From Sphingobacterium sp. GVS05A (GTDB taxonomy: Bacteria; Bacteroidota; Bacteroidia; Sphingobacteriales; Sphingobacteriaceae), in the NCBI RefSeq assembly GCF_019969845.1, contig NZ_JAHXYR010000004.1, positions 186,001 through 250,000 on the forward strand: a stretch of 64,000 bases of DNA, in the 5' to 3' direction. Made by a program: the position numbers and the translations under genes. This document shows, piece by piece, positions 1-64,000 of this stretch. Each line of letters begins with the position of its first letter. Position 1 is the stretch's first letter. The notes below the pieces were generated by a model that was not told the DNA's origin, searched no databases, and saw nothing but the letters and a program-made list of their open reading frames with translations.

Positions 1-1
1 T

Positions 2-1126
2 AGCCGCATCTTTACTTACAACGTAATTATAAATAATGTATTGACTTCATCCGATGGCTCGGAGGCTGAGAAAAAAAAGGTATGGGCCGAAGCAAAAATC
101 GGTCGGGCATTTGAGTACCTGAGTCTGGTCAATATCTATGCTGCCCATTACAACCCAGCTAGTGCGGGCAAGGACTTAGGCGTACCTTTGGTGTTACAAG
201 AAGATATAAATCAAAAATATGAGCGTGTGTCAGTACAGGCTATCTATGACCAAGTATTAAAAGATCTTAATGATGCACTTCCTAATCTAAGCACAACACA
301 ATCAAATAAATTTCAGGCGGTACGCTCTGTGGGACATTCTTTTTTGAGTCGGGTATACCTGTATCAAGGAAAATTCAAAGAGGCTTTAGATAATGCTAAG
401 CAGGCACTAGCCTCCAATAGCAATCTGATCGACTATAGCTTATATACAAATAAGGACAAAACAACATGGGGAAGGGTCTGCTTAAAGACTGACAATTCGA
501 TACAATTTCCGGATTCAAGAACCAATATTGAAGCAGTATGGTCGAGATTAGGTACAAGTTCATTGGGAACACAAAATGCTGAATTTTATGCGTCCAAGGA
601 ATTAATTGATACTTACGCCAAAGATCTTCCTGCTGAAGCAAAAGACAAGCGTTATGAATTATTTTTCTGCCGTGATCAAGCTTCCTTTGGTCCTAATTTA
701 ATTAAATTTCCCGGACGTGTACTTTATGCGCCTTATGTTGAATTCAGTACAGGATTTAATACCCCAGAATTATTTCTGATCGCTGCGGAAGCAGCCGCGC
801 GCGGTGGAAACATTGTAGAGGCTTTGGGTTTCTTGAATACACTAAGAAATAGCCGTATTGAAAATAATAAAGCATTGATAGCTAATGATCCGAAGGTAGT
901 GCTACAGCTGGTTCTTGAAGAGAGACGACGTGAGATGCCTTTTACGGCTTCTGATAGATTGATCGACCTGAAGCGTTTGGTTATTGCGGATAATTATAAG
1001 AAATCAATTAAGCATCCGTTGGCCAGTAAAGTATTTGAGATGGAGTCAACAGACCCTAGAATGATACTTCCTGTCCCGCCCAAAGTACTTTCCCTAAATC
1101 CGGGAATTCCACAGTATGAACGATAA
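2..1126 (+). CDS. SusD/RagB family outer-membrane nutrient-binding protein, 5'-truncated by window edge
   Basis: This is the C-terminal part of a SusD-like protein, the surface lipoprotein that caps a SusC TonB-dependent channel and helps capture a nutrient. The reading frame is open from base 2, so the true start and the lipoprotein signal lie outside the window; the TTG at 41 is internal. Visible SusD features are the helical stretch AEAKIGRAFEYLSLVNIYAA, a TPR-like segment (SFLSRVYLYQGKFKEAL), the FNTPELFLIAAEAAARGG helix, and the closing LEERRREMPFT...RLIDLKR region. The ending MILPVPPKVLSLNPGIPQ is the usual SusD C-terminus. The partner susC should lie upstream. It is followed by a hairpin and two thioredoxin-fold genes. 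The substrate cannot be read from the sequence. Confidence 0.9.
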   Translation, partial: SRIFTYNVIINNVLTSSDGSEAEKKKVWAEAKIGRAFEYLSLVNIYAAHYNPASAGKDLGVPLVLQEDINQKYERVSVQAIYDQVLKDLNDALPNLSTTQSNKFQAVRSVGHSFLSRVYLYQGKFKEALDNAKQALASNSNLIDYSLYTNKDKTTWGRVCLKTDNSIQFPDSRTNIEAVWSRLGTSSLGTQNAEFYASKELIDTYAKDLPAEAKDKRYELFFCRDQASFGPNLIKFPGRVLYAPYVEFSTGFNTPELFLIAAEAAARGGNIVEALGFLNTLRNSRIENNKALIANDPKVVLQLVLEERRREMPFTASDRLIDLKRLVIADNYKKSIKHPLASKVFEMESTDPRMILPVPPKVLSLNPGIPQYER

Positions 1127-1147
1127 AAAATATAAATGCTTTTACCC

Positions 1148-1182
1148 AACCAATCTTTGCCCATTATAAGCAAAGATTGGTT
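1148..1182 (+). terminator. Hairpin after susD (terminator or attenuator)
   Basis: A 13-bp perfect inverted repeat (AACCAATCTTTGC, 1148-1160, with 1170-1182) encloses a 9-nt loop, starts 21 bases after the susD stop and is followed by a short T-rich stretch. It lies before the ATG chosen for the thioredoxin-like gene, so it could end most susD transcripts while letting some reach the downstream genes. The U-tract is weak, so attenuation is as likely as full termination. Confidence 0.7.
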
Positions 1183-1204
1183 CCAAGTTTTAAAAAATAC
1201 TTTC

Positions 1205-2395
1205 ATGAAGAAACTACTATTGACATCGCTGGCCTTCATACAGTCTGTAATATTGCTGGCGCAAGAACATATACAATTCCAAAAGCTAACTTTTAGCGAA
1301 GCTAAGGAATTGGCAAAAAAAGAAAATAAACTGATCTTTTTAGATGGTTTTACCTCCTGGTGTGCCCCTTGTAAATGGATGGAAGGCAATGTGTTTTCAC
1401 AGCCTGAAGTTGCCGATTACTTTAATTCGAAATTTATTAATACCAAGTTTGATTGTGAGGTAGGTGAGGGAGTGGACATTGCAAAAAAATATCAGATAAA
1501 AAGTTTTCCTACCTATTTGTTTCTGGATGGGCAGGGGACATTGATCTATAGAACGCAGTCCCGTATGGAGGCCGATCTTTTCCTGAAGCAGGCACAACAG
1601 GCAAATGATTCCGACTACCAAATTCCCAATCTGCGCAAGCAGTATGAGCGGGGAGTTCGTGAATCTAACTTTCTGTTGCGCTACATAAAAGTAATGGAAC
1701 AAACGGACAATAAGGCTACAAATAATGCTAAAAAAGCTTTGGACAGTGTTGCCACTGATGAATTTTTAAGAAGTCCAAATGGTTGGGAAACGATAAAAAT
1801 GATGGCACAGAGTAGGGAGGATCGCTACGGTAAATTTTTCGAATCAAATAAGGCGTATTTTAAAAAAATAGCCTTGGCAACTGAATTTGAAAATAAGGAA
1901 ATACAACTCTTGCGATATGCGATGTATAGTTACATCCGTGATAACAAAGCTGACGAATTTAGAAAGGGACTGGTCTATTTTGAGCAGTCAAATAAACCGG
2001 AACACAAGACTGATGCTGCAATGTATCAGGTTGAATGGATCGCAGCTCATGGTACAGAAAAAGAGTTTGTTTCGTTGACTGACAAATTGCGGAAGGGACT
2101 TCTAAAAGACGATGATGAGAAGCTTAGTTTTATTGCTCGACGTAATGCCAATGCAAAAGGAGATGTCGCTGGACCTGTTATCCTTAAACAATGTTACTTC
2201 CTGGCAAAACAGGCGGCAGAGATGAATCCATCGAGCTATTCCAATCAGGGGACCCTGGCAGATATCTGCATTGCATTGAAGAAAAAGAAGGAAGCGATCA
2301 AAGCAGCAGAAGCTGCGAGAGGCTTGGCAGAACTGGAAACTTCAAAAATCATTAAACTGGCAGATGCGCTATTGGAGCGTGCCAAAGCACTTTAA
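1205..2395 (+). CDS. Thioredoxin-like fold protein, exported
   Basis: The 396-residue protein starts with a signal peptide (MKKLLLTSLAFIQSVILLAQ). A thioredoxin-like domain of about 110 residues follows, with the motif SWCAPC (Cys53, Cys56) and the later cis-proline segment SFPTYLFLDG. The remaining 270 residues are helical and look like TPR or similar repeats (ending EAIKAAEAARGLAELE); I do not recognise a named domain there. It probably acts in the periplasm as a thiol-disulfide oxidoreductase or chaperone. I chose ATG 1205 over the in-frame ATG at 1136 because 1205 opens directly onto the signal peptide and the longer form would span the terminator hairpin. It lies between susD and a TlpA-like gene, with 8 bases to the latter. 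Confidence 0.85.
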   Translation: MKKLLLTSLAFIQSVILLAQEHIQFQKLTFSEAKELAKKENKLIFLDGFTSWCAPCKWMEGNVFSQPEVADYFNSKFINTKFDCEVGEGVDIAKKYQIKSFPTYLFLDGQGTLIYRTQSRMEADLFLKQAQQANDSDYQIPNLRKQYERGVRESNFLLRYIKVMEQTDNKATNNAKKALDSVATDEFLRSPNGWETIKMMAQSREDRYGKFFESNKAYFKKIALATEFENKEIQLLRYAMYSYIRDNKADEFRKGLVYFEQSNKPEHKTDAAMYQVEWIAAHGTEKEFVSLTDKLRKGLLKDDDEKLSFIARRNANAKGDVAGPVILKQCYFLAKQAAEMNPSSYSNQGTLADICIALKKKKEAIKAAEAARGLAELETSKIIKLADALLERAKAL

Positions 2396-2403
2396 CAATC
2401 AAC

Positions 2404-3552
2404 ATGAAAAAAATATTTACATCAGCTCTTTTGAGCTTATCTATGATTGGAATTGTCATGGGACAAAAACAAGATTTTCAGCTGACTCTCAACGGACAGC
2501 CTCCTTCTTCAGAGGCCAAGGTATTTGTCCGCTATTTTGTTGGTCAAAAACTGAAAATAGATTCTGTAAGTTTAAATTCTTCAAATGTAGCTTATAAAGG
2601 ACAAATTGATGAACCTACACAGGTCATATTGTTTTATTCTAAAGATGGTACTTCATTTTTCCATAGAAAGGGGGGACCCACGCAGCGCCTTACATTTTAT
2701 GTAGACCCTCTTGAGGCTAATACAGAAATTGTTATTAAAGATCCTTTTGAGTCATCTATTGTAAAAGGAGGACAATTGCAGGCTGCTTATCAGAAATATC
2801 AAGATTATTTACATTCCTATGAGCAGCAGCTGATCGCTCAGCAATCCAAACGTGCTGACTTATATCAGGATAAAAATAGAAACGAAGAAGCACTGAAGCA
2901 GGTCTCGACAGAGATCGAGAAAATCGAAGAGCTTCGTGTACACGCACAGCGTAAATTTATTGTCGAAAATCCGGATAATTATTTTAGCTTATTGGCACTT
3001 CAGGAAGTAGCACGGTATGGAAGTGATGTCAGCCAGATTGAACCTCTGTTTCTCAAATTATCTGTTAACTTACGAAAAACAACAACAGGAGAGAAGCTTG
3101 AGGGAGAAATACTACTTGCCAAGAAATTGGGAATTGGACAACCAGCGCCGGATTTCGGACAATTGACACCAGATGGTCGGCTGCTGAAATTATCGGATTT
3201 CAAGGGTAAATATGTATTGTTGGATTTTTGGGCTTCTTGGTGCGGTCCTTGTCGTGCTGAAAACCCACATTTAGTTGAAATCTATAAGCAATTTAAAGGA
3301 CCCGATTTTGAGATCTTGGGGATCTCACTTGATAAACCAGGAAAGAAAGATAATTGGACAAAAGCCATCGAACAAGATGGTTTGAAATGGCCACAGGTAT
3401 CCGATCTAAATGGTTGGCAAAATAACGCTGCCCAGTTATATGGTATTCAGGCTATTCCGCAAAATTATCTAATATCGCCTGGAGGTAAGATTGTCGGCAT
3501 TAATTTAAAAGGTGAGCAACTAGCTGATAAACTTAGAGAATTAACTAGGTAA
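2404..3552 (+). CDS. TlpA-like thiol-disulfide oxidoreductase with DUF4369-like N-terminus
   Basis: This is a 382-residue exported protein. Residues 1-20 form a signal peptide. Residues about 25-235 look like the DUF4369-type beta-rich domain plus a helical linker (many Gln/Glu/Lys) that commonly precedes TlpA domains in Bacteroidota. Residues about 245-382 are an AhpC/TSA/TlpA thioredoxin fold with WASWCGPC (Cys280, Cys283) and the cis-proline segment IQAIPQNYLI. Known TlpA/ResA-type proteins reduce disulfides in the periplasm, for example during cytochrome c maturation or repair of exported proteins; the target here is unknown. It is the last gene of the run that starts at susD, and a strong terminator follows. 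Such thioredoxin/TlpA pairs often accompany SusC/SusD loci. Confidence 0.88.
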   Translation: MKKIFTSALLSLSMIGIVMGQKQDFQLTLNGQPPSSEAKVFVRYFVGQKLKIDSVSLNSSNVAYKGQIDEPTQVILFYSKDGTSFFHRKGGPTQRLTFYVDPLEANTEIVIKDPFESSIVKGGQLQAAYQKYQDYLHSYEQQLIAQQSKRADLYQDKNRNEEALKQVSTEIEKIEELRVHAQRKFIVENPDNYFSLLALQEVARYGSDVSQIEPLFLKLSVNLRKTTTGEKLEGEILLAKKLGIGQPAPDFGQLTPDGRLLKLSDFKGKYVLLDFWASWCGPCRAENPHLVEIYKQFKGPDFEILGISLDKPGKKDNWTKAIEQDGLKWPQVSDLNGWQNNAAQLYGIQAIPQNYLISPGGKIVGINLKGEQLADKLRELTR

Positions 3553-3553
3553 C

Positions 3554-3594
3554 GTTAAAAAGGGGGATTGCAATTTGCAGTGCCCCTTTTTAAC
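3554..3594. terminator. Bidirectional intrinsic terminator
   Basis: A 12-bp perfect stem, GTTAAAAAGGGG (3554-3565) with CCCCTTTTTAAC (3583-3594), starts two bases after the tlpA-like stop. The stem's own T-rich arm acts as the U-tract on the + strand, and the A-rich arm does so on the minus strand, so it can also serve the convergent FMN reductase gene that ends at 3643. Confidence 0.8.
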
Positions 3595-3642
3595 TCAAAA
3601 AAGTGGATTCTCTGTGTCGACATCCTCGAAATCGAAAAATGA

Positions 3643-4173
3643 TTAGAATAGTTGTTTCTTAAAGTTGTCTATTCTTTCGTTGAGTGTGCTGAGATGCTCG
3701 GGGTTAATGACGCCATTGTTCAGGTCAAAATTTTCATAGAATTTTGGCAGTGAAAAGCTTTCTTTGATGATAGCGCCAAATTGCGGGAAGAATTTTTGAG
3801 CCTCGGCCATTACATTCCCACCACCATAGCCACCAGGAGAGGTAGTCATTAATAACATTGGTTTGTCTTGAAATACCTTTACGTTTATACGGGAAGCCCA
3901 ATCGAAAACGTTTTTAAAGGCAACACTATACGAACGATTATTCTCCGCTAATGAACAGATAATAATATCGCTTTCGGTAATATTATCCAGAAAACGATGA
4001 GCTTCCTCTGGAAAACCATTTTTTTCCAGATCGACAGAAAAAACAGGCATATTATAATCGTTGAGATCAATCAAGTTTATTTCATGGTCACTAAAACTTT
4101 TCAGAACAAACTTGACTAATTGTTTATTGATTGATGTGGAAGAATTGCTTCCAGCAAATGCAAATACTTTCAT
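3643..4173 (-). CDS. NADPH-dependent FMN reductase family protein
   Basis: This is a 176-residue flavodoxin-fold protein. The N-terminus MKVFAFAGSNSSTSINKQLV is the FMN phosphate-binding loop after the first beta strand (GSNSSTSIN). The middle contains the SLAENNRSYSVAFKNVFDWASR segment typical of the NAD(P)H-dependent FMN reductase family, and MTTSPGGYGGGNVM is the third flavin-contact loop. Members reduce free FMN, quinones, azo dyes or chromate using NAD(P)H in the cytoplasm. The length is normal for the family. It stands alone, convergent with the tlpA-like gene, with about 260 non-coding bases upstream. The exact substrate cannot be inferred. Confidence 0.88.
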   Translation of the reverse strand: MKVFAFAGSNSSTSINKQLVKFVLKSFSDHEINLIDLNDYNMPVFSVDLEKNGFPEEAHRFLDNITESDIIICSLAENNRSYSVAFKNVFDWASRINVKVFQDKPMLLMTTSPGGYGGGNVMAEAQKFFPQFGAIIKESFSLPKFYENFDLNNGVINPEHLSTLNERIDNFKKQLF

Positions 4174-4436
4174 GTTGTGCTTTGTGTGTTTGTCTATACT
4201 GTGAATTTACCGAATTTTTCGATAAAAATGGTCCCTCCATTTCATTATTGGATTATAGTAGGGTCGTATTATTTTATATGGTGAAAGGTAGATATCTGCT
4301 TGAAAAGATGGGTCTAGTATCATTACCAATATTTTGTCCGCTAGAATAGGCTTTTATCTGATGAAAGTAAAAACAAAACTAATTCTACTGAGATCGAACA
4401 AAAACTGGACTGTTGTTTTCTTGAGCGCGTAAAATA

Positions 4437-4973
4437 CTACCTCCAATTTTCTTTAAAAATAGAATACATTGGGATATCATAATATTTCCCATTTTTCTTC
4501 AGATGTTGTTTCAGTAGGGCCTCTTTTTTCATACCTATTTTATCCATGACTTTTCCTGAAGCTGGATTGTGAGGAAAATAAGTGGCATAGATCTTATTGA
4601 AATTCAATTCTCTGAACCCATAATCGATAATAGCTTTTGCCGCTTCAGTGACATAGCCATTATTCCAGTTTGGAATGCCTATCCAATAGCCTAACTCCGC
4701 TTTATCCGAACCTTCATCGTGAAGACCTATGGCCCCAAGGAATTTCCCTGTTTTATCCCGAATTGCAAATGTAAAACCCTTTCGATTTTTAAAGGCCTCG
4801 GCCGATAGTTTAAGCCAAAACTCAGCATCTTCCTTCCGATAGGGGTATGGGATATTTGACGTATAATCAGAAAAGATCTTCTCCTGAAGATATATTACTA
4901 TCTGCGGAATATCTTCCACAGTTATTTTGTCGAGAATAAGTCTATCTGTTTCTAATCTAGGAAAGTCATTCAT
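4437..4973 (-). CDS. GNAT family N-acetyltransferase, RimJ/RimL type
   Basis: This 178-residue protein has the RimJ/RimL-like layout: an N-terminal LETDRLILDKITVEDI segment, then FTFAIRDKTGKFLGAIGLHDE, then ELGYWIGIPNWNNGYVTEAAKAI, which carries the acetyl-CoA-binding strand and helix. The C-terminal NKIYATYFPHNPASGKVMDKIGM is the conserved closing motif (NxxSxxVxxKxG). Such enzymes transfer an acetyl group from acetyl-CoA to an N-terminal or side-chain amine; the acceptor is unknown. It is a single gene with non-coding sequence on both sides and no operon partner. Confidence 0.9.
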   Translation of the reverse strand: MNDFPRLETDRLILDKITVEDIPQIVIYLQEKIFSDYTSNIPYPYRKEDAEFWLKLSAEAFKNRKGFTFAIRDKTGKFLGAIGLHDEGSDKAELGYWIGIPNWNNGYVTEAAKAIIDYGFRELNFNKIYATYFPHNPASGKVMDKIGMKKEALLKQHLKKNGKYYDIPMYSIFKENWR

Positions 4974-5262
4974 CTAATCGGTGTTATAAAATGGTTGTAA
5001 ACAATTGAATTAATGTTACCGTGTATTTAAGACAAATTTACATATCATTTTTAAAATGATATCCGCTTTTACAATTATCTTTATTCTTACACTTTTTTGA
5101 ATAAGTTCGAATTTCATAAATATCAGTTTTATTCATTTGTATACTGATACTTCGGGATAATCACTACAATTAAATATGTATACCACTACAACATAGGGCT
5201 GAGCATTAATTGCGTAGGTTAGCTAAAAACTGACAGTCTAAAATAATAATGGCTAACAATAA

Positions 5263-5661
5263 TTAAGATAGAGATTCACTTTTCCCATGCTGATTGTTCT
5301 CTATTAATTCAATATGTCCTTCAATAATCAATAAATAGAAGTTCTCGAAACAATCCTGATATATTTTGTGCTCAAGAAGTTTTATCTCTTCGGTAATTCG
5401 TTCTTTGGGTATGCCGGTATAACATAATTCCGGATTAGCTTCTGTGATTTCCTCCCGGCAGGAAAAATTGTGAAGTTGTTTATACAACTCGTTCAGATCG
5501 GCAATATCTTCACTGCGATGGTACGAGGGATGAAACCATACCCAAAACTCTGACTGATTTTTATAGGGGTGTGGTAGTAATTGAACAGAAGTGTCCCTAA
5601 ATAAATCTCCAGGATGCTTTTTATAGCGAAAATGGGTTGCAGTGGCCTTAATACTATTCAT
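5263..5661 (-). CDS. Hypothetical protein, 132 aa
   Basis: I do not recognise this protein. It is soluble, has no signal peptide or membrane segment, and is rich in His, Tyr, Glu and Asn. The N-terminal half (LFRDTSVQLLPHPYKNQSEFWVWF) looks like beta strands and the C-terminal half (RITEEIKLLEHKIYQDCFENFYLLII) looks like one or two helices. ATG 5661 is the only sensible start. It stands alone between AT-rich gaps of about 290 and 157 bases. The composition resembles its neighbours, so I see no sign of transfer. It could be a small cytoplasmic protein of lineage-restricted distribution. Confidence 0.65.
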   Translation of the reverse strand: MNSIKATATHFRYKKHPGDLFRDTSVQLLPHPYKNQSEFWVWFHPSYHRSEDIADLNELYKQLHNFSCREEITEANPELCYTGIPKERITEEIKLLEHKIYQDCFENFYLLIIEGHIELIENNQHGKSESLS

Positions 5662-5818
5662 ACGGTTAATTTGAGTAAAGATCTACAAAATATATTCGAG
5701 AATAAAGCGTATCAAATTAAATATCGTTAAATTTATTTAATAATAAAAGTTTATAATTATTTGTGTGCGTTCTGTTCTATTTTCTAGATTCTTACATTAT
5801 TTTACTTTATTATAGATG

Positions 5819-6757
5819 TTATTGATTTTTTGCTAGCTGCTCATCAATCCATTGCCCGAGAGCAACTCGTTTACTATATTGCGTATAAAAGTATTGTCCA
5901 TTTGTTGTAGCTTCTATTATCCAATTGTCGTCTGCATGCTGCTCTTTATAGCCCTGTACGGTGTAGTAAGGAGTGAATTTTGAAGGCCTTCCAACGATTT
6001 CAAATTGAATAGTATCTGATTTGGCCTGACCGTTCGAAAATAACAGTTTATCAACTTTCTGAATCGCTGTAAATTGATTTAAACCGTTCAGGATAAGCTG
6101 TTCGGCAGCAGTGTAGCGAAAAGGATATGGATAGTACAGCCCGCCATAGTAATAGTCTTTAGTCGAAGCTGGGCTTTTACTTCCAAGCACTTTTTGCCCT
6201 TCTCGGTTGACCAGATATTTTTCGCCCTTGTCATCGGTGGGAGATACTGTCCAGTGTTCACCTCCAGGTTCATAGACTTTTGATACAGCCCCTTCATAGA
6301 ATGAGGCATAACCATAGTTAAACATGTCTGCAAAGCCAGTTTTAGCTGGGGTCAAGATTATATTGTTTATATCAACATAGCCCACCTTACCATTAGAGAC
6401 ATAACGACGGATGCCTTCTTGCCAATAATCGGGACCATTATCATAAAGGAATGGGGTATATACGAAATGACCCTCTCTATCATATACGCAGCCTACTGAT
6501 TGATTGGGGTTCATCCGGTTGGTCGTTGTATCAGGTAGTGTATAGGAAAATTCAATAAAAGCTGTAGTTATGGGTTCTTCAAAATCATAGTATCCGATCA
6601 TTGGAAATTGCAATGGGATAATTGTCTTGCCAGATAGTGCGCGCACTCCGACTAGATTGCTATCTGCATTGGTAAAGTAATAGAGTTGTTCCTGTGAAAA
6701 TGACTTGAGGGACAATACTAAAGCTATAAATATCAATAAAGGTTTGATTCTATCCAT
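5819..6757 (-). CDS. WG-repeat-like exported protein
   Basis: This 312-residue protein has a clear signal peptide (KPLLIFIALVLSLKSFSQ). The segments GCVYDREGHFVYTPFLYDNG and GKVGYVDINNIILTPAKTGF fit the WG-repeat pattern (a G-x-hydrophobic-D/N turn followed by a strand and proline), and KYLVNREGQKVLGSK may be a further degenerate unit. The C-terminal part (about 210-312) has no recognisable repeat. WG-repeat proteins are common in Bacteroidota and most have no known function; an envelope or binding role is only an inference. It is a single gene, 50 bases beyond the Nudix gene on the same strand, so the two could share a transcript. Confidence 0.7.
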   Translation of the reverse strand: MDRIKPLLIFIALVLSLKSFSQEQLYYFTNADSNLVGVRALSGKTIIPLQFPMIGYYDFEEPITTAFIEFSYTLPDTTTNRMNPNQSVGCVYDREGHFVYTPFLYDNGPDYWQEGIRRYVSNGKVGYVDINNIILTPAKTGFADMFNYGYASFYEGAVSKVYEPGGEHWTVSPTDDKGEKYLVNREGQKVLGSKSPASTKDYYYGGLYYPYPFRYTAAEQLILNGLNQFTAIQKVDKLLFSNGQAKSDTIQFEIVGRPSKFTPYYTVQGYKEQHADDNWIIEATTNGQYFYTQYSKRVALGQWIDEQLAKNQ

Positions 6758-6807
6758 TATAAACGCGAACTAAAATTAACTCTCCTAAATCATACTTCTA
6801 TTCTCTG

Positions 6808-7212
6808 TTAATCAATAAGCTTTAGATCATATAGCTTTTGTAGTATTAAATGGTCTACGGCTGAAGTTCTGTCTTTATCAGCAAAACTTATCCATTCAAA
6901 GCGCTCTATTTCGTTACAAGCTGTTAATGTGCCAGTAAATTCAGCAAAATAACAGGACATTTGTACTACAATATCCTTTTCATGTCCATCAGCCACTGCT
7001 TCAAAAATACCAAAAAACCTGACGGAGTTTTCGACAATATTGACATTTAACTCCTCATGTATTTCTCGCGTTAAACATGCTAAATCAGTTTCACCATGTT
7101 CTCTTTTTCCACCGGGAAAGTACAGTTTGTCTTTAGATTTGGAGCGAGTACTTAAAATTTTTTTATTGGAAATATGAATTAATGCGACCTTATCAATGAT
7201 GTTATTGTCCAT
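6808..7212 (-). CDS. Nudix hydrolase
   Basis: This 134-residue single-domain Nudix protein carries the Nudix box G-x5-E-x7-REU-x-EE at GKREHGETDLACLTREIHEE (about residues 37-56), where the glutamates bind Mg2+. The usual glycine after EE is an asparagine (EELNV), a tolerated deviation. Nudix enzymes hydrolyse nucleoside diphosphates linked to another group, often as housecleaning or nucleotide-sugar enzymes; the substrate is unknown. The N-terminus VALIHISNKKILSTRSKSKDKLYFPGG is typical of MutT-like members. The length is normal for the family. It lies upstream of the WG-repeat-like gene on the same strand. Confidence 0.9.
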   Translation of the reverse strand: MDNNIIDKVALIHISNKKILSTRSKSKDKLYFPGGKREHGETDLACLTREIHEELNVNIVENSVRFFGIFEAVADGHEKDIVVQMSCYFAEFTGTLTACNEIERFEWISFADKDRTSAVDHLILQKLYDLKLID

Positions 7213-7486
7213 GTGTACTATTTAGTTATCGAATATAACAAAAATGTAGCTAACAAATTTTCTCATATTTGCCCACTCCAAGATTTTCGAGAGCAAATTT
7301 TCATATGATCATCGTCCTCGTTAACCAAGTAAATAACGAGGATATCCCCAATAAATTCGATTGGAAAATAAACTAGATACAAATTTTATGCGTTATAATG
7401 GGCTGGATTTATTAAACCGGAACTCTAAATAAAAGCTCATAGGTAATAGTGTGATTTAAATTAACTAACTTAGCTATTATCCTTGG

Positions 7487-7575
7487 TTGCAAGGTTCGGA
7501 ACATTCCCTAGTGAACTAGAAAAATGAACCGGCTTTGGGCCACTTGCCCCCGAATTTTCGGGGGCTTGTTTTTTA
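7487..7575 (+). ncRNA. Candidate structured RNA ending in an orphan intrinsic terminator
   Basis: A strong intrinsic terminator (GCCCCCGA 7546-7553, loop ATTT, TCGGGGGC 7558-7565, then TTGTTTTTTAT) sits where no + strand gene ends: the nearest upstream + strand stop is at 3552. The 60 bases before it can fold into several short hairpins (CTAG/CTAG around TGAA, GGTTC/GAACC, GGC/GCC). A weak -7-like box TATCCTTG lies at 7478-7485. It may be a small RNA, or a leader with a terminator for the membrane-protein gene that starts at 7664. The terminator is firm; the RNA's start and identity are not. Confidence 0.45.
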
Positions 7576-7663
7576 TCTTTTAAAGTGTTGAAATCCGTAG
7601 TTTTGAACAATTCTAACAGCAGCAAATCAACATTACTTCAAGTAGAATTGGAATAGAAAACTA

Positions 7664-7963
7664 ATGATGATAAAATTCCTAAAAGCAAAAGGTACACTCT
7701 TTTTTATCCTTGGGATATTAGGGTTTGTTGGTGTCGCAGCAACCGTTACGATATTGGGTACGGGGCATTCTGCTCCAGATAAATTGATGGCTATATACAT
7801 CGGAATATTTGGTCTGATTCCAATGCTGCTGTTACTCATTGTTGATCGGATCTGTGTATGGAAATTTGGAGCAACCAAAGTCAATAAAGTAGAAATGTAT
7901 ATCCTCGGTATCTTTATTTTACTTTTCGTCTTGAATTGGATCCGTCTACAATCGCAGCTTTAA
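7664..7963 (+). CDS. Small membrane protein, 99 aa
   Basis: The family is not recognised. The sequence shows three hydrophobic segments (about residues 10-30, 42-60 and 76-93) separated by short loops with Lys/Arg and Asp, so it is an inner-membrane protein. Two adjacent ATG codons (7664, 7667) can serve as start. It is followed after 24 bases by an AraC-type regulator on the same strand and then an MFS transporter, so the three may be co-transcribed. About 90 bases upstream lies a strong terminator that could act as an attenuator for it. Confidence 0.7.
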   Translation: MMIKFLKAKGTLFFILGILGFVGVAATVTILGTGHSAPDKLMAIYIGIFGLIPMLLLLIVDRICVWKFGATKVNKVEMYILGIFILLFVLNWIRLQSQL

Positions 7964-7987
7964 CAGGAATAGAGTATACTAAAAACT

Positions 7988-8833
7988 ATGATACCTATTC
8001 ATAACAAAGAATTGTCCACACAAGGAATAGAGATGCTTCCTTTTAAGGATCTATCTCAAGGACCCACCGTACCCCATCGGGATGACCATTATATGTTTAT
8101 CCTACAGCAAAAAGGGCGGTCATGCTGGACCATCGATTTTAAACAATGGACACTCGAAGAGGTGTCAGTTTGTTTCGTAGCACCAGGTCAAGTTCACCAA
8201 TGTGTATTGAATGAGGGTGCCAAATGCTGGATGCTTTTTGTAGAACCTAAACTGATTCCTACGGAATATAGAACTATGATCGATTCTTTTATGTATAATC
8301 GACAGGTTATCAGCTTGAAACCAGATCATCCTGTATTTACACTGGCTGCGATCTTATACGATTTTATCGAACAAGGAGAGAAAATCTTCTATCAATCTAT
8401 TCTCCAAGCACATGTCAATGCCTTGATAGGATATTTAACAGCAGCTTTTGTACCCCAAAGTCAAATACATAAGAAAACAGGTAGCCACAAGTACCAGCTT
8501 GTGACGATATTTAAAAACTTGATAAGCCAGCAGTTTAAGGAAGTTAAACAGGTAAAAGACTACGCTGAGCAACTCCATATAACACCGTTGTATCTCAACG
8601 AAGTAAGTAAGGAAATAACAGGGTTTATTGCGAGCTATTGGATACAGAACGAAGTATTATTGGAAGCACAACGACTACTATTTTATACAAATATGGATGT
8701 CAAAGAAATCGCTTTTAGTCTCGGCTACGAAGACCATACCTACTTTTCGAGGTTTTTCAAGAAAAACTTGGGATGCACTGCAGGACAGTTTCGGCAAAAT
8801 AACCATTATTTGTCCAATCATATGCATGAATAA
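7988..8833 (+). CDS. AraC family transcriptional regulator
   Basis: This 281-residue protein has the AraC layout. An N-terminal cupin-like sensor domain spans about residues 15-150, with strand patterns such as YMFILQQKGRSCWTIDFKQW and CFVAPGQVHQCVL. A C-terminal pair of helix-turn-helix motifs spans about residues 175-275, including VKQVKDYAEQLHITPLYLNEV and the signature AFSLGYEDHTYFSRFFKKNLG. The ligand is unknown. The MFS transporter gene 66 bases downstream is the likely target; this pairing (AraC regulator plus MFS efflux or uptake protein) is common in Sphingobacteriaceae. A dyad ATCTGTA-N16-TACAGAT just ahead of the transporter could be its binding site. Confidence 0.92.
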   Translation: MIPIHNKELSTQGIEMLPFKDLSQGPTVPHRDDHYMFILQQKGRSCWTIDFKQWTLEEVSVCFVAPGQVHQCVLNEGAKCWMLFVEPKLIPTEYRTMIDSFMYNRQVISLKPDHPVFTLAAILYDFIEQGEKIFYQSILQAHVNALIGYLTAAFVPQSQIHKKTGSHKYQLVTIFKNLISQQFKEVKQVKDYAEQLHITPLYLNEVSKEITGFIASYWIQNEVLLEAQRLLFYTNMDVKEIAFSLGYEDHTYFSRFFKKNLGCTAGQFRQNNHYLSNHMHE

Positions 8834-8860
8834 GGACCTATAATATACTAAACGGCTATC

Positions 8861-8899
8861 TAATTTTGCATCTGTAAAATTTAAATAATATATACAGAT
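8861..8899 (+). promoter_or_regulatory. Probable promoter -7 box and dyad ahead of MFS gene
   Basis: TAATTTTG at 8861-8868 matches the Bacteroidota -7 consensus TAnnTTTG; no good -33 box is visible. A 7-bp inverted repeat (ATCTGTA 8870-8876, TACAGAT 8893-8899) lies between this box and the ATG at 8900. It is a candidate operator for the preceding AraC-type regulator. Confidence 0.4.
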
Positions 8900-10060
8900 A
8901 TGAAAGAAGAAAACCAATCGATGTGGACAATCAGTCCGATTATGATTTCGGTATTTGCGATATACCTCTGCATCGGTATCACCTTGGGAACAGTTCCTGC
9001 GTTGATAAAAAATGAACTTCATTTTAGCCCTTTAATTGTGGGAGCGGTAGTGGGAATTCAATTTATTGCCACCTTGTTAACCAGAGCTTTTGCTGGAAAA
9101 ATAGCCGATACCAAAGGCGCTAAGACTGCTAAGCAGTATGGTGTCATTATGACAATGCTAACAAGCCTGATCTATATGACAGCGTATCATCTTCGGGATT
9201 TTCACTTATTGGCTTTATTGATGCTTTTTGTTGCAAGAATAGTACATGGTATAGCTGAAAGTTTGGCTATTACTGGCGCATTAACTTGGGGTATTGGACT
9301 AGTGGGGCATCAAAAATCGGGGAAAGTTATGACCTGGAATGGTATTGCCATGTATGCTGGTATTGCCTTGGGAGCACCCTTAGCTATTTATCTATCTGCA
9401 TCTTGGGGTACGAGCTATGTTTTTGGGTTAATGATTATGTTGTCTGCCATAAGTTGGATCTGCACGATCAAGCTACCCAATCTACCAGTGGATCCCTCGC
9501 ATCAACGGACGCCTTTCTATAAGGTGATCGGGATGATTTCTGAACAGGGGCTTGCGTTAGCATTTTCTTCAATAGGATTTGCCTGTATCTCATCTTTTAT
9601 CACGCTGCTGTTTACGGAAAAAAGCTGGATAAATCCGTCTTTAGCATTTTTAACTTTCGGTGGTTTCTATGTTTTGACAAGAGTATTTTGTGCTTCTTTT
9701 CCGGATAGATTTGGTGGCTATAAGGTGGCTATGGTCTCCTTAGCGATAGAAATGATGGGGCAGATGCTGATCGGTTTCGCGAGTTCGGAAGCCATGGCGA
9801 TTATAGGTTGTAGTCTCACTGGAATTGGATTCTCACTGATCTTTCCAGCACTTGGTGTGCTCGCTATACAAAAGGTAAGTCCACAGATGCGTGGAACGGC
9901 ATTGGGCGCCTATGCTGCATTTTTTGATATTTCGCTAGGAATAGCCGGACCAGTTGCGGGTATTATCGCAGGATGGCATGGGTATCAATCCATCTATTTC
10001 TTCGGTGGAGTGGCAGCAGCAGTATCCATGTGGATTTTGATCGTTCAGAAAAATAAATAA
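8900..10060 (+). CDS. MFS transporter
   Basis: This 386-residue integral membrane protein has about 12 hydrophobic segments. The loop between TM2 and TM3 carries the MFS signature variant GKIADTKGAKTAKQYG (normally GxxxD(R/K)xGRR), and the second half repeats it as FPDRFGGYKV. Other conserved segments are ARIVHGIAESLAITGA (motif-B region in TM4) and RGTALGAYAAFFDISLGIAGP in TM11. It resembles the drug or arabinose-type efflux branch; the substrate is unknown. It follows an AraC-type regulator and is convergent with the hypothetical gene at 10104. Proton antiport in the inner membrane is a family-based inference. Confidence 0.92.
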   Translation: MKEENQSMWTISPIMISVFAIYLCIGITLGTVPALIKNELHFSPLIVGAVVGIQFIATLLTRAFAGKIADTKGAKTAKQYGVIMTMLTSLIYMTAYHLRDFHLLALLMLFVARIVHGIAESLAITGALTWGIGLVGHQKSGKVMTWNGIAMYAGIALGAPLAIYLSASWGTSYVFGLMIMLSAISWICTIKLPNLPVDPSHQRTPFYKVIGMISEQGLALAFSSIGFACISSFITLLFTEKSWINPSLAFLTFGGFYVLTRVFCASFPDRFGGYKVAMVSLAIEMMGQMLIGFASSEAMAIIGCSLTGIGFSLIFPALGVLAIQKVSPQMRGTALGAYAAFFDISLGIAGPVAGIIAGWHGYQSIYFFGGVAAAVSMWILIVQKNK

Positions 10061-10103
10061 TTAAACTTTAACGATGTCTAGGACTACAAGCTTTAGCTTG
10101 CTG

Positions 10104-10715
10104 TTAATCCTGTTGGGTAGCCTTAGCTAGAATATTGGCAATGAACTGGTCAAACTCAGCTTGTGAATCGACGAGGTATGCATTTTGATAATGGTCGATG
10201 CGGTGCTTGATATTTGTACGTATTTCTTGTTCACTGTAGGTGGAGATAATAATAACGTATTTATCACTGAGGTCGATTTGCTCTAAAATGTCATTGACCG
10301 AAAAGTTACCACCACTACTAAAGAAAAGTATGTCGGCTTGAGCTGCAGCTGTATAGAGGTTGGCGCCATTGAGTAGACTGAGCTGATCATTGCCTTGGAT
10401 CAAGGCCGAATAAGTGTCAGTTAACCAAAAATAAGGCTGCCAAAGGCAAACAGTGTAGCATGTTTTGAAGGGAAGCGGAATCCGTTCATTTGAATAGTCA
10501 CATTGTTTGCTGTGAGCCGCGGGTGAAAGGAATTTATCTACTGTAATTGGTCTGCTCGATAGTCGCGTAAGGCTTCTGGCTATATTAGCTCGATGTATGT
10601 TGTATTGCGTAGCCGTATCAAAACCTTGGTCAATGATACTGTAGGTATATAATTTCTGTGGCCAGATAAATAGCATATTAAATCGTGATCTGATTTTGTT
10701 ATACAATATCTTCAT
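10104..10715 (-). CDS. Hypothetical protein, 203 aa
   Basis: I do not recognise this protein. It has no signal peptide. The N-terminal region is basic (MKILYNKIRSRFNMLFIW), the middle is rich in aromatic residues and Thr, and the C-terminal half alternates strands and helices (QADILFFSSGGNFSVNDILEQI, DKYVIIISTYSEQEIRTNIKHRI), suggesting an alpha/beta fold. Three cysteines (CDYS, CYTVC) are close together but do not form a recognised metal site. It is convergent with the MFS gene and lies about 140 bases from the next minus-strand gene. Codon use looks like its neighbours. Confidence 0.6.
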   Translation of the reverse strand: MKILYNKIRSRFNMLFIWPQKLYTYSIIDQGFDTATQYNIHRANIARSLTRLSSRPITVDKFLSPAAHSKQCDYSNERIPLPFKTCYTVCLWQPYFWLTDTYSALIQGNDQLSLLNGANLYTAAAQADILFFSSGGNFSVNDILEQIDLSDKYVIIISTYSEQEIRTNIKHRIDHYQNAYLVDSQAEFDQFIANILAKATQQD

Positions 10716-10858
10716 TTCATTACAAATAGCGTCAAGAAAATCCTTGGTATTAATATCCGATTTCTTTTCAATCCTCGGGATAGATAAGAAACCGGATATT
10801 AGTGTTAAAGGTGCTTATTGGGTTAGTCCAGTTTTGGACTAGATAATCGTTCCATAAA

Positions 10859-11257
10859 TTACATACTCACTTTATAGCGAATATTGATTGCCAGCTGTCC
10901 TACGAAATCGGCTTTTCTGAGACCTTGGCTGTTTAACTCAGCCATTGTTTCGGCACCGTTGATCACGATATCCTTCAAATCAGGTTGATCATCCTTAGAA
11001 GCGGTTTCTTTGAAAAACTGAACGGCCTGCCCAAGTTCGTAGCTATTAGCGATAGCTTGGCTCAAAGTTTCCTGTAAATCATCAGGCATAGTCATCAATT
11101 GAAATTTTTGACTAGTGGTCAATGCGAAGTTTGCGGCCATCCAGGATAGAAAGTTTTGACGAATAGCATTTACCTCGACTTCGAGTAAACTTTCTGGCAA
11201 AGCCAAGATTCTAAATTGTACCTTGGCTACACCATGGTTGTTGAATTGCTGTTTCAT
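10859..11257 (-). CDS. Hypothetical protein, 132 aa
   Basis: I do not recognise a family. It is a soluble, mainly helical acidic protein without signal peptide. The segments LLEVEVNAIRQNFLSWMAANFALTT and DDLQETLSQAIANSYELGQAVQF look like amphipathic helices, and the end returns to strand-like sequence (VGQLAINIRYKVSM). It is preceded by 335 bases of AT-rich sequence shared with the divergent LytTR membrane protein gene and could share a transcript with the hypothetical gene at 10104. The start ATG at 11257 is the first in frame. Confidence 0.6.
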   Translation of the reverse strand: MKQQFNNHGVAKVQFRILALPESLLEVEVNAIRQNFLSWMAANFALTTSQKFQLMTMPDDLQETLSQAIANSYELGQAVQFFKETASKDDQPDLKDIVINGAETMAELNSQGLRKADFVGQLAINIRYKVSM

Positions 11258-11592
11258 TATTTAAATTTATTATATTACAATATCTCAATCTTTGATCATA
11301 AATTGTGTGGTTTTTGCTTAAAAATATAATAACACGACAGTGAAATGTAGGTTATTGGTCGGTTATACCTTTCTAATACATCAATAGGCTTTCTAAAATA
11401 GTAATTATCGTTCATTTATCATCGTATTTGAGCTTTTAATAGTGTTATTCTTTTGTTATTTTTTTATAAATATTATCGTTTGCATGATGTTTTGTTTTGT
11501 GAATTCGATATTATTTATTATATTAGTATACTTTTGTGAGTAGATATTATTAATTTAGTTATCCTAACCAGATATTAATTCGGAGAAACGTC
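11258..11592. other. Intergenic region between divergent genes
   Basis: These 335 AT-rich bases lie between the divergent hypothetical gene (minus) and the LytTR membrane protein (plus) and must hold both promoters. I see no exact TTG-N20-TAnnTTTG promoter, no convincing dyad and no small ORF. Confidence 0.5.
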
Positions 11593-12768
11593 ATGAAATC
11601 TATCATTTATTTTTTGAGTTCGCTGATGCTGTCTATTGTTTTTAATCTAAAAACAATATCGTTTCAAGGTTTTTTTGACCGGTCAGATCAGTTGAAATAT
11701 TGGATTTTGGTTGTTATTATGCTCTGTGTTTTTTGGATTGGAGCAACAATAGTATCATTAGTACTTAATTTGCCTACGTACTGGAGTGTACCTTACATGC
11801 GTGAGCGACTGGGGGAACAGGCCAAAAACATACCCGGACTAGATATTATTCTGCATTTTATCGCTTTCTTTTCACTTTTATTGGTTTCCGTTTTTCCATT
11901 TATACTTTTGTATGTAGCTGTTATCTTTGTTTACAGCCAGTCGTCAGTAGAACGATCGATACTTTTTGAACTACATATGCAGATCTATGGAATACGTTAT
12001 GCCACTATTTTTGTTTCATATAGTCTAATGGTCTATATGCGAGAAAACTGGTCATTACTCTACCACTCTGTTGGCCAACGGCAGAATCTTGCTGTTATCT
12101 ATAATCGTCCGCTCATGCATATAGTGCACAATGTGAGTTTAGAAAAAGAATTACCAGCTCCACAGCCAATGGTGACAAAAAGGAGGCCTTTTATGAAAAA
12201 AAGACCCGCATTTGAACAGTTCGAACAGACCCCTGCGATAATTTCCCTAAATGAAAAACGAACCATAAAAGAAAGTGGGATGAAGAGGAAAGAACAACCC
12301 TATGGAGTGGACATTGATAACATCGATGTATATCTATTGGGGGACCTGTTAGATAAGCGGGGAGAATTTGTACAACAGATCAATCTGCAGCAGCTCCGAT
12401 TTGTTGATATTGTCGCCGTATATACAACAGCAGAAACTAAATGTGTTATCTTACGTAACGGTACAACATTGGATTGCCCAACAATCTTTGATCAATTAAA
12501 GAAGATCGGGATGGAAGACTGGATTGTCAAAATATCAAAAAATTATGCGATCAATATGTTCTTTGTGCAATACCCAATCAAACGTGTGGCGGATGACCTG
12601 AAATTACAGCCCTTTATTGAAAAAATGCTGTTGCAAAATATTCAGCGGGAACAGCTTAGTGAAATATTGAGAAGTGGGAAAGGCCTTAGAGGACATAATG
12701 TTAAGCTTTTCTTAAACAATCAGCAGGATTACACGCGTGCCGGATGGGACGCTTATATTAGAATATAA
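11593..12768 (+). CDS. Membrane-anchored LytTR-type DNA-binding protein
   Basis: The 391-residue protein has four hydrophobic segments in its first half (about residues 1-25, 35-60, 85-118 and 128-145) and a basic linker with KRRPFMKKRP near residue 200. A C-terminal domain of about 90 residues (from about 275) resembles LytTR: strand-rich LRFVDIVAVYTTAETKCVIL, then LKKIGMEDWIVKISKNYAIN, where the last segment matches the usual RxHRSYxVN recognition region loosely. There is no receiver domain, so it would be a one-component membrane regulator. Such proteins occur in Sphingobacteriaceae and their signals are mostly unknown. It sits upstream of the RNA-repair operon but 266 bases separate them, so a functional link is not shown. 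Confidence 0.72.
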   Translation: MKSIIYFLSSLMLSIVFNLKTISFQGFFDRSDQLKYWILVVIMLCVFWIGATIVSLVLNLPTYWSVPYMRERLGEQAKNIPGLDIILHFIAFFSLLLVSVFPFILLYVAVIFVYSQSSVERSILFELHMQIYGIRYATIFVSYSLMVYMRENWSLLYHSVGQRQNLAVIYNRPLMHIVHNVSLEKELPAPQPMVTKRRPFMKKRPAFEQFEQTPAIISLNEKRTIKESGMKRKEQPYGVDIDNIDVYLLGDLLDKRGEFVQQINLQQLRFVDIVAVYTTAETKCVILRNGTTLDCPTIFDQLKKIGMEDWIVKISKNYAINMFFVQYPIKRVADDLKLQPFIEKMLLQNIQREQLSEILRSGKGLRGHNVKLFLNNQQDYTRAGWDAYIRI

Positions 12769-13034
12769 CAGCCATATGGCCCCTGCATAAAGAGATTTTT
12801 ATTTATAGGTTCTAGTTTTCCGTTATGTCTGATGGTATAGCGGTTTTTTATTTTTAGAGAAATTTATCTATTTTTGCAGCAATAGATCATAATTGTTATA
12901 CATTTTTAGAACGTAAGGTCATGTAATACTTCTGCCAATATACAGGAAGGTTTTAATCAGATGGGATAGATGCTCAACTCTATTACTGCTATACCTGTGT
13001 TTTTAATCAGTATTATTCACTTTAATTTAAAAAA

Positions 13035-13733
13035 ATGGAATCAACAAAATATGGTCGTACCTACCATTTTCCTTTTTCACCGGGAACCAGCAGTGACGAT
13101 CGTTTTAATCATGAGTACTGGACGGATATACAATCCTTTTCACAGCTACTTTACACTGAAAAATTGGATGGCGAAAACAATTGTCTATCCAAACGAGGTG
13201 TATTTGCCCGGTCACATGCTGCTCCCACGACATCCCCATGGACAGCACAATTACGGGAACATTGGGGACGATTGAAAAATGATTTGGGCGACCTAGAGTT
13301 TTTCGGTGAAAACCTTTATGCGGTTCATTCTATAGCGTATACAAAGTTGGAACATTATTACTTTGTATTTGCAGCCCGAATCAACGAGGTCTGGCTTTCA
13401 TGGGAGGAAGTTACCTTTTATGCTAACTTGTTTGACTTGCCGATGGTACCAGTATTGCGATCGGACAGTGTGCAAGATATGACGGAAACACAGTTGCAAG
13501 AAACTGTACAACATCTGGCATCTCAACCTTCGATCTTTGGGTCTGTGGATCCGAGAACAGGAATTAGCTGTACCTCAGAAGGTCTGGTCTGCCGAAATGC
13601 CGAGACTTATCCCGTATCCAAATTTCAGCATAATATCTTTAAGTATGTGCGAAAGGGACATGTACAGACGGATGAACATTGGACTAAATCCTGGAAAAGA
13701 ACAAAACTTGTTTGGGAAAGGGGGGAAAACTAA
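13035..13733 (+). CDS. ATP-dependent RNA ligase family protein
   Basis: This 232-residue protein has the nucleotidyltransferase motifs of RNA ligases in order: motif I EKLDGE (Lys43 would form the AMP adduct), ARSHAA as motif Ia (Arg59), FFGENLY as motif III (about 89-95), EGLVCR as motif IV (182-187) and FKYVRKGH as motif V (202-209). The family seals 3'-OH/5'-phosphate RNA ends through enzyme-AMP and RNA-adenylate intermediates. The protein is short, about the size of a catalytic core without a large C-terminal domain. Its stop overlaps the start of the HD-kinase gene (TAATG), so the two are translated together: one heals broken ends, the other seals them. Confidence 0.88.
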   Translation: MESTKYGRTYHFPFSPGTSSDDRFNHEYWTDIQSFSQLLYTEKLDGENNCLSKRGVFARSHAAPTTSPWTAQLREHWGRLKNDLGDLEFFGENLYAVHSIAYTKLEHYYFVFAARINEVWLSWEEVTFYANLFDLPMVPVLRSDSVQDMTETQLQETVQHLASQPSIFGSVDPRTGISCTSEGLVCRNAETYPVSKFQHNIFKYVRKGHVQTDEHWTKSWKRTKLVWERGEN

Positions 13734-14842
13734 TGGAATGGAAATTAACAACAGATACAGATTGGCTAAAACTGGAAAAGCAATTTTCCTGGGTAGAAGT
13801 TATGCGGAATGTTCCGCAGGATCCCATTCATCACGCAGAAGGTAATGTTGCCATTCATACCCAGCTGGTGCTTGAACAGTTGCAACGATCCAATACCTAT
13901 AGGGGATTGAGTAGACAACGACAGGAACTGCTTTGGGCTGCCGCATTACTGCACGACGTCGAAAAAAGGTCTACGACCGTGGTCGATGGACAGGGACGGA
14001 TCAGTTCGCCAAGTCATGCGCGAAAAGGTGCGCAGACAGCACGTGAAATATTGTTTCGTGATGTGGAAACTCCCTTTTCCCTACGGGAGGAAATTGTAGG
14101 TTTGGTTCGTTTTCATGGTCTGCCACTCTGGCTGATGGAAAAAATTGATCCAATGCGTAGTGCGCTAGAGGCATCATTAAGGGTAAATATGATTGAATTG
14201 AAACTTCTAGCCGAGGCTGATGCCAAAGGACGAATATGTCAGGATCAAGGAGCATTGCTTGATGCGCTAGAGCTATTTGAGCTGTATGTAAAAGAGATTG
14301 ATTGCTGGGAGTCACCTCGATCTTTTTCGACTCCAAATGCTCAATTTACCTACTTCAACAGCGCGGATGGTTATGTGGATTATATTCCTTTTGATAATTT
14401 TAGATCAACGGTCATCATGCTGTCTGGGTTGCCTGGTATGGGAAAGGACCATTATATCGCTAACCATAATAAGGATATACCAGTTATTAGTCTTGACGAT
14501 ATTCGTCGTAAATATCGTATCGAACCGACTGATAGAAAGCGGAATGGTTGGGTAGTGCAACAAGCGAAAGAACAGGCTAAGATTTATCTACGCCAGGGCC
14601 AAGACTTTATATGGAATGCAACTAATATCACTTCCCTAATGCGAAAGCAGTTGATAGACCTCTTTGTCAGTTATCAGGCCTATGTTGAGTTGGTCTATAT
14701 CGAAAAACCGTACCGTCAATGGCGCGTACAAAATCGAGATAGGGCCCATCCGTTGCCAGAAGCTGTATTGGATAAAATGCTCCATAACTTGGAAGTACCA
14801 CAACCAACAGAAGCACATGAGCTCCGTTATATAGTTGAATAA
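13733..14842 (+). CDS. HD-Pnk type RNA/DNA end-healing enzyme (HD phosphoesterase plus 5' polynucleotide kinase)
   Basis: The 369-residue protein joins two domains. Residues about 20-190 are an HD phosphohydrolase: IHHAEGNVAIH (His33/34, His42), LLHD (His74-Asp75), SHARKGA (His95), RFHG (His128) and EADAKGR (Asp163). Residues about 225-350 are a P-loop kinase with GLPGMGKDH (Walker A, with Asp where Ser/Thr is usual), SLDDIRRKY (Asp255/256) and WNATN. This is the order described for HD-Pnk of Runella slithyformis, where HD removes 2',3'-cyclic or 3' phosphates and the kinase phosphorylates 5'-OH ends. I chose ATG 13733, which overlaps the ligase stop, over the in-frame ATG 13712. With the ligase it forms a complete RNA-repair unit. 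Confidence 0.9.
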   Translation: MEWKLTTDTDWLKLEKQFSWVEVMRNVPQDPIHHAEGNVAIHTQLVLEQLQRSNTYRGLSRQRQELLWAAALLHDVEKRSTTVVDGQGRISSPSHARKGAQTAREILFRDVETPFSLREEIVGLVRFHGLPLWLMEKIDPMRSALEASLRVNMIELKLLAEADAKGRICQDQGALLDALELFELYVKEIDCWESPRSFSTPNAQFTYFNSADGYVDYIPFDNFRSTVIMLSGLPGMGKDHYIANHNKDIPVISLDDIRRKYRIEPTDRKRNGWVVQQAKEQAKIYLRQGQDFIWNATNITSLMRKQLIDLFVSYQAYVELVYIEKPYRQWRVQNRDRAHPLPEAVLDKMLHNLEVPQPTEAHELRYIVE

Positions 14843-15177
14843 CTCATAACCTCAAGTTGTTTTTGACGAACGCAATAAAAAATCTTTTTAAAAAATCAAT
14901 ATTTTTGATAAACCTCATCGCCAAGTGAACGCTTATTTAGAGCATGAAATGTTCAGTAGCGGGATCTTTGGTGTTGATAGGCTAGTCTATATCTTGTATA
15001 CTGAGCGAGAGAATGATGCTTAATTCATTTGGATGATTTATTGGCAAAAAAATTGCTTACAGAAGTTATCCGATTATGATAAGTAGCGTTTACTTAAACC
15101 ATACGGGCAGATGGGACCTCATAATGAAAGTTTGGCTCTGAAATAGCTTTGCATTTTAGAGGGATAGCCCCTTTGTT
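14843..15177. other. Intergenic region
   Basis: These 335 AT-rich bases lie between the RNA-repair operon and the HPPK-like gene. A short open stretch (about 14919-15021, + strand, containing EHEMFSSGIFGVDRLVYIL) might be a coding remnant but is too short to assign. No clear terminator or promoter was found. Confidence 0.4.
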
Positions 15178-15711
15178 ATGGGACGAATCCTGTATATTGA
15201 TGGCGTTGAACGTTTAGCTCGCCGACTGGTTCAAAAGGGACATAAGAAAAAAATGAAGGGAATGAAAGCATACGCACTGAGCGCTATGGATAAAGTAAAG
15301 ATATCTAAAGACAACCAAATCAATACGGCTTTGATCTTGTTAGGCTCTAATATCAATCCTGAAGAAAATATCACCATAGCCTTGAATTATATTCAGAAAT
15401 TGGGAACGATGGGCAACCAGACAGACTTTATCTATACTAAACCTCTTCAATTTGAAGCCCAACCTAATTTTTTGAATGGCGCATTATTATTGCATACGGG
15501 TTTAGCTTTGGATGGATTACACAGTGAATTAAAACAGATCGAATTGGATATGGGACGCCACAGAAGCGAAAGCAAGAATGCTCCACGAATCATCGATCTC
15601 GATGTGATTACTTTCAATGGAAGCATTGCCGATGAAAAAGATATTGTACAGCTTCCTTTCTTATATGACTTTGTAAAACAACTGCAACCCGAAATATTCA
15701 AATGGCAATAA
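15178..15711 (+). CDS. folK: HPPK (FolK)-like pyrophosphokinase, possibly shortened paralogue
   Basis: From about residue 45 the protein matches 6-hydroxymethyl-7,8-dihydropterin pyrophosphokinase: LILLGSNINPEENI at the start of the fold, QPNFLNGALLL in the middle, IELDMGRHR and then APRIIDLDVITF, whose DLD aspartates bind Mg2+ with ATP. FolK transfers pyrophosphate to the pterin in folate synthesis. The end is short and altered: after LDV the usual HP...RxFVLxPLxEIxP stretch is reduced to LPFLYDFVKQLQPEIF, so substrate binding may be changed. The first 36 residues are Lys/Arg-rich and have no counterpart in the family, so translation may begin at ATG 15253, 15262 or 15286. No other folate gene is nearby. 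Confidence 0.75.
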   Translation: MGRILYIDGVERLARRLVQKGHKKKMKGMKAYALSAMDKVKISKDNQINTALILLGSNINPEENITIALNYIQKLGTMGNQTDFIYTKPLQFEAQPNFLNGALLLHTGLALDGLHSELKQIELDMGRHRSESKNAPRIIDLDVITFNGSIADEKDIVQLPFLYDFVKQLQPEIFKWQ

Positions 15712-15841
15712 AGAATTCATGATCTTTTGTACATTTGATAAACCGATTACCTTATTTGAGTGAATAGCCAAAAATAATTTATAGCCGAAACTTAGTTCTT
15801 TTAATCAATAAGAGTATGTTAATTCGATAATAGTTATTGGT

Positions 15842-16525
15842 ATGGTAGGTATAATAATCATATTGATTATGTCTTGGCTTTTGTTGTGGATTGTCGAACA
15901 GAAGAATCTTAGTGTTCTCGGATTTACACCGACGAAAAATAGACTTGGAACCTTTTGTGTAGGATTCTTTATGGCTGGTCTGTTATGTACTATCTATCAT
16001 TCTATAAAAGTCGTGGCAGTACACAATTTATGGATGCTTAATCCGAAACTATCTGGTGCTAATTTGATCAATAGTACATGGTGGATCATAAAATCTGTCC
16101 TTTTCGAAGAACTGTTGTTTAGAGGTGTTCTACTTTATATCGTGGTGGAAAAGCTGGGATCTAGATGGGGGTGCCTGCTCTCCGCTGGAGCTTTCGGTGT
16201 TTACCATTGGTTTTCCTATGGTGCTTTTGGAAATCCAATACAGATGCTGATGATATTGTGGATGACCGGACTTTTTGGATGGGTATTGGCCAAAGCTTAT
16301 GTTGTTACAAAATCTCTTTATTTGCCGATAGCTTTTCACCTAGGCTGGAACGTCGTTAATATTTTGGTGTTTTCTAATGGACCGTTGGACGCACAACTAT
16401 TGGTTAGAGCTAATGATAACCAAGCTCAAGGCCTTGTCTCACTATTGATCTTTCTTTTCCAAATGCTTGCGCTCCCATTATTTGGATATCTATATATTCG
16501 AAAATATGGACACAAATCGCCATGA
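15842..16525 (+). CDS. CPBP family intramembrane glutamic endopeptidase (ABI/CAAX-like)
   Basis: This 227-residue membrane protein has about six to seven hydrophobic segments. It has the three CPBP (Abi) motifs: EELLFRG (Glu89, Glu90, Arg94), FGVYHW (His122) and AFHLGWN (His near 166 and Asn). In Rce1-like members these residues form a glutamate-based active site inside the membrane; in bacteria many are linked to bacteriocin self-immunity or have unknown targets. It stands alone, ends two bases before the convergent DUF2255 gene, and no bacteriocin gene is visible near it. Start ATG 15842 is directly followed by the first membrane segment. Confidence 0.88.
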   Translation: MVGIIIILIMSWLLLWIVEQKNLSVLGFTPTKNRLGTFCVGFFMAGLLCTIYHSIKVVAVHNLWMLNPKLSGANLINSTWWIIKSVLFEELLFRGVLLYIVVEKLGSRWGCLLSAGAFGVYHWFSYGAFGNPIQMLMILWMTGLFGWVLAKAYVVTKSLYLPIAFHLGWNVVNILVFSNGPLDAQLLVRANDNQAQGLVSLLIFLFQMLALPLFGYLYIRKYGHKSP

Positions 16526-16527
16526 CT

Positions 16528-16938
16528 TCAAATGATGCTTGAATTCGGTTGTATAACGGTAGACTTGAATTCATCGATCATAAATTCCATAGTTTTAGCA
16601 ACATGTTTTTCAGCGGTAATAGATTGCGCATAGACACTATTGTAGCCTTGGTTATATTTTGCTAGATAGGCCTGATTAATTGCAGCAGTCAACTCAGGGT
16701 TATCGTCTACAACTGTTGCACATATTTGGCAAAGAATTGGACCGCATTTAATCTGGCTCATTGGATTTTTTAGAAAGCTATTGTACCAGCTCCGCTCTGC
16801 CAATCCCCAAGATCTTGCAAATATTCTACCTTGAACAACCACCATCCAGATGTCTGAAAAATCAGGTCTTTCAATCCCCGCTTTTATACCAATGAGGTTA
16901 TTGTTTTGGATATAATCTAATACTTTTTGTTTACACAT
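16528..16938 (-). CDS. DUF2255 family protein
   Basis: This 136-residue soluble protein resembles DUF2255: IWMVVVQGRIFARSWGLAERSWYNSF is the family's typical strand-rich core (iWvVvvdgevyvRS..G...rWy), followed by a helical end (LTAAINQAYLAKYNQG). The fold is related to small split-barrel proteins that bind nucleotides or deazaflavin, but a biochemical role is not established. Three Cys residues (CGPILCQIC) in the middle are unusual. It is convergent with the CPBP protease gene with only two bases between the stops. Confidence 0.75.
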   Translation of the reverse strand: MCKQKVLDYIQNNNLIGIKAGIERPDFSDIWMVVVQGRIFARSWGLAERSWYNSFLKNPMSQIKCGPILCQICATVVDDNPELTAAINQAYLAKYNQGYNSVYAQSITAEKHVAKTMEFMIDEFKSTVIQPNSSII

Positions 16939-17044
16939 TCTACTTGTTTTCTCTCAAAATTAGAATGAAAGAGCATATATAGAAACTTTTTTATATAGCT
17001 TGCTAAAAATAATATGTGAATGGCTCTTTTGGATATGTAGGTTG

Positions 17045-17398
17045 TCAGAGCATCATCTTATTGAGTGTGTTGGTAAGACAATCTCGATAGCTCTTTGCGA
17101 CCGTTACTTTTAGATCACCGGATATAAGCTGATTGTCTTCAAAAGATTCAATATTGTTGAGATTAACAATGTACGAATTGTGAACGCGCATAAATTCTTG
17201 CGGTAAGCTTTCGATTAGATCTTTGAGGCTCTTATAGGAGATGTGTTTTTTGTGTGCTGTCGTATGAATTTCGACATAGTTTCCCAGTCCTTTGATCACG
17301 TTGATTTCATTAAAAAAAAGCTTTAGCAATTTTTTATCTGTTTTAATAAAGGCAAAAGCCCGATGTTCCGTGATAGTCTCCGTTAGGCGATATGGGTA
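17045..17398 (-). pseudogene. LytTR-type response regulator fragment lacking its receiver domain
   Basis: The frame encodes a complete LytTR DNA-binding domain: FFNEINVIKGLGNYVEIHTT, ISYKSLKDLIESLP, EFMRVHNSYIVNLNNI (the recognition region) and LKVTVAKSYRDCL. The only usable start is TTG at 17329, yet the frame stays open to 17398 and encodes AFAFIKTDKKLLK, which is the linker that normally joins the receiver to LytTR. A TAA at 17399-17401 then ends it. So a receiver domain and start codon appear to have been lost. A translated stand-alone LytTR protein from TTG or a rarer start remains possible. No sensor kinase lies beside it. Confidence 0.6.
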
Positions 17399-17645
17399 TT
17401 AATAAGCCAAATATATAAATTATCAGAATAAATGTTGGTGATGTTAATACCTTCTATCGAAAGATCTTTGTCAATAAAGCGAAGGTATGTTCTTTGAGCA
17501 ATTAGCGATCAGAAACCTCCGTGTTGATTTTTACAATGTTGTTGATTGTGCGTGGAAGTGTTACTTATGCTTTGTCCGAATTAACTTTTTATAGTACCTT
17601 GCATTAGATGGTGAAATATGAGCTGTCAAAATAAAATGAAAGCTA

Positions 17646-18218
17646 TTGGAAATATTTAGAGCACATTTGGAGAAATTTATCCAGATCGACGATGTAACAT
17701 TTGAGCGGGTATCAAAATACTTTAATATAAATTCAGTTGCAAAAAAGGAAAATATGCTGGAAGAAGGCCAAATCTGCAGATACCACTATTTTGTGTTGAA
17801 AGGAATATTGCGTAAGTTTTTTGTAAATGAAAAAGGTGTGGAACAAACCACTGAATTTGCTATTGAAAACTGGTGGTTGACGGACAATATGGCTTATGAA
17901 AATAAGCTTGTAAGTTCATTCTATATACAAGCTGTTGAAAAATCGGAAGTTTTATATATTAGTCAGGAAAATCAGGAAAAATTGATGACGGAATTTCCAT
18001 TGATGGAACGCTATTTTCGTTTTGTATATCAGAGAGCTTATGCAGCGGCACAAATGCGTGTTAAATATCTTTTTTCATTACCTAAAGAGGAGTTTTATCG
18101 CGATATGTTACGTAAATACCCAGAGTTTGTGCAACGTGTACCACAATATCTTATTGCATCTTTTTTAGGCTTTACTCCCGAATATCTGAGTGAAATTCGA
18201 AAAAAAATAAATACCTAA
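17646..18218 (+). CDS. Crp/Fnr family transcriptional regulator
   Basis: The 190-residue protein has a cyclic-nucleotide-binding-type sensor domain (about residues 10-115, with LEEGQICRYHYFVLKGILRKF and the later strands up to SEVLYIS), a dimer helix and a short C-terminal helix-turn-helix (YLIASFLGFTPEYLSEIRKK). This short HTH form is common in Bacteroidota, and its members often lack the cAMP-contact residues. The start must be TTG at 17646: the codon three upstream is TGA and the next in-frame ATG is at residue 37, inside the sensor domain. Its target is unknown. It is divergent from the LytTR fragment and convergent with the hypothetical gene at 18254. Confidence 0.88.
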   Translation: MEIFRAHLEKFIQIDDVTFERVSKYFNINSVAKKENMLEEGQICRYHYFVLKGILRKFFVNEKGVEQTTEFAIENWWLTDNMAYENKLVSSFYIQAVEKSEVLYISQENQEKLMTEFPLMERYFRFVYQRAYAAAQMRVKYLFSLPKEEFYRDMLRKYPEFVQRVPQYLIASFLGFTPEYLSEIRKKINT

Positions 18219-18253
18219 AAATACGATAGAGACCTCAAACATTGCTGAGAAAA

Positions 18254-18739
18254 CTAATAATACTGGTCCGAATCTGTTATCCGGTAAGGGTTAATTAGAA
18301 AATGTCGATTATGTTCTTTTGCATAATCGCTAATCAAATTATTGAATTTTTCAATAGCTTTTTCTTCAGATCGAGCGAAACAATGTAAGTTGATCTCCAT
18401 TGGTTTTTCTGAAGTAGCTTCATCTATACGGAGTTGCCCGACTTCGGAAAGAACCACGGCAAATGAAGTTTTGCAGATTTCAATTTCTAATTTATTGTCA
18501 ATCAACTGTGAGGAAATACTATAATAGGAATCATTATTCTGGATTTCATCTTGAAAGGGATCTAAAAAAGTAGGTATAATAGAACGATAGCCATATTTCG
18601 CGTTGCCAAAAAAATGATCAATATATTCCTGTGCTTTTTCATAAGTAGAAAAAACCCCTTCTAGGTTAGTGAATACATCTGGATCTTCTTTAATCTCTTT
18701 TGAAACTACTGTATATACCTTAATGGAGTTGGTTGTCAT
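18254..18739 (-). CDS. Hypothetical protein, 161 aa
   Basis: I do not recognise a family. The protein is acidic and cytoplasmic, without signal peptide. It shows two similar halves of strand followed by helix: IKVYTVVSKEIKEDPDVF with GVFSTYEKAQEYIDHFFG near the start, and INLHCFARSEEKAIEKFNNLI near the end. Both helix motifs resemble the kind seen in small immunity or stress proteins, but I would not name one. A possible -7 box TATCTTTG lies on the minus strand at 18821-18828, about 80 bases upstream of the ATG. It is convergent with the Crp-family gene. Confidence 0.65.
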   Translation of the reverse strand: MTTNSIKVYTVVSKEIKEDPDVFTNLEGVFSTYEKAQEYIDHFFGNAKYGYRSIIPTFLDPFQDEIQNNDSYYSISSQLIDNKLEIEICKTSFAVVLSEVGQLRIDEATSEKPMEINLHCFARSEEKAIEKFNNLISDYAKEHNRHFLINPYRITDSDQYY

Positions 18740-19102
18740 ATTTTAAAATGCTACTGTCTATTAAGTTAAGTGAAGTTTTTCTGCAAAAAAACCAATTTAA
18801 AATTTCATCAATGAGATGTTCAAAGATAAAATCGTCTTTTTAAAATAAAAAAATTTCCTTTGTCTACTTTGTAGTCTAGTTGGAATATATGTTTGTTCTT
18901 TAAAGTTGTGTATAATTTTCGTGTTCTCCAAATTTTTTACTGATTGTTTTTATTTTATTTTTTAAATAGAAGGGTTGATCTTGTTTCAGAGTAAAAGAGA
19001 AAACCTTATTAAGTACCATGGAAATTTCCAAAATGATTGGAAGATCCTGTTTTATAGTTTATCTTGAATAGGTTAGGAGTATGAGCATCAATAAATGTAA
19101 AT
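18740..19102. other. AT-rich intergenic sequence
   Basis: This very AT-rich stretch lies between the hypothetical gene (minus) and the first sRNA copy. On the minus strand a perfect -7 match TATCTTTG (18821-18828) is the probable promoter of the hypothetical gene, though I see no -33 box. Nothing else was identified. Confidence 0.4.
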
Positions 19103-19167
19103 AAAAAAAGGTTTCCAAACGGGGAGAATGAAAACCTTAAATAACCAATTATAAACCTAAATTATGA
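19103..19167 (-). ncRNA. Repeated small RNA, copy 1
   Basis: This is a predicted transcript of about 65 nt on the minus strand, one of four near-identical copies in the window. The 3' end is an intrinsic terminator: a 9-bp stem (minus strand arms from 19130-19138 and 19108-19116), a 13-nt loop containing UCUCCCCG, and a U-tract. This copy has C at 19115 where the others have T. On the minus-strand RNA this gives a G-U pair and keeps the stem; on a plus-strand RNA it would be a C-A mismatch. The 5' part, about 30 nt, is AU-rich and unpaired. There is no ORF. No family name could be assigned from sequence alone. Confidence 0.75.
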
Positions 19168-19172
19168 TACTA

Positions 19173-19204
19173 CAAAAATAGTGTACTTTGTACACTTTAG
19201 CAAA
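19173..19204 (-). promoter_or_regulatory. sRNA copy 1 promoter with internal dyad
   Basis: Read on the minus strand: TTTG (19201-19204), 20-bp spacer, TATTTTTG (19173-19180), an exact Bacteroidota -33/-7 pair. The spacer holds the 15-bp dyad GTGTACTTTGTACAC (19181-19195), which here has 6-bp arms. Confidence 0.75.
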
Positions 19205-19378
19205 TTTTTTTAAAAATATTATTATAATAATTTAAAACACTGCGACTATAAATAAAAGAATTGAGATTATGAATTTTACCTGATTATCTCATAGATATTT
19301 ATTATTATGAATTTAAAAGTTTGATTAAGTTTGCAATTAAGAAATACCTTGGAATATTTTTTTTGAGATACAATATAT

Positions 19379-19879
19379 ATGGATACTTTTATTTGCCAAA
19401 ATTGCGGTGTAGAACATACTGAATTACCATCCTTAGCTTTTGATGCCCCTTTTCATTATGATATATTAAGTCTAGTCGATAAAGAGAAACTCGCAGAAAA
19501 AGAGGATGATTTTTGTGTCATCAATCATAAAGATCAGATTGACTATTTTATCCGTGTTGTTTTGCAGATTCCTATTTTGGATCACGACGAAACCTTAGAT
19601 TATGGTGTTTGGGTTTCGGTGAGCAAAGAAACGATAGAGGATTATCGCCTTATGTTTGCGGCTAAGGAGGCCGAAGAAAAAAGCTATTTTGGTATGCTCT
19701 GTAATGAAATAGCAGATTATGAAACTTCTACAATTGGACTTTATATGCAGGTTTTAACTCAATTGAATGGTTATCGTCCATTATTAATACCTTATGAGTC
19801 TGAACATTCATTGGTACAGGATTGGTCGAATGGTATTAGTAGAGATGAGGCTGTCCGACGAGTTAATTCTGTGACTTAG
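19379..19879 (+). CDS. DUF2199 domain protein
   Basis: This 166-residue protein matches DUF2199 in order: N-terminal CQNCGVEH (Cys6, Cys9, a zinc-ribbon-like knuckle), LPSLAFDAPFHYDIL, then DDFCVINHKDQIDYFIRVVLQIPI and the signature YGVWVSVSKETIEDY. The C-terminal part contains GLYMQVLTQLNGYRPLLIP and EHSLVQDW. The function of the domain is not established; members are small cytoplasmic proteins, often near phage- or stress-linked genes. It stands alone, 175 bases from the first sRNA promoter, with which it is divergent. Confidence 0.85.
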   Translation: MDTFICQNCGVEHTELPSLAFDAPFHYDILSLVDKEKLAEKEDDFCVINHKDQIDYFIRVVLQIPILDHDETLDYGVWVSVSKETIEDYRLMFAAKEAEEKSYFGMLCNEIADYETSTIGLYMQVLTQLNGYRPLLIPYESEHSLVQDWSNGISRDEAVRRVNSVT

Positions 19880-20318
19880 ATTTCTCTCGTCGCTAGTGCT
19901 TCATTTTTACCTAGAACCCATTCTTTCGATGCAGATTCGCTTTAGAATTATGCTATTTTACCACGGTGTATCTATTTATTTCCTTGGTTTTAGTTTTCTT
20001 ATGGTGTATTAACACCCAATTTTTTTGTGCTATTTATGCAAAGACTATAGTTTTTTTTCGTCGTATTTTCATTGTTATTGTTTTACACGTTGCCTTTTCT
20101 ATTGTTTCAAACGTTTTCGTAAATAAATCATGCAATTTGATTCGTTTCACCTATATTAATTGATATCTTGTTTTAGAAAGCCAATTGAAAAAATAACCAA
20201 TGGCTGAGGAAGGTGTACCAATCTCCTAAATCGAAAGGGATTAAACTGCATAATAACTTTAATATCCCAATATTCAATAAATAAACCGGGCGTACGAGCT
20301 CAAGATGTAATTATCACA
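19880..20318. other. Intergenic region upstream of the DUF1080 gene
   Basis: The 439 bases are T-rich on the + strand. A 65-codon open frame (19966-20163) is low-complexity Phe/Ile/Val sequence without a family match and is probably not translated. A small dyad GGTGT-ATTA-ACACC lies near 20006. I see no convincing promoter for the gene at 20319. Confidence 0.4.
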
Positions 20319-21710
20319 ATGAAAAGAAACACATTATTTAAGTTTGTCTTAGTGGCAGCGATGGCTGGAAATACTATTTTATCGCATGCGCAGATGAATA
20401 AGACCACAGAAAAAGGCTGGACAAATCTTTTTGACGGAAAAACGCTGAATGGCTGGAAAACCGTTGGCGGGAAAGCTCCTTATTCTATTGAGGGGGACGC
20501 GATCGTGGGAAGAATGACTAAAGGAACGCCCAATTCATTTTTGGTCACAGAAAAAGAATATGGTGATTTCATATTGGAACTAGATGTTAAGCTCGAAGGC
20601 AGTCAAACGAATTCAGGAATCCAGACCCGGAGTCATCTTGACCCAAAAGCAAATGATGGCCGTGGCAAGGTCTATGGAAGGCAAGTGGAGATTGACCCGT
20701 CATCCAGGGCGTGGACAGGTGGTATCTATGATGAAGCTCGCCGCGGCTGGCTTTATCCGTTGGATCTCAATGAAAATGCAAAGAAGGCGTATAAAGCCGA
20801 AGAGTATAATCACATTAGAATAGAGGCAATCGGTGATGAATTGCGTACCTGGATCAATGATATTCCTGTTTCTTATGTCGTAGATACAATTGATCGAACT
20901 GGATTCATCGGATTACAAGTACACAGTATTCCTTCAGAATTAGATGGTAAGAAAGTCTATTTCAAAAATGTTAAAATAAAGACCACTGATCTGAAGACAA
21001 AAGGTTTTCCGAAGGATATTTATATCGTCAATCTAAAGCCAAATGAAATAGTGGCTGCCGAAAAGAAAAAAGGAGTAAAGCTGCTATTTGATGGTAAAAC
21101 TAATAATGGATGGCGAAGCATCCATGGAGATAAATTTCCTGATCGTGGTTGGGAAATTAAGGATGGTCAATTAACTGTTTTGAAATCTGATGGTGGAGAA
21201 TCTACCAATGGCGGTGATATCATAACGAAGGATAAATATACCGTATTTGACCTCTCTTTTGAATTTAAACTTAGTCCTGGAGCGAATAGCGGAGTAAAAT
21301 ATTTTGTCACATTGAAGGAAAAGTCCAAAGGATCGGCCATCGGTCTAGAATTTCAGGTACTTGATGATGCCTTACATCCTGATGCAAAGTTAGGTCGTGA
21401 CGGTAACCGGACCCTGGCATCACTATATGATCTTATCACATCGAATAGAGATGCGCGTGCCCGGAGACCGATAGGCGAATGGAACAGAGGTCGGGTAGTG
21501 GTTACCGCGGATAACAAGGTTGAGCATTATCTGAATGGAATAAAGATGTTGAGTTACGAAAGAGGATCGAAGGAGTTTAAGGACCTTGTCGCGATTAGCA
21601 AGTATAAGGACTGGGACAACTTTGGTGAAGCAAAAGAAGGCTCCATTCTATTACAGGATCATGGTGATCGAGTTTCATTTCGCAGTATAAAGATTAATAC
21701 ACAAAACTAA
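20319..21710 (+). CDS. Two-domain DUF1080 (3-keto-disaccharide hydrolase-like) protein
   Basis: This 463-residue exported protein has a signal peptide (residues 1-24, ending ILSHAQ) and two DUF1080 domains in tandem. The first (about 32-220) opens with WTNLFDGKTLNGWKTVGG, the second (about 250-460) with KLLFDGKTNNGWRS. Both include the conserved LELDVKLEGSQTNSGI-like and LSFEFKLSPGANSGVKYF strand. DUF1080 proteins are concanavalin-like folds, and recent work on Bacteroides showed some cleave 3-keto-glycosides by an elimination route after a partner dehydrogenase oxidises C3. The gene next door is such an oxidoreductase, 6 bases downstream, which supports that role. The sugar is unknown. Confidence 0.88.
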   Translation: MKRNTLFKFVLVAAMAGNTILSHAQMNKTTEKGWTNLFDGKTLNGWKTVGGKAPYSIEGDAIVGRMTKGTPNSFLVTEKEYGDFILELDVKLEGSQTNSGIQTRSHLDPKANDGRGKVYGRQVEIDPSSRAWTGGIYDEARRGWLYPLDLNENAKKAYKAEEYNHIRIEAIGDELRTWINDIPVSYVVDTIDRTGFIGLQVHSIPSELDGKKVYFKNVKIKTTDLKTKGFPKDIYIVNLKPNEIVAAEKKKGVKLLFDGKTNNGWRSIHGDKFPDRGWEIKDGQLTVLKSDGGESTNGGDIITKDKYTVFDLSFEFKLSPGANSGVKYFVTLKEKSKGSAIGLEFQVLDDALHPDAKLGRDGNRTLASLYDLITSNRDARARRPIGEWNRGRVVVTADNKVEHYLNGIKMLSYERGSKEFKDLVAISKYKDWDNFGEAKEGSILLQDHGDRVSFRSIKINTQN

Positions 21711-21716
21711 GCTCAT

Positions 21717-23132
21717 ATGAATCATTATCTATCACGTCGAAGCTTTGTAAAACAATCTGTTATTGCAGCGGGTGCAGTCATGCTATCGAATAGCGTCCTT
21801 GGCAAGGTCACTTTAGCATCACCGAATGAACGGGTTAATTTGGCATGTGTAGGTCTCGGCAATAGAGCTGCGGATATTATAAAAGAACTCTATAAAACCG
21901 GCCTTTGTAATATTGTCGCACTCTGTGATGTAGACTTGGGAGCTAAGCACACACAGGAAATTTTGAGTATGTTTCCGGATGCACCAAAATTTAAAGACTT
22001 TAGAGTTATGTTTGACAAGATGGGGAGCCAAATCGATGCGGTTAGCATCGGTATACCGGATTTCTCCCATTTTGCCATAACGATGTTGGCCTTGGATCTT
22101 GGAAAGCATGTTTACGTTGAAAAACCAATGGCAAGAACATTTCTTGAAGTTGAATTAATGACAAATAAGGCCAAGAAGAATCCAAAACTTGTAACGCAGA
22201 TGGGGAATCAGGGGCATTCCGAAGCGAACTACTTTCAATTCAAGGCATGGAAGGATGCGGGGATAATTAAAGATATCACGCGTATCGATGCTCATATGAA
22301 TATGCCCCGCAGATGGCATGGATGGGATGTAAATATGAAAGGATTTCCAGCTGCTGAAATAACACCAGACACGTTGGACTGGGAACTGTGGCAAATGCAG
22401 ACCCTAGGACATAATTATAATAAAGACTTTGTGAATGGGCAATGGCGCTGTTGGTATGATTTTGGCATGGGAGCTCTTGGTGATTGGGGGGCGCATATCT
22501 TAGATACTGCACATGAGTTTTTGGATCTTGGGTTGCCTACAGAAGTAAGTGCTGTAAAGCTTGATGGACATAATTCGTATTTTTTTCCCATGTCTTCGAC
22601 ACTGAAATTTCATTTTCCGAAGCGAAAAAAGATGCCTGCAGTTGATATTAATTGGTATGATGGCTTAAATAATTTGCCACCAATCCCAGACGGCTACGGG
22701 GTTTCGGGATTGGATCCGAATATTCCAGCCCCCAGTACAGGTAAGTTAGAGCCGGCGAAATTAAATCCTGGAAAAATTATCTATGGAAAGGATCTGACTT
22801 TCAAAGGAGGTTCTCACGCAAGTATTTTGCAGATTATACCTGAAACAAAGGCAAAGGAATTAGAATCCCGTCTTCCAGAGGTTCCGAAATCACCATCTAA
22901 TCATTATGCCAACTTCCTTAAAGCATGTAAAGGAGAAGAGAAAACAAGGTCAGCTTTTGAAATTGCAGGACCTTTAAGTCAAGTGTTCTGTTTGGGAGTA
23001 ATTGCACAGCGTCTAAATGCGAAGCTGATTTTTGATCCCCAGAAAAAAGAAATCAGTAATGATAGATTTGCGAATGCACTTTTGGCAGGACCTCCACCTA
23101 CAAGAGGCTGGGAACAGTATTATAAAATGTAA
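21717..23132 (+). CDS. Gfo/Idh/MocA family oxidoreductase with Tat-type signal
   Basis: The 471-residue protein starts with a Tat-like leader (SRRSFVKQSVIAAGAVMLSN, residues 5-24), so it is probably exported folded with its cofactor. The Rossmann part follows: VNLACVGLGNRAADII as the dinucleotide-binding loop and VYVEKPMA, the EKP motif of the family. The second half carries WRCWYDFGMGALGDWGAHILD, a segment typical of the secreted Bacteroidota subgroup. Family members oxidise or reduce sugars with NAD(H). With the DUF1080 gene 6 bases upstream, the likely role is oxidation of a glycoside at C3 before cleavage. A terminator at 23167 ends the pair. Confidence 0.9.
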   Translation: MNHYLSRRSFVKQSVIAAGAVMLSNSVLGKVTLASPNERVNLACVGLGNRAADIIKELYKTGLCNIVALCDVDLGAKHTQEILSMFPDAPKFKDFRVMFDKMGSQIDAVSIGIPDFSHFAITMLALDLGKHVYVEKPMARTFLEVELMTNKAKKNPKLVTQMGNQGHSEANYFQFKAWKDAGIIKDITRIDAHMNMPRRWHGWDVNMKGFPAAEITPDTLDWELWQMQTLGHNYNKDFVNGQWRCWYDFGMGALGDWGAHILDTAHEFLDLGLPTEVSAVKLDGHNSYFFPMSSTLKFHFPKRKKMPAVDINWYDGLNNLPPIPDGYGVSGLDPNIPAPSTGKLEPAKLNPGKIIYGKDLTFKGGSHASILQIIPETKAKELESRLPEVPKSPSNHYANFLKACKGEEKTRSAFEIAGPLSQVFCLGVIAQRLNAKLIFDPQKKEISNDRFANALLAGPPPTRGWEQYYKM

Positions 23133-23166
23133 TCCGATAGAAACACTTAATCCATATAAAAAAGGC

Positions 23167-23200
23167 GAGGGATATTAATATTTATCCCTCACTTTTTTTT
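23167..23200 (+). terminator. Intrinsic terminator of the DUF1080-oxidoreductase pair
   Basis: The 8-bp stem GAGGGATA (23167-23174) with TATCCCTC (23183-23190) is followed by A, C and a run of T residues, a classical + strand terminator. Confidence 0.85.
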
Positions 23201-23503
23201 TGCTTTAACCAAGGTGCCGACCGATTTTTTTCGCTGAGGCTGGCCGGCAATCAATATGATCCTGATCACTAGGCTAAACAAACTTGTGGTAAATGGGGCT
23301 CAGGAATCTAGTCGATCTTAAACTTTCATCCAAAACGGAGAGATCTAGGTGCCAATAAATTATAACTCTAAGCACAATAACTTACGAAATGGGATTCAAG
23401 TCTCCAATGGTTAAACGATTTTAGAGCAGGCTGGTATATACAAAGAAGTTGGCTTTGATTAATAGGAGAGTGAAGAGTGAAAAATAAGTGTTTAGATAAA
23501 ATG
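23201..23503. other. Intergenic sequence without identified gene
   Basis: These 303 bases lie between the terminator and the second sRNA copy. I see no ORF with a family match, no repeat shared with other gaps and no promoter. Confidence 0.35.
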
Positions 23504-23567
23504 AAAAAAGGTTTTCAAACGGGGAGAATGAAAACCTTCAATAACCAATTATAAACCTAAATTATGA
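23504..23567 (-). ncRNA. Repeated small RNA, copy 2
   Basis: Same element as at 19103 on the same strand. The terminator stem is perfect (AAGGTTTTC 23508-23516 with GAAAACCTT 23530-23538 on the plus strand) with the same UCUCCCCG-containing loop and a U-tract of six. The 5' part is identical to copy 1 over about 30 bases apart from one base next to the stem. It lies just after the stop of the HxlR regulator gene on the same strand, but its own promoter sits in that 31-base gap, so it is an independent unit. Confidence 0.75.
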
Positions 23568-23572
23568 TACTA

Positions 23573-23604
23573 CAAATGTAAGTGTATTTTTTACACTATG
23601 CAAA
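23573..23604 (-). promoter_or_regulatory. sRNA copy 2 promoter with internal dyad
   Basis: On the minus strand TTTG (23601-23604), 20-bp spacer, TACATTTG (23573-23580). The dyad GTGTA-N5-TACAC lies at 23582-23596, shifted by one base relative to copies 1, 3 and 4. Confidence 0.75.
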
Positions 23605-23635
23605 TTTTTTTATATTTTTTTAATACGATGAAGTC

Positions 23636-24004
23636 TTACATCGAAAGACCTTTTAATTTTTCTCCCCATTTTCCAAGTTCACGAATGATAGGAGATAGCT
23701 CATAACCAATAGTTGTTAATTCATACGTTACTCGTAGAGGAACCTCAGCATATATCGTGCGTTTGACGACTCTATTTTCCTCTAATTTTCGTAATTGCAA
23801 AGTCAACATGCGTTCGGTGATATTAGGAAGGCATTTTCTGATTTCACTGTATCGGAGGCTTCCGTTGATTAGATAGCAACAAATAGCCAAAGACCACTGG
23901 CCACCAATAATATTAGCCGCAAATACCTCAGGGCAATCATTCGCTAAAATTTGTTTATTGGCAAAATTGGTTGAACTCTCTTTGATTTTTGTCATCACGC
24001 ACAT
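23636..24004 (-). CDS. HxlR family transcriptional regulator
   Basis: This 122-residue single-domain winged-helix protein has the HxlR pattern: Cys near the N-terminus (DCPEVFAANIIGGQWSLAIC), then SLRYSEIRKCLPNITERMLT (recognition helix), LQLRKLEENRVVKRTIYAEV (wing) and a C-terminal dimer helix (LSPIIRELGKWGEKL). HxlR/YodB/HypR proteins sense electrophiles, quinones or disulfide stress through the N-terminal cysteine. It is divergent from a flavodoxin-fold oxidoreductase with 148 bases between them, the usual arrangement of an HxlR regulator and its target. The extra start region (MCVMTK) makes ATG 24004 or 23995 equally possible. Confidence 0.92.
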   Translation of the reverse strand: MCVMTKIKESSTNFANKQILANDCPEVFAANIIGGQWSLAICCYLINGSLRYSEIRKCLPNITERMLTLQLRKLEENRVVKRTIYAEVPLRVTYELTTIGYELSPIIRELGKWGEKLKGLSM

Positions 24005-24152
24005 TTTTTATAGTACCGAACATTGGGCTACCAGTGCGCCAAAATAAGGAATATCTCGCTATTTTTGAGTCAAAATAATCGAGTGAATAAAACAATTACG
24101 ACTATCGAACGCCGTGATAATGAGTATCCAAACTATTGAATAATTAGCTATA

Positions 24153-24683
24153 ATGAAAACATTGGTCATTGTAATACATCCAAATATTAAAGAATCACTC
24201 CTTAATAAGAGGTGGATCGAGGAATTGGAAAAACATCCGGAGGACTATGAAATCCATCAATTGCATGAAAGATATCCAGATGAAAAAATTGACGTTACCC
24301 TGGAACAGCAATTGATTGAAAAACATGATAAAATCATATTTCAATTCCCATTTTATTGGTTTAACTGCCCTCCTTTTTTTAAAAAGTGGTTGGATGAGGT
24401 ATTGACCTATGGCTGGGCATATGGAAAGTCGAGTGGTTACAAGTTAGCAGGAAAGAAGATCGCTTTGGCCGTTTCTGTTGGGATTGACGAAGCAGAATAT
24501 AGTGCAAATGGAAAGTATAAATATAGCCTAGATCAATTGACAAGTCCTTTTGAGATTACATTCAATTATGTTCACGCCAATTATCAACCACTTTTTGCAT
24601 ACTATGGTATCGAAAAACATGCTTCCGAAGAATGGGTTGAACAGAGTGTACCCTATTATCTCAATTTTTTAAAACAGTTGTAG
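24153..24683 (+). CDS. NAD(P)H-dependent flavodoxin-fold oxidoreductase (KefF/MdaB-like)
   Basis: This 176-residue protein has the quinone-reductase layout: TLVIVIHPNIKESLLNKRW (FMN phosphate loop), then KIIFQFPFYWFNCPPFFKKW (the QFPxYWF signature of the NQO1/KefF/MdaB group), and GKKIALAVSVGI as the next strand. These are FMN or FAD enzymes that reduce quinones in two-electron steps in the cytoplasm and protect against electrophiles. It is divergent from the HxlR regulator, which likely controls it. A perfect 16-bp terminator hairpin follows. The start ATG at 24153 opens directly onto the first strand. Confidence 0.92.
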   Translation: MKTLVIVIHPNIKESLLNKRWIEELEKHPEDYEIHQLHERYPDEKIDVTLEQQLIEKHDKIIFQFPFYWFNCPPFFKKWLDEVLTYGWAYGKSSGYKLAGKKIALAVSVGIDEAEYSANGKYKYSLDQLTSPFEITFNYVHANYQPLFAYYGIEKHASEEWVEQSVPYYLNFLKQL

Positions 24684-24740
24684 ACGATCAATATGAATTG
24701 AAATTTTTGCAGGATCTGGTAAGTTAGACTTACCAAATAT

Positions 24741-24777
24741 CAAAGGCATCTTTTTATATAAAAGATGCCTTTGATAA
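24741..24777. terminator. Bidirectional intrinsic terminator, 16-bp stem
   Basis: ATCAAAGGCATCTTTT (24741-24756) pairs perfectly with 24762-24777 around a 5-nt TATAT loop. It sits between the convergent oxidoreductase and SDR genes and can end transcripts from both sides. Confidence 0.85.
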
Positions 24778-24784
24778 TGTTACA

Positions 24785-25540
24785 CTATCGTGTTGTATAC
24801 CCTCCATTGGCAAAAATGGTTTGCCCGGTAATCCACCAACCATCTGTTACCAGGAATTCGACTAGAGGAGCAATATCTTTAATGTCAGTCAACCCCCCAA
24901 GTGCAGAGGCGGATTTATGATAAGCTACTGCTTCTTCGCTCTCTTGTCCATAGAAAAATGATGTATCCATTGGACCGGGAGCAACCGCTGTCACCGAAAT
25001 ACCTCGATCGCCAAATTCTTTGGACGCAGCACGCGTAAAATGTTCAACGGGTGCTTTCAGTCCTTCATATGTAGAATAAAACCCTGTGTATGCCGCAAGT
25101 AACGATGTGACAATCGTGCAAACTTTACCGTTGTTGTTCAATTTTTTGCCTGCTTCTTGGATAAAAAAGTAGGCAACTTTGGAATTAATATCACTCATGC
25201 TGTCATATTCATCCACTGTTGTATCTACGATCGGTTTTTTTAATACTTTACCGACGGTATTAATTGCAATATCGATTCCTCCATATTGCAACACCGCCGT
25301 ATCAAAGAGCTTGCTAATATTTTCGATATTAGTAAGATCCGCTTGAAAGAGGATCGCTTCCGCTCCAGCAGCCTTTACCACTGCCAGTGTTCCTTCTGCA
25401 TCTGCCTTGCTGTGCTCACTGTTATAGTGGATCACCAATTTGGCGCCTTTAGCAGCAAAATTTCGACTCAACAAACCACCAAGGTTTTTCGCGCCGCCAG
25501 CGATCAATACAACTTTTCCTTTTACATCATTCCTTGCCAT
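24785..25540 (-). CDS. SDR family oxidoreductase
   Basis: This 251-residue short-chain dehydrogenase has the glycine-rich NAD(P) loop (AGGAKNLGG, a variant of TGxxxGxG), the NTVG strand end (usually NNAG), Ser in IVTSLLAAYTGF, and the catalytic YxxxK as STYEGLKAPVEHF. The C-terminal VEFLVTDGWWITGQTIFANGGYTTR is the classical SDR ending. It oxidises or reduces a hydroxyl or carbonyl group; the substrate is unknown. The Tyr-x-x-x-Lys triad is complete, so activity is expected. It lies 50 bases downstream of an AraC-type reading frame on the same strand, which may regulate it. Confidence 0.92.
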   Translation of the reverse strand: MARNDVKGKVVLIAGGAKNLGGLLSRNFAAKGAKLVIHYNSEHSKADAEGTLAVVKAAGAEAILFQADLTNIENISKLFDTAVLQYGGIDIAINTVGKVLKKPIVDTTVDEYDSMSDINSKVAYFFIQEAGKKLNNNGKVCTIVTSLLAAYTGFYSTYEGLKAPVEHFTRAASKEFGDRGISVTAVAPGPMDTSFFYGQESEEAVAYHKSASALGGLTDIKDIAPLVEFLVTDGWWITGQTIFANGGYTTR

Positions 25541-25590
25541 AATAATTTATATTTTGATTATAACAAATTTCATGAAAGTAAATGATGATA

Positions 25591-25983
25591 TTATGGTGAA
25601 CTTTTCGCTTTTTTCAATTGACGAAATTCAGATGGGGTTATACCTTCATATTTCTTAAAAAATTTGGTGAAATTAGATGGATCGTAAGTAAGTGTTTGAG
25701 CGATGGTCGAGATGGTCAATGTGCTGTTGATTAGGAGATCCTTTGTGCATGTTAATATTTTATTTACATAAAAATGGCAAGGGTGATTTCCACTGGTTTC
25801 CTGTATTATTTTAATAAGATGTTTTTGAGAGATACAAAGTAAACTGGCTATATCCTTTAATTCTAACATTTCCATAGCTTTGCCATTAACTAAATCAGAT
25901 AAATGGCGGTCCAACAATTCAAAGTATTGGATTGTAATTTCTGTGCTTCTTCTCTTAATGTGAGGTGAAAATACTTCCGTTAT
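25591..25983 (-). CDS. AraC-type DNA-binding protein without a clear start codon
   Basis: The frame encodes a complete AraC-type double helix-turn-helix: LELKDIASLLCISQKHLIKI and LTISTIAQTLTYDPSNFTKFFKK. Only TTG at 25917 was available as start, but the frame stays open upstream and encodes ITEVFSPHIKRRSTEITIQY, sequence in the style of the N-terminal helix of short AraC regulators, so the real start should be near 25983. No ATG, GTG or TTG is found there. Either a rare start (ATA or ATT) is used or the start has been destroyed and the gene is decaying. It precedes the SDR gene on the same strand and its third-sRNA neighbour begins 150 bases upstream. Confidence 0.6.
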   Translation of the reverse strand: MTEVFSPHIKRRSTEITIQYFELLDRHLSDLVNGKAMEMLELKDIASLLCISQKHLIKIIQETSGNHPCHFYVNKILTCTKDLLINSTLTISTIAQTLTYDPSNFTKFFKKYEGITPSEFRQLKKAKSSP

Positions 25984-26134
25984 GCTAATTATCCTGAATA
26001 ATATTCTAAATATAAGTAAATTATGTGTGCAGGGGTACTGTTGCTTCCTCTTATAAGCAGGCTATTAGAGCAGGATTTACTTAAAGAATACAACAGCGCA
26101 ATATATTTTACAAATTTTAGTGTAATGTAAAAAC

Positions 26135-26199
26135 AAAAAAAGGTTTTCAAACGGGGAGAATGAAAACCTTCAATAACCAATTATAAACCTAAATTATGA
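26135..26199 (-). ncRNA. Repeated small RNA, copy 3
   Basis: Third copy on the minus strand, with perfect terminator stem (26140-26148 with 26162-26170), identical UCUCCCCG loop and a U-tract of five to seven. The transcribed part differs from copy 2 by only two bases close to the predicted 5' end. It lies between the start-less AraC frame and the decayed DadA-like gene. Confidence 0.75.
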
Positions 26200-26204
26200 T
26201 ATGA

Positions 26205-26236
26205 CAAAGGTAGTGTATTTTGTACACACTTGCAAG
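26205..26236 (-). promoter_or_regulatory. sRNA copy 3 promoter with internal dyad
   Basis: On the minus strand CTTG (26233-26236), 20-bp spacer, TACCTTTG (26205-26212), and the dyad GTGTA-N5-TACAC at 26213-26227. The variable -7 positions are CC here. Confidence 0.75.
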
Positions 26237-26417
26237 GGTTTTCGAATAAAATACTCATTTTGTTATACCATCGTGATATTACCTCTTGTTGTTTAGTTAT
26301 ATTGATTCTAATTTCCAGTTATAAGTCTTTGACAAGTGTTGCCCATAAAAGGTCAATATTAGGTCAGAATGGATTAATTCATAAGAAGACTGAGCAACTT
26401 ATTGGATATAGTATAGA

Positions 26418-26967
26418 TGATTGAAAACAATGGGATCAATATATTGCCAGTAGGCACGGATAATGTGCAAGAGGGTTTTGCTCAAGCTATGTTGGTGGAA
26501 ATAGATACAGTGCGGGTATTGTGCAATCCTGAACTGCTGGAAAGAGGACATTTATTTCTTGTGTCAATTGTCATGCAAAGAAGATTTTAATGGAACATTT
26601 GGTTGGTCAGATAATCTTGACCTTCGCGGCATCTGACAATGATATGTAGAAATATCAGGAGCTGTTCACTATTGCACAGAACAAGTGCGGAAGACTGTTG
26701 TTCCAAGGTATGCCAACTAGTGTTGAGTAAAACACGCTATGCAACAACTGGGGGCATTTCCAGCGACCATAGATTGAGTCACATACAGTGTACAGGAGAG
26801 ACTATGGAAGATTAAAAAATTACGGCAATGCTATTGTAGCTGGAGGAGGAGGAATGATGGGGCTGAGTTTGGGTCCCGCCTATGGCGAGATTGTTTGTGA
26901 CCTATTGGCTGCTAGAGAAATTGAACCCAGTATTGTCGGATTTAAGCCAGATCGTTTCGACCGTTAA
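26418..26967 (+). pseudogene. Decayed FAD-dependent D-amino-acid oxidase/DadA-like gene
   Basis: The last 55 codons (26800-26964, stop TAA at 26965) read GRLKNYGNAIVAGGGGMMGL then SLGPAYGEIVCDLLAA, which is the C-terminal FAD-binding segment of DadA/DAO-type oxidoreductases (usually AxGHGMMGLSLxPaTG). Upstream, a separate frame from 26418 ends at 26589 and the stretch between is interrupted in all + frames, so most of the enzyme is lost or scrambled; I could not place the 26418-26589 part in the family. A strong terminator follows the stop. Next to three proline-peptide peptidases, a former D-proline or D-hydroxyproline dehydrogenase is a reasonable guess, not a demonstration. Confidence 0.65.
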
Positions 26968-26981
26968 GAATCCATTTTATA

Positions 26982-27027
26982 AACAGTTGCCCCAAAAATA
27001 GGATTACCTGCTTTTGGGGCAACTGTT
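26982..27027. terminator. Intrinsic terminator, 16-bp perfect stem
   Basis: AACAGTTGCCCCAAAA (26982-26997) pairs with 27012-27027 around a 14-nt loop and is followed by AAATTTTTG. It follows the stop of the decayed DadA-like gene and may also end the minus-strand peptidase operon that finishes at 27109. Confidence 0.85.
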
Positions 27028-27108
27028 AAATTTTTGTCTCCAAAGTCTTCAAAATTATGCTATTTTCTTGTGTCGTGTTGAAGCTTCCAACATGCTTTTG
27101 AATAGATG

Positions 27109-28782
27109 TTATTCTGACAAAAGGCCTATATAATAATTGAATGTATCGACATCGATATTTTCCTTATTTAATCCCGCAATTTTTATCGTTCTGAACTGTT
27201 GATCTAGTTGAATAAGCTGTCTCTTTTCGCCTTTTATTCCGATATGGATTGGCATCTGAAACCCTTTGACCGCGCTAATCCACCTGCCCATTATTCTACC
27301 AGAAGCATCTTGTTGGATTTCTAGTGTTGGAATAGAGGTATGCTGAACATACTGTTCAAATACTTTTGACAGGTCCAGACCCGACTGCTGGCTTACATAA
27401 TTCACAATATCACTGTAATTTACCTGTTGATGATAGAATTTACTATTCAAACCTCGTAATATAGCGCGCCATTTATCGTCATCATCTATCATTGTACGGA
27501 TCATATTGAGCATGACACCTCCTTTAGGATACATATCGCCCGATCCCTCCTTGTTGACGTGATATGGTCCCTGCATGGGGCTGTCATTGTGAATGCCACT
27601 TCGGATACCATGCGCATATGCCTGACTGGCTTCTTTGCCGTAGAAATAGTCTATAAATAAACCCTCAGAATAATTTGTGAAACTCTCATGAATCCACATG
27701 TCCGCGAGATCGGCAGAAGTGATATTATTACCAAACCATTCATGGCCCGATTCGTGGACTACAATGAAATCCCATTTTTGCCCCCAACCTGTTCCCGAAG
27801 CATCGTTTCCACGATATCCATTCTGATAATGATTGCCATAGGCAATAGCACTTTGATGTTCCATACCCGTATGATACGTTTCGACCAGTTTGTAACCATC
27901 CGCATAAAAAGGATATGGACCAAACCAATACTCAAATGCTTCTAACGTCTGTCTGGCATTTTTTTGAAGATGAGCCTTTTTTTCTGTTTTATCATTCTCC
28001 CGCAAGATATAGTAGTCGACATCCAAAGGACCTTTTTCACCTTTGTATTTTTCTTGAAAATGAATATAGTCTCCAATATTGATGGCTACATTGTAGTTGT
28101 TGATCGGATTGGCAACTTTCCAATGGTATTTGTTGTATCCGTCTTTCATTTTTTCCACTTTTACCAATCGCCCATTAGATACGTTCATTACTTCTTTTGG
28201 GACAGCGATCGAAATCATCATACTGTCGACTTCATCGTACTGATGGTCTTTATTAGGCCACCAGACGCTAGCGCCCATACCTTGGCAGGCTGTAGCCACC
28301 CAAGGTTTACCATTGCTGTCTTTTTTCCAGTCAAAGCCACCGTCCCAGGGAGCGCGTGCTGCCTCTGTGGGATGACCTTCATAATACACTGTGAATTCAC
28401 TTTGCGTACCTTTGGTGATTTTAGTAGGAAAGTTCAAAAAAACAGCATTATATTCTCTTGTAAATGAGAGCTCTTTCCCTTGATAGATAACCTTATTAAT
28501 TTTAAGATTGGCAAACAGATCGAATTGTAGACGTTCAAAATCTTCCGTGGCCTTAAAGCGGAATAAGTTTGAACCTGAAATGAATTTATTGTCTACATCT
28601 ACTTTCACGTCCAAATGATAATATTGGATATCGTAGCAAGTGCGCAATGGTGTGAGAAATCCCCGCAATGAATCCGCTCGCGTGAATTCATTTTTTTCTT
28701 TCATCAGTTGCGCGTTGGATTGCTGGGAGCCTGCGACTAAAATGCCACAGGTACCTAGTGCATATAATAGTATTCTTTTCAT
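27109..28782 (-). CDS. M1 family metallo-aminopeptidase, exported
   Basis: This 557-residue protein has a signal peptide (residues 1-24) and the M1 fold: an N-terminal beta domain (YYHLDVKVDVDNKFISGSNL), GMEHQSA in place of the GAMEN substrate loop, and the zinc site HESGHEWFGN with the downstream ESFTNY glutamate. It should remove N-terminal residues from peptides, in the periplasm. It lacks the large C-terminal helical domain of PepN, like other M1 enzymes of this size. It begins 4 bases after the S9 peptidase gene, so the two are one operon, and together with the M24 peptidase they cover N-terminal, dipeptidyl and Xaa-Pro cleavage. Confidence 0.93.
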   Translation of the reverse strand: MKRILLYALGTCGILVAGSQQSNAQLMKEKNEFTRADSLRGFLTPLRTCYDIQYYHLDVKVDVDNKFISGSNLFRFKATEDFERLQFDLFANLKINKVIYQGKELSFTREYNAVFLNFPTKITKGTQSEFTVYYEGHPTEAARAPWDGGFDWKKDSNGKPWVATACQGMGASVWWPNKDHQYDEVDSMMISIAVPKEVMNVSNGRLVKVEKMKDGYNKYHWKVANPINNYNVAINIGDYIHFQEKYKGEKGPLDVDYYILRENDKTEKKAHLQKNARQTLEAFEYWFGPYPFYADGYKLVETYHTGMEHQSAIAYGNHYQNGYRGNDASGTGWGQKWDFIVVHESGHEWFGNNITSADLADMWIHESFTNYSEGLFIDYFYGKEASQAYAHGIRSGIHNDSPMQGPYHVNKEGSGDMYPKGGVMLNMIRTMIDDDDKWRAILRGLNSKFYHQQVNYSDIVNYVSQQSGLDLSKVFEQYVQHTSIPTLEIQQDASGRIMGRWISAVKGFQMPIHIGIKGEKRQLIQLDQQFRTIKIAGLNKENIDVDTFNYYIGLLSE

Positions 28783-28786
28783 TCGC

Positions 28787-30961
28787 TTATCTTCCGCCTG
28801 GAGGGCAATGTAGTTTTAAATAATTCGTAAATAACGTTCTTAGGTGTTCGTGAGTCCCTTCTCCTTCACTAATGGAATGACTACGGTTAGGATAGGACAT
28901 TAACTGAAATTGTACATTATTTTTTATGAATTCGTCTATAAGAACTTCCGCATTCTGATAATGAACATTATCGTCTCCAGTGCCGTGTATATACAGTAGA
29001 TTTCCTTTAATATTTTTTGCATATTTCAATGGCGAACCATTCTCAAAGTCGGCTAAATTTTCTTGTGGAAGTCCCATATAACGTTCTTGATAGACATTAT
29101 CATAAAGGAGTTGATTAGCAACAGCTGCTATTGCAATACCTGTTTTATAGATTTGTGGGTATTGTCCCAGTAAATTGAGGGTACTTGAACCACCTCCGCT
29201 CCATCCCCAGACTGCGATGCGCGAATTATCTACAAAAGACCATTTTAATATTTCCTGTGTGGCTAATGCTTGATCACGAATATTGAGCTGACCGATATTG
29301 CGGTAGATACTTTTGCGCCATAGGCTACCTTTAGGAGCAGGTGTGCCCCGGTTATCCAAAGAAATATAAATGTATCCGTCCTGGGCCATATTTCCTTTAT
29401 ACAAGCTGTTATAACCTGCGCTAAAGTTGTCGATTACAGTTTGTGAAGCAGGCTCACCATATACCATAAAGACTACTGGATACTTTTTATTCGGATCGAA
29501 ATCCAGTGGTTTGACCATCCAGCCATCTAGTTCAACACCTTCAGTAGTCTTAACTTTGAAAAATTCGGCTATGCCATCACTGACTTTCTTTTCACGTTTA
29601 ACCTCAAAATCCACTACTGTCCGGTGTGTAGGGAGCTCGATAATAGCATCTTGCTTGAGCTCGGAACGGTTGCTAAAGCTGAAGATAGCAATCTTGCCAT
29701 CTTTCGAAATATCATAATCGCAAGTTCCCTCGAAAGATGCTGGTGTGAGCCTTTTTGGGGAGCCACCTCTAGTAGAGACACTATACAGATATTTTTGAGT
29801 CGCATTGCTGGGAGAAGCAGTGAAATAGATTGTTTCTCCTTTTGGATCTAGAAAATCAAGATTAATAATGTCATAATCCGCTTTCGTAATGAGCTTTTCA
29901 TTACCTTTAAAGTCAATTTGATAGATTTTTCGCCAGCCGTCTTTTTCCGATACCCATATAAATGCTTTTCCATCCTGTATCCAGTCCCAGCCCGAAGGAT
30001 CATTATTATTCCATCTTGCCTTGATGTCAATCCAGGAATCGCTCGTTTCGCGATGTATTGCTTGAGCTTCATGAGTAGCAATGGAAGCTGTGTAGATCTT
30101 ACTTTCGTTTTGTTTCCTATTGAGTTGCTGAAAAATAAGCTGTTTGCTGTCCATACACCATTCCATACGTGGAATATAATGCTGTTCAGGATCTCCCGGA
30201 ATGTTTATGCGGCTATTCTTTCCGCTAGCAAGTTCATAAGTCCATATGGAACAAGCGCTTGGAGACTGTCCCACTTTCGGATATTCTACAGGAATGGTAA
30301 AAGAGTAGAGACTATCCGTATTATTAATCATTAGAAAATTACGGATACTGTTTGCGTCAAGTTTCCAGTAGGCGATAGAGAGACCATCAGGCGACCATCT
30401 AAAACCATCTTTGCAACCAAACTCTTCCTCATAAACCCAATCGAAAGTTCCATTGATCATACGGTCTGTCCCATCCTTCGTTACGGCGTTTATATTTCCA
30501 TTCGTTAGATCCTCCACATAAATATTATGGTCTGCTTTGTTAACATAAGCCACTTTATTGGCTTGAGGATTAAATTTGGCAAACATCAATTGGGATGATG
30601 GAAATTGACGGCCTAATTGCGTCAATTGATTGGATTTCTTGTTGTACACCCAATAATCACCCCTTGTATTTTCTCGCCAAACCTTTTTGCTATTGGTATA
30701 GATTAAAATTAGTTCCCTATTCTTGGATATCGAAAAATTCTCAACTTTTATTGCCGTATTGCTGCCTTTTGGAATAAGAGATTGCTGGGATAAAAAGGTT
30801 CCCCGGTTTCCATTTTTTGGATCGACGATCTCAATCCCTTTATCCGAAAACTCATAATATTGGTCACCAATATCCGTCCAGAGTCTTTGCGCAAAAAGAG
30901 GATTGGATAGATAAAGAACCAATAACAGTTTTGCGAGGATAAAATGTCTAATTCTATTCAT
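28787..30961 (-). CDS. S9 family dipeptidyl peptidase IV-like serine peptidase
   Basis: This protein of about 724 residues has a signal peptide, an N-terminal beta-propeller (DPPIV_N; WSPDGLSIAYWKLDANS and DWVYEEEFGCKDGFRW, where YEEE resembles the EE motif that holds the substrate amino end), and a C-terminal alpha/beta hydrolase with WGWSGGGSS (nucleophile Ser near residue 600), HGTGDDNVH (Asp) and NRSHSI (His). DPP IV enzymes release Xaa-Pro dipeptides. I chose ATG 30961 because it opens onto the signal peptide; an ATG 24 bases upstream is in frame. The gene starts 70 bases after the M24 peptidase gene and is followed immediately by the M1 gene. Confidence 0.93.
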   Translation of the reverse strand: MNRIRHFILAKLLLVLYLSNPLFAQRLWTDIGDQYYEFSDKGIEIVDPKNGNRGTFLSQQSLIPKGSNTAIKVENFSISKNRELILIYTNSKKVWRENTRGDYWVYNKKSNQLTQLGRQFPSSQLMFAKFNPQANKVAYVNKADHNIYVEDLTNGNINAVTKDGTDRMINGTFDWVYEEEFGCKDGFRWSPDGLSIAYWKLDANSIRNFLMINNTDSLYSFTIPVEYPKVGQSPSACSIWTYELASGKNSRINIPGDPEQHYIPRMEWCMDSKQLIFQQLNRKQNESKIYTASIATHEAQAIHRETSDSWIDIKARWNNNDPSGWDWIQDGKAFIWVSEKDGWRKIYQIDFKGNEKLITKADYDIINLDFLDPKGETIYFTASPSNATQKYLYSVSTRGGSPKRLTPASFEGTCDYDISKDGKIAIFSFSNRSELKQDAIIELPTHRTVVDFEVKREKKVSDGIAEFFKVKTTEGVELDGWMVKPLDFDPNKKYPVVFMVYGEPASQTVIDNFSAGYNSLYKGNMAQDGYIYISLDNRGTPAPKGSLWRKSIYRNIGQLNIRDQALATQEILKWSFVDNSRIAVWGWSGGGSSTLNLLGQYPQIYKTGIAIAAVANQLLYDNVYQERYMGLPQENLADFENGSPLKYAKNIKGNLLYIHGTGDDNVHYQNAEVLIDEFIKNNVQFQLMSYPNRSHSISEGEGTHEHLRTLFTNYLKLHCPPGGR

Positions 30962-31030
30962 TTGTATATGATTATTATTGATCAATTATTTAATTCAGAT
31001 GAGGTATGTTACTAGGATCCTCCAGCGTAT

Positions 31031-32419
31031 TTAATCTATTGCATTGTCTTTTAGGCGATAGATTTCTTGCACTTCACGTTCGAGGTATTTTCCGAGACGT
31101 CGATAACCATTTTCCTCAATAAGATAATTGTCCTCAATACGAATTCCCCCAAAATCGAGATGTTTTTTCAGAAAGTCATAATTGACAAAATCCCTGTGCA
31201 GATTTTGCTGCTCCCAAAGCTGTGTCAGTTCAGGGATGAGATAGATACCTGGTTCCACAGTAAGTACATTGCCAGCTTCCAATTCCTTACCTAATCGCAG
31301 AGATTTAAGACCGAAGGTCTTGGTATCTTTAGGTTCGGACGTACTGTAGCCCACATATTGTTCGCCCAGATCTTCCATATCATGTACATCCAGCCCGAGA
31401 AGGTGACCTAGTCCACATTGAAAGAATAGTGTGTGTGCATGGTTAGCAACTGCATCTTGTGAGTTGCCTTTCATAAACCCGACCTGGATCAGTCCGTCTA
31501 CGAGTGCTTCACAGGCTTTTAAATGGATATCTTTAAAACGGATTCCGGCAGTTAACAACTGCTCAGCAGATTTAAATGCGTGTAAAACGATCTGGTAGAT
31601 TTCCTCCTGTAAAGAGGTAAAACGTTTACCAACAGGAAAGGTCCGTGTTAGGTCGGAAGCATATCCCAATGATGTTTCAACTCCAGAGTCATTCAGAAGA
31701 AGATCGCCTTCATGAACTTGATGGAACTGCATATGGTTGTGCAAGATTTCACCTCTTTTGGTCACGATTGGCGGATAAGAAAAAGGCATGCCCTGGTCCT
31801 GTGCAAAATGCTGCATGGCATTGCTAATCTGATATTCATAACAACCGGGTTTGGTCATCTGGATAGCGAGACGGTGCATGTCTACAGCTACATCTACAGC
31901 TTTTTCTAGTTCGACAACTTCCTCCACTGATTTAATACTGCGTTGTGCGGCTACAGCTTGAATTAAAGCTACAGATGGTTGAAGCTGATTAACAGGACAA
32001 TTAAACAATTTTCCAAGCAATATTTTATTGTGCGATTGATAGGGGGGAAGGTAATAGAGTGTATTTTGATCGCTTTTTTTTAGATAGTCGAAGAGTTGAT
32101 CAAAAGGAAGTAATTTACGGATCCCCGAAAGGGCCGCTTTTTCTGCCAACGTCTGTTGTTGTCCCATCCAGACGATATCGTCGATGGTCATTTCATCACC
32201 AAATAGTAATGTCTCTCCCAGATCAATATCGAGGAGAGCAGCTAATCGAGGAGCTTTTATACCAATATAATATAAAAAACTACTGTCCTGACGAAATGGG
32301 TAGGTATTGTGTTCAAAATTGATCGGGTTCTCAATATTCCCTAAAAAAAGGATTTTTCCAACGGAAAATTTTGAAATGAGCTCGTTCCTTCGGGTAGTAT
32401 AGATTTCTTTCTTAAACAT
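31031..32419 (-). CDS. Aminopeptidase P family (M24) Xaa-Pro peptidase
   Basis: This protein of 462 residues has the two-domain aminopeptidase P layout. An N-terminal creatinase-like domain (NPINFEHNTYPFRQDSSFLY) covers about residues 1-170, and the pita-bread catalytic domain follows with the dinuclear metal ligands in order: Asp in LNDSGVE, Asp in SDLTRTFPVG, His in CGLGHLLGLDVHD, Glu in TVEPGIYL and Glu in IRIEDNYL. It cleaves the residue before proline in Xaa-Pro peptides, and has no signal peptide, so it is cytoplasmic. ATG 32419 is preferred to the TTG at 32443. It heads the peptidase operon and is divergent from an AraC regulator. Confidence 0.93.
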   Translation of the reverse strand: MFKKEIYTTRRNELISKFSVGKILFLGNIENPINFEHNTYPFRQDSSFLYYIGIKAPRLAALLDIDLGETLLFGDEMTIDDIVWMGQQQTLAEKAALSGIRKLLPFDQLFDYLKKSDQNTLYYLPPYQSHNKILLGKLFNCPVNQLQPSVALIQAVAAQRSIKSVEEVVELEKAVDVAVDMHRLAIQMTKPGCYEYQISNAMQHFAQDQGMPFSYPPIVTKRGEILHNHMQFHQVHEGDLLLNDSGVETSLGYASDLTRTFPVGKRFTSLQEEIYQIVLHAFKSAEQLLTAGIRFKDIHLKACEALVDGLIQVGFMKGNSQDAVANHAHTLFFQCGLGHLLGLDVHDMEDLGEQYVGYSTSEPKDTKTFGLKSLRLGKELEAGNVLTVEPGIYLIPELTQLWEQQNLHRDFVNYDFLKKHLDFGGIRIEDNYLIEENGYRRLGKYLEREVQEIYRLKDNAID

Positions 32420-32899
32420 ATTTGTGAAAATTAAGAGAGGCAACGTATAATTAAGATTTACAACGATATTATTTACATAAATAATACATATGCTAATATC
32501 GCAAAATTTAATCTTTTAATCTTGAGGACTCCTATTCAAAAACGGTATTGTGGTTGATATTTTAACGTTGTTACAATTGCTTATTTTTAATAATTGATAC
32601 ATGAAAAAAAAATAACATCGACATTTAATAAAGTTCTATGTTTATATTGAATATTAATTATCGCAATTTATCAAAGTCTAATTGTATTTTAACCTAGTTT
32701 TTGTAAGATATTGAGTTTTAATGCCTGATTTTATCAAATGCTGAATGGAAAATTTGCGGATTGCTAAATATTATCACATTATATACATATTTTGTTTTTG
32801 TTTTTTCATGGATTATGATTGATGTGTTTACTTGTTTCGTAGTTATTATATTTATATTAACTAAACAGTAGTAAATACGAATATAAACTATGAAATCCT
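32420..32899. other. Divergent promoter region of peptidase operon and AraC regulator
   Basis: These 480 very AT-rich bases hold the promoters of both the M24 operon (minus) and the AraC gene (plus). An 8-bp inverted repeat TATTATTT-ACAT-AAATAATA (32467-32486) lies close to the M24 start and could be an operator. No exact TTG-N20-TAnnTTTG pair was found on either strand. Confidence 0.4.
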
Positions 32900-33784
32900 A
32901 TGAAAACGCTCCAATTTAATGTGCCAACAATGCAAGGCCAAAGTTTAACAGTACAAGAGGATATTTTAGAAACTTTTTATCCGCATCTTCACAGACATCA
33001 AGAAGCTCAACTTATGTGGATAGTAAAGGGGAGAGGAATATTGATTGTTGAAGATACTTTACATCCTTTTAAAGAAAACGATATTTTCTTTTTGGGTGCC
33101 AATCAGCCACACGTATTTAAGTCGTCCTCGCAGGACGGTTTTTCAAATGAGTCTCGTTCTATCTCGATTTTTTTTGACCCGAATGGCAAACTCAAGTTCT
33201 TGTTCTCATTAGAGGAATTTGAATCGTTAAATCAGTTTATCTATAATAATTCCTGTGGTTTTAAAATTCCGGAGGAATACTTTGAGCAAATTTCGGAAAG
33301 AGTATTACAATTGAAATCTTCAGATCAAATGGATAAGTTGATGCATTTTTTCTATCTACTGAGATCTTTGGCGAATATATCAAGGGAGACGGATCCGCTT
33401 TGTGCAGAAAGAGCGGAAGTGATCTTAGACACGATTCATAGTTCAAATCGAATTAATCTAATCTGTAATTATATCAAAGAAAATCATAAACATGATCTTA
33501 GTCTAGAAGATGTCGCCGATTATGCCAACCTTACACCACAGGCATTTTGCAGGTATTTTAAAAAACATTGTGGCGTTACTTTTGTCGCATATTTAAATCG
33601 AATACGGGTTAAAGAGGTGTGTAATCAATTGAATGAAGATCATTTAGATAGCGTTTCGTTTATTGCATACAGTTGCGGATTCAATAGTATTACCAATTTT
33701 AATAGAGTGTTTAAGCAGATCATTGGCTGCAATCCAAAAGAATATGTGCAGCAATATAAGCAAACACTATATTCTGTCATCTAG
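32900..33784 (+). CDS. AraC family transcriptional regulator with cupin domain
   Basis: This 294-residue protein has an N-terminal cupin (about residues 15-110; FYPHLHRHQEAQLMWIVKG and ENDIFFLGANQPHVF, with histidines that could bind metal or ligand) and a C-terminal AraC double HTH (about 195-290; LSLEDVADYANLTPQAFCRYF and IAYSCGFNSITNFNRVFKQIIG). It is divergent from the peptidase operon and so is its most likely regulator, perhaps responding to proline, hydroxyproline or a peptide; the ligand is not shown by the sequence. ATG 32900 opens directly onto the domain. Confidence 0.93.
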   Translation: MKTLQFNVPTMQGQSLTVQEDILETFYPHLHRHQEAQLMWIVKGRGILIVEDTLHPFKENDIFFLGANQPHVFKSSSQDGFSNESRSISIFFDPNGKLKFLFSLEEFESLNQFIYNNSCGFKIPEEYFEQISERVLQLKSSDQMDKLMHFFYLLRSLANISRETDPLCAERAEVILDTIHSSNRINLICNYIKENHKHDLSLEDVADYANLTPQAFCRYFKKHCGVTFVAYLNRIRVKEVCNQLNEDHLDSVSFIAYSCGFNSITNFNRVFKQIIGCNPKEYVQQYKQTLYSVI

Positions 33785-33998
33785 GGAAGTTATGGTGAAG
33801 ATCCAAAAATAACGAGCTTGTTGATTTTAGGCAGTATTCGAAACTAATTTTCGTCGTGTAGGAACTGTATATTTCGATGGTTTTCGTATCAGCGGAGACG
33901 ATCAAAATATGCAGTTATAAACACTTTTTCATCAGGTCTATTGTGTAGGAAAAATAAAGAAGGTTAGATTTATTTATCTTTAAGGAAGTTTATTAGAC
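33785..33998. other. Intergenic sequence
   Basis: No gene, repeat or promoter was identified in these 214 bases between the AraC gene and the fourth sRNA copy. Confidence 0.35.
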
Positions 33999-34064
33999 AA
34001 AAAAAAGGTTTTCAAACGGGGAGAATGAAAACCTTAAATAACCAATTATAAACCTAAATTATGA
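33999..34064 (-). ncRNA. Repeated small RNA, copy 4
   Basis: Fourth copy on the minus strand. The terminator stem is perfect (34005-34013 with 34027-34035), the loop is identical (UCUCCCCG) and the U-tract is the longest of the four (six beyond the stem). Its transcribed 5' part is identical to copy 1. It follows the fabF stop by 17 bases but has its own promoter in and after that gap. Confidence 0.75.
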
Positions 34065-34069
34065 TACTA

Positions 34070-34101
34070 CAAAAATAGTGTGTTTATTACACTTTGTCAA
34101 G
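34070..34101 (-). promoter_or_regulatory. sRNA copy 4 promoter with internal dyad
   Basis: On the minus strand CTTG (34098-34101), 20-bp spacer, TATTTTTG (34070-34077). The dyad at 34078-34092 is GTGTG-N5-TACAC, with one arm base changed. Confidence 0.72.
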
Positions 34102-34117
34102 ATATTTCTAAAAAATA

Positions 34118-35356
34118 TTAAATCTTTTGAAAGAGAATACTTGAATTATGTCCACCAAAACCGAAAGCATTGCTCATTGCTGTTTGAACAGTCTTTTCCA
34201 TGGGTTGATTGACAACAATATTGATACCTTCAGGAATTGCAGGATCAATATTTTCGATGTTTATCGTTGCTGGAATTACATTATTGTTTATTGACTTTAT
34301 GGCGATAATTGCTTCAATTGCTCCTGCTGCACCGAGTAGATGCCCAGTCATTGACTTGGTTGAGCTAACCCAGAGGTTACTGGATTTGCCAAATGCAAGT
34401 TGCATAGCTTTCAGTTCAGCGATATCACCAACAGGGGTAGATGTGGCATGAAGATTCAGATAATCCAGTTGGTCACTGTTAATTTGAGCTTCTTCCATTG
34501 CCAGTGACATTGCTTTGGCTGCGCCTATGCCTTCAGGATGAGGGGAAGTCATATGGTAGGCATCGGCAGTCATCGAAGCTCCAACAAGCTCGGCGTATAT
34601 CTTTGCTCCTCTTTTCTTAGCATGCTCATATTCTTCCAGTATCAAAGCCCCAGCCCCTTCGCCCATGACAAATCCATCACGATCTCGATCAAATGGTCTA
34701 CTTGCCGTTTTAGGATCATCGTGTCTGCTTGACATTGCTTTCATCGCGGAAAAGCCGCCAACGGAAGCCGGAGTAATAGGAGCTTCTGAACCGCCGCTAA
34801 TAAAAACTTTAGCCTTTCCTAATCGAATATAATTGAAAGCATCCATGAATGCTGTATTGGACGTCGCACAGGCGGATACCGTTGTATAATTGATTCCCTT
34901 CAGACCAAATTTCATCGATATCATTCCTGAGGCCATATTGACAATCAGTCTGGGGACGAAAAACGGACTAAACCGTGGAATATAATTGCCTTTTACATAA
35001 CTTTCAACTTCATTTTCAAATGTTTCCATTCCGCCCTGACCAACACCCCAAATGACTCCGATATCAAATGGATCCATGCTGTTGGGATCTAGACCAGAAT
35101 CTTCTAAGGCCTGAGATGCGCTATACAAAGCATATTGCGTAAATAGGTCACTTCTCTTGATCTCATTTCTATCCAAGTATTTCTCCGGTTGAAAGTTCCT
35201 GACTTCACTTGCGATTTGCGTTCGAAACAGAGACGCATCAAAACGGCTGATGATAGCTGTATGATTTTCGCCACGTAAGATATTATCCCAGAATGTATCA
35301 ACGTTCTCGCCCAGTGGGTTAATTGTTCCCATGCCGGTAATTACAACTCTTTTCAT
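34118..35356 (-). CDS. fabF: Beta-ketoacyl-ACP synthase II
   Basis: This 412-residue thiolase-fold enzyme has the complete KAS II triad: Cys163 in SACATSNTAF, His in LHATSTPVGD and His in STKSMTGHLLGAAG. It condenses malonyl-ACP with an acyl-ACP in fatty acid elongation. The N-terminus RRVVITGMG-like sequence (KRVVITGMGTINPLG) and the glycine-rich end NAFGFGGHNSS are typical. The length is normal. No acyl carrier protein gene is adjacent, unlike the usual acpP-fabF pair, so it may be a second fabF used under certain conditions. A TetR-family gene lies just upstream on the same strand, and the fourth sRNA copy just downstream. Confidence 0.93.
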   Translation of the reverse strand: MKRVVITGMGTINPLGENVDTFWDNILRGENHTAIISRFDASLFRTQIASEVRNFQPEKYLDRNEIKRSDLFTQYALYSASQALEDSGLDPNSMDPFDIGVIWGVGQGGMETFENEVESYVKGNYIPRFSPFFVPRLIVNMASGMISMKFGLKGINYTTVSACATSNTAFMDAFNYIRLGKAKVFISGGSEAPITPASVGGFSAMKAMSSRHDDPKTASRPFDRDRDGFVMGEGAGALILEEYEHAKKRGAKIYAELVGASMTADAYHMTSPHPEGIGAAKAMSLAMEEAQINSDQLDYLNLHATSTPVGDIAELKAMQLAFGKSSNLWVSSTKSMTGHLLGAAGAIEAIIAIKSINNNVIPATINIENIDPAIPEGINIVVNQPMEKTVQTAMSNAFGFGGHNSSILFQKI

Positions 35357-35418
35357 TTTTTTATTTTTTTAGAATTAATGTGTCAATATACCGATTGGTA
35401 TGTGTTTTGTTGAAAAAA

Positions 35419-36012
35419 TTAGATTTTTATCTCCCGATCCACCATGTCTTTCATATTGTCTAATACGATGGTAAGATCTTTACCACGTCCGGAGATTTTT
35501 GCAAGTAAAATTCCACCTTCAATCATCGCCATGAAGGTAATCGCAAAGTGCTCAGCAGAAATATGCTGTTTAAACTCTCCACTCGTAATTCCTTCTTCTA
35601 ATATTGAAATCAATCGTTGCCGCCAAAGCATAAATGATCGTTTGACCTTTGGCGTTAAAAAAGGGAGCGAGTCATCAGCCTCAATAGCAGCATTCATCAA
35701 CGGGCATCCTCCTGATGCAGCGATGTTTTTGAAATTTTCTTTGTAAAAATCAAAAAATGCATAAAGCTTCTTTAAAGCAGTTCTTTGTTGGCTAATCTGC
35801 TGATCTACACCATCAGCTATTTTTTTACTTTGATAGGTATAAACATGAAGCGCCAAGTCATCTTTGTCTTTAAAATTACCATAGATACTGCCTTTAGTTA
35901 AACCTGTAGCTGTAGTGATGTCTGAAAGTGAAGTAGCATAGTATCCTTTTTTATTAAAAATAGGAGCTGTCTTCTCAATGATAAATTGTCGGGTCTGTTC
36001 TGCTTTTGACAT
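35419..36012 (-). CDS. TetR/AcrR family transcriptional regulator
   Basis: This 197-residue protein has an N-terminal TetR HTH (about residues 5-50; IIEKTAPIFNKKGYYATSLSDITTATGLTKGSIYGNFKDKDDL is spread over these residues and contains the signature GLTKGSIYGNFKDK). The rest is the helical ligand-binding domain with GGCPLMNAAIEADDS, a C-rich loop found in the TetR_C_16/YcdC-like group. The effector is unknown. ATG 36012 is preferred to the TTG at 36036. It lies 62 bases upstream of fabF on the same strand, which suggests it controls fabF and itself. Confidence 0.92.
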   Translation of the reverse strand: MSKAEQTRQFIIEKTAPIFNKKGYYATSLSDITTATGLTKGSIYGNFKDKDDLALHVYTYQSKKIADGVDQQISQQRTALKKLYAFFDFYKENFKNIAASGGCPLMNAAIEADDSLPFLTPKVKRSFMLWRQRLISILEEGITSGEFKQHISAEHFAITFMAMIEGGILLAKISGRGKDLTIVLDNMKDMVDREIKI

Positions 36013-36096
36013 GATAACGCTGTTCTTTGGTTTCAAAGATAAAAAATACTTTTTGGTATATTATTGATTTGTGTAGGATGCGACTGAAAATTTACA

Positions 36097-36723
36097 TTAT
36101 TTTCTTTCCGTTATACGGTAAGTGCAACGGGAACCATTTTCGATAATGTATTCTATTCTGCTGATCGAATATGATGGGCCGATAAGTTGTTGAAAATTGC
36201 GAAGTTCTGAACGACAAAAACCTTGACATTCAGTTGCTGCGGCACAGATGGGACAGTGATTTTCAATGAGGAGATAAGATTCGGCTTCTTTCTTCCATTC
36301 GGCCATATATCCCTCTTCCGTTCTCTTGGCTACGATAATGTCCAGTTTTTTTTCGATTGATCTGGTATCAGACAAAGCATTCATATATTTCTGATATACT
36401 TTAGATTCTCGATCTGTAATCAATAGATCCAAGGCATTCTCTCCAAGCACCTGTTTAATGGATTGCAGGAGTTGTACAGTAATGTCAGCATGACTATCTG
36501 GAAATTTTGCGAGCCCTAATGTTGAAAGACAATAGTAGGTAGATGGTCGGCCGATGCCTTCACTTCTCGCATAAGATTCTATAAGGCCCTGATTGGCAAG
36601 ATTGAGCAGGTGTTTGCGGGCGCCCTCTTTTGTAATACCCAGCTCTGCAGCAATAAGTGCAGCTGTAACCTCGCCTCGCATTTTTAATAACATTAATATT
36701 CTATCTGCTGGAGTCTTCTGCAT
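36097..36723 (-). CDS. SufR-like winged-helix regulator with cysteine cluster
   Basis: This 208-residue protein has an N-terminal winged helix (about residues 5-80; ITKEGARKHLLNLANQGLIE and the wing RSEGIGRPSTYY) and a C-terminal domain with four Cys in NHCPICAAATECQGFCRSEL and one in GSRCTYRI. The pattern NCPI...C..LC..EL...RC.Y.I is that of SufR-type repressors, which bind an Fe-S cluster and sense oxidative stress or iron. Divergent 198 bases away is a superoxide dismutase operon whose promoter is overlapped by a 40-bp palindrome, a good operator for this dimer. A TATCTTTG -7 box (36759-36766, minus) and a partial half-site AGTTGTTTTAATGT (36737-36750) suggest it also controls itself. Confidence 0.85.
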   Translation of the reverse strand: MQKTPADRILMLLKMRGEVTAALIAAELGITKEGARKHLLNLANQGLIESYARSEGIGRPSTYYCLSTLGLAKFPDSHADITVQLLQSIKQVLGENALDLLITDRESKVYQKYMNALSDTRSIEKKLDIIVAKRTEEGYMAEWKKEAESYLLIENHCPICAAATECQGFCRSELRNFQQLIGPSYSISRIEYIIENGSRCTYRITERK

Positions 36724-36758
36724 TTGACAATCAAAAAGTTGTTTTAATGTTTTCTAAA

Positions 36759-36766
36759 CAAAGATA
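36759..36766 (-). promoter_or_regulatory. -7 box of the SufR-like gene
   Basis: TATCTTTG on the minus strand matches TAnnTTTG. No -33 TTG is visible at the expected place. The half-site at 36737-36750 lies near the predicted transcript start. Confidence 0.45.
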
Positions 36767-36833
36767 CTATTTTTTTAATTGTTGCTATAATGAATAGCAT
36801 TGAAGTTTTTGCCTAGTAAAGGCATAATTTTAT

Positions 36834-36888
36834 GACATTAATAAAACAACTATTTAGTTGTTTTATTAATGTCTATTATTTAGTTTTG
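36834..36888 (+). promoter_or_regulatory. Superoxide dismutase promoter with 40-bp perfect palindrome
   Basis: Bases 36834-36873 form a perfect dyad: two 19-bp arms (GACATTAATAAAACAACTA and its complement) around TT. The -33 box TTG (36858-36860) lies inside the right arm, and the -7 box TAGTTTTG (36881-36888) follows after a 20-bp spacer. A dimer or tetramer bound to this dyad would block RNA polymerase. The best candidate is the divergent SufR-like regulator. Confidence 0.8.
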
Positions 36889-36920
36889 ATTCATTATTAA
36901 AACATTAAAACTAAAATAAC

Positions 36921-37547
36921 ATGAGCAAATTTCAATTACCAGATTTATCATATGCCTATGGGGCACTTGAACCTTATTTTGATCAGGAGACAATGACGAT
37001 CCATCACCAGAAACATCATCTGGCCTATGTTGATAATTTAAATAAAGCCGTAGTCGGTACAAGTGCTGAAGGTGTTGAATTGCTGGATATCCTAGCGCAG
37101 GTGAGTCAATATAGTCCTGCGATTCGCAACAATGCAGGCGGGCACTATAATCATTCCTTATTTTGGGAAACTTTATCTGCAACGCCGAAAACAGTGCCTA
37201 CCGGAAAGTTGGCAAAGGAAATAGATGCAACTTTTGGTTCTTTAGACGAGTTGAAAACGAGGATAAAAAACGCAGGACTTGGACAATTTGGTTCTGGATG
37301 GTCTTGGCTTTATATCAAGTACAATGGTACTTTGGACGTCGTCGCGACTCCCAATCAGGATAATCCATTGATGGATATCCAATTGACGAGTAGAGGTGTG
37401 CCAATCTTGGGTGTTGATGTATGGGAGCATGCCTACTATTTGAAATATCAGAATAAAAGAGCAGACTATTTGGATGCGTTTTGGTCTGTCTTAGATTGGT
37501 CTGCCGTCGAAAAGCAGTACGATGAAGCGATAGATAAATTGATTTAA
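36921..37547 (+). CDS. sodA: Superoxide dismutase, Fe/Mn type
   Basis: This 208-residue enzyme has all four metal ligands in order: His28 in TIHHQKHH, His in GGHYNHSLFW, Asp and His in VDVWEHAYY. It converts superoxide to hydrogen peroxide and oxygen in the cytoplasm. The Mn-like signs NNAGGHYNHS and NQDNPLM with GVDVWEHAYYLKYQNKR favour a manganese or cambialistic enzyme over the iron type; this is a family-based inference. It is the first gene of a three-gene operon (with DUF2480 45 bases later and an FMN reductase). Its promoter carries a 40-bp palindrome. Confidence 0.93.
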   Translation: MSKFQLPDLSYAYGALEPYFDQETMTIHHQKHHLAYVDNLNKAVVGTSAEGVELLDILAQVSQYSPAIRNNAGGHYNHSLFWETLSATPKTVPTGKLAKEIDATFGSLDELKTRIKNAGLGQFGSGWSWLYIKYNGTLDVVATPNQDNPLMDIQLTSRGVPILGVDVWEHAYYLKYQNKRADYLDAFWSVLDWSAVEKQYDEAIDKLI

Positions 37548-37592
37548 AACCTTGAACATGCGATCAAGCGGAGATAATAATTATATAATAAC

Positions 37593-38084
37593 ATGTTTGT
37601 AAATAAGGTTGAAAATTCGGGTATATTGGCGCTCGATCTCATTGATTTCAAAACCACTCTTGAAATTATAGAATTTGACATCAAGACACTGTTTTACCAA
37701 GAAATGATTGTCAAAGAAAAGGAGTTTAAAGCGGCTCTTGCTGCATTGGAATTGACACCCTTTATAGGCAAAGCCGTTGCTTTTACTTGTTCTGTTGAAG
37801 CCATCATTCCCCCCTGGATCTATATGGCTTTAGCCGATAAATTCCATGCTGATGTGGCTTATTACGATTTTAAAAGTGTGGAAACATTGGGATTGGAATT
37901 ATGGACCCAGAATTTGAAGCTGGCAGATTTGTCTCAGTATCAGAATCAAAAAGTGGTTGTGAGGGCAAGGCCAAATATGCCAGAATCACTTTATATGCTA
38001 GCTGCTGCACGCTTAATTCCGATCGTTACAACATTGATGTACGGAGAGGTAGGAATGCCAAAAGTTATTTTTAAAAGAGCATAA
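37593..38084 (+). CDS. DUF2480 family protein
   Basis: This 163-residue protein matches DUF2480, a Bacteroidota family: VNKVENSGILALDLIDF at the start, then the segment LFYQEMIVKEKEFKAAL, then CSVEAIIPPWIYM and the end VTTLMYGEVGMPKVIFKR. The function is not established; members are often encoded beside Fe-S cluster or redox genes, which fits the SufR-like regulator and superoxide dismutase here. One difference is that the end lacks the Cys of the usual GEPCSxVP motif (here GEVGMP), so a cysteine-dependent role, if any, is lost. It lies in the dismutase operon, 6 bases before the next gene. Confidence 0.85.
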   Translation: MFVNKVENSGILALDLIDFKTTLEIIEFDIKTLFYQEMIVKEKEFKAALAALELTPFIGKAVAFTCSVEAIIPPWIYMALADKFHADVAYYDFKSVETLGLELWTQNLKLADLSQYQNQKVVVRARPNMPESLYMLAAARLIPIVTTLMYGEVGMPKVIFKRA

Positions 38085-38090
38085 GAAACA

Positions 38091-38663
38091 ATGAAAGCAT
38101 TAATATTTAATGGCGCCTTGGAGCGTAGGCAAGAATCTACTTCCGGAGTATTGTCTAATTATTTCGCTGAACAATTGAATCAGCTTGGTGTTGAGAATAG
38201 TGTTTTTAACCTTGCGGATAGTGGGATACCACTATTTGATACAAGCCTCAGCAGGATACCCAATAGTGTAAAGATCATGAACAATCTCTTTCTGGAGGCA
38301 GACGTGCATTTTTGGCTATCTCCTTTATACCACGGAAGTGTACCGGGGGTAATGAAAAACTGTTTGGATTGGCTGGAGATAAGCGCAAAGAACAGTCCAG
38401 CATATCTCACCGATAAAAATATAGGACTGGTTTGTTGGGCGGATGGAGTACAAGCTCTACAAGGGATCAACGCTATGGATGCAATAGCAAAATCATTACG
38501 GGCATGGACTTTACCTTTTAGTGTACCTATTGTTAAAAGGGAACTATTTGAAAACACAGGCTCAAAGGAGATATCGTCGGATTATAAACGTAAATTGGAT
38601 CTGTTGATCAATATCGCAACCACACGAGCAGCAGTATTTGAAACACTGTTGGGACGTTCCTGA
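38091..38663 (+). CDS. NADPH-dependent FMN reductase/quinone reductase family protein
   Basis: This 190-residue flavodoxin-fold protein has the FMN loop GALERRQESTSGVLSNYF after the first strand, the signature SPLYHGSVPGVMKNCLDWLE (residues about 80-99) and a third strand GLVCWADGV. Such enzymes reduce quinones, azo compounds or free flavin with NAD(P)H. It is the third gene of the superoxide dismutase operon, so it probably protects against redox cycling compounds under the same signal. A hairpin terminator follows at 38713. Confidence 0.88.
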   Translation: MKALIFNGALERRQESTSGVLSNYFAEQLNQLGVENSVFNLADSGIPLFDTSLSRIPNSVKIMNNLFLEADVHFWLSPLYHGSVPGVMKNCLDWLEISAKNSPAYLTDKNIGLVCWADGVQALQGINAMDAIAKSLRAWTLPFSVPIVKRELFENTGSKEISSDYKRKLDLLINIATTRAAVFETLLGRS

Positions 38664-38712
38664 AAATAGTATTTTCCTAAAAGCAGTTTAAAAATAGTTG
38701 CTGCACTCGGTA

Positions 38713-38746
38713 ATAAAGCACTTCGATATCCATTGAGGTGCTTTAT
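38713..38746 (+). terminator. Hairpin terminator of the superoxide dismutase operon
   Basis: ATAAAGCACTTC (38713-38724) pairs with 38735-38746 with one G-U pair and a 10-nt loop, followed by ATGTTTTC. It is T-poor but well placed 50 bases after the last stop. Confidence 0.65.
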
Positions 38747-38899
38747 ATGTTTTCAAAATTGCTTAGTTTTGAGAAACTGTGTGTTGAAGTGTTCGTAGTA
38801 TCCACTCAATTTCCCAGAATAGCGCATCTATAGCGTTGCATCTCAAAAAAATGCAATAAACTGTTATTATTGTTTCATATTATATAAGGTATCTGATTA

Positions 38900-40867
38900 A
38901 TGAGGTTACATTGTAGAGTTTTGTTAAAGTTATTTGCGTATTGTATGCTGTGTTTCACTATACAGCATACAAATGCCCAAAGTTTTCTGCCATTGGATGA
39001 GGATAAATATCGGGCGGATGCCGAAATGCTATTGAAGTCGACTTCAAGTGACAGTATACAGGCAATACAATACTTTTATCTGGCAGATTACTATCGCTTT
39101 CGGGATACCGTGAAATTTTGGGAAAATATGCGACAAGGGGAGCGATTCGCTAAGCCTTTTCGAAGCCTTCACGCAATGGGAGCGCTTTACAAAAGCTTCT
39201 ACTATGGACAATTTTTAGACAGTAAACGTGCTGGGATTGAAGCCCAAAAGTGCGTAGATATTCTTGGAGATGCCAAACAGCCTTTTCAACAGGGACTTTT
39301 GGCTAAAGCTTGGTATAATCTGGGGCTAATTCGATTTCCGAAAAAAGGTTTTGCTGATTTACTGGATATACTCAATGGTAAATGTATGCCCTATGCCAAG
39401 GCACACGATCCTCTCATGGAAGGTGCAATAAATACCATGATCGGTTTGGCCTTTATGTCATCCAATCAATTGGCAAAAGCAGACGAGTATCATCAGATGG
39501 CGATCAAACAGCTGGAACAACAACCAGAGAGTACAGCACTACTAGTAGCCTATTTAAATGCCGTTAGCACCTATTGCTACCAGGTTAAATCAAAAGAGGC
39601 CCGGCAATTGTTAGATAAGGCCAAGGTCATGTTAGGAGACAGACCCAACTCCTCCCAACTCCCCAATTACTATTACAATGAAGCGCTCTATTTTACGACA
39701 AAGCAACAAACAGATGAAGCGTTACATATGTTGGATATCGGTTTGGAATGGTCGAAGAAAATGAACAATTGGAAGTCCTACCAGATGATGCTTTTCAGAA
39801 AGTTTAATGTCTATTTGATGCAGAAAAAATATGCTGAAGCGAAATTGCCATTGGAGGAGATCATAAAAAATGGATTGTTAACACGCGATCTTTACAACAG
39901 TAAAATTGTTTATAGCCAATTGGCTGCTGTGAATGAATTGATGGGGGATTACAAAGAAGCACTTAAGATGTCCAATGTGGCGGGTAAGCTGTCTGATAGT
40001 ATTCAGAAAGTCCAGCTTTTGGAGAAGATGAACGAAATGGAGGCTAAATACAAAACCGTAGAAAAAGAAAAATTGATTTTAAATCTACGTGCAGAGAAAG
40101 ATCGCAATCAATTTAAGATCTTTCTTGTTTTAGGCATTGCTATTTTACTTTCCATCGTTGTTTTATTTGTCACCTTTTCTTATCGAAAACAACGGAAGCT
40201 GAATGGACAGATCCAGATCAATCATGAGATTGCTTTGGAGAAATTGGCAAAGGAAAAACAGTTGCAAATCTCCGAGTCCATGCTCAAAGCAGAAGAGCAG
40301 GAACGGCAGCGTATTGCGCAAGATTTGCACGATAGTATTGGTGGCATGCTGACAGGACTGAAATTTAGGATCGCTGGGGAGCAGAAGGGCGAATTCGATT
40401 TGACGAATGAATTACCGCATAAACTGAATGATATTTTGGGGGAAGTTCGACGGATATCCCATAATCTAATGCCCGATTCATTACGGCAATTTGGTCTAAT
40501 AGCAGCATTGGAACAATTGTGTCTTTCGATGAGAAATAATAAGGTGCAGATCCAATTTGAAAATTATGAGGATGACGTACGTCTGGACTTCCAAAAAGGG
40601 TTGGCAATATATCGGATCGTCCAGGAAGCGATCTCAAACGCATTGAAATATGCAGATGCAGACCTTATTATTGTTCAGGTAAGTAAATCACAGGGAATAT
40701 TGCAGGTTTTGATAGAAGACAATGGAAAAGGGTTTGATTCTTCTGCGGCAAATTATGGAATGGGATTAAATAATATGGTCAACAGAATCAAATGGATCAA
40801 TGGATCTATTGATATGCAGAGCAAACTTGGATCGGGTACGCAGATTGAAATAGGAGTAAGTGTTTAG
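38900..40867 (+). CDS. TPR-containing sensor histidine kinase (HisKA_3 type)
   Basis: This 655-residue protein has a signal or N-terminal anchor (residues 1-27), a periplasmic TPR-like helical region (about 40-390; DTVKFWENMRQGERFAK and ALHMLDIGLEWSKKM), a membrane segment near 412-432 (FKIFLVLGIAILLSIVVLFV), a coiled coil, and a kinase core. The phosphoacceptor is His477 in RQRIAQDLHDSIGGML, typical of the NarX/LiaS-type HisKA_3 family. The ATPase domain has VQEAISNALKYA (N box) and DNGKGFD (G box). The response regulator gene 14 bases downstream is the cognate partner. The stimulus is unknown. Confidence 0.92.
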   Translation: MRLHCRVLLKLFAYCMLCFTIQHTNAQSFLPLDEDKYRADAEMLLKSTSSDSIQAIQYFYLADYYRFRDTVKFWENMRQGERFAKPFRSLHAMGALYKSFYYGQFLDSKRAGIEAQKCVDILGDAKQPFQQGLLAKAWYNLGLIRFPKKGFADLLDILNGKCMPYAKAHDPLMEGAINTMIGLAFMSSNQLAKADEYHQMAIKQLEQQPESTALLVAYLNAVSTYCYQVKSKEARQLLDKAKVMLGDRPNSSQLPNYYYNEALYFTTKQQTDEALHMLDIGLEWSKKMNNWKSYQMMLFRKFNVYLMQKKYAEAKLPLEEIIKNGLLTRDLYNSKIVYSQLAAVNELMGDYKEALKMSNVAGKLSDSIQKVQLLEKMNEMEAKYKTVEKEKLILNLRAEKDRNQFKIFLVLGIAILLSIVVLFVTFSYRKQRKLNGQIQINHEIALEKLAKEKQLQISESMLKAEEQERQRIAQDLHDSIGGMLTGLKFRIAGEQKGEFDLTNELPHKLNDILGEVRRISHNLMPDSLRQFGLIAALEQLCLSMRNNKVQIQFENYEDDVRLDFQKGLAIYRIVQEAISNALKYADADLIIVQVSKSQGILQVLIEDNGKGFDSSAANYGMGLNNMVNRIKWINGSIDMQSKLGSGTQIEIGVSV

Positions 40868-40881
40868 TTAAAAACTAATGT

Positions 40882-41505
40882 ATGAAAATTATTGCCGTGT
40901 TAGACGATCATCCCTTATTATTGGAGGGGGTGACTTCTTTTCTCAATAACCAAGTCGGGTATAAGGTATATTCATTTCTGGAGGAAGTATCATTGATCGA
41001 ATTTTTGGATAAGACGAAAGTAGACTTGGTACTCATGGACATGCAGCTTTTGAACACCAGCGGATTGGACGTCTGTCTACAGGTGAAGAAGCTGTTTCCC
41101 GTAATTCCAGTTGTTGCATTGAGCAATTTAGCGGATCGTAATCTTATTTTTCAGTTTATGCGAAATGGCGGGAATGGTTATATACTAAAGGATGTTTCTA
41201 ATGACGAATTCCTTCGTTGTGTACAGCTTGGACTTGATGGAAAGAAAGCGCTTTGCGATAGAGCTAAGGATCTTTATGCCGGGGCTGTCACTTCCATGGA
41301 AGATCTTCCACGTTTAACACGAAGGGAAAAGGAGATTTTGACGATGGTTGCCGATGGTTATACCAGTAATCAGATTGCGGAGAAACTATTTTTAAGTCCC
41401 GTTACAATTGAAACACACCGACGCAATCTTCTGACCAAATTTAAAGTAAAAAATATGATCGAATTGGTACAATTTGCATTAACACATAAATTGTTGGGGC
41501 TCTAG
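40882..41505 (+). CDS. NarL/FixJ family response regulator
   Basis: This 207-residue protein has a receiver domain (residues 1-125) with acidic Asp8 and Asp9, phosphoacceptor Asp53 in LVLMDMQL, and Lys in GYILKDVS. A LuxR-type HTH (about 140-205) follows with LTRREKEILTMVADGYTSNQ and the recognition helix SPVTIETHRRNLLTKF. It is the partner of the preceding HisKA_3 kinase. Targets are unknown. It is convergent with cydB, whose stop lies only 18 bases away, with no terminator visible between them. Confidence 0.94.
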   Translation: MKIIAVLDDHPLLLEGVTSFLNNQVGYKVYSFLEEVSLIEFLDKTKVDLVLMDMQLLNTSGLDVCLQVKKLFPVIPVVALSNLADRNLIFQFMRNGGNGYILKDVSNDEFLRCVQLGLDGKKALCDRAKDLYAGAVTSMEDLPRLTRREKEILTMVADGYTSNQIAEKLFLSPVTIETHRRNLLTKFKVKNMIELVQFALTHKLLGL

Positions 41506-41523
41506 TTTGTCCGCGCGACTATG

Positions 41524-42600
41524 CTAATGCTCACCATAACCGACATCATCCAGTTTTCCTTTAAAGACCCTAAATTGAATAATAAAATAAGCCACGACCA
41601 AAATTGCTGCAAAAATAAACCATCCCAAACCTACAGAGAGACCATATTCATGTGCTGCGGCATTCTGGATGGTAAGCGAGGGGTTTACCTCATTGGTTGA
41701 TGGTAATAAGGTTGGAAACATAGAGGCCACTGTGGATGCAAAGCTTCCCAGTATAAATAGGGAAGAGAACATAAAACCCGTACCATCTTTTTTGAACGTC
41801 CTGATCCAAAATTGTCCCAGCAGGCCAATCGCTGCAATCAACGGGAATATCCAGAGCCAATAATGATTTTGCAGATTATTTAAGGAGATTGGTTTGACAT
41901 AATGCCAGACATAAGCAGATAGAACGACCAATACAATTAATACGAAATTCAATTTAAATATGATGTCTTTAAGTCGCTGATTTAGGGTACTGGATGTTTT
42001 TAATATGACCCATCCCGCACCATGGATAGTCAGTGTGACGACCGCTACTAAGCCTAGTATCACTGTGAACCAGTCAATGATACCTTGATGTTCAGCCAAA
42101 GGATCGAAAGTAGGGTTCCAGAGTGCGAGGAAGAAATAATGTGGTTCTTGTGTGGATATCCCGTTTTCAACCATCCCCAGATTGACTCCGCGAACGACGT
42201 TGCCTAAGGCAGCGCCAAAAAATAGTGCTAGAAGTAAGCTAGCTAAACCAAAAGCTTTATCCCATAACGCTTCCCAAAGTCGGTGATGTATTTGTCCTCT
42301 TAGCTCAAGACTTATCGCCCTAAAGATCAGTAACCATAATACGAGCATCAGCGGGAGGTAGAATCCACTAAAAGATGAAGCATAAAGTGTTGGGAAAGCA
42401 AAAAATAAAACACCACCAGATGCGATCAGCCAAACTTCATTAGCGTCCCAAAAAGGGCCGATTGCATTTGTTACGGCCTTTTTCTCCTCTTCGGTCTTTG
42501 CGAAGAATAAATGTACAATTCCCGCTCCAAAATCATAACCATCAAGGACAACATAAATGCCCAACATAAAAGTCAATACTATAAACCAGAATATTTCCAT
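41524..42600 (-). CDS. cydB: Cytochrome bd ubiquinol/menaquinol oxidase subunit II
   Basis: This 358-residue inner-membrane protein has about eight to nine hydrophobic segments and the CydB start FWFIVLTFMLGIYVVLDGYDFGAGIVHL, where the DGYDFG motif is diagnostic. Another conserved segment is IGPFWDANEVWLI. CydB is the second subunit of the oxygen-reducing bd oxidase, which works at low oxygen and resists inhibitors. It follows cydA after 6 bases, so the two are one operon. No cydX-like small ORF was recognised after it. Confidence 0.95.
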   Translation of the reverse strand: MEIFWFIVLTFMLGIYVVLDGYDFGAGIVHLFFAKTEEEKKAVTNAIGPFWDANEVWLIASGGVLFFAFPTLYASSFSGFYLPLMLVLWLLIFRAISLELRGQIHHRLWEALWDKAFGLASLLLALFFGAALGNVVRGVNLGMVENGISTQEPHYFFLALWNPTFDPLAEHQGIIDWFTVILGLVAVVTLTIHGAGWVILKTSSTLNQRLKDIIFKLNFVLIVLVVLSAYVWHYVKPISLNNLQNHYWLWIFPLIAAIGLLGQFWIRTFKKDGTGFMFSSLFILGSFASTVASMFPTLLPSTNEVNPSLTIQNAAAHEYGLSVGLGWFIFAAILVVAYFIIQFRVFKGKLDDVGYGEH

Positions 42601-42606
42601 AACAAA

Positions 42607-43944
42607 TTAGTTTAAAGCAATATGAGGCTCGGGGCCTTTGCGAATAATTTTCAATACCAACATAAGGAACAACAATCCCAAAAGAATATAGAGTCCGACA
42701 AATCCCAGTAAAGTAAATAACGTATTACCAGAAGATACCGTGGGCGAAACCCCATCAACCATACGCATCAGGTTGTAGACCAACCAAGGTTGTCGTCCCA
42801 GTTCGGATGTATACCAACCTGCCGTATTGGCGATATAAGGAAAAGGGATCATAAACATAATGATCCACAGTAACCATTTGGTCTGATATAACTTATTTCG
42901 CCAAAGTAAGAAACTGCCCAATACCATGATTCCAATGAATATTGTACCTAAACCAACCATGATGTGATAGCTATAATAGAGGCCGGGGACATTCGTTGGA
43001 TGCAATGAGTCGTCAAACTCATTCAGGCCTTTTATTTCTGCATCCCAACGTTGATAGGTAAGGAAGCTTAAAACATTAGGCACTGCAATTTTATTGTCCA
43101 GTTTTTTGTTTTCCATATCAGGTTGGCCGATCAGGATAATTTCGGATCCTCCTTTTTCTGTTTTGAAGATACCCTCCATCGCTGCGAATGATGCCGGTTG
43201 ATATTTTACCACATTTTTGGCAGCTAGATCTCCTGTAGGAAATGCGAGCATGACAGATGAAATGGCACCAAATATTACACCGCTTTTAACGAATATCTTT
43301 CCAAATTTACTATGTCTATCGCTGAGGAGGTAGAAAGCACCTATGGAGGCAACAAAAAAAGAACTTGTAACCAGAGATCCAGCTTGATTGTGGAGATAAG
43401 AAGGCCATAACCATGGATTGCTAAATAAAGAACTGAAATTGTTCAGTACAAACTTGCCATTTTCGAGAATTTCATAACCGACAGGGTGCTGCATCCAGGA
43501 ATGGGTGGCAATAATTAAAAATCCACTGGCCCAAGATCCAATGAATACCATCAAACCGGAGAGAAAGTGTAGTTTGTGACCAAGTAATTTTTCTCCGAAG
43601 AGAAACATGCCCAAAAAAGAAGACTCTAGGAAAAATGAAAACATTCCCTCCATGGCCAAGGTCTGCCCAATGATTCCCCCTGTAAGCTCAGAGAATTTTG
43701 CCCAATTTGTGCCAAATTGAAATTCCATAGGTATCCCTGTCACAACACCCATGGTGAAATTCAGTGCAAAGATTTTCATCCAGAATTTTGATGCATTGTT
43801 GTAATCTTCATTGTGCGTTTGTAAAAATTTCCATTTGAAATAGACAATCATCAATGATAATCCCATAGTCAATTGGGGAAATAAATAGTGGAATGTGATT
43901 GTAAAGGCAAATTGAAGCCGATTGTAAAGAATCATGTCTTCCAT
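42607..43944 (-). CDS. cydA: Cytochrome bd oxidase subunit I
   Basis: This 445-residue protein has nine or so membrane segments and the CydA N-terminus with the haem b595 ligand His19 (TFHYLFPQLTMG). EFQFGTNWAKFSELTGGIIG and AMEGMFSFFLESSFLG hold the acidic residues of the proton and haem d path. A short quinol loop is indicated by the total length. It reduces oxygen to water with quinol as donor. It starts the cydAB operon and is divergent from a diheme cytochrome gene, so both could respond to oxygen or redox state. Confidence 0.95.
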   Translation of the reverse strand: MEDMILYNRLQFAFTITFHYLFPQLTMGLSLMIVYFKWKFLQTHNEDYNNASKFWMKIFALNFTMGVVTGIPMEFQFGTNWAKFSELTGGIIGQTLAMEGMFSFFLESSFLGMFLFGEKLLGHKLHFLSGLMVFIGSWASGFLIIATHSWMQHPVGYEILENGKFVLNNFSSLFSNPWLWPSYLHNQAGSLVTSSFFVASIGAFYLLSDRHSKFGKIFVKSGVIFGAISSVMLAFPTGDLAAKNVVKYQPASFAAMEGIFKTEKGGSEIILIGQPDMENKKLDNKIAVPNVLSFLTYQRWDAEIKGLNEFDDSLHPTNVPGLYYSYHIMVGLGTIFIGIMVLGSFLLWRNKLYQTKWLLWIIMFMIPFPYIANTAGWYTSELGRQPWLVYNLMRMVDGVSPTVSSGNTLFTLLGFVGLYILLGLLFLMLVLKIIRKGPEPHIALN

Positions 43945-44080
43945 GGATCCGATTTTTGGTTAATGACATTTAAATATAACTATTTTTTTGTCGTACCTAC
44001 CCTTCAAAGTGTTTTATTTTTTTGTCTTATCTTCGCCCCAACAACAGAAAATAGCGAAAGGGAAGGGGAGCACAAGAGGT

Positions 44081-45067
44081 ATGAAAAAAACGATAATTTT
44101 AATGGGTGTTTTGCTGATACCCATACTTTTTATTCTACTCAACAACAAGGACAGAGGTAAATTAGCGGCGGACAATGTCGTATTTAGGGATAAATTATCC
44201 GATTACGGATTGTTCAAAGGGAAAATAGCTGATCTTGTACCCAATGATCAAGGGGTTTCTTATGAGCTGGCTTCCACACTGTTTACAGATTATGCCGACA
44301 AAAAACGGGTTATTTTCCTGCCAAAAGGAAAGAAAATAGTGGCTTCTGATGATGGATTGCCAGATTTTCCGAATGGAACCATTATCGTCAAATCTTTTTT
44401 TTACCCAAAGAAAGACACTATACAAGCGTCTAAATTCGTACTGCTTGAAACACGTCTACTGATCAATAAAGAGGGGCAGTGGGATGCAGCAACCTATCAA
44501 TGGAATTCGACCCAAGATGAGGCCTTCTTATTAGCTGAGAATGCAGTTGTACCGGTTTCATTTTTAGATAATAAAGGCGTGAAACGACAGACAAATTATA
44601 TCATTCCTTCACGAACAGACTGTATTGCATGTCATCGTCAGGGAGATCGTATACTCCCGATAGGTCCCAAAGTCAAAAATTTAAATCGGGTCGTGCTGCG
44701 GGATCGTGACACAATTCAACAGTTAGCATATTTGAAAGATAAAGGTATAATAGATATTCCGCTATCGAGACAGCTAACTTCACTACCTAACTATGATGAC
44801 CTTAGTCAATCTACCGAGCACCGGGCAAGAGCTTATCTCGAGGTGAATTGCGCGCATTGTCATAATCCTAAGGGGACTGCTTATATGACTATGCTTGATC
44901 TCAGATTTGAAAGTCCGATAAACGAAACTGGGATTTGGCTCAAACAGGCAAAAATTATCGGACGAATGTCTGTACTAGGTGAGATGCATATGCCTCAAAA
45001 AGGAACTACTATACTTCATGAGGAAGGTGTAATACTAATCAAGGATTATCTTAAGTCCTTGAAATAA
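44081..45067 (+). CDS. Diheme c-type cytochrome, SO2930-like
   Basis: This 328-residue protein has an N-terminal membrane anchor or signal (MKKTIILMGVLLIPILFILL) and two haem-binding CXXCH sites: CIACH in RTDCIACHRQGD (near residue 187) and CAHCH in VNCAHCHNPKG (near 265). The middle contains IVKSFFYPKKD and LLETRLLINKEGQWDAATYQW, typical of the SO2930 family of diheme proteins. It is probably a periplasmic or membrane-attached electron carrier of unknown partner. ATG 44081 is chosen over 43988 because it opens onto the anchor and has AAGGGGAG upstream. It is divergent from cydAB. Confidence 0.82.
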   Translation: MKKTIILMGVLLIPILFILLNNKDRGKLAADNVVFRDKLSDYGLFKGKIADLVPNDQGVSYELASTLFTDYADKKRVIFLPKGKKIVASDDGLPDFPNGTIIVKSFFYPKKDTIQASKFVLLETRLLINKEGQWDAATYQWNSTQDEAFLLAENAVVPVSFLDNKGVKRQTNYIIPSRTDCIACHRQGDRILPIGPKVKNLNRVVLRDRDTIQQLAYLKDKGIIDIPLSRQLTSLPNYDDLSQSTEHRARAYLEVNCAHCHNPKGTAYMTMLDLRFESPINETGIWLKQAKIIGRMSVLGEMHMPQKGTTILHEEGVILIKDYLKSLK

Positions 45068-45196
45068 ATGAATTGTAAATTTTTTAAACTGTTGGTATTT
45101 AGGGTTTAAGGCCTGTGTTTTTTTTCTCTTAAATCGGATTTTGTATATGTTTTTAATAAAATCTATAGAATTAGTAGATTATATTGAAATATCTTT

Positions 45197-45271
45197 TATA
45201 TTTGTGATAGATAAATTTCCCTTATCTTTTCTCAAATAGACATTAGGGGAGGCGCTCGCTTCCCCTAATGT
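45197..45271 (+). promoter_or_regulatory. Sulfatase leader: -7 box and 11- to 12-bp hairpin
   Basis: TATATTTG (45197-45204) matches the -7 consensus, without a good -33 box. About 35 bases on, ACATTAGGGGA (45240-45250) pairs with TCCCCTAATGT (45261-45271), a strong GC-rich stem without a U-tract. It precedes the sulfatase ATG by 90 bases and could either protect the mRNA or attenuate it; it could also be a terminator for the cytochrome gene. Confidence 0.5.
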
Positions 45272-45361
45272 CTTCAAAATAGAAACAAGTTTTCGATTGG
45301 CGTTGGCACTTGTTGGTATTTTCTTATATTGCGATAGTGTTTCCAATTAAATAATGCTATC

Positions 45362-46726
45362 ATGATGCGGTATACCAAACTTTTCATGGCAATGGCCATG
45401 TTTCTCTTCGTTACATTTGTTAATGCTCAAAATAAGAAGCCTAATATAATCCTGATTCTTACAGATGATTTAGGGTACAGTGACCTCGGCTGTTATGGCA
45501 GTCCAAATATTTCAACCCCTTTTTTGGATTCGATCGCCAGTAAAGGTGTGCGGGCAACAAACTTTATGGTATCAACGCCCTCTTGTACCCCCTCACGGGC
45601 ATCTTTGCTGACCGGGCGCTATGCTTCCCGCTATAATCTACCTGCCCCAATCGGTCCCGGATCAAATCTCGGATTACCGGATGAGGAAGAAACTATTGCG
45701 GAGCTACTAAAAAAAGTAGGATATCGTACGGGGCTGATCGGTAAGTGGCATCTTGGTGATAAACAAGCTTATCATCATCCAAATAAACAAGGATTCGATT
45801 TTTTCTATGGAATGCTGTATAGTCATGACTATCGTGACCCTTACGTAAAAACGGATTCTGTGATTAAAATTTTTAGAAATAGAAAACCAGAGGTTGTAGC
45901 ACCTGATGATTCGGATTTAAGTGCCTTATACCATAAGGAAACAGTTGATTTTATAGAAAATCAGGATAAAGATCATCCATTCTTTTTATATTATGCACAC
46001 AATTTCCCACATCTTCCATTGGCTTTTGCGAACAAAAAGAATAAGTTTGCCGATCAACAGAATGCAGGCCCATTAGGAGCGGTGATGCGTGAGCTGGATC
46101 ATAACTTTGCCGAACTTTGGAAGACAGTTGAGAAAAAAGGATTGGCAGATAATACTATTCTGATTTTCTCAAGTGACAACGGCCCGTGGATTGCCTATCC
46201 TTCACGGATGTCAGATGACCATGCAACTAAAAATTGGCATGTGGGTACTGCTGGAGTATTTAAGGGGTCAAAAGCCGAAACGACCGAGGGTGGAGTACGT
46301 GTTCCATTTATTGTATACGGAAAAGGATATGCGCAAGAAGGTAAGGTAATTAGACAGGCGATCAGCAACTTAGATGTGTTACCGACAATAGCCAAATGGA
46401 CAGGAGCTCCTCTTCCAAAAAAATCCATCGATGGCCAGGTAATAGATGATTTATTGAGTGGTAAAACAGAAGATTTAAAGGCTGTACATCGACCTATATT
46501 TTTAGTAAACTATGGTCACGTTGAAGCTGTTCGATCAGGTGACTGGAAATATAGACGAGTACCGGCGGGTGTCAACCAGATATCGGGAAAACCCTATGAC
46601 GCGGTAGAGGAACTGCATAATATTGCTTGGGATCCAAGTGAGCGAACCAATATCTTAGCGGATTATCCCGAGAAAGCAGCGGAATTACGTTTACTGTTTG
46701 AAAACTTCGATGGGAATATGAAATAA
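45362..46726 (+). CDS. Sulfatase, S1 type (formylglycine-dependent), exported
   Basis: This 454-residue protein has a signal peptide (residues 1-22), the metal site [11 protein letters not shown] (Asp35, Asp36), the formylglycine motif CTPSR with Cys75 in [13 protein letters not shown], and later the DNG motif (SSDNGPW). Sulfatases of this family hydrolyse sulfate esters of carbohydrates; Cys75 must be converted to formylglycine by an anaerobic or aerobic maturase, which is not seen in the window. The Cys-type motif means anSME or FGE is required. It lies beside a glycan locus but its substrate is unknown. Confidence 0.94.
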
Positions 46727-46877
46727 CAACGAGATTAGGGGATATACGTTAACAGTACTCATTCCTCTGTAAGGAATATTGGATCTATTTTTGAAATCGT
46801 CCTATTTGTTTTATTGGGTTGTTTACAGATGCTGGTACTTAACTTCTGACCAAGTTAACACCATCTTTGCCTGTAAA

Positions 46878-46988
46878 CCCCTATTAACAGGTACTTTATA
46901 TGGTTTTAACAGGGGGTTAATAGGGATTTAGCCCTGCTATACCCCTGTTAACCCCCTGTAATATCCCTGCTAATCCCCTATTAATATC
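46878..46988. repeat. Degenerate iterated CCCCTRTTAA-type repeat with inverted copies
   Basis: This non-coding stretch between convergent sulfatase and GH3 genes contains the unit CCCCTATTAACAGG, an inverted block TTAACAGGGGGTTAATAGGG (46906-46925), and its complement with two mismatches at about 46942-46961, followed by two or three more units (CCCTGCTAAT, CCCCTATTAATA) at 10-12 bp spacing. It can fold into one large hairpin or several. It may be a terminator-like barrier, protein-binding array or slippage product. Confidence 0.65.
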
Positions 46989-47092
46989 GAAACTGGTATT
47001 AATCAATAGTTAATTTGCGCCTCAACCGCTAAGCAGACAAGTAAAAGCTGTCTAAAAAATAACGTAAGTCCCTGATAAGTGGGTAGTCTACT

Positions 47093-49369
47093 TTAAAGCA
47101 GCTTAAAATCCTTCTCCTTTACATCACGGCTATTGGGGCCGATGTAAACTTTGAAATCTCCCGGTTCGGCTACATAGTTTAGATTGTTATCAAAGAATTT
47201 GAGGTCTTTTACTCGAATCTCAAACTTAACAGTCTTCGTTTCACCTTTCTTTAAAAATATTTTTTGAAATCCTTTCAGTTCTTTTACGGGACGGGTGACT
47301 GAGCCGACCAAATCCTGGATATATAATTGAACAGTTTCTTCGGCGTCATAATGACCTGTATTGCTAATAGTAATACGCGCTTGAATATTACTGCTGCTGT
47401 CCAAAGTGTTTTTATCTAGATGAATCTCACCATAGGTAAAGCTCGTGTAGCTCAATCCATAACCGAAAGGGTAGAGTGGGGAGTTGCTTACATCTAAATA
47501 ATTCGATTTAAATTTTTCAAAATCCCCAGAATTACCATAAGGTCTTCCGGTGTTTTTGTGTGCATAATAGATAGGGATCTGTCCAACATTACGCGGAAAA
47601 GTTGCTGTAATCTTTCCCGAAGGGACAACATCTCCAAACAATACGTCTGCAACAGCCTTTCCAGTTTCTGAGCCCCCAAACCAAACATTTAATATAGCAG
47701 GAACATGTGCATCTTCCCAGGTAAGGGTGAGTGGTCTACCAGTAAATAGTACGAGTACAACTGGTTTTCCTGTTGACAACAATGCTTTTAAAAGGTTTTT
47801 CTGATTGGCGGGAATATCCAATTCAGAGCGGCTTGAACTTTCACCAGACATTTCCGAGGATTCTCCAAGTGCAGCAACAACGACATCGGATTGTTGCGCG
47901 ATTTTCACCGCTTCTGCAATAATTTCATCTTCTTTTCGGGGATCCCTAGTTATCGTACGACCAAACATTGTCGCATGCTTTTGGTAGGTAGGATCTTCCA
48001 GTAGATTACTTCCCAGGTGTGTGAGAATATTTACTTTGTCACCCAATACTGCTTTCATGCCCTCTACCAAAGATGCCGTTTTCTCCAATTCTGCACTCAC
48101 ACTCCAGGTCCCCGGCATATTGGCGCCTGAGTTGGCCAGTGGGCCAATCACAGCGATCGTACCTGTTTTTTTTAATGGGAGCGTCTGATTTTCATTTTTC
48201 AGTAAAACAAATGATTTAGTCGCAATTTCTCTTGCTTTGGCATGATTAGTTGCGGAACCGATTACCGTTTTCGCACGCTGCTCATTGCAATAACGATAAG
48301 GATCTTCGAATAATCCCAGTTTATACTTCGCTTCCAGTACAAATCGACAAGCTCTATCAATATCAGTGATTTTAACTTTACCTTCATCAAGTGATTTTTT
48401 CAACGTGGTGAGAAAACCTTCGCCCACCATATCCATGTCAATTCCGGCATTTAAGCTTAAAGCCGAAACTTGTTGCAGATCTCCAAGTCCATGCGCTGTT
48501 AGTTCGTTAACAGCGGTATAGTCGGTTACAACCAGACCTTTAAAACCCCATTGCTTGCGTAATACATCGGTCATCAACCATTTATTGGCCGAAGCAGGAA
48601 CCCCATTAATGTCGTTGAAAGAAGTCATAATACTTCCAGCGCCAGCATCTATGGCCGCTTTGTAGGGCGGTAGATATTCATTGTACATACGATGGAGACT
48701 CATGTCTGTGCTATTGTAGTCCCGGCCACCCTCTGCTGCGCCGTATAACGCAAAATGTTTGACACAGGCCATCATCGTGTTGTATGCCGCTAAATTATCC
48801 CCTTGGAAGCCATGGACGATGGCCTCAGCGACTTTTGAACTTAGGTAAGTATCTTCACCCGCACCCTCAGAAATACGTCCCCATCTTGGATCTCTCGAAA
48901 TATCAACCATCGGCGAAAACGCCCAGTTAATACCATCAGCAGTAGCTTCTTCGGCGGCAATACGGGCGGACTGCTGAATTAACCCCATGTCCCATGTCGC
49001 TGCAAGCCCCAATGGAATAGGGAAAACAGTACGATAGCCATGTATTACATCCATACCGAAGATAATTGGAATCTTAAGTCTGGACTGTTTGATTGCAATT
49101 TCTTGGGTTTTGCGAATCTTGGATGGTGTACTCATACTAAAGATACCACCAATCTGACCATTTCGTATTTTGGCTTCCACATCCGTGGAAACCGTAGTTC
49201 CCGTTGTCGCCTCCCCGCCGGTGACTAGATTCAGCTGTCCGATCTTTTCTTCGATGGTCATTTTGGCCATAAGTTGGTCAATAAACTGATCCATTTTTTG
49301 ATTCGATTGTGCCGGACTGGCATGCCAAGCTAAAAATGCAAGGAGGAATGTTCCTACTACTTTTTTCAT
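47093..49369 (-). CDS. bglX: GH3 beta-glucosidase, BglX-like, exported
   Basis: This 758-residue protein has a signal peptide (MKKVVGTFLLAFLAWHASPAQ), the GH3 N-terminal barrel (with HGYRTVFPIPLGLAATWD and KHFALYGAAEGGRDYN), the nucleophile Asp in LVVTDYTAVNEL near residue 300, and the C-terminal domain with the acid/base candidate Glu in LGESSEMSGESSSRSE. A fibronectin-III-like domain closes it (VQLYIQDLVGSVTRPVKELKGFQK). It releases glucose from beta-glucans or oligosaccharides in the periplasm. I chose ATG 49369 over 49453 because it opens onto the signal peptide. With the glucoamylase-family enzyme next to it, beta-1,2-glucan is the probable substrate. Confidence 0.92.
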   Translation of the reverse strand: MKKVVGTFLLAFLAWHASPAQSNQKMDQFIDQLMAKMTIEEKIGQLNLVTGGEATTGTTVSTDVEAKIRNGQIGGIFSMSTPSKIRKTQEIAIKQSRLKIPIIFGMDVIHGYRTVFPIPLGLAATWDMGLIQQSARIAAEEATADGINWAFSPMVDISRDPRWGRISEGAGEDTYLSSKVAEAIVHGFQGDNLAAYNTMMACVKHFALYGAAEGGRDYNSTDMSLHRMYNEYLPPYKAAIDAGAGSIMTSFNDINGVPASANKWLMTDVLRKQWGFKGLVVTDYTAVNELTAHGLGDLQQVSALSLNAGIDMDMVGEGFLTTLKKSLDEGKVKITDIDRACRFVLEAKYKLGLFEDPYRYCNEQRAKTVIGSATNHAKAREIATKSFVLLKNENQTLPLKKTGTIAVIGPLANSGANMPGTWSVSAELEKTASLVEGMKAVLGDKVNILTHLGSNLLEDPTYQKHATMFGRTITRDPRKEDEIIAEAVKIAQQSDVVVAALGESSEMSGESSSRSELDIPANQKNLLKALLSTGKPVVLVLFTGRPLTLTWEDAHVPAILNVWFGGSETGKAVADVLFGDVVPSGKITATFPRNVGQIPIYYAHKNTGRPYGNSGDFEKFKSNYLDVSNSPLYPFGYGLSYTSFTYGEIHLDKNTLDSSSNIQARITISNTGHYDAEETVQLYIQDLVGSVTRPVKELKGFQKIFLKKGETKTVKFEIRVKDLKFFDNNLNYVAEPGDFKVYIGPNSRDVKEKDFKLL

Positions 49370-49627
49370 AGTATTAATTTCTTTTATATATGTACGGACT
49401 CTTGCTATGAGTGTGCTCAGCAGATCCGATTTTGATGATGATTGAGGTTTCAATAGATAACAATTACAGTGAATATCTATATTATTTACAGCTCATTTTC
49501 ATCTGTTTTTGTTATTTATAAAATAGGCTTGATAATCAGTTCAAGCGTGTTGTTGACGATTTTATATTTTCGTGGATGGAACCATTTTCAACGTGTGACG
49601 GATTAAAAATGATTCCGGAATTTACCA

Positions 49628-51013
49628 CTACTTTAAATAAGGACTTGTAAAACCAAGTTTTTTCAATCCTTGTTGAATCTCTGGTGCTTGCATGAATAAG
49701 TCCCAGATTTTTCCTGTTCTATAGTTCTCGATCATGACAATGATCGGTCCTTGATCTATCGCTAGATAGCGTTGCGGGAACCAATTGGCAGTTTCACTAT
49801 AGGCATCATAATAGCCATATTTACCCCAAACTTTGGCTCCCAGTTGTCTATTCAGATATTGTGCAAATTGAATACTTTCATTTGGCGAGTAGGGCATAGA
49901 AGATAATGCTGCTGTGGGTGAGATTACTCCTGAGTCATTGTCCGGATGATGTGCATCGTATCCCTTGATTGAATAACTAGCTGTCCAGCCCCAACCTTTG
50001 TCTACACCATAACCTTTATAGCCTTTGGGGTTTTGCCCAGCATAAGCCAAGTTTATTTTGACATGATTCCGTGTCGCTTCCCAATAATCAGCATACTGAT
50101 CTTTAAGTCCTTTCGGACTTAAACCCAAGTAAGAATAATGTTCCCAAAACAAAGGGCCTACTTCGCCTTCTTTGGCATTGTGTTTAAGTACTAATGGGAT
50201 ATCATATATTTTAGCAGTGCTTTTAATCCCTCCAGATCTAGCCCATCCTTCATGATATACACTCGGTGCGATAGGGTGAGAGGGGGAAGAGGCAGCTAAA
50301 ACATAAGTGATTAGACATTCATCGTAGCCCTTGATCGGATGGTTCTGCTGAAAATTAAATTTTGGACTCCAATGCCAATAAAGTACATTTTGTCCATTTG
50401 TATAATGATTCCAGTCTATTTCTTTCCAAAGCTTATCGGCTTTTAGGGCGACTACTTTGGCGGCATCGCTTTTATCTTTCAGATACTCACGAACAGTGAT
50501 GAGACCTTGTGCTAAAAAAGCTGTTTCAACAATATCTCCACCATTGTCTTTTTCGCTGAAAGGTTTGGCTGTGCCTAATTCTCCGTCATACCAATGTGCC
50601 CATGCACCACGAAATCGTTCTATTTTGGCGAGATAATCCATAATGTGGTTGAGCTTTTGCGTACCTTGGTCCGCGGTGATAAATCCGCGTTCCATGGCGA
50701 CGATCATACCCATTAGACCAAAACCACTTCCACCGATGGTCACCACATTACGATCATTCTCGGGGTAGACACCATCCATATGAATGCGTTCGCGGGCTAG
50801 CCCCGATGTTGGCTCGGCACCTTCCCAAAAATATTGAAAGGTTTGTTGCTGAATATTCGTCAATAGGGAGTCTTCATTTACTTTATTTTGACCTATAGAA
50901 TCCTTTGAGGACGGATCCCCGGATCCGTTGGTAGAGGTATTTTGGCATGAACTGCTGAGAAGAAGGGCCAAAGCAATACCAGTAAGGCTCAGATATGCTA
51001 TTCGTTTTCTCAT
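49628..51013 (-). CDS. Glucoamylase-family (GH144-like) endo-beta-1,2-glucanase candidate, lipoprotein
   Basis: This 461-residue lipoprotein (lipobox LLLSSSCQN, Cys23) has an (alpha/alpha)6-type fold with FQYFWEGAEPTSGLARERIH near the start and ATRNHVKINLAYAGQNPKGY and DAYSETANWFPQRYLAIDQG near the end. This layout matches the glucoamylase-like family (PF10091), which contains GH144 endo-beta-1,2-glucanase of Chitinophaga pinensis. It probably cuts long beta-1,2-glucan chains into oligosaccharides at the cell surface. It lies between GH3 and susD on the minus strand, and a terminator after susD lies just upstream of its start. GH144 identity is an inference from similarity and context. Confidence 0.85.
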   Translation of the reverse strand: MRKRIAYLSLTGIALALLLSSSCQNTSTNGSGDPSSKDSIGQNKVNEDSLLTNIQQQTFQYFWEGAEPTSGLARERIHMDGVYPENDRNVVTIGGSGFGLMGMIVAMERGFITADQGTQKLNHIMDYLAKIERFRGAWAHWYDGELGTAKPFSEKDNGGDIVETAFLAQGLITVREYLKDKSDAAKVVALKADKLWKEIDWNHYTNGQNVLYWHWSPKFNFQQNHPIKGYDECLITYVLAASSPSHPIAPSVYHEGWARSGGIKSTAKIYDIPLVLKHNAKEGEVGPLFWEHYSYLGLSPKGLKDQYADYWEATRNHVKINLAYAGQNPKGYKGYGVDKGWGWTASYSIKGYDAHHPDNDSGVISPTAALSSMPYSPNESIQFAQYLNRQLGAKVWGKYGYYDAYSETANWFPQRYLAIDQGPIIVMIENYRTGKIWDLFMQAPEIQQGLKKLGFTSPYLK

Positions 51014-51035
51014 GGATAAAATATTTTTTAAGAAT

Positions 51036-51073
51036 CTTGAAAAATGTCCAAACGACTTGCAGGTCGCTTGGAC
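51036..51073 (-). terminator. Intrinsic terminator/attenuator between susD and the glucanase gene
   Basis: On the minus strand GTCCAAGCGAC (51073-51063) pairs with GTCGTTTGGAC (51056-51046) with one G-U pair and a 6-nt loop, followed by ATTTTTC. It lies 20 bases after the susD stop and 33 bases before the glucanase start. Confidence 0.7.
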
Positions 51074-51092
51074 GGTTTATATTTTGTATGTA

Positions 51093-52523
51093 CTACCAAC
51101 CTGGATTTTGTGGCATTTCTGGAGTCTGAATACGTTGGTCTTCCGGAATTGGAAAGAGCAGCATTTTATCCTGAAACGTTTTTCCATTCGCAGCCATAGC
51201 TGTTTTTGCTTGTTTAGTACGAACAAGATCAAACCAGCGGTCGTGTTCAAAGGCTAGTTCGAGACGTCTCTCTTTCCAGATCAATTGACGAAGTTGAGCT
51301 TGGTCTGTGGTTGTTATATTTGACAATTTTACACGTGTACGTATAGCATTTAAGGCACTCAGTGATTCGTTGCTATTACCTAATTCGTTGGAAGCTTCCG
51401 CTAATATTAAGTAAATTTCACCTAAGCGAAGATAGCGGACATTTTTGTCCGTGTATTCGGCACCACCATTTGCGGATGAATATGCCTTCATATTATACAT
51501 AGGGTTTTCGACGCCGTTGTCAATTACTCGTCCGTCATAAAGAGTAGAATTTCTAAAGATGATAGTGGCATCGCGACGGATATTATCTTTTTCAGCGTTG
51601 AAAGCATCTAATAAATTTTGACTAGGTGTATTAAACCCCCAACCAAGCCTGACAAGCCCTCCGCGGGGAGCTTGTACTTGGCTATATTGCTTAACCCCAA
51701 GGGCAATTGAGGTTCCTCGAGCCTGCCATTCAAACAATGATTCTGGACCATTCTCACCTTCCAGTCTCCAAATTTTTGCATAATCAGTCTCTAAACTGTA
51801 GCCACCCGAGCTGATCACTGTTTTTGCTAGATCGGCAGCCTGTTGCCATTTACTTTGATATAAATAAACTTTTGCCAACAGACCTTGGGCGGCCCCTTTG
51901 GTTGCACGTCCTAAATCTTTGGCAGCATATGCAGATTTTAGAGGTAGGTTGTCAATAGCAAATTGAAGATCAGCTTCGATATAGGCATAAACCGCAGATG
52001 CTGGCTCTCTTTTGATAAGATCGCGATCTTGAATTGGAACATCTCCCCAGCCACGTACAAGGTAGAAGTAATTTAATGCACGTAGAAAACGTGCTTCACC
52101 AATTAATCTATTTTTGTAAGCTACATCGGTCAAACCAAATTTTTCGGTATAGTCTATTGCTTGCGTAGCTCGTCCTATTGACTTATACCAACGAGACCAC
52201 ATAGATTTAATCGAACCTGTTGTAGTTGTATAGGTCAGATTGTCCAGATCTGCTTTGTCCCCACCATTGTCTGTCGCAGAACTTCCTTTATCCGCATTAT
52301 CAGAAATCATATCGGTGATGCCGATATAAGAAAAAGAGTAGTCCCAGTCTGTAAACATGCCATAGACTCCATTAATAAATTGTTCTGGAGTAAATACCTG
52401 CTCACTATCATTTGCTTCAACCCTTTCACGCGAAGGAACATCTAAAAAATTACTGTCTTTACATCCTTGCATAACTACGCCGGTTGTTGCAAGGAGTACT
52501 ATATAGAGTTTATTTATTTTCAT
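51093..52523 (-). CDS. SusD/RagB family nutrient-binding lipoprotein
   Basis: This 476-residue lipoprotein (lipobox VVMQGCKD, Cys21) has the SusD fold: EARFLRALNYFYLVRGWGDV near residue 145, a TPR segment AAQGLLAKVYLYQSKWQQAA and the closing LAFEHDRWFDLVRTKQAK and FPIPEDQRIQTPEMPQNPGW. It is the cap of the SusC channel encoded 21 bases upstream and binds the glycan at the outer face of the outer membrane. By context the ligand is a beta-glucan, probably beta-1,2-linked. A terminator follows it, so the downstream enzymes may be made at lower level. Confidence 0.95.
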   Translation of the reverse strand: MKINKLYIVLLATTGVVMQGCKDSNFLDVPSRERVEANDSEQVFTPEQFINGVYGMFTDWDYSFSYIGITDMISDNADKGSSATDNGGDKADLDNLTYTTTTGSIKSMWSRWYKSIGRATQAIDYTEKFGLTDVAYKNRLIGEARFLRALNYFYLVRGWGDVPIQDRDLIKREPASAVYAYIEADLQFAIDNLPLKSAYAAKDLGRATKGAAQGLLAKVYLYQSKWQQAADLAKTVISSGGYSLETDYAKIWRLEGENGPESLFEWQARGTSIALGVKQYSQVQAPRGGLVRLGWGFNTPSQNLLDAFNAEKDNIRRDATIIFRNSTLYDGRVIDNGVENPMYNMKAYSSANGGAEYTDKNVRYLRLGEIYLILAEASNELGNSNESLSALNAIRTRVKLSNITTTDQAQLRQLIWKERRLELAFEHDRWFDLVRTKQAKTAMAANGKTFQDKMLLFPIPEDQRIQTPEMPQNPGW

Positions 52524-52544
52524 TGTTAGTAAGATTTAATAATG

Positions 52545-55500
52545 TTAAAATTGCATATTAAGCCCGAACAGGAAATTACGTGTAGTAGGATAAGCAGATA
52601 GTTCTATCCCAGAAGTTAAATTGGGACTACCATCGCCTGCCAATTCTGGCGAGAAACCGCTATACTTGGTGAACATAAATGGATTTTGGGCAGTTACATA
52701 TAATCGTAAGTTAGATTTTGAGCTGTAAAGATTACGGAAAGTATAACCTAATGTGATATTATTGATACGGAAATAACTGCCTGATTCTAGGAAATAACTT
52801 GACGCCCAATAGGCACGCTCCGCACCCGGGTGTACATTATTCGGGTTATCTTTGGTCCATCTTTCTTGAAATGTAGATAATGTCAGGTTTTCCCCCGCAT
52901 CTTGTCTTACACTTTTTAATCCATTATATACTTTATTACCTGCAACGCCATAACCTGATAGATTGAAGTCAATTGCTTTATAATTGATGCCTATATTAAT
53001 CCCGTAAGTCGAAGAAGGTAAGAATGAACCAAAGAATTTTTTATCTCGGGTATCAATTACACCATCACTATTTTGGTCCTTATATTTTAAGTAACCGGGT
53101 TTCGCTGGTCCAAAAGAAGGGTTATTCGCGATATCATTCGCATCCTGAAATACACCAATAGACTCAAACATCCACCAACCATAGATTGGTTGTCCGACAC
53201 GAAGCTGTTTTGTTATTTCTCCATTGTTCAAACTACCTCCTGTTGCGCCATCGTAGGCTGGTTGAACTTCGGTAACTTTATTCTTGTTGTAGGCATAATT
53301 TAGACCAACGGTGTAACTAAAATCGGGACTTATACTTTTATTCCAATTTAAAACAACTTCCACACCTTGGTTTAAGACTTTCGCTCCATGCGCGTAAAAG
53401 TTTTGTTCTGAAGGAGAGGTTAACGTTGGGGTTACATTTAGTATCGTGTTCGTATTTAATTTATGATAGTAGTCAATTGAACCCGACAAGTTATTATTTA
53501 AGAAAGCGAAATCAATACCGGCTCCGGTTTCACGGGTTACTTCCCAGGTGAGGTCTACTGCTGGAGTACCATAGGCACTACCATACACCAAATTCTGTTC
53601 TGGACCAAAGACATAATTGTAATTAGATGCACCTGGACTATTCATGATTGTAGAAACATTAAGTGGAATATCTTGATTCCCTAATTTTCCCCAGTTTCCG
53701 CGAATTTTTAGTAAATTAATCCATGAGGCGTCCTTCATAAATTCCTCATTAGAAATATTCCATCCAAATCCTAGAGAAGGAAATGTTCCCCAATACTTAC
53801 CCGTATTTTTAAATACGCTGGATCCATCTCGACGAATTGTTCCTGTGAAGTAATATCGACTATCATAATTGTATTGTACTCGACCAAAATACGACGCTAA
53901 TGCACGTGGAGTATAATAAGTTTGACGGCTAATCAGTTCGTATTCGTCGGAAGCCAAATCAATGTTCCAATACTGTTCTTGCTCCGGTACACTGTAGCCT
54001 GTTTGGCTATTCATACTGTTAATATCATATTTCTCACGAGACATCCCCACCACAGCTTCGATATTGTGCTTATCAAATGTCTTGTTAAATGTTAGGAAGT
54101 TTTCCCATGACCATCGAAATTGTTCAAGGTTTTCATATTTTAGACTATTATTCGCAAAAGTTATATTCCCGGGCTTTCCATCGGCTTTCTCTTTATAAAA
54201 ATCAGCCTCTGTTTTTAGTGGATTAGCATTAAGATAATTTTCTTTGATGTTTACAAATTGTCTGTCCTTTGAATAAAACTTATTGCCACCAATACGTGAA
54301 TTTATTTTAAGATAGTCGGTAATTTTAAATTCACCTTCAAAGCTACCCTGTAAACGCAAAGTATTTGTCAGTTGATTCTGACGAAGAACTTCATATACCG
54401 GATTCCCCTGGGAGTTTAGATTGCCTAAGCTCTCGCCAGGTGCAGTTTCAATACCAACTATGCCTGTATTGATATTGACACTATTTGTGCCGTATCTTCC
54501 ATTACCATACATTACAGGTACCAACGGTGATTGTCTGTAAGCTGTACTAAATGCACTATATGGTTTTGGCGTAGCTTTGGTTAACGTCAAATTTACATTT
54601 TGACTAAACTTAAGACGATTATTCAATAATTTATAAACATTATTGTTCCGTATCGTATTACGAGTAAATTTTGACCCTTCCAAAATACCGTTTTCAGTAT
54701 AGTTATTTGCAGAGACAAAGTAATCAATCGTTTCTGAGCCCCCGGAAATATTTATCGCATTATTAAAAACGCTACCTGTTTTTAAAATTTCGTCAAACCA
54801 GTCTGTATTTGTAGCTTGTCCTGTTTTTAATCTATAACTACCAGGTTTATTGACTGATTCTAAAAATTCATTCGCAAAAGTGGTGAATTGTTCTGAATTA
54901 GCCATTTTAACACGGTTGAGAATTTTCTTCATTCCCGCAAAGCTTTCATAATTGATATTAACAGTGCCAGCCTTACCTTTTTTTGTTGTAACGATAATCA
55001 CACCATTCGCAGCTCTTAAACCATAGATAGAAGCCGAAGAAGCATCTTTCAACACATCCATTGATTCGATATCCGAAGGGTTGATGTTGTTGATGTCCGT
55101 TTGTGCAATACCATCAACGATATATAATGGATTTCTCCCGCCCAAAGCTGTTCCCAAACCTCTAATAATGACATTTGGAGATGAACCCGGAGCTTCATTG
55201 GCTATAATATTTAATCCCGCCGCTTTACCCTGAATGGATTGCATTGCTGACATCGCAGGCTGTTTGGCAATATCCGAAGATTTCAATGAGCTAATTGATC
55301 CGGTGAGATCGGCTTTTTTCTGCGTACCATAACCGATTACGACAACTTCTTCTAATGCTTTATTTTCATTCTCTAGAAAAACACTTAGTTGCGTTTGGTT
55401 TCCGATGTATACCGTTTGCGTGCGGTAACCTAGAAAATTAAAAACTAATGAATCGGTAGGAGCGGCGTTGATCTGAAATTTCCCCGTTGCGTCGGTTTTT

Positions 55501-55649
55501 GTCGATGCGGTCTTTCCCTTGATACTAATGGTGACCCCAGGCATGGAGATCATGCTGGAGCCATCTTTGACGACTCCCTGGATAGAAGTTTGTCCATAGG
55601 CCACCGAGACGACCATGGATGTCAAAAATAATGCGGATAAATTCCTCAT
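52545..55649 (-). CDS. SusC/RagA family TonB-dependent transporter
   Basis: This 1034-residue outer-membrane receptor has a signal peptide (1-19), a carboxypeptidase-regulatory-like domain (about 22-95; IQGVVKDGSSMISMPGVTIS), the plug domain (LEEVVVIGYGTQKKADLTGS starts it and NPLYIVDGI is within) and a beta-barrel to the end (FLFGLNMQF, terminal Phe). It imports glycan oligosaccharides using the TonB-ExbBD energy system; those genes lie elsewhere. Its promoter region contains a dyad that flanks the -33 box. It is the first gene of the PUL operon. Confidence 0.95.
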   Translation of the reverse strand: MRNLSALFLTSMVVSVAYGQTSIQGVVKDGSSMISMPGVTISIKGKTASTKTDATGKFQINAAPTDSLVFNFLGYRTQTVYIGNQTQLSVFLENENKALEEVVVIGYGTQKKADLTGSISSLKSSDIAKQPAMSAMQSIQGKAAGLNIIANEAPGSSPNVIIRGLGTALGGRNPLYIVDGIAQTDINNINPSDIESMDVLKDASSASIYGLRAANGVIIVTTKKGKAGTVNINYESFAGMKKILNRVKMANSEQFTTFANEFLESVNKPGSYRLKTGQATNTDWFDEILKTGSVFNNAINISGGSETIDYFVSANNYTENGILEGSKFTRNTIRNNNVYKLLNNRLKFSQNVNLTLTKATPKPYSAFSTAYRQSPLVPVMYGNGRYGTNSVNINTGIVGIETAPGESLGNLNSQGNPVYEVLRQNQLTNTLRLQGSFEGEFKITDYLKINSRIGGNKFYSKDRQFVNIKENYLNANPLKTEADFYKEKADGKPGNITFANNSLKYENLEQFRWSWENFLTFNKTFDKHNIEAVVGMSREKYDINSMNSQTGYSVPEQEQYWNIDLASDEYELISRQTYYTPRALASYFGRVQYNYDSRYYFTGTIRRDGSSVFKNTGKYWGTFPSLGFGWNISNEEFMKDASWINLLKIRGNWGKLGNQDIPLNVSTIMNSPGASNYNYVFGPEQNLVYGSAYGTPAVDLTWEVTRETGAGIDFAFLNNNLSGSIDYYHKLNTNTILNVTPTLTSPSEQNFYAHGAKVLNQGVEVVLNWNKSISPDFSYTVGLNYAYNKNKVTEVQPAYDGATGGSLNNGEITKQLRVGQPIYGWWMFESIGVFQDANDIANNPSFGPAKPGYLKYKDQNSDGVIDTRDKKFFGSFLPSSTYGINIGINYKAIDFNLSGYGVAGNKVYNGLKSVRQDAGENLTLSTFQERWTKDNPNNVHPGAERAYWASSYFLESGSYFRINNITLGYTFRNLYSSKSNLRLYVTAQNPFMFTKYSGFSPELAGDGSPNLTSGIELSAYPTTRNFLFGLNMQF

Positions 55650-55700
55650 ATCGTAAAATTTTGGTGTTTGTTTAAAAAATTCAATTGGTTATTCCCACAG

Positions 55701-55747
55701 CAAATATGTTGATGTAGTGCAAACTTGCCAAAATTTAACGTTTGCAC
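55701..55747 (-). promoter_or_regulatory. susC promoter and GTGCAAAC dyad
   Basis: On the minus strand TTTTG (55729-55733), 20-bp spacer, CATATTTG (55701-55708; one mismatch to TAnnTTTG). An 8-bp inverted repeat, GTGCAAAC (55717-55724) and GTTTGCAC (55740-55747), separated by 15 bp, flanks the -33 box. It is a candidate site for the LuxR-type regulator encoded next upstream. Confidence 0.6.
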
Positions 55748-55840
55748 ATCACTACTACACTGTATTTATACTTTCTCAATGTGATTTTGGATTAGTTTTA
55801 ATGTGTTGTTGTTGAGTGTTTTAATGTTTGTTTTTGTTGT

Positions 55841-55881
55841 AAAAAAAGAGCGCTTTAGTGTTGTTTTTACACTAAAGCGCT
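55841..55881 (-). terminator. Intrinsic terminator of the LuxR-type regulator gene
   Basis: A 13-bp perfect stem (55849-55861 with 55869-55881) with a 7-nt loop is followed on the minus strand by seven T residues (55841-55847). It lies 35 bases after the regulator's stop and separates it from the susC promoter. Confidence 0.92.
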
Positions 55882-55915
55882 TGTGTGGTAATGATGTAGT
55901 CTTTGTAGCGAAATT

Positions 55916-58801
55916 TTAACGTTCCAACAGAAATTCGGATAGGTTTTTATCTGTTGGTATGCCCAGTTTTTTCCGCAAACGGTAGCGTCTGATCTCTACA
56001 CCTCGCGTACTGATGTTGAGTAACGAAGCAATCTCTTTACTGGACATATTGAGCCGTAAATAAGCACATAGTTTTAGATCATTGGGAACGAGATCTGGAA
56101 ATTCATGCTTTAATTTTTTAAAGAAATTTTCATGTGATTCATTGAAACTTTTCTCAAAAATATGCCAGTCGCGATCGTCGTTATGCGCGTCTTCGATTAG
56201 CTTATTTATTTTTTTCAATTCCTCAGAACTGAGTTTGTTTCCTTCTGCATCTTTGAGCTGTTTGAGTTCATCATGTAGATTATTCAACATTTCATTTTTA
56301 TAAACGATATTGAGCGCAGCATTGGCCAGCTCCTTGTTCTTTAGGCTGAGCTGAGCTTCTAACTGTTGGTTCTTTAATTTAATCCATTCCTTCTCCTGTT
56401 GTTCGGCATCTCTTTCCAATGCAACTTTCTTTTCTTCTAGCCATTTTCGCTTTGCTTGAAACTGTCTTTTTCTTTCTCGTTGGAGATTGAAATTATAAAT
56501 AAAATAAATCAATCCCGTAACCATCAAGATATAGCAGATTTTTGCCCACCATGATAGGTACCAGGGATATTTAATTGTAAAAGATATTGTCTGTATTTCC
56601 GAAGTCAGGCCGGTATTGGTTCTAGCTCTTATCTTAATTTCGAAATGCCCATAAGGTAGGTTTGTGAAATCTTGATAAGCTGTTTCACTCCAGTCCGACC
56701 ATTTATCTGAATAACCTTCTAAGTAATACTGATATTGTAAGGGGGAAGAAGAGTAATAGGGGCTTGAGAAACTCACCCTGAGGTTATTCTCGGATGAAGC
56801 CAACTTAAGATCTCCATTTGGTATGATTGTTTCTCCGGTTGTGAGATTGGTCAATTGCGCAATCTGGGGCGGGGGCAATACGTATTTATGATCTTGACCT
56901 GAATTCCGATAAATGGCAAAACCATCATCTAATCCGATGAGATAATAATGATTTTCGATCGGTAGGATGTTTTCATAATTACTCATCATACGATCTTGCA
57001 AAGGGCTGAGCAGATTGGAATCTATTTTAAGCTTTCCTTTGCTATCAAAATCTACCTTGGCGATTTTTGTTTTCTGGATAAACCAATAGCTGTTGGTATT
57101 GATCGGGATGACCTTATTTGAATTTTTATAACTTCCTAACGCATTATTTAATTCGCTTGCATAACTAAAGCGTTTGACGATATTATCAAACTGCATGAAT
57201 CCACTGTCAGTCGCAAAAACAAGATTGTTTTCTAATGTGTAAATGCCTGTAAATCTTCTTTTGGAAGCAAGACTATCTTGCTTCGATGTAAATTGAATTT
57301 GTGCTTGTTGAAAGCTTGGGTCAAGACCGATCAGCTGCACTTGTCCCCAATCTCCAATCCAGAATGAATGATTGTCTTTTTGGGCGAGGAATCGAACAGG
57401 TTCCTTAATCGAGGAAAATTGCTGTGCAAATCGAAGCTGCATATCATCAAATACGAACTTTGATAGTCCAGTATAATTTCCCTGAAGAATATTCTTTGTA
57501 CCGAATATAGGTTTGAATATCCAACCGCCCGTAATTTTGGAAATCTTTTCCAATTTACCGTCAACCAGTTTAAAGGTTCCTTCGTTATGGCCGCAGATCA
57601 GTTCTGCACCAAATATGGCCAATGTCCAGACCTGACCATTTGAATTGGGAACCTGAACAAAATCTAAGGAATTATAATTGTTTAATCCCTTCCATTCGCT
57701 AACGAATAAGCCCTTATTTGTCCCTAAGTAAATTTTTCCCTGATAGATAATTGACGTATATACCGTGCCGATTTTACCTACAAAATCGGTATAAAAAGAC
57801 AAAGAAGAGTTGATTTCAATGCGGTCAATCCCATTGTCCAACCCTACCCAGATATTCTGTTGTTTATCTTTTGCAATGCTGAGTACAGTATTGTTCTGTA
57901 GTCCGTTATTTTTATTGATATGTTGGACTACTTCTCCATTTTTATTAATAATAATTACGCCATTTTGAATGGTTCCAAACGCATACTGCCCTCCAAATAA
58001 ATAGATACCGTTATTGATTTGGGATTGACTTAGTATTGGATTAGCGGGAATTGACCATGTTCGGATGTTTCCGTTGGAATCCATAAGATAGAGCCCGTGA
58101 TGGGCTGTAGCAATAATTGAATTATTTTTATCAAATGGTAATATTGCCAGTACATTTTTGTCTTTAAGGATCTCCTTGCCTGGTACAGGTACTAATTTGT
58201 TCGCTTTGAATTCATGTAGGCCACTTGGGAGCTGTTCAAAAAACAGTTGATCGTTGAGTTGATGCGGAAATAAAAAAGGCTCACCTTTAGCCGTAAGTGG
58301 CCTAATTGTATTATTCTCCCATATATAGGCTTTGGAGAAAGTATGAAAAAATACACGATGATCTTCAACGATAATTTTCCATATTTCCTCGTTTGGAAAA
58401 TAAGTCTTGTCTTTAACCAGCTTGGAAAGGCTATGATAACTCATCTCTCCAAAAGCCTTTGAAGTCCAATAGCCAAATTCTCCTCGTCCACCGGTGTATA
58501 CTTTTCCCGTTTTATCAACAGCTACACTGCGGACGGTCGAGTGGTTTGGGAGTGGGTACATGCGCCAGTATTGTCCATCAAACCGCAATAAGCCTTCTGT
58601 ATTGGCACTGTAGATTCGTCCTTCCTGATCAATAGCCAATGACCAGTTTTGATTTCCCGCTTTGTATTGGCTTTTCTTGTATTGCTTTACAAAAGGTGTG
58701 CCTGTAGGTATAATTGTCTGACAATAGCCCGTATTCATACAAAGAGCAAAAAAAGCACAAAACCAAAAGATATAGGCTATGCTATATTTTTTTGAGACCA
58801 T
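55916..58801 (-). CDS. Membrane-spanning beta-propeller/Y_Y_Y sensor with LuxR-type HTH
   Basis: The 961-residue protein has a signal peptide (about 1-28), a large beta-propeller sensor of many blades (about 35-650; NQNWSLAIDQEGRIYSANTE, LSIAKDKQQNIWVGLDNGI), a Y_Y_Y domain (YQYYLEGYSDKWSDWSE, FEIKIRARTNTG), one membrane segment (about 748-771), a long coiled coil (about 772-870) and a C-terminal LuxR-like HTH (about 908-961; MSSKEIASLLNISTRGVEIR). Unlike the hybrid two-component regulators of other PULs it has no kinase or receiver, so it should bind DNA while sitting in the inner membrane. It is upstream of the PUL and probably activates it when it binds an oligosaccharide. Confidence 0.92.
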   Translation of the reverse strand: MVSKKYSIAYIFWFCAFFALCMNTGYCQTIIPTGTPFVKQYKKSQYKAGNQNWSLAIDQEGRIYSANTEGLLRFDGQYWRMYPLPNHSTVRSVAVDKTGKVYTGGRGEFGYWTSKAFGEMSYHSLSKLVKDKTYFPNEEIWKIIVEDHRVFFHTFSKAYIWENNTIRPLTAKGEPFLFPHQLNDQLFFEQLPSGLHEFKANKLVPVPGKEILKDKNVLAILPFDKNNSIIATAHHGLYLMDSNGNIRTWSIPANPILSQSQINNGIYLFGGQYAFGTIQNGVIIINKNGEVVQHINKNNGLQNNTVLSIAKDKQQNIWVGLDNGIDRIEINSSLSFYTDFVGKIGTVYTSIIYQGKIYLGTNKGLFVSEWKGLNNYNSLDFVQVPNSNGQVWTLAIFGAELICGHNEGTFKLVDGKLEKISKITGGWIFKPIFGTKNILQGNYTGLSKFVFDDMQLRFAQQFSSIKEPVRFLAQKDNHSFWIGDWGQVQLIGLDPSFQQAQIQFTSKQDSLASKRRFTGIYTLENNLVFATDSGFMQFDNIVKRFSYASELNNALGSYKNSNKVIPINTNSYWFIQKTKIAKVDFDSKGKLKIDSNLLSPLQDRMMSNYENILPIENHYYLIGLDDGFAIYRNSGQDHKYVLPPPQIAQLTNLTTGETIIPNGDLKLASSENNLRVSFSSPYYSSSPLQYQYYLEGYSDKWSDWSETAYQDFTNLPYGHFEIKIRARTNTGLTSEIQTISFTIKYPWYLSWWAKICYILMVTGLIYFIYNFNLQRERKRQFQAKRKWLEEKKVALERDAEQQEKEWIKLKNQQLEAQLSLKNKELANAALNIVYKNEMLNNLHDELKQLKDAEGNKLSSEELKKINKLIEDAHNDDRDWHIFEKSFNESHENFFKKLKHEFPDLVPNDLKLCAYLRLNMSSKEIASLLNISTRGVEIRRYRLRKKLGIPTDKNLSEFLLER

Positions 58802-58876
58802 CTAACACCTCGCTTTAAATTAATTTGAAAAGCAATATATAGATTTTATCGCAAAAGGGAGAATACCTACAGCAGA

Positions 58877-58898
58877 TGAATGTCATTATAGACATTCA
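58877..58898. promoter_or_regulatory. Palindromic site, 8-bp arms
   Basis: TGAATGTC and GACATTCA are separated by ATTATA. It lies between divergent genes, near the regulator's start, and could be an operator; the protein that binds it is unknown. Confidence 0.5.
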
Positions 58899-59020
58899 AG
58901 CTTGTTTTTTTGACCTAAAAGTCGAAATCGTTTTCGCATTTTTAATAGCCCAATTCATTGAAGGCTACTCGTTTTTTAATTACCTTGGAAACAAATAACC
59001 AAACAAAAGACGACTATGAC

Positions 59021-59048
59021 TTGATCAAATCTTTGAAAATTAGATTTG
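59021..59048 (+). promoter_or_regulatory. Probable promoter of susC-2
   Basis: TAGATTTG (59041-59048) is an exact match to TAnnTTTG, with TTG at 59021-59023 and a 17-bp spacer, shorter than the 20 bp of other promoters here. It would give a leader of about 70 bases. Confidence 0.55.
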
Positions 59049-59122
59049 GATTCAAACGAATTGCTCAAGGAGTGAATCCATCAATTTAAAACGTAAACCC
59101 CAAAACACTAAACAGTAAAATT

Positions 59123-62100
59123 ATGAAATCAAAGCTTTTCAGAAGAGGGCCCTGTGCGCTTATTCCCTATGCTTCCATGGCAATATTTTTGTCACCGGGA
59201 TTATCATTGGGGACCACTAAGGGCGAAAACAGAGGTATCTATTATCAAATTAATCAGGAAGAATCAGAAATCAGAGGTAAGGTTGTCAACAAAGACAATT
59301 CTCCCTTGCAGGGAGTTTCTATAAGCGTGAAGGGAGTCCCCGGCCGGAGTACACAGACTAACGATAAAGGTGAGTTTATGTTAAAGGTACCTGCGAATGC
59401 AACATTAACTTTTTCTTCCGTTGGTTACGCTGGGCAAGAAATTAAACTTGGGGCGAATCAAAAGACGGTACAGCTCACCTTACAATCGAATGAGTCAGTT
59501 ATGGATGAGGTCGTTGTCGTGGGCTATGGAACACAACGAAAAAGTGATTTAACAGGTTCCGTGTCTTCCATTAATGCGAATCAAATTAATGCATTTCCAT
59601 TGGCAGGTACTGCACAAGCATTACAGGGGAGAGCCCCTGGGGTCTCAGTGACCAGCACAAATGGAGAACCCGGTAAAACTCCTCGTGTTCGGATTAGGGG
59701 TGGTAGTTCCATCAATGCGAGTAGTGATCCATTGTATGTGGTTGATGGCTTTCCCGGTAGTTCGGCCCCTGCTCCCGAAGATGTCGAATCTATCGAAGTG
59801 TTAAAAGACGCTTCTGCAACAGCTATTTATGGCTCTCGTGGTGCCAATGGAGTGATCATGATAACAACGAAAAAAGGACGTTCGGGCAAACCTGTTATTG
59901 AATTAAATAATTCCTTTGCTTCACAGAAAGTAGGGAAGCGCCTTTCGCTATTAAATGCGTCGGAATTTGCCTCTTATATTAACGATACCTATAAGAATGC
60001 TGGGAACAATAATCTACCATTTAAAGATCCTGGATCCCTGGGTGAAGGAACTGATTGGCAGGACCTGATTTTTAGAAATGGAAATCAGTTGAATAATCAA
60101 GTCTCCGTGTCGGGAGGCAGTGACAATATCAGGTATTATACTTCCGTCAGTCATTTTGGACAAAAGGGAACTGTGATCAATTCGGATTTTAGAAGACTTT
60201 CCGGGACTTCAAATTTAGAGATGAAGGTCTCTGATCGCATCAAAATCGGAACAAGACTGCTGTTTAATCGCAATAAATTAAACGGTGTAAGAACACAGGA
60301 AGGAAGTAGCGGAACGACAGGTGCGGGAGTAATCTCCGCAGCCTTGCGCTTTGAACCTACACAGGGAGTTTACGATGATGAAGGAAAATACACCTTGAAG
60401 CAGTTCGGTGACCCGCATGATAATCCGGTAGCTGCTGCTATGGAAAGGAAAAACGAGGTGATTACAGATCTGTTTCAGGGGAATGGATTTGTGGAGTTGG
60501 GAATTCTCAAAAATCTGATCTTTCGTAGCACCTTTGGTGTACAGGTCAGCAATCAACGTACAGGTAATTATGTCTCAAAAGAACTTGTCGAAGGAAGAAA
60601 TTTCGGTGGAGTTGGATCGATCGCGGCACATAAAAATACCAATTTGATTAATGAAAACTTCCTGACATATACGCAAACCATTCGCGAAGACCATAATCTG
60701 AATGCGATGGCTGGTTATTCCTATCAGAGTTCTAGAAATGAAACCTGGCAGGCTAATAATCGAAATTTCATTTCAGACAGCTTTAGCTATTGGAATCTAG
60801 GTGCTGGTTCCAATTATCAAAATGCATCTTCGAATCTTGAAGATTGGGTAATGTCTTCATTTTATGGACGTTTAAACTACAATTACAAAAATCGTTACTT
60901 TATTACTGCTACAGGTAGGTATGATGGTTCTTCGAAGTTTGGTGACAATAATAAATGGGCTTTCTTTCCTTCTGGGGCGCTTGCCTGGAACCTGAGTCAG
61001 GAGCCGTTTATGAAATCGATCGATTGGCTGAGCAATTTAAAATTGCGAACAAGTTATGGCGAAACCGGAAACTCGGAAATTGGTTCCTACCAATCCTTGG
61101 CTAGATTTTCACCTACTTTGACAACAATGGGCGGAAGTCCAGTTAACGCAGTGCGTCCCACGAATGTCGCCAACCCAAATCTGACTTGGGAAACGACCAA
61201 ACAAACAGACGCTGGATTGGATATCGGTATTTTAAAGAGCCGAATCAACCTATCAGTAGACTATTATTACAAAAAAACGATCAATCTCTTGTATCAGGTG
61301 CCACTGCCGCTCTATTCAGGTTTTACTACGGCACTCCAAAATGTGGGAAGTGTACAAAACAAAGGTTGGGAATTTGGTTTGCAGACAACCAATCTCAACG
61401 GTGCCTTCGGATGGAAAACAGATTTTAACATCAGTTTCAATCGCAACAAGATTTTGCAGCTTCCTGGAGGCGAGATTCGATATAATACGATCCCTGGTCA
61501 CATGCTTTCAACGGATTCGCAGCTGCTACGTGAAGGAGAGGTACTCGGCGCATTTTTTGGATGGGTGACAGATGGAATTTATCAGCAGGGCGATGATTTT
61601 AGCGCACAACCAAATAAGAAACCTGGAGATATTCGCTATAAGGATTTATTTGGGCGCGATAAAAATAATCAATTGATAGCCGGTGCAAATGGTGTTGTCA
61701 ATGCCGACGACCGTACGATTATAGGCAATCCAAATCCTGATTTCACCTTCGGTTTTAACAATGATTTTAAGTATAAGAATTTTGATCTGAATATTTTTAT
61801 GCAAGGAAGTTATGGCAATGATATGTTGAACATCACACGAATGGAACTGGACTGGATGGCCGGAAAAGGAAATGCTACAAAGGATGCACTGCGACGCTGG
61901 ACACCCGAAAATACCAATACCGACGTACCAAGGGCAAGCTCAACCAACAATCCCGAAGTTTCCTCGCGCTGGGTAGAAGATGGCTCTTACCTCCGGTTAA
62001 AGAATCTTGCTCTTGGCTATAATTTTTCAGAAAAGTCACTCGAAAAAATTCATTTAAAATATTTAAGAATATATGTCAGTGCACAAAATATATGGACATG

Positions 62101-62224
62101 GACTAACTACACGGGTTTTGATCCTGAAGTAAGCTATCAGGATTCTAACCGAAATGTCGGATTAGATTACATGGGCTACCCCAATATTAAATCCTATACC
62201 CTTGGCTTAAATATAAGGTTTTGA
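59123..62224 (+). CDS. SusC/RagA family TonB-dependent transporter, second system
   Basis: This 1033-residue receptor has an N-terminal signal region (about 1-32), a carboxypeptidase-like domain (IRGKVVNKDNSPLQGVSISV), a plug starting at DEVVVVGYGTQRKSDLTGSV with DPLYVVDGFPG inside it, and a barrel ending GLNIRF. Only a modest match to the first SusC is visible outside these conserved segments, so the substrates probably differ. It pairs with the SusD gene 116 bases downstream, a longer gap than in the first pair, containing a small hairpin (TACCAT-TG-ATGGTA). The locus continues past the window end. Confidence 0.95.
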   Translation: MKSKLFRRGPCALIPYASMAIFLSPGLSLGTTKGENRGIYYQINQEESEIRGKVVNKDNSPLQGVSISVKGVPGRSTQTNDKGEFMLKVPANATLTFSSVGYAGQEIKLGANQKTVQLTLQSNESVMDEVVVVGYGTQRKSDLTGSVSSINANQINAFPLAGTAQALQGRAPGVSVTSTNGEPGKTPRVRIRGGSSINASSDPLYVVDGFPGSSAPAPEDVESIEVLKDASATAIYGSRGANGVIMITTKKGRSGKPVIELNNSFASQKVGKRLSLLNASEFASYINDTYKNAGNNNLPFKDPGSLGEGTDWQDLIFRNGNQLNNQVSVSGGSDNIRYYTSVSHFGQKGTVINSDFRRLSGTSNLEMKVSDRIKIGTRLLFNRNKLNGVRTQEGSSGTTGAGVISAALRFEPTQGVYDDEGKYTLKQFGDPHDNPVAAAMERKNEVITDLFQGNGFVELGILKNLIFRSTFGVQVSNQRTGNYVSKELVEGRNFGGVGSIAAHKNTNLINENFLTYTQTIREDHNLNAMAGYSYQSSRNETWQANNRNFISDSFSYWNLGAGSNYQNASSNLEDWVMSSFYGRLNYNYKNRYFITATGRYDGSSKFGDNNKWAFFPSGALAWNLSQEPFMKSIDWLSNLKLRTSYGETGNSEIGSYQSLARFSPTLTTMGGSPVNAVRPTNVANPNLTWETTKQTDAGLDIGILKSRINLSVDYYYKKTINLLYQVPLPLYSGFTTALQNVGSVQNKGWEFGLQTTNLNGAFGWKTDFNISFNRNKILQLPGGEIRYNTIPGHMLSTDSQLLREGEVLGAFFGWVTDGIYQQGDDFSAQPNKKPGDIRYKDLFGRDKNNQLIAGANGVVNADDRTIIGNPNPDFTFGFNNDFKYKNFDLNIFMQGSYGNDMLNITRMELDWMAGKGNATKDALRRWTPENTNTDVPRASSTNNPEVSSRWVEDGSYLRLKNLALGYNFSEKSLEKIHLKYLRIYVSAQNIWTWTNYTGFDPEVSYQDSNRNVGLDYMGYPNIKSYTLGLNIRF

Positions 62225-62340
62225 CATTACTAAGAACCATCTGAGTACCATTGATGGTAGTTAAATGAAAAATAAATAATTTGGGTGCAGCAATTTTCAG
62301 CTAGATGCTCGAAATAGGCACCTGTTAATAATTCATGCTC

Positions 62341-63855
62341 ATGAAAAAGATAACTATATATCGTATTATACTTACGACGCTGTGTTTTACCAGCTTGTTT
62401 TCCTGTACCAAACTGAACGAGGAACCGGTAAGTATTTTGGATCCCAAGCAATATTTTAAGACCGAAGCGGATGCAGAAGCTTCAGTGATGGGGATTTACG
62501 GGCTTCTAGCCAATGCAGATTTTTATGGACGGCGATTGACCATGGTACTGCAATTACTGGGTGATGACATTGATATTGCGGATATTGGTACGCAATCTAG
62601 TCGGATTCAGTTGAACAGTTTTACACATGATGCGAGCAATCAGGATCTACTCGCGGTATGGAAAACCGCTTATCTGGGTATTGGCGCTGCAAATGCCGCA
62701 ATAGATGGTATTCCAGCCGTCACAATGAATGAGGCTAAAAAATCCGCCCTCATTGCCGAAGCGAGGTTACTTCGGGCGCTATATTACTATCACTTGGTTC
62801 AACTATTTGGGGATATTCCCTATATTGGGGAATTCGTCAGTGATCCAAGCAAGGTAATTGCTATCAGCAAAACTCCAACAGCAAAGGTTTATGAGAATAT
62901 CATCGCAGATTGTGAATATGCAATAGTGAATTTGCCAGATACCTATGCCAATAACAACAAAGCAAGACCATCCAAAGGCGCCGCTCAGACTTTGTTGGCT
63001 TCGGTCTATATGGTCTTGAAAAAATGGGATGATGCCGCTAAGATGGCTGAGGCTGTAATCAATGATGCAAACAAATACCAGTATGCTCTGGTCAAAGATT
63101 ATAATAGTCTATGGGATGCTAATCTTGGTTTTCAGACCGAGCATGTTTGGGTAGTTGATTTTCTGGGGGGAATTACCGGAGAAAATGCATCCAACCAAGA
63201 TTATACGGCGCCGATGACTGGTGTGCGGGATGCCGATATGTTGGGATGGAGCGTTATTGTACCATCAAATGGCGTATATGGTAGCTTTTCTGATCAAGAT
63301 TACAGAAAGAAAATTAGCTTTCTGACCGAAACACCAATAAAAGGAGTGATGACACCCTATCAGAAATGGAAATGGCCTCGTATACATACAGCAAAATGGT
63401 GTTTGCATCCGGGCACTAATGCTGGAGCGGATGGCTCTGACTCCGATATCAAACATGTTATCTTTCGCTATGCTGAAGTTCTTTTAATGGCAGCTGAAGC
63501 ATTAAATGAAAGTAAAGGCGGACCAACGGAAAAGGCATATAGCTATATAAATGCTGTTCGGGCTAGAGCAAGGTATACGCCACAGGGAGTACAGAATTAT
63601 CCTGCAGACTTAGCAACGGGTATGTCGCAGACAGACTTTAGAAAGGCAGTGCAGGAAGAACGTCGTATTGAATTAGCTTTTGAATGGAAAAGGTGGTACG
63701 ATATCAAACGTTGGGGACAAGTAGTAGATGCATTTACTAGGCAGGGAGCCTATGAAAGCCAGCCAAAAGTAAAAGATTTTCATGCACTGATGCCTATTCC
63801 TCAGGATGAAATCGCACGTAATACAAATTTACTGCCCCAAAATCCAGGGTATTAG
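62341..63855 (+). CDS. SusD/RagB family nutrient-binding lipoprotein, second system
   Basis: This lipoprotein of about 504 residues (lipobox LFSCTK, Cys22 with the start used here) has the SusD pattern: EARLLRALYYYHLVQLFGDI, a TPR segment KGAAQTLLASVYMVLKKW, and the closing LAFEWKRWYDIKRWGQ and MPIPQDEIARNTNLLPQNPG. ATG 62341 is preferred to 62335 because MKK starts a normal lipoprotein signal. It caps the SusC protein upstream. A very strong terminator follows, so no further gene is expected in the same transcript. Confidence 0.94.
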   Translation: MKKITIYRIILTTLCFTSLFSCTKLNEEPVSILDPKQYFKTEADAEASVMGIYGLLANADFYGRRLTMVLQLLGDDIDIADIGTQSSRIQLNSFTHDASNQDLLAVWKTAYLGIGAANAAIDGIPAVTMNEAKKSALIAEARLLRALYYYHLVQLFGDIPYIGEFVSDPSKVIAISKTPTAKVYENIIADCEYAIVNLPDTYANNNKARPSKGAAQTLLASVYMVLKKWDDAAKMAEAVINDANKYQYALVKDYNSLWDANLGFQTEHVWVVDFLGGITGENASNQDYTAPMTGVRDADMLGWSVIVPSNGVYGSFSDQDYRKKISFLTETPIKGVMTPYQKWKWPRIHTAKWCLHPGTNAGADGSDSDIKHVIFRYAEVLLMAAEALNESKGGPTEKAYSYINAVRARARYTPQGVQNYPADLATGMSQTDFRKAVQEERRIELAFEWKRWYDIKRWGQVVDAFTRQGAYESQPKVKDFHALMPIPQDEIARNTNLLPQNPGY

Positions 63856-63888
63856 TACAGCAATATCGGATTTCTTTGGTGTTAAATG

Positions 63889-63930
63889 AAAGAAAATATC
63901 AACTTGTAAATAGGTTGATATTTTCTTTTT
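63889..63930 (+). terminator. Strong intrinsic terminator after susD-2
   Basis: A 15-bp perfect stem (63889-63903 with 63914-63928) closes a 10-nt loop, and the T-rich arm ends in TTTTT, forming the U-tract. It starts 33 bases after the susD stop. Confidence 0.9.
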
Positions 63931-64000
63931 AAGGATAGATAATACCTTTTTTATATCATCGTCAAGAATGAAACAGCGATTGAAAATTTAATTTTCTTCA

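Follow-up and report, generated by a model that had tools for sequence, protein, structure and literature searches.

What is the role of a short element that recurs four times, always on the minus strand, in one stretch of the genome of Sphingobacterium sp. GVS05A? The stretch, called the window here, comprises 64,000 nucleotides (NZ_JAHXYR010000004.1, positions 186,001 to 250,000). An earlier note on its sequence had proposed a multicopy sRNA family. We favor the view that the elements encode sugar-responsive antisense sRNAs that would block SusC translation across many polysaccharide-uptake operons in a FopS-like manner, and we give this reading a probability of about 0.7. Sequence comparison supports the gene architecture, the covariation of the stem, the conservation of the seed and the complementarity of seed and SusC.

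Layout of the elements and extent of the family

The element was located on the minus strand at all four places, and the -7 boxes of copies 1 to 4 were those given in the earlier note (Table 1). As described there, the gap between TTG and TAnnTTTG was exactly 20 bp in each copy, the part from seed to terminator was nearly invariant over about 65 bases after the -7 box and closed with a hairpin and U-run, and the flanks of the four elements bore no relation to each other. The base change in the stem of copy 1 proved genuine and gives a G-U pair on the minus-strand RNA. The statement that the transcripts lack a start codon held for ATG and GTG, but short TTG frames are present. A feature absent from the earlier note is a GTGT-N7-ACAC dyad inside the promoter spacer of all four window copies. 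In copy 2 this dyad stands 1 bp out of register with the -7 box, the TTG spacing nonetheless being 20 bp.

Table 1. Positions in the window of the four sRNA genes (promoter to terminator) and of two SusC-family genes of the predicted target class.
Feature	Coordinates	Strand	TTG	Dyad	-7 box	Seed	Terminator hairpin	Remark
sRNA gene copy 1	19103..19203	minus	19201-19203	GTGTACAAAGTACAC 19181-19195	TATTTTTG 19173-19180	19142-19166	19108-19138	U-run to 19103
sRNA gene copy 2	23504..23603	minus	23601-23603	GTGTAAAAAATACAC 23582-23596	TACATTTG 23573-23580	23542-23566	23508-23538	
sRNA gene copy 3	26135..26235	minus	26233-26235	GTGTACAAAATACAC 26213-26227	TACCTTTG 26205-26212	26174-26198	26140-26170	
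sRNA gene copy 4	33999..34100	minus	34098-34100	GTGTAATAAACACAC 34078-34092	TATTTTTG 34070-34077	34039-34063	34005-34035	
SusC-family gene (G000:C28:238548-241586)	52548..55586	minus						predicted pairing -14.9 kcal/mol
SusC-family gene (G000:C28:245267-248221)	59267..62221	plus						predicted pairing -12.6 kcal/mol, unremarkable

A family of four was correct for the window but underestimated the genome. A pattern scan with the 25-nt core CATAATTTAGGTTWATAATTGGTTA at up to 3 mismatches found 22 loci, i.e. 18 beyond the window copies, 16 of the 22 having 0-1 mismatch; the reversed control pattern found no locus in the host genome in the same scan. BLAST with the consensus returned 17 loci in the host genome, of which 8 or 9 had essentially the core alone in common and differed in their terminator hairpins. 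The core was present in 7 to 38 copies per genome in 42 of 42 congeneric (Sphingobacterium) genomes and matched in 120 of 201 genomes of the same order, all of them assigned to the same family, compared to about 4 matches in total for the reversed control across the 201 genomes. Among the matches listed, the named genomes with an exact core were nearly all Sphingobacterium, Parapedobacter, Mucilaginibacter and Olivibacter, and a model search showed that AGGTTTATAATTGGTTAG or close variants are retained in several further genera. Because the members of a set of 146 were chosen for an exact core, the invariance of the core among them is by construction; the unbiased evidence is the 201-genome scan and the model search.

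A comparison with Rfam, including Flavo-1, gave no match over the gathering score in the window, and no family was assigned at either gathering or relaxed thresholds. Judged by Rfam, the family is not previously catalogued. A literature search, with most subscription journals outside its reach, turned up no publication on sRNAs of this kind in Sphingobacterium or Pedobacter.

Promoter classes, terminator and an operator-like dyad

The window copies belong to a class, termed class A, with a sigma-ABfr-type promoter. TTG was located 18 to 21 bp upstream of TAnnTTTG at 43 of the 47 class A loci (shuffles 2.9), the distance being almost always 19-20 bp, and 28 of the 47 members carried the dyad (shuffles 0.005). 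Within this class the terminator stem was paired in 97.7% of cells, and six of its ten pairs had changed on both sides, which was matched by none of 500 shuffles. Because TTG spacing and dyad exceed the shuffles and the terminator stem covaries over the 47 loci, the four-copy pattern is beyond chance. Seven members outside class A had sigma-54-like sites, in six cases at a constant distance from the core, while shuffles gave 0.06; sigma-54 is encoded in the host genome. In every class the RNA has a mostly single-stranded 5' part of about 31 nt and, after it, an intrinsic terminator. Nearly all members carry a C-rich terminator loop (UCCCC or GCCCAU) though the stems are unrelated, and this loop is possibly a protein site or a second seed. 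An anti-Shine-Dalgarno function of the loop was considered and rejected, since GGGGAG precedes only 3 of 930 ORFs.

These data also bear on whether the copies are a non-autonomous mobile element, a MITE-like repeat with an incidental promoter and terminator. Near-identical copies are indeed dispersed, seven of them on one contig. Yet a repeat search found no inverted repeat bounding the copies, the terminator stem shows compensatory changes and one seed is found again across genera. Because copies with wholly different terminators and promoters retain only the seed, unlike a mobile element, we consider this explanation extremely improbable. That related genomes retain the promoter boxes along with the seed and the stem pairing, and show compensatory stem changes, supports the earlier note's reading of a multicopy sRNA family rather than a MITE.

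The dyad and the -7 box together occurred five times in 6.3 Mb and only at the sRNA family. A fuller form of the dyad, GTGTA-N5-TACAC, was found alone at 18 places, compared to 6 for the reversed control. Outside the family it precedes pfkA, fba and pyk by about 85-110 bp, lies directly in front of galT-galK, is also present upstream of a GFO/IDH oxidoreductase, and occupies the gap that separates a sugar transporter from a periplasmic-binding sensor kinase (loci L376, L378, L380, L381, L389 and L391 of G000). Read post hoc, the 18 sites against 6 in the control suggest a candidate central-sugar regulon. With the fuller form in front of pfkA, fba, pyk and galT, class A may tie the synthesis of SusC to central sugar metabolism. 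A putative regulator binding at the GTGT-N7-ACAC dyad would provide this connection, and the class A sRNAs would then be the RNA arm of catabolite control. If true, the control of glycolytic genes and the uptake of polysaccharides would be linked in a way open to direct test. The dyad was checked against the Crp/BT4338 motif of B. thetaiotaomicron and rejected as such, the published consensus wwwTATGTTnTAnAACATAwww being different (PMC3878776).

Several genera, Mucilaginibacter among them, have a seed-bearing sRNA immediately 3' of an unusual class-II tRNA-like gene, often in tandem (loci L078, L110, L116, L120, L128, L302, L321, L324, L326 and L327). This neighbour is long and has a tRNA-Leu-like D arm, an anticodon loop UUGUCxC and a variable region of about 40 nt; neither ARAGORN nor Rfam calls a tRNA-like gene upstream of the seed. 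The Mucilaginibacter copy that is not tRNA-linked lacks TAnnTTTG and carries a dyad of related type, AGTGTTACTTTTACACT, at a greater distance upstream (L085, L094, L118, L126, L165 and L168), which suggests that the same regulator acts there in a different promoter setting.

The seed and the start regions of SusC genes

Sphingobacteriaceae are common polysaccharide degraders. The SusC set of the host genome comprised 56 genes, with the most upstream ATG taken as the start; the same number was counted in a second genome. Predicted pairing of the seed was stronger at the start regions of these 56 genes than at control start regions (p 2e-7). A target scan over 1.2 Mb plus the window, with 930 ORFs picked irrespective of function, ranked SusC best for seed pairing (p 2.8e-7). 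The top 100 of the 930 ORFs held 16 of the 40 SusC-like ORFs, the strong matches being those of a part of the SusC leaders. Twenty shuffled seeds did not reproduce the preference for SusC (best p 0.03). Furthermore, a k-mer test blind to the seed returned AACCAA, TAACCA, ACCAAT and CCAATT as the top hexamers at SusC starts (p 1e-10 to 1e-7), all four of which occur in the seed's reverse complement. SusC leaders and start regions were enriched for TAACCAATT, often with ..ATTATGA at the end.

A second genus (g18), which to judge by its abundance is probably Pedobacter, has an altered seed, CATAACAGGTTTATATTTGGTTAG. Its SusC leaders were enriched for TAACCA (14 of 30 vs 5 of 151, p 4e-9) and also for ACCAAAT, fitting that genus's own seed. 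The SusC leaders of the two genera differed in AACCAATT vs AACCAAAT (p 0.005), so that the 3' half of the seed and the leaders shift together. The overall seed-by-genus interaction in pairing energy was not significant (p 0.14). In the other named species, 8-kb loci yielded 9 SusC-like ORFs for the test, mostly truncated.

A true multicopy sRNA family might also act mainly on other mRNAs or on a protein, its likeness to SusC then reflecting a general leader or translation-enhancer motif, by descent or by chance. Several of the best-ranked predicted targets in the 930-ORF scan are not SusC, and pairing with SusC gives no account of a C-rich loop that is conserved independently of the stem. On the other hand, the loss of the SusC preference with shuffled seeds, the identity of the seed complement with SusC-enriched hexamers in two genera and the joint shift of 3' seed half and leaders point to SusC, and we regard the alternative as unlikely.

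In the proposed antisense mechanism the seed would pair across the leader and the start codon of SusC mRNA and thereby keep translation from starting at many polysaccharide-uptake operons simultaneously. We infer expression of the sRNAs, direct pairing, repression and a regulator. Sequence does not give the direction of the effect, and pairing with a leader can open structure as well; the sRNAs might thus activate or stabilise SusC mRNAs, or sponge another antisense RNA. Yet the CAU of the seed lies opposite the start codon, FopS, which has this layout too, acts as a repressor (PMC11697453) and no anti-SusC partner RNA was seen, which makes activation or sponging quite improbable. If the antisense reading is true, one seed carried by as many as 38 sRNAs in a genome would switch the uptake repertoire globally at the post-transcriptional level.

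Comparison with FopS and other sRNA families

FopS (RF04319) of B. thetaiotaomicron comprises 14 paralogous sRNAs of about 65-70 nt, and repression of SusC by seed pairing was shown experimentally there (PMC11697453). Both families consist of multicopy paralogues with a terminator hairpin and a single-stranded conserved 5' seed that is antisense to the translation initiation regions of SusC. Class A, to which the four window copies belong, shares the sigma-ABfr promoter of FopS, while the other classes differ; UUUUCAU and AGGUUAAUA-like stretches occur in the seed region of both, UUUUCAU here being found in the other promoter classes. The operator dyad, several promoter classes and up to 38 copies per genome distinguish the Sphingobacterium family. 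Two copies scored 16.8 and 16.3 bits with the FopS covariance model, compared to a gathering score of 56. The model gave weak matches in 41 relatives, none of them above the cut-off, and in the relatives inspected the best matches were other loci. In local alignments with the FopS consensus R1/R1', judged by dinucleotide shuffles, the seed yielded p 0.12 for the window type and 0.047 for the other classes. RRM_1 (PF00076; RbpB) was not detected in the host genome, while the Bacteroides control was detected, and Hfq was not found in the host genome either. Layout and target class are shared, but because the model score is below the cut-off, the seed similarity is at most borderline and neither RRM_1 nor Hfq was detected, we describe the family as working like FopS and do not file it as FopS.

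A wider scheme is conceivable, which we put forward tentatively and at somewhat less than even odds: a family-wide RNA catabolite control without RbpB or Hfq, in which several promoter types (an operator that glycolytic genes also have, sigma-54-like sites, release from a tRNA-like precursor) would drive one universal SusC-leader antisense seed that co-evolves with the leaders. If the FopS-like reading is true, the principle of FopS recurs outside Bacteroides without the FopS protein partner.

GibS of Bacteroides likewise has a conserved single-stranded 5' seed that pairs around start codons and regulates carbohydrate metabolism, but it is one RNA of about 145 nt with two seeds, the promoter motif PM2 and targets other than SusC (PMC7366714). 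Qrr, LhrC and CsRNA are unrelated in sequence, and the Sphingobacterium family has more copies per genome in a host without detected Hfq; like it, they consist of several redundant sRNAs with a common conserved seed, some of them under one regulator (PMC11697453).
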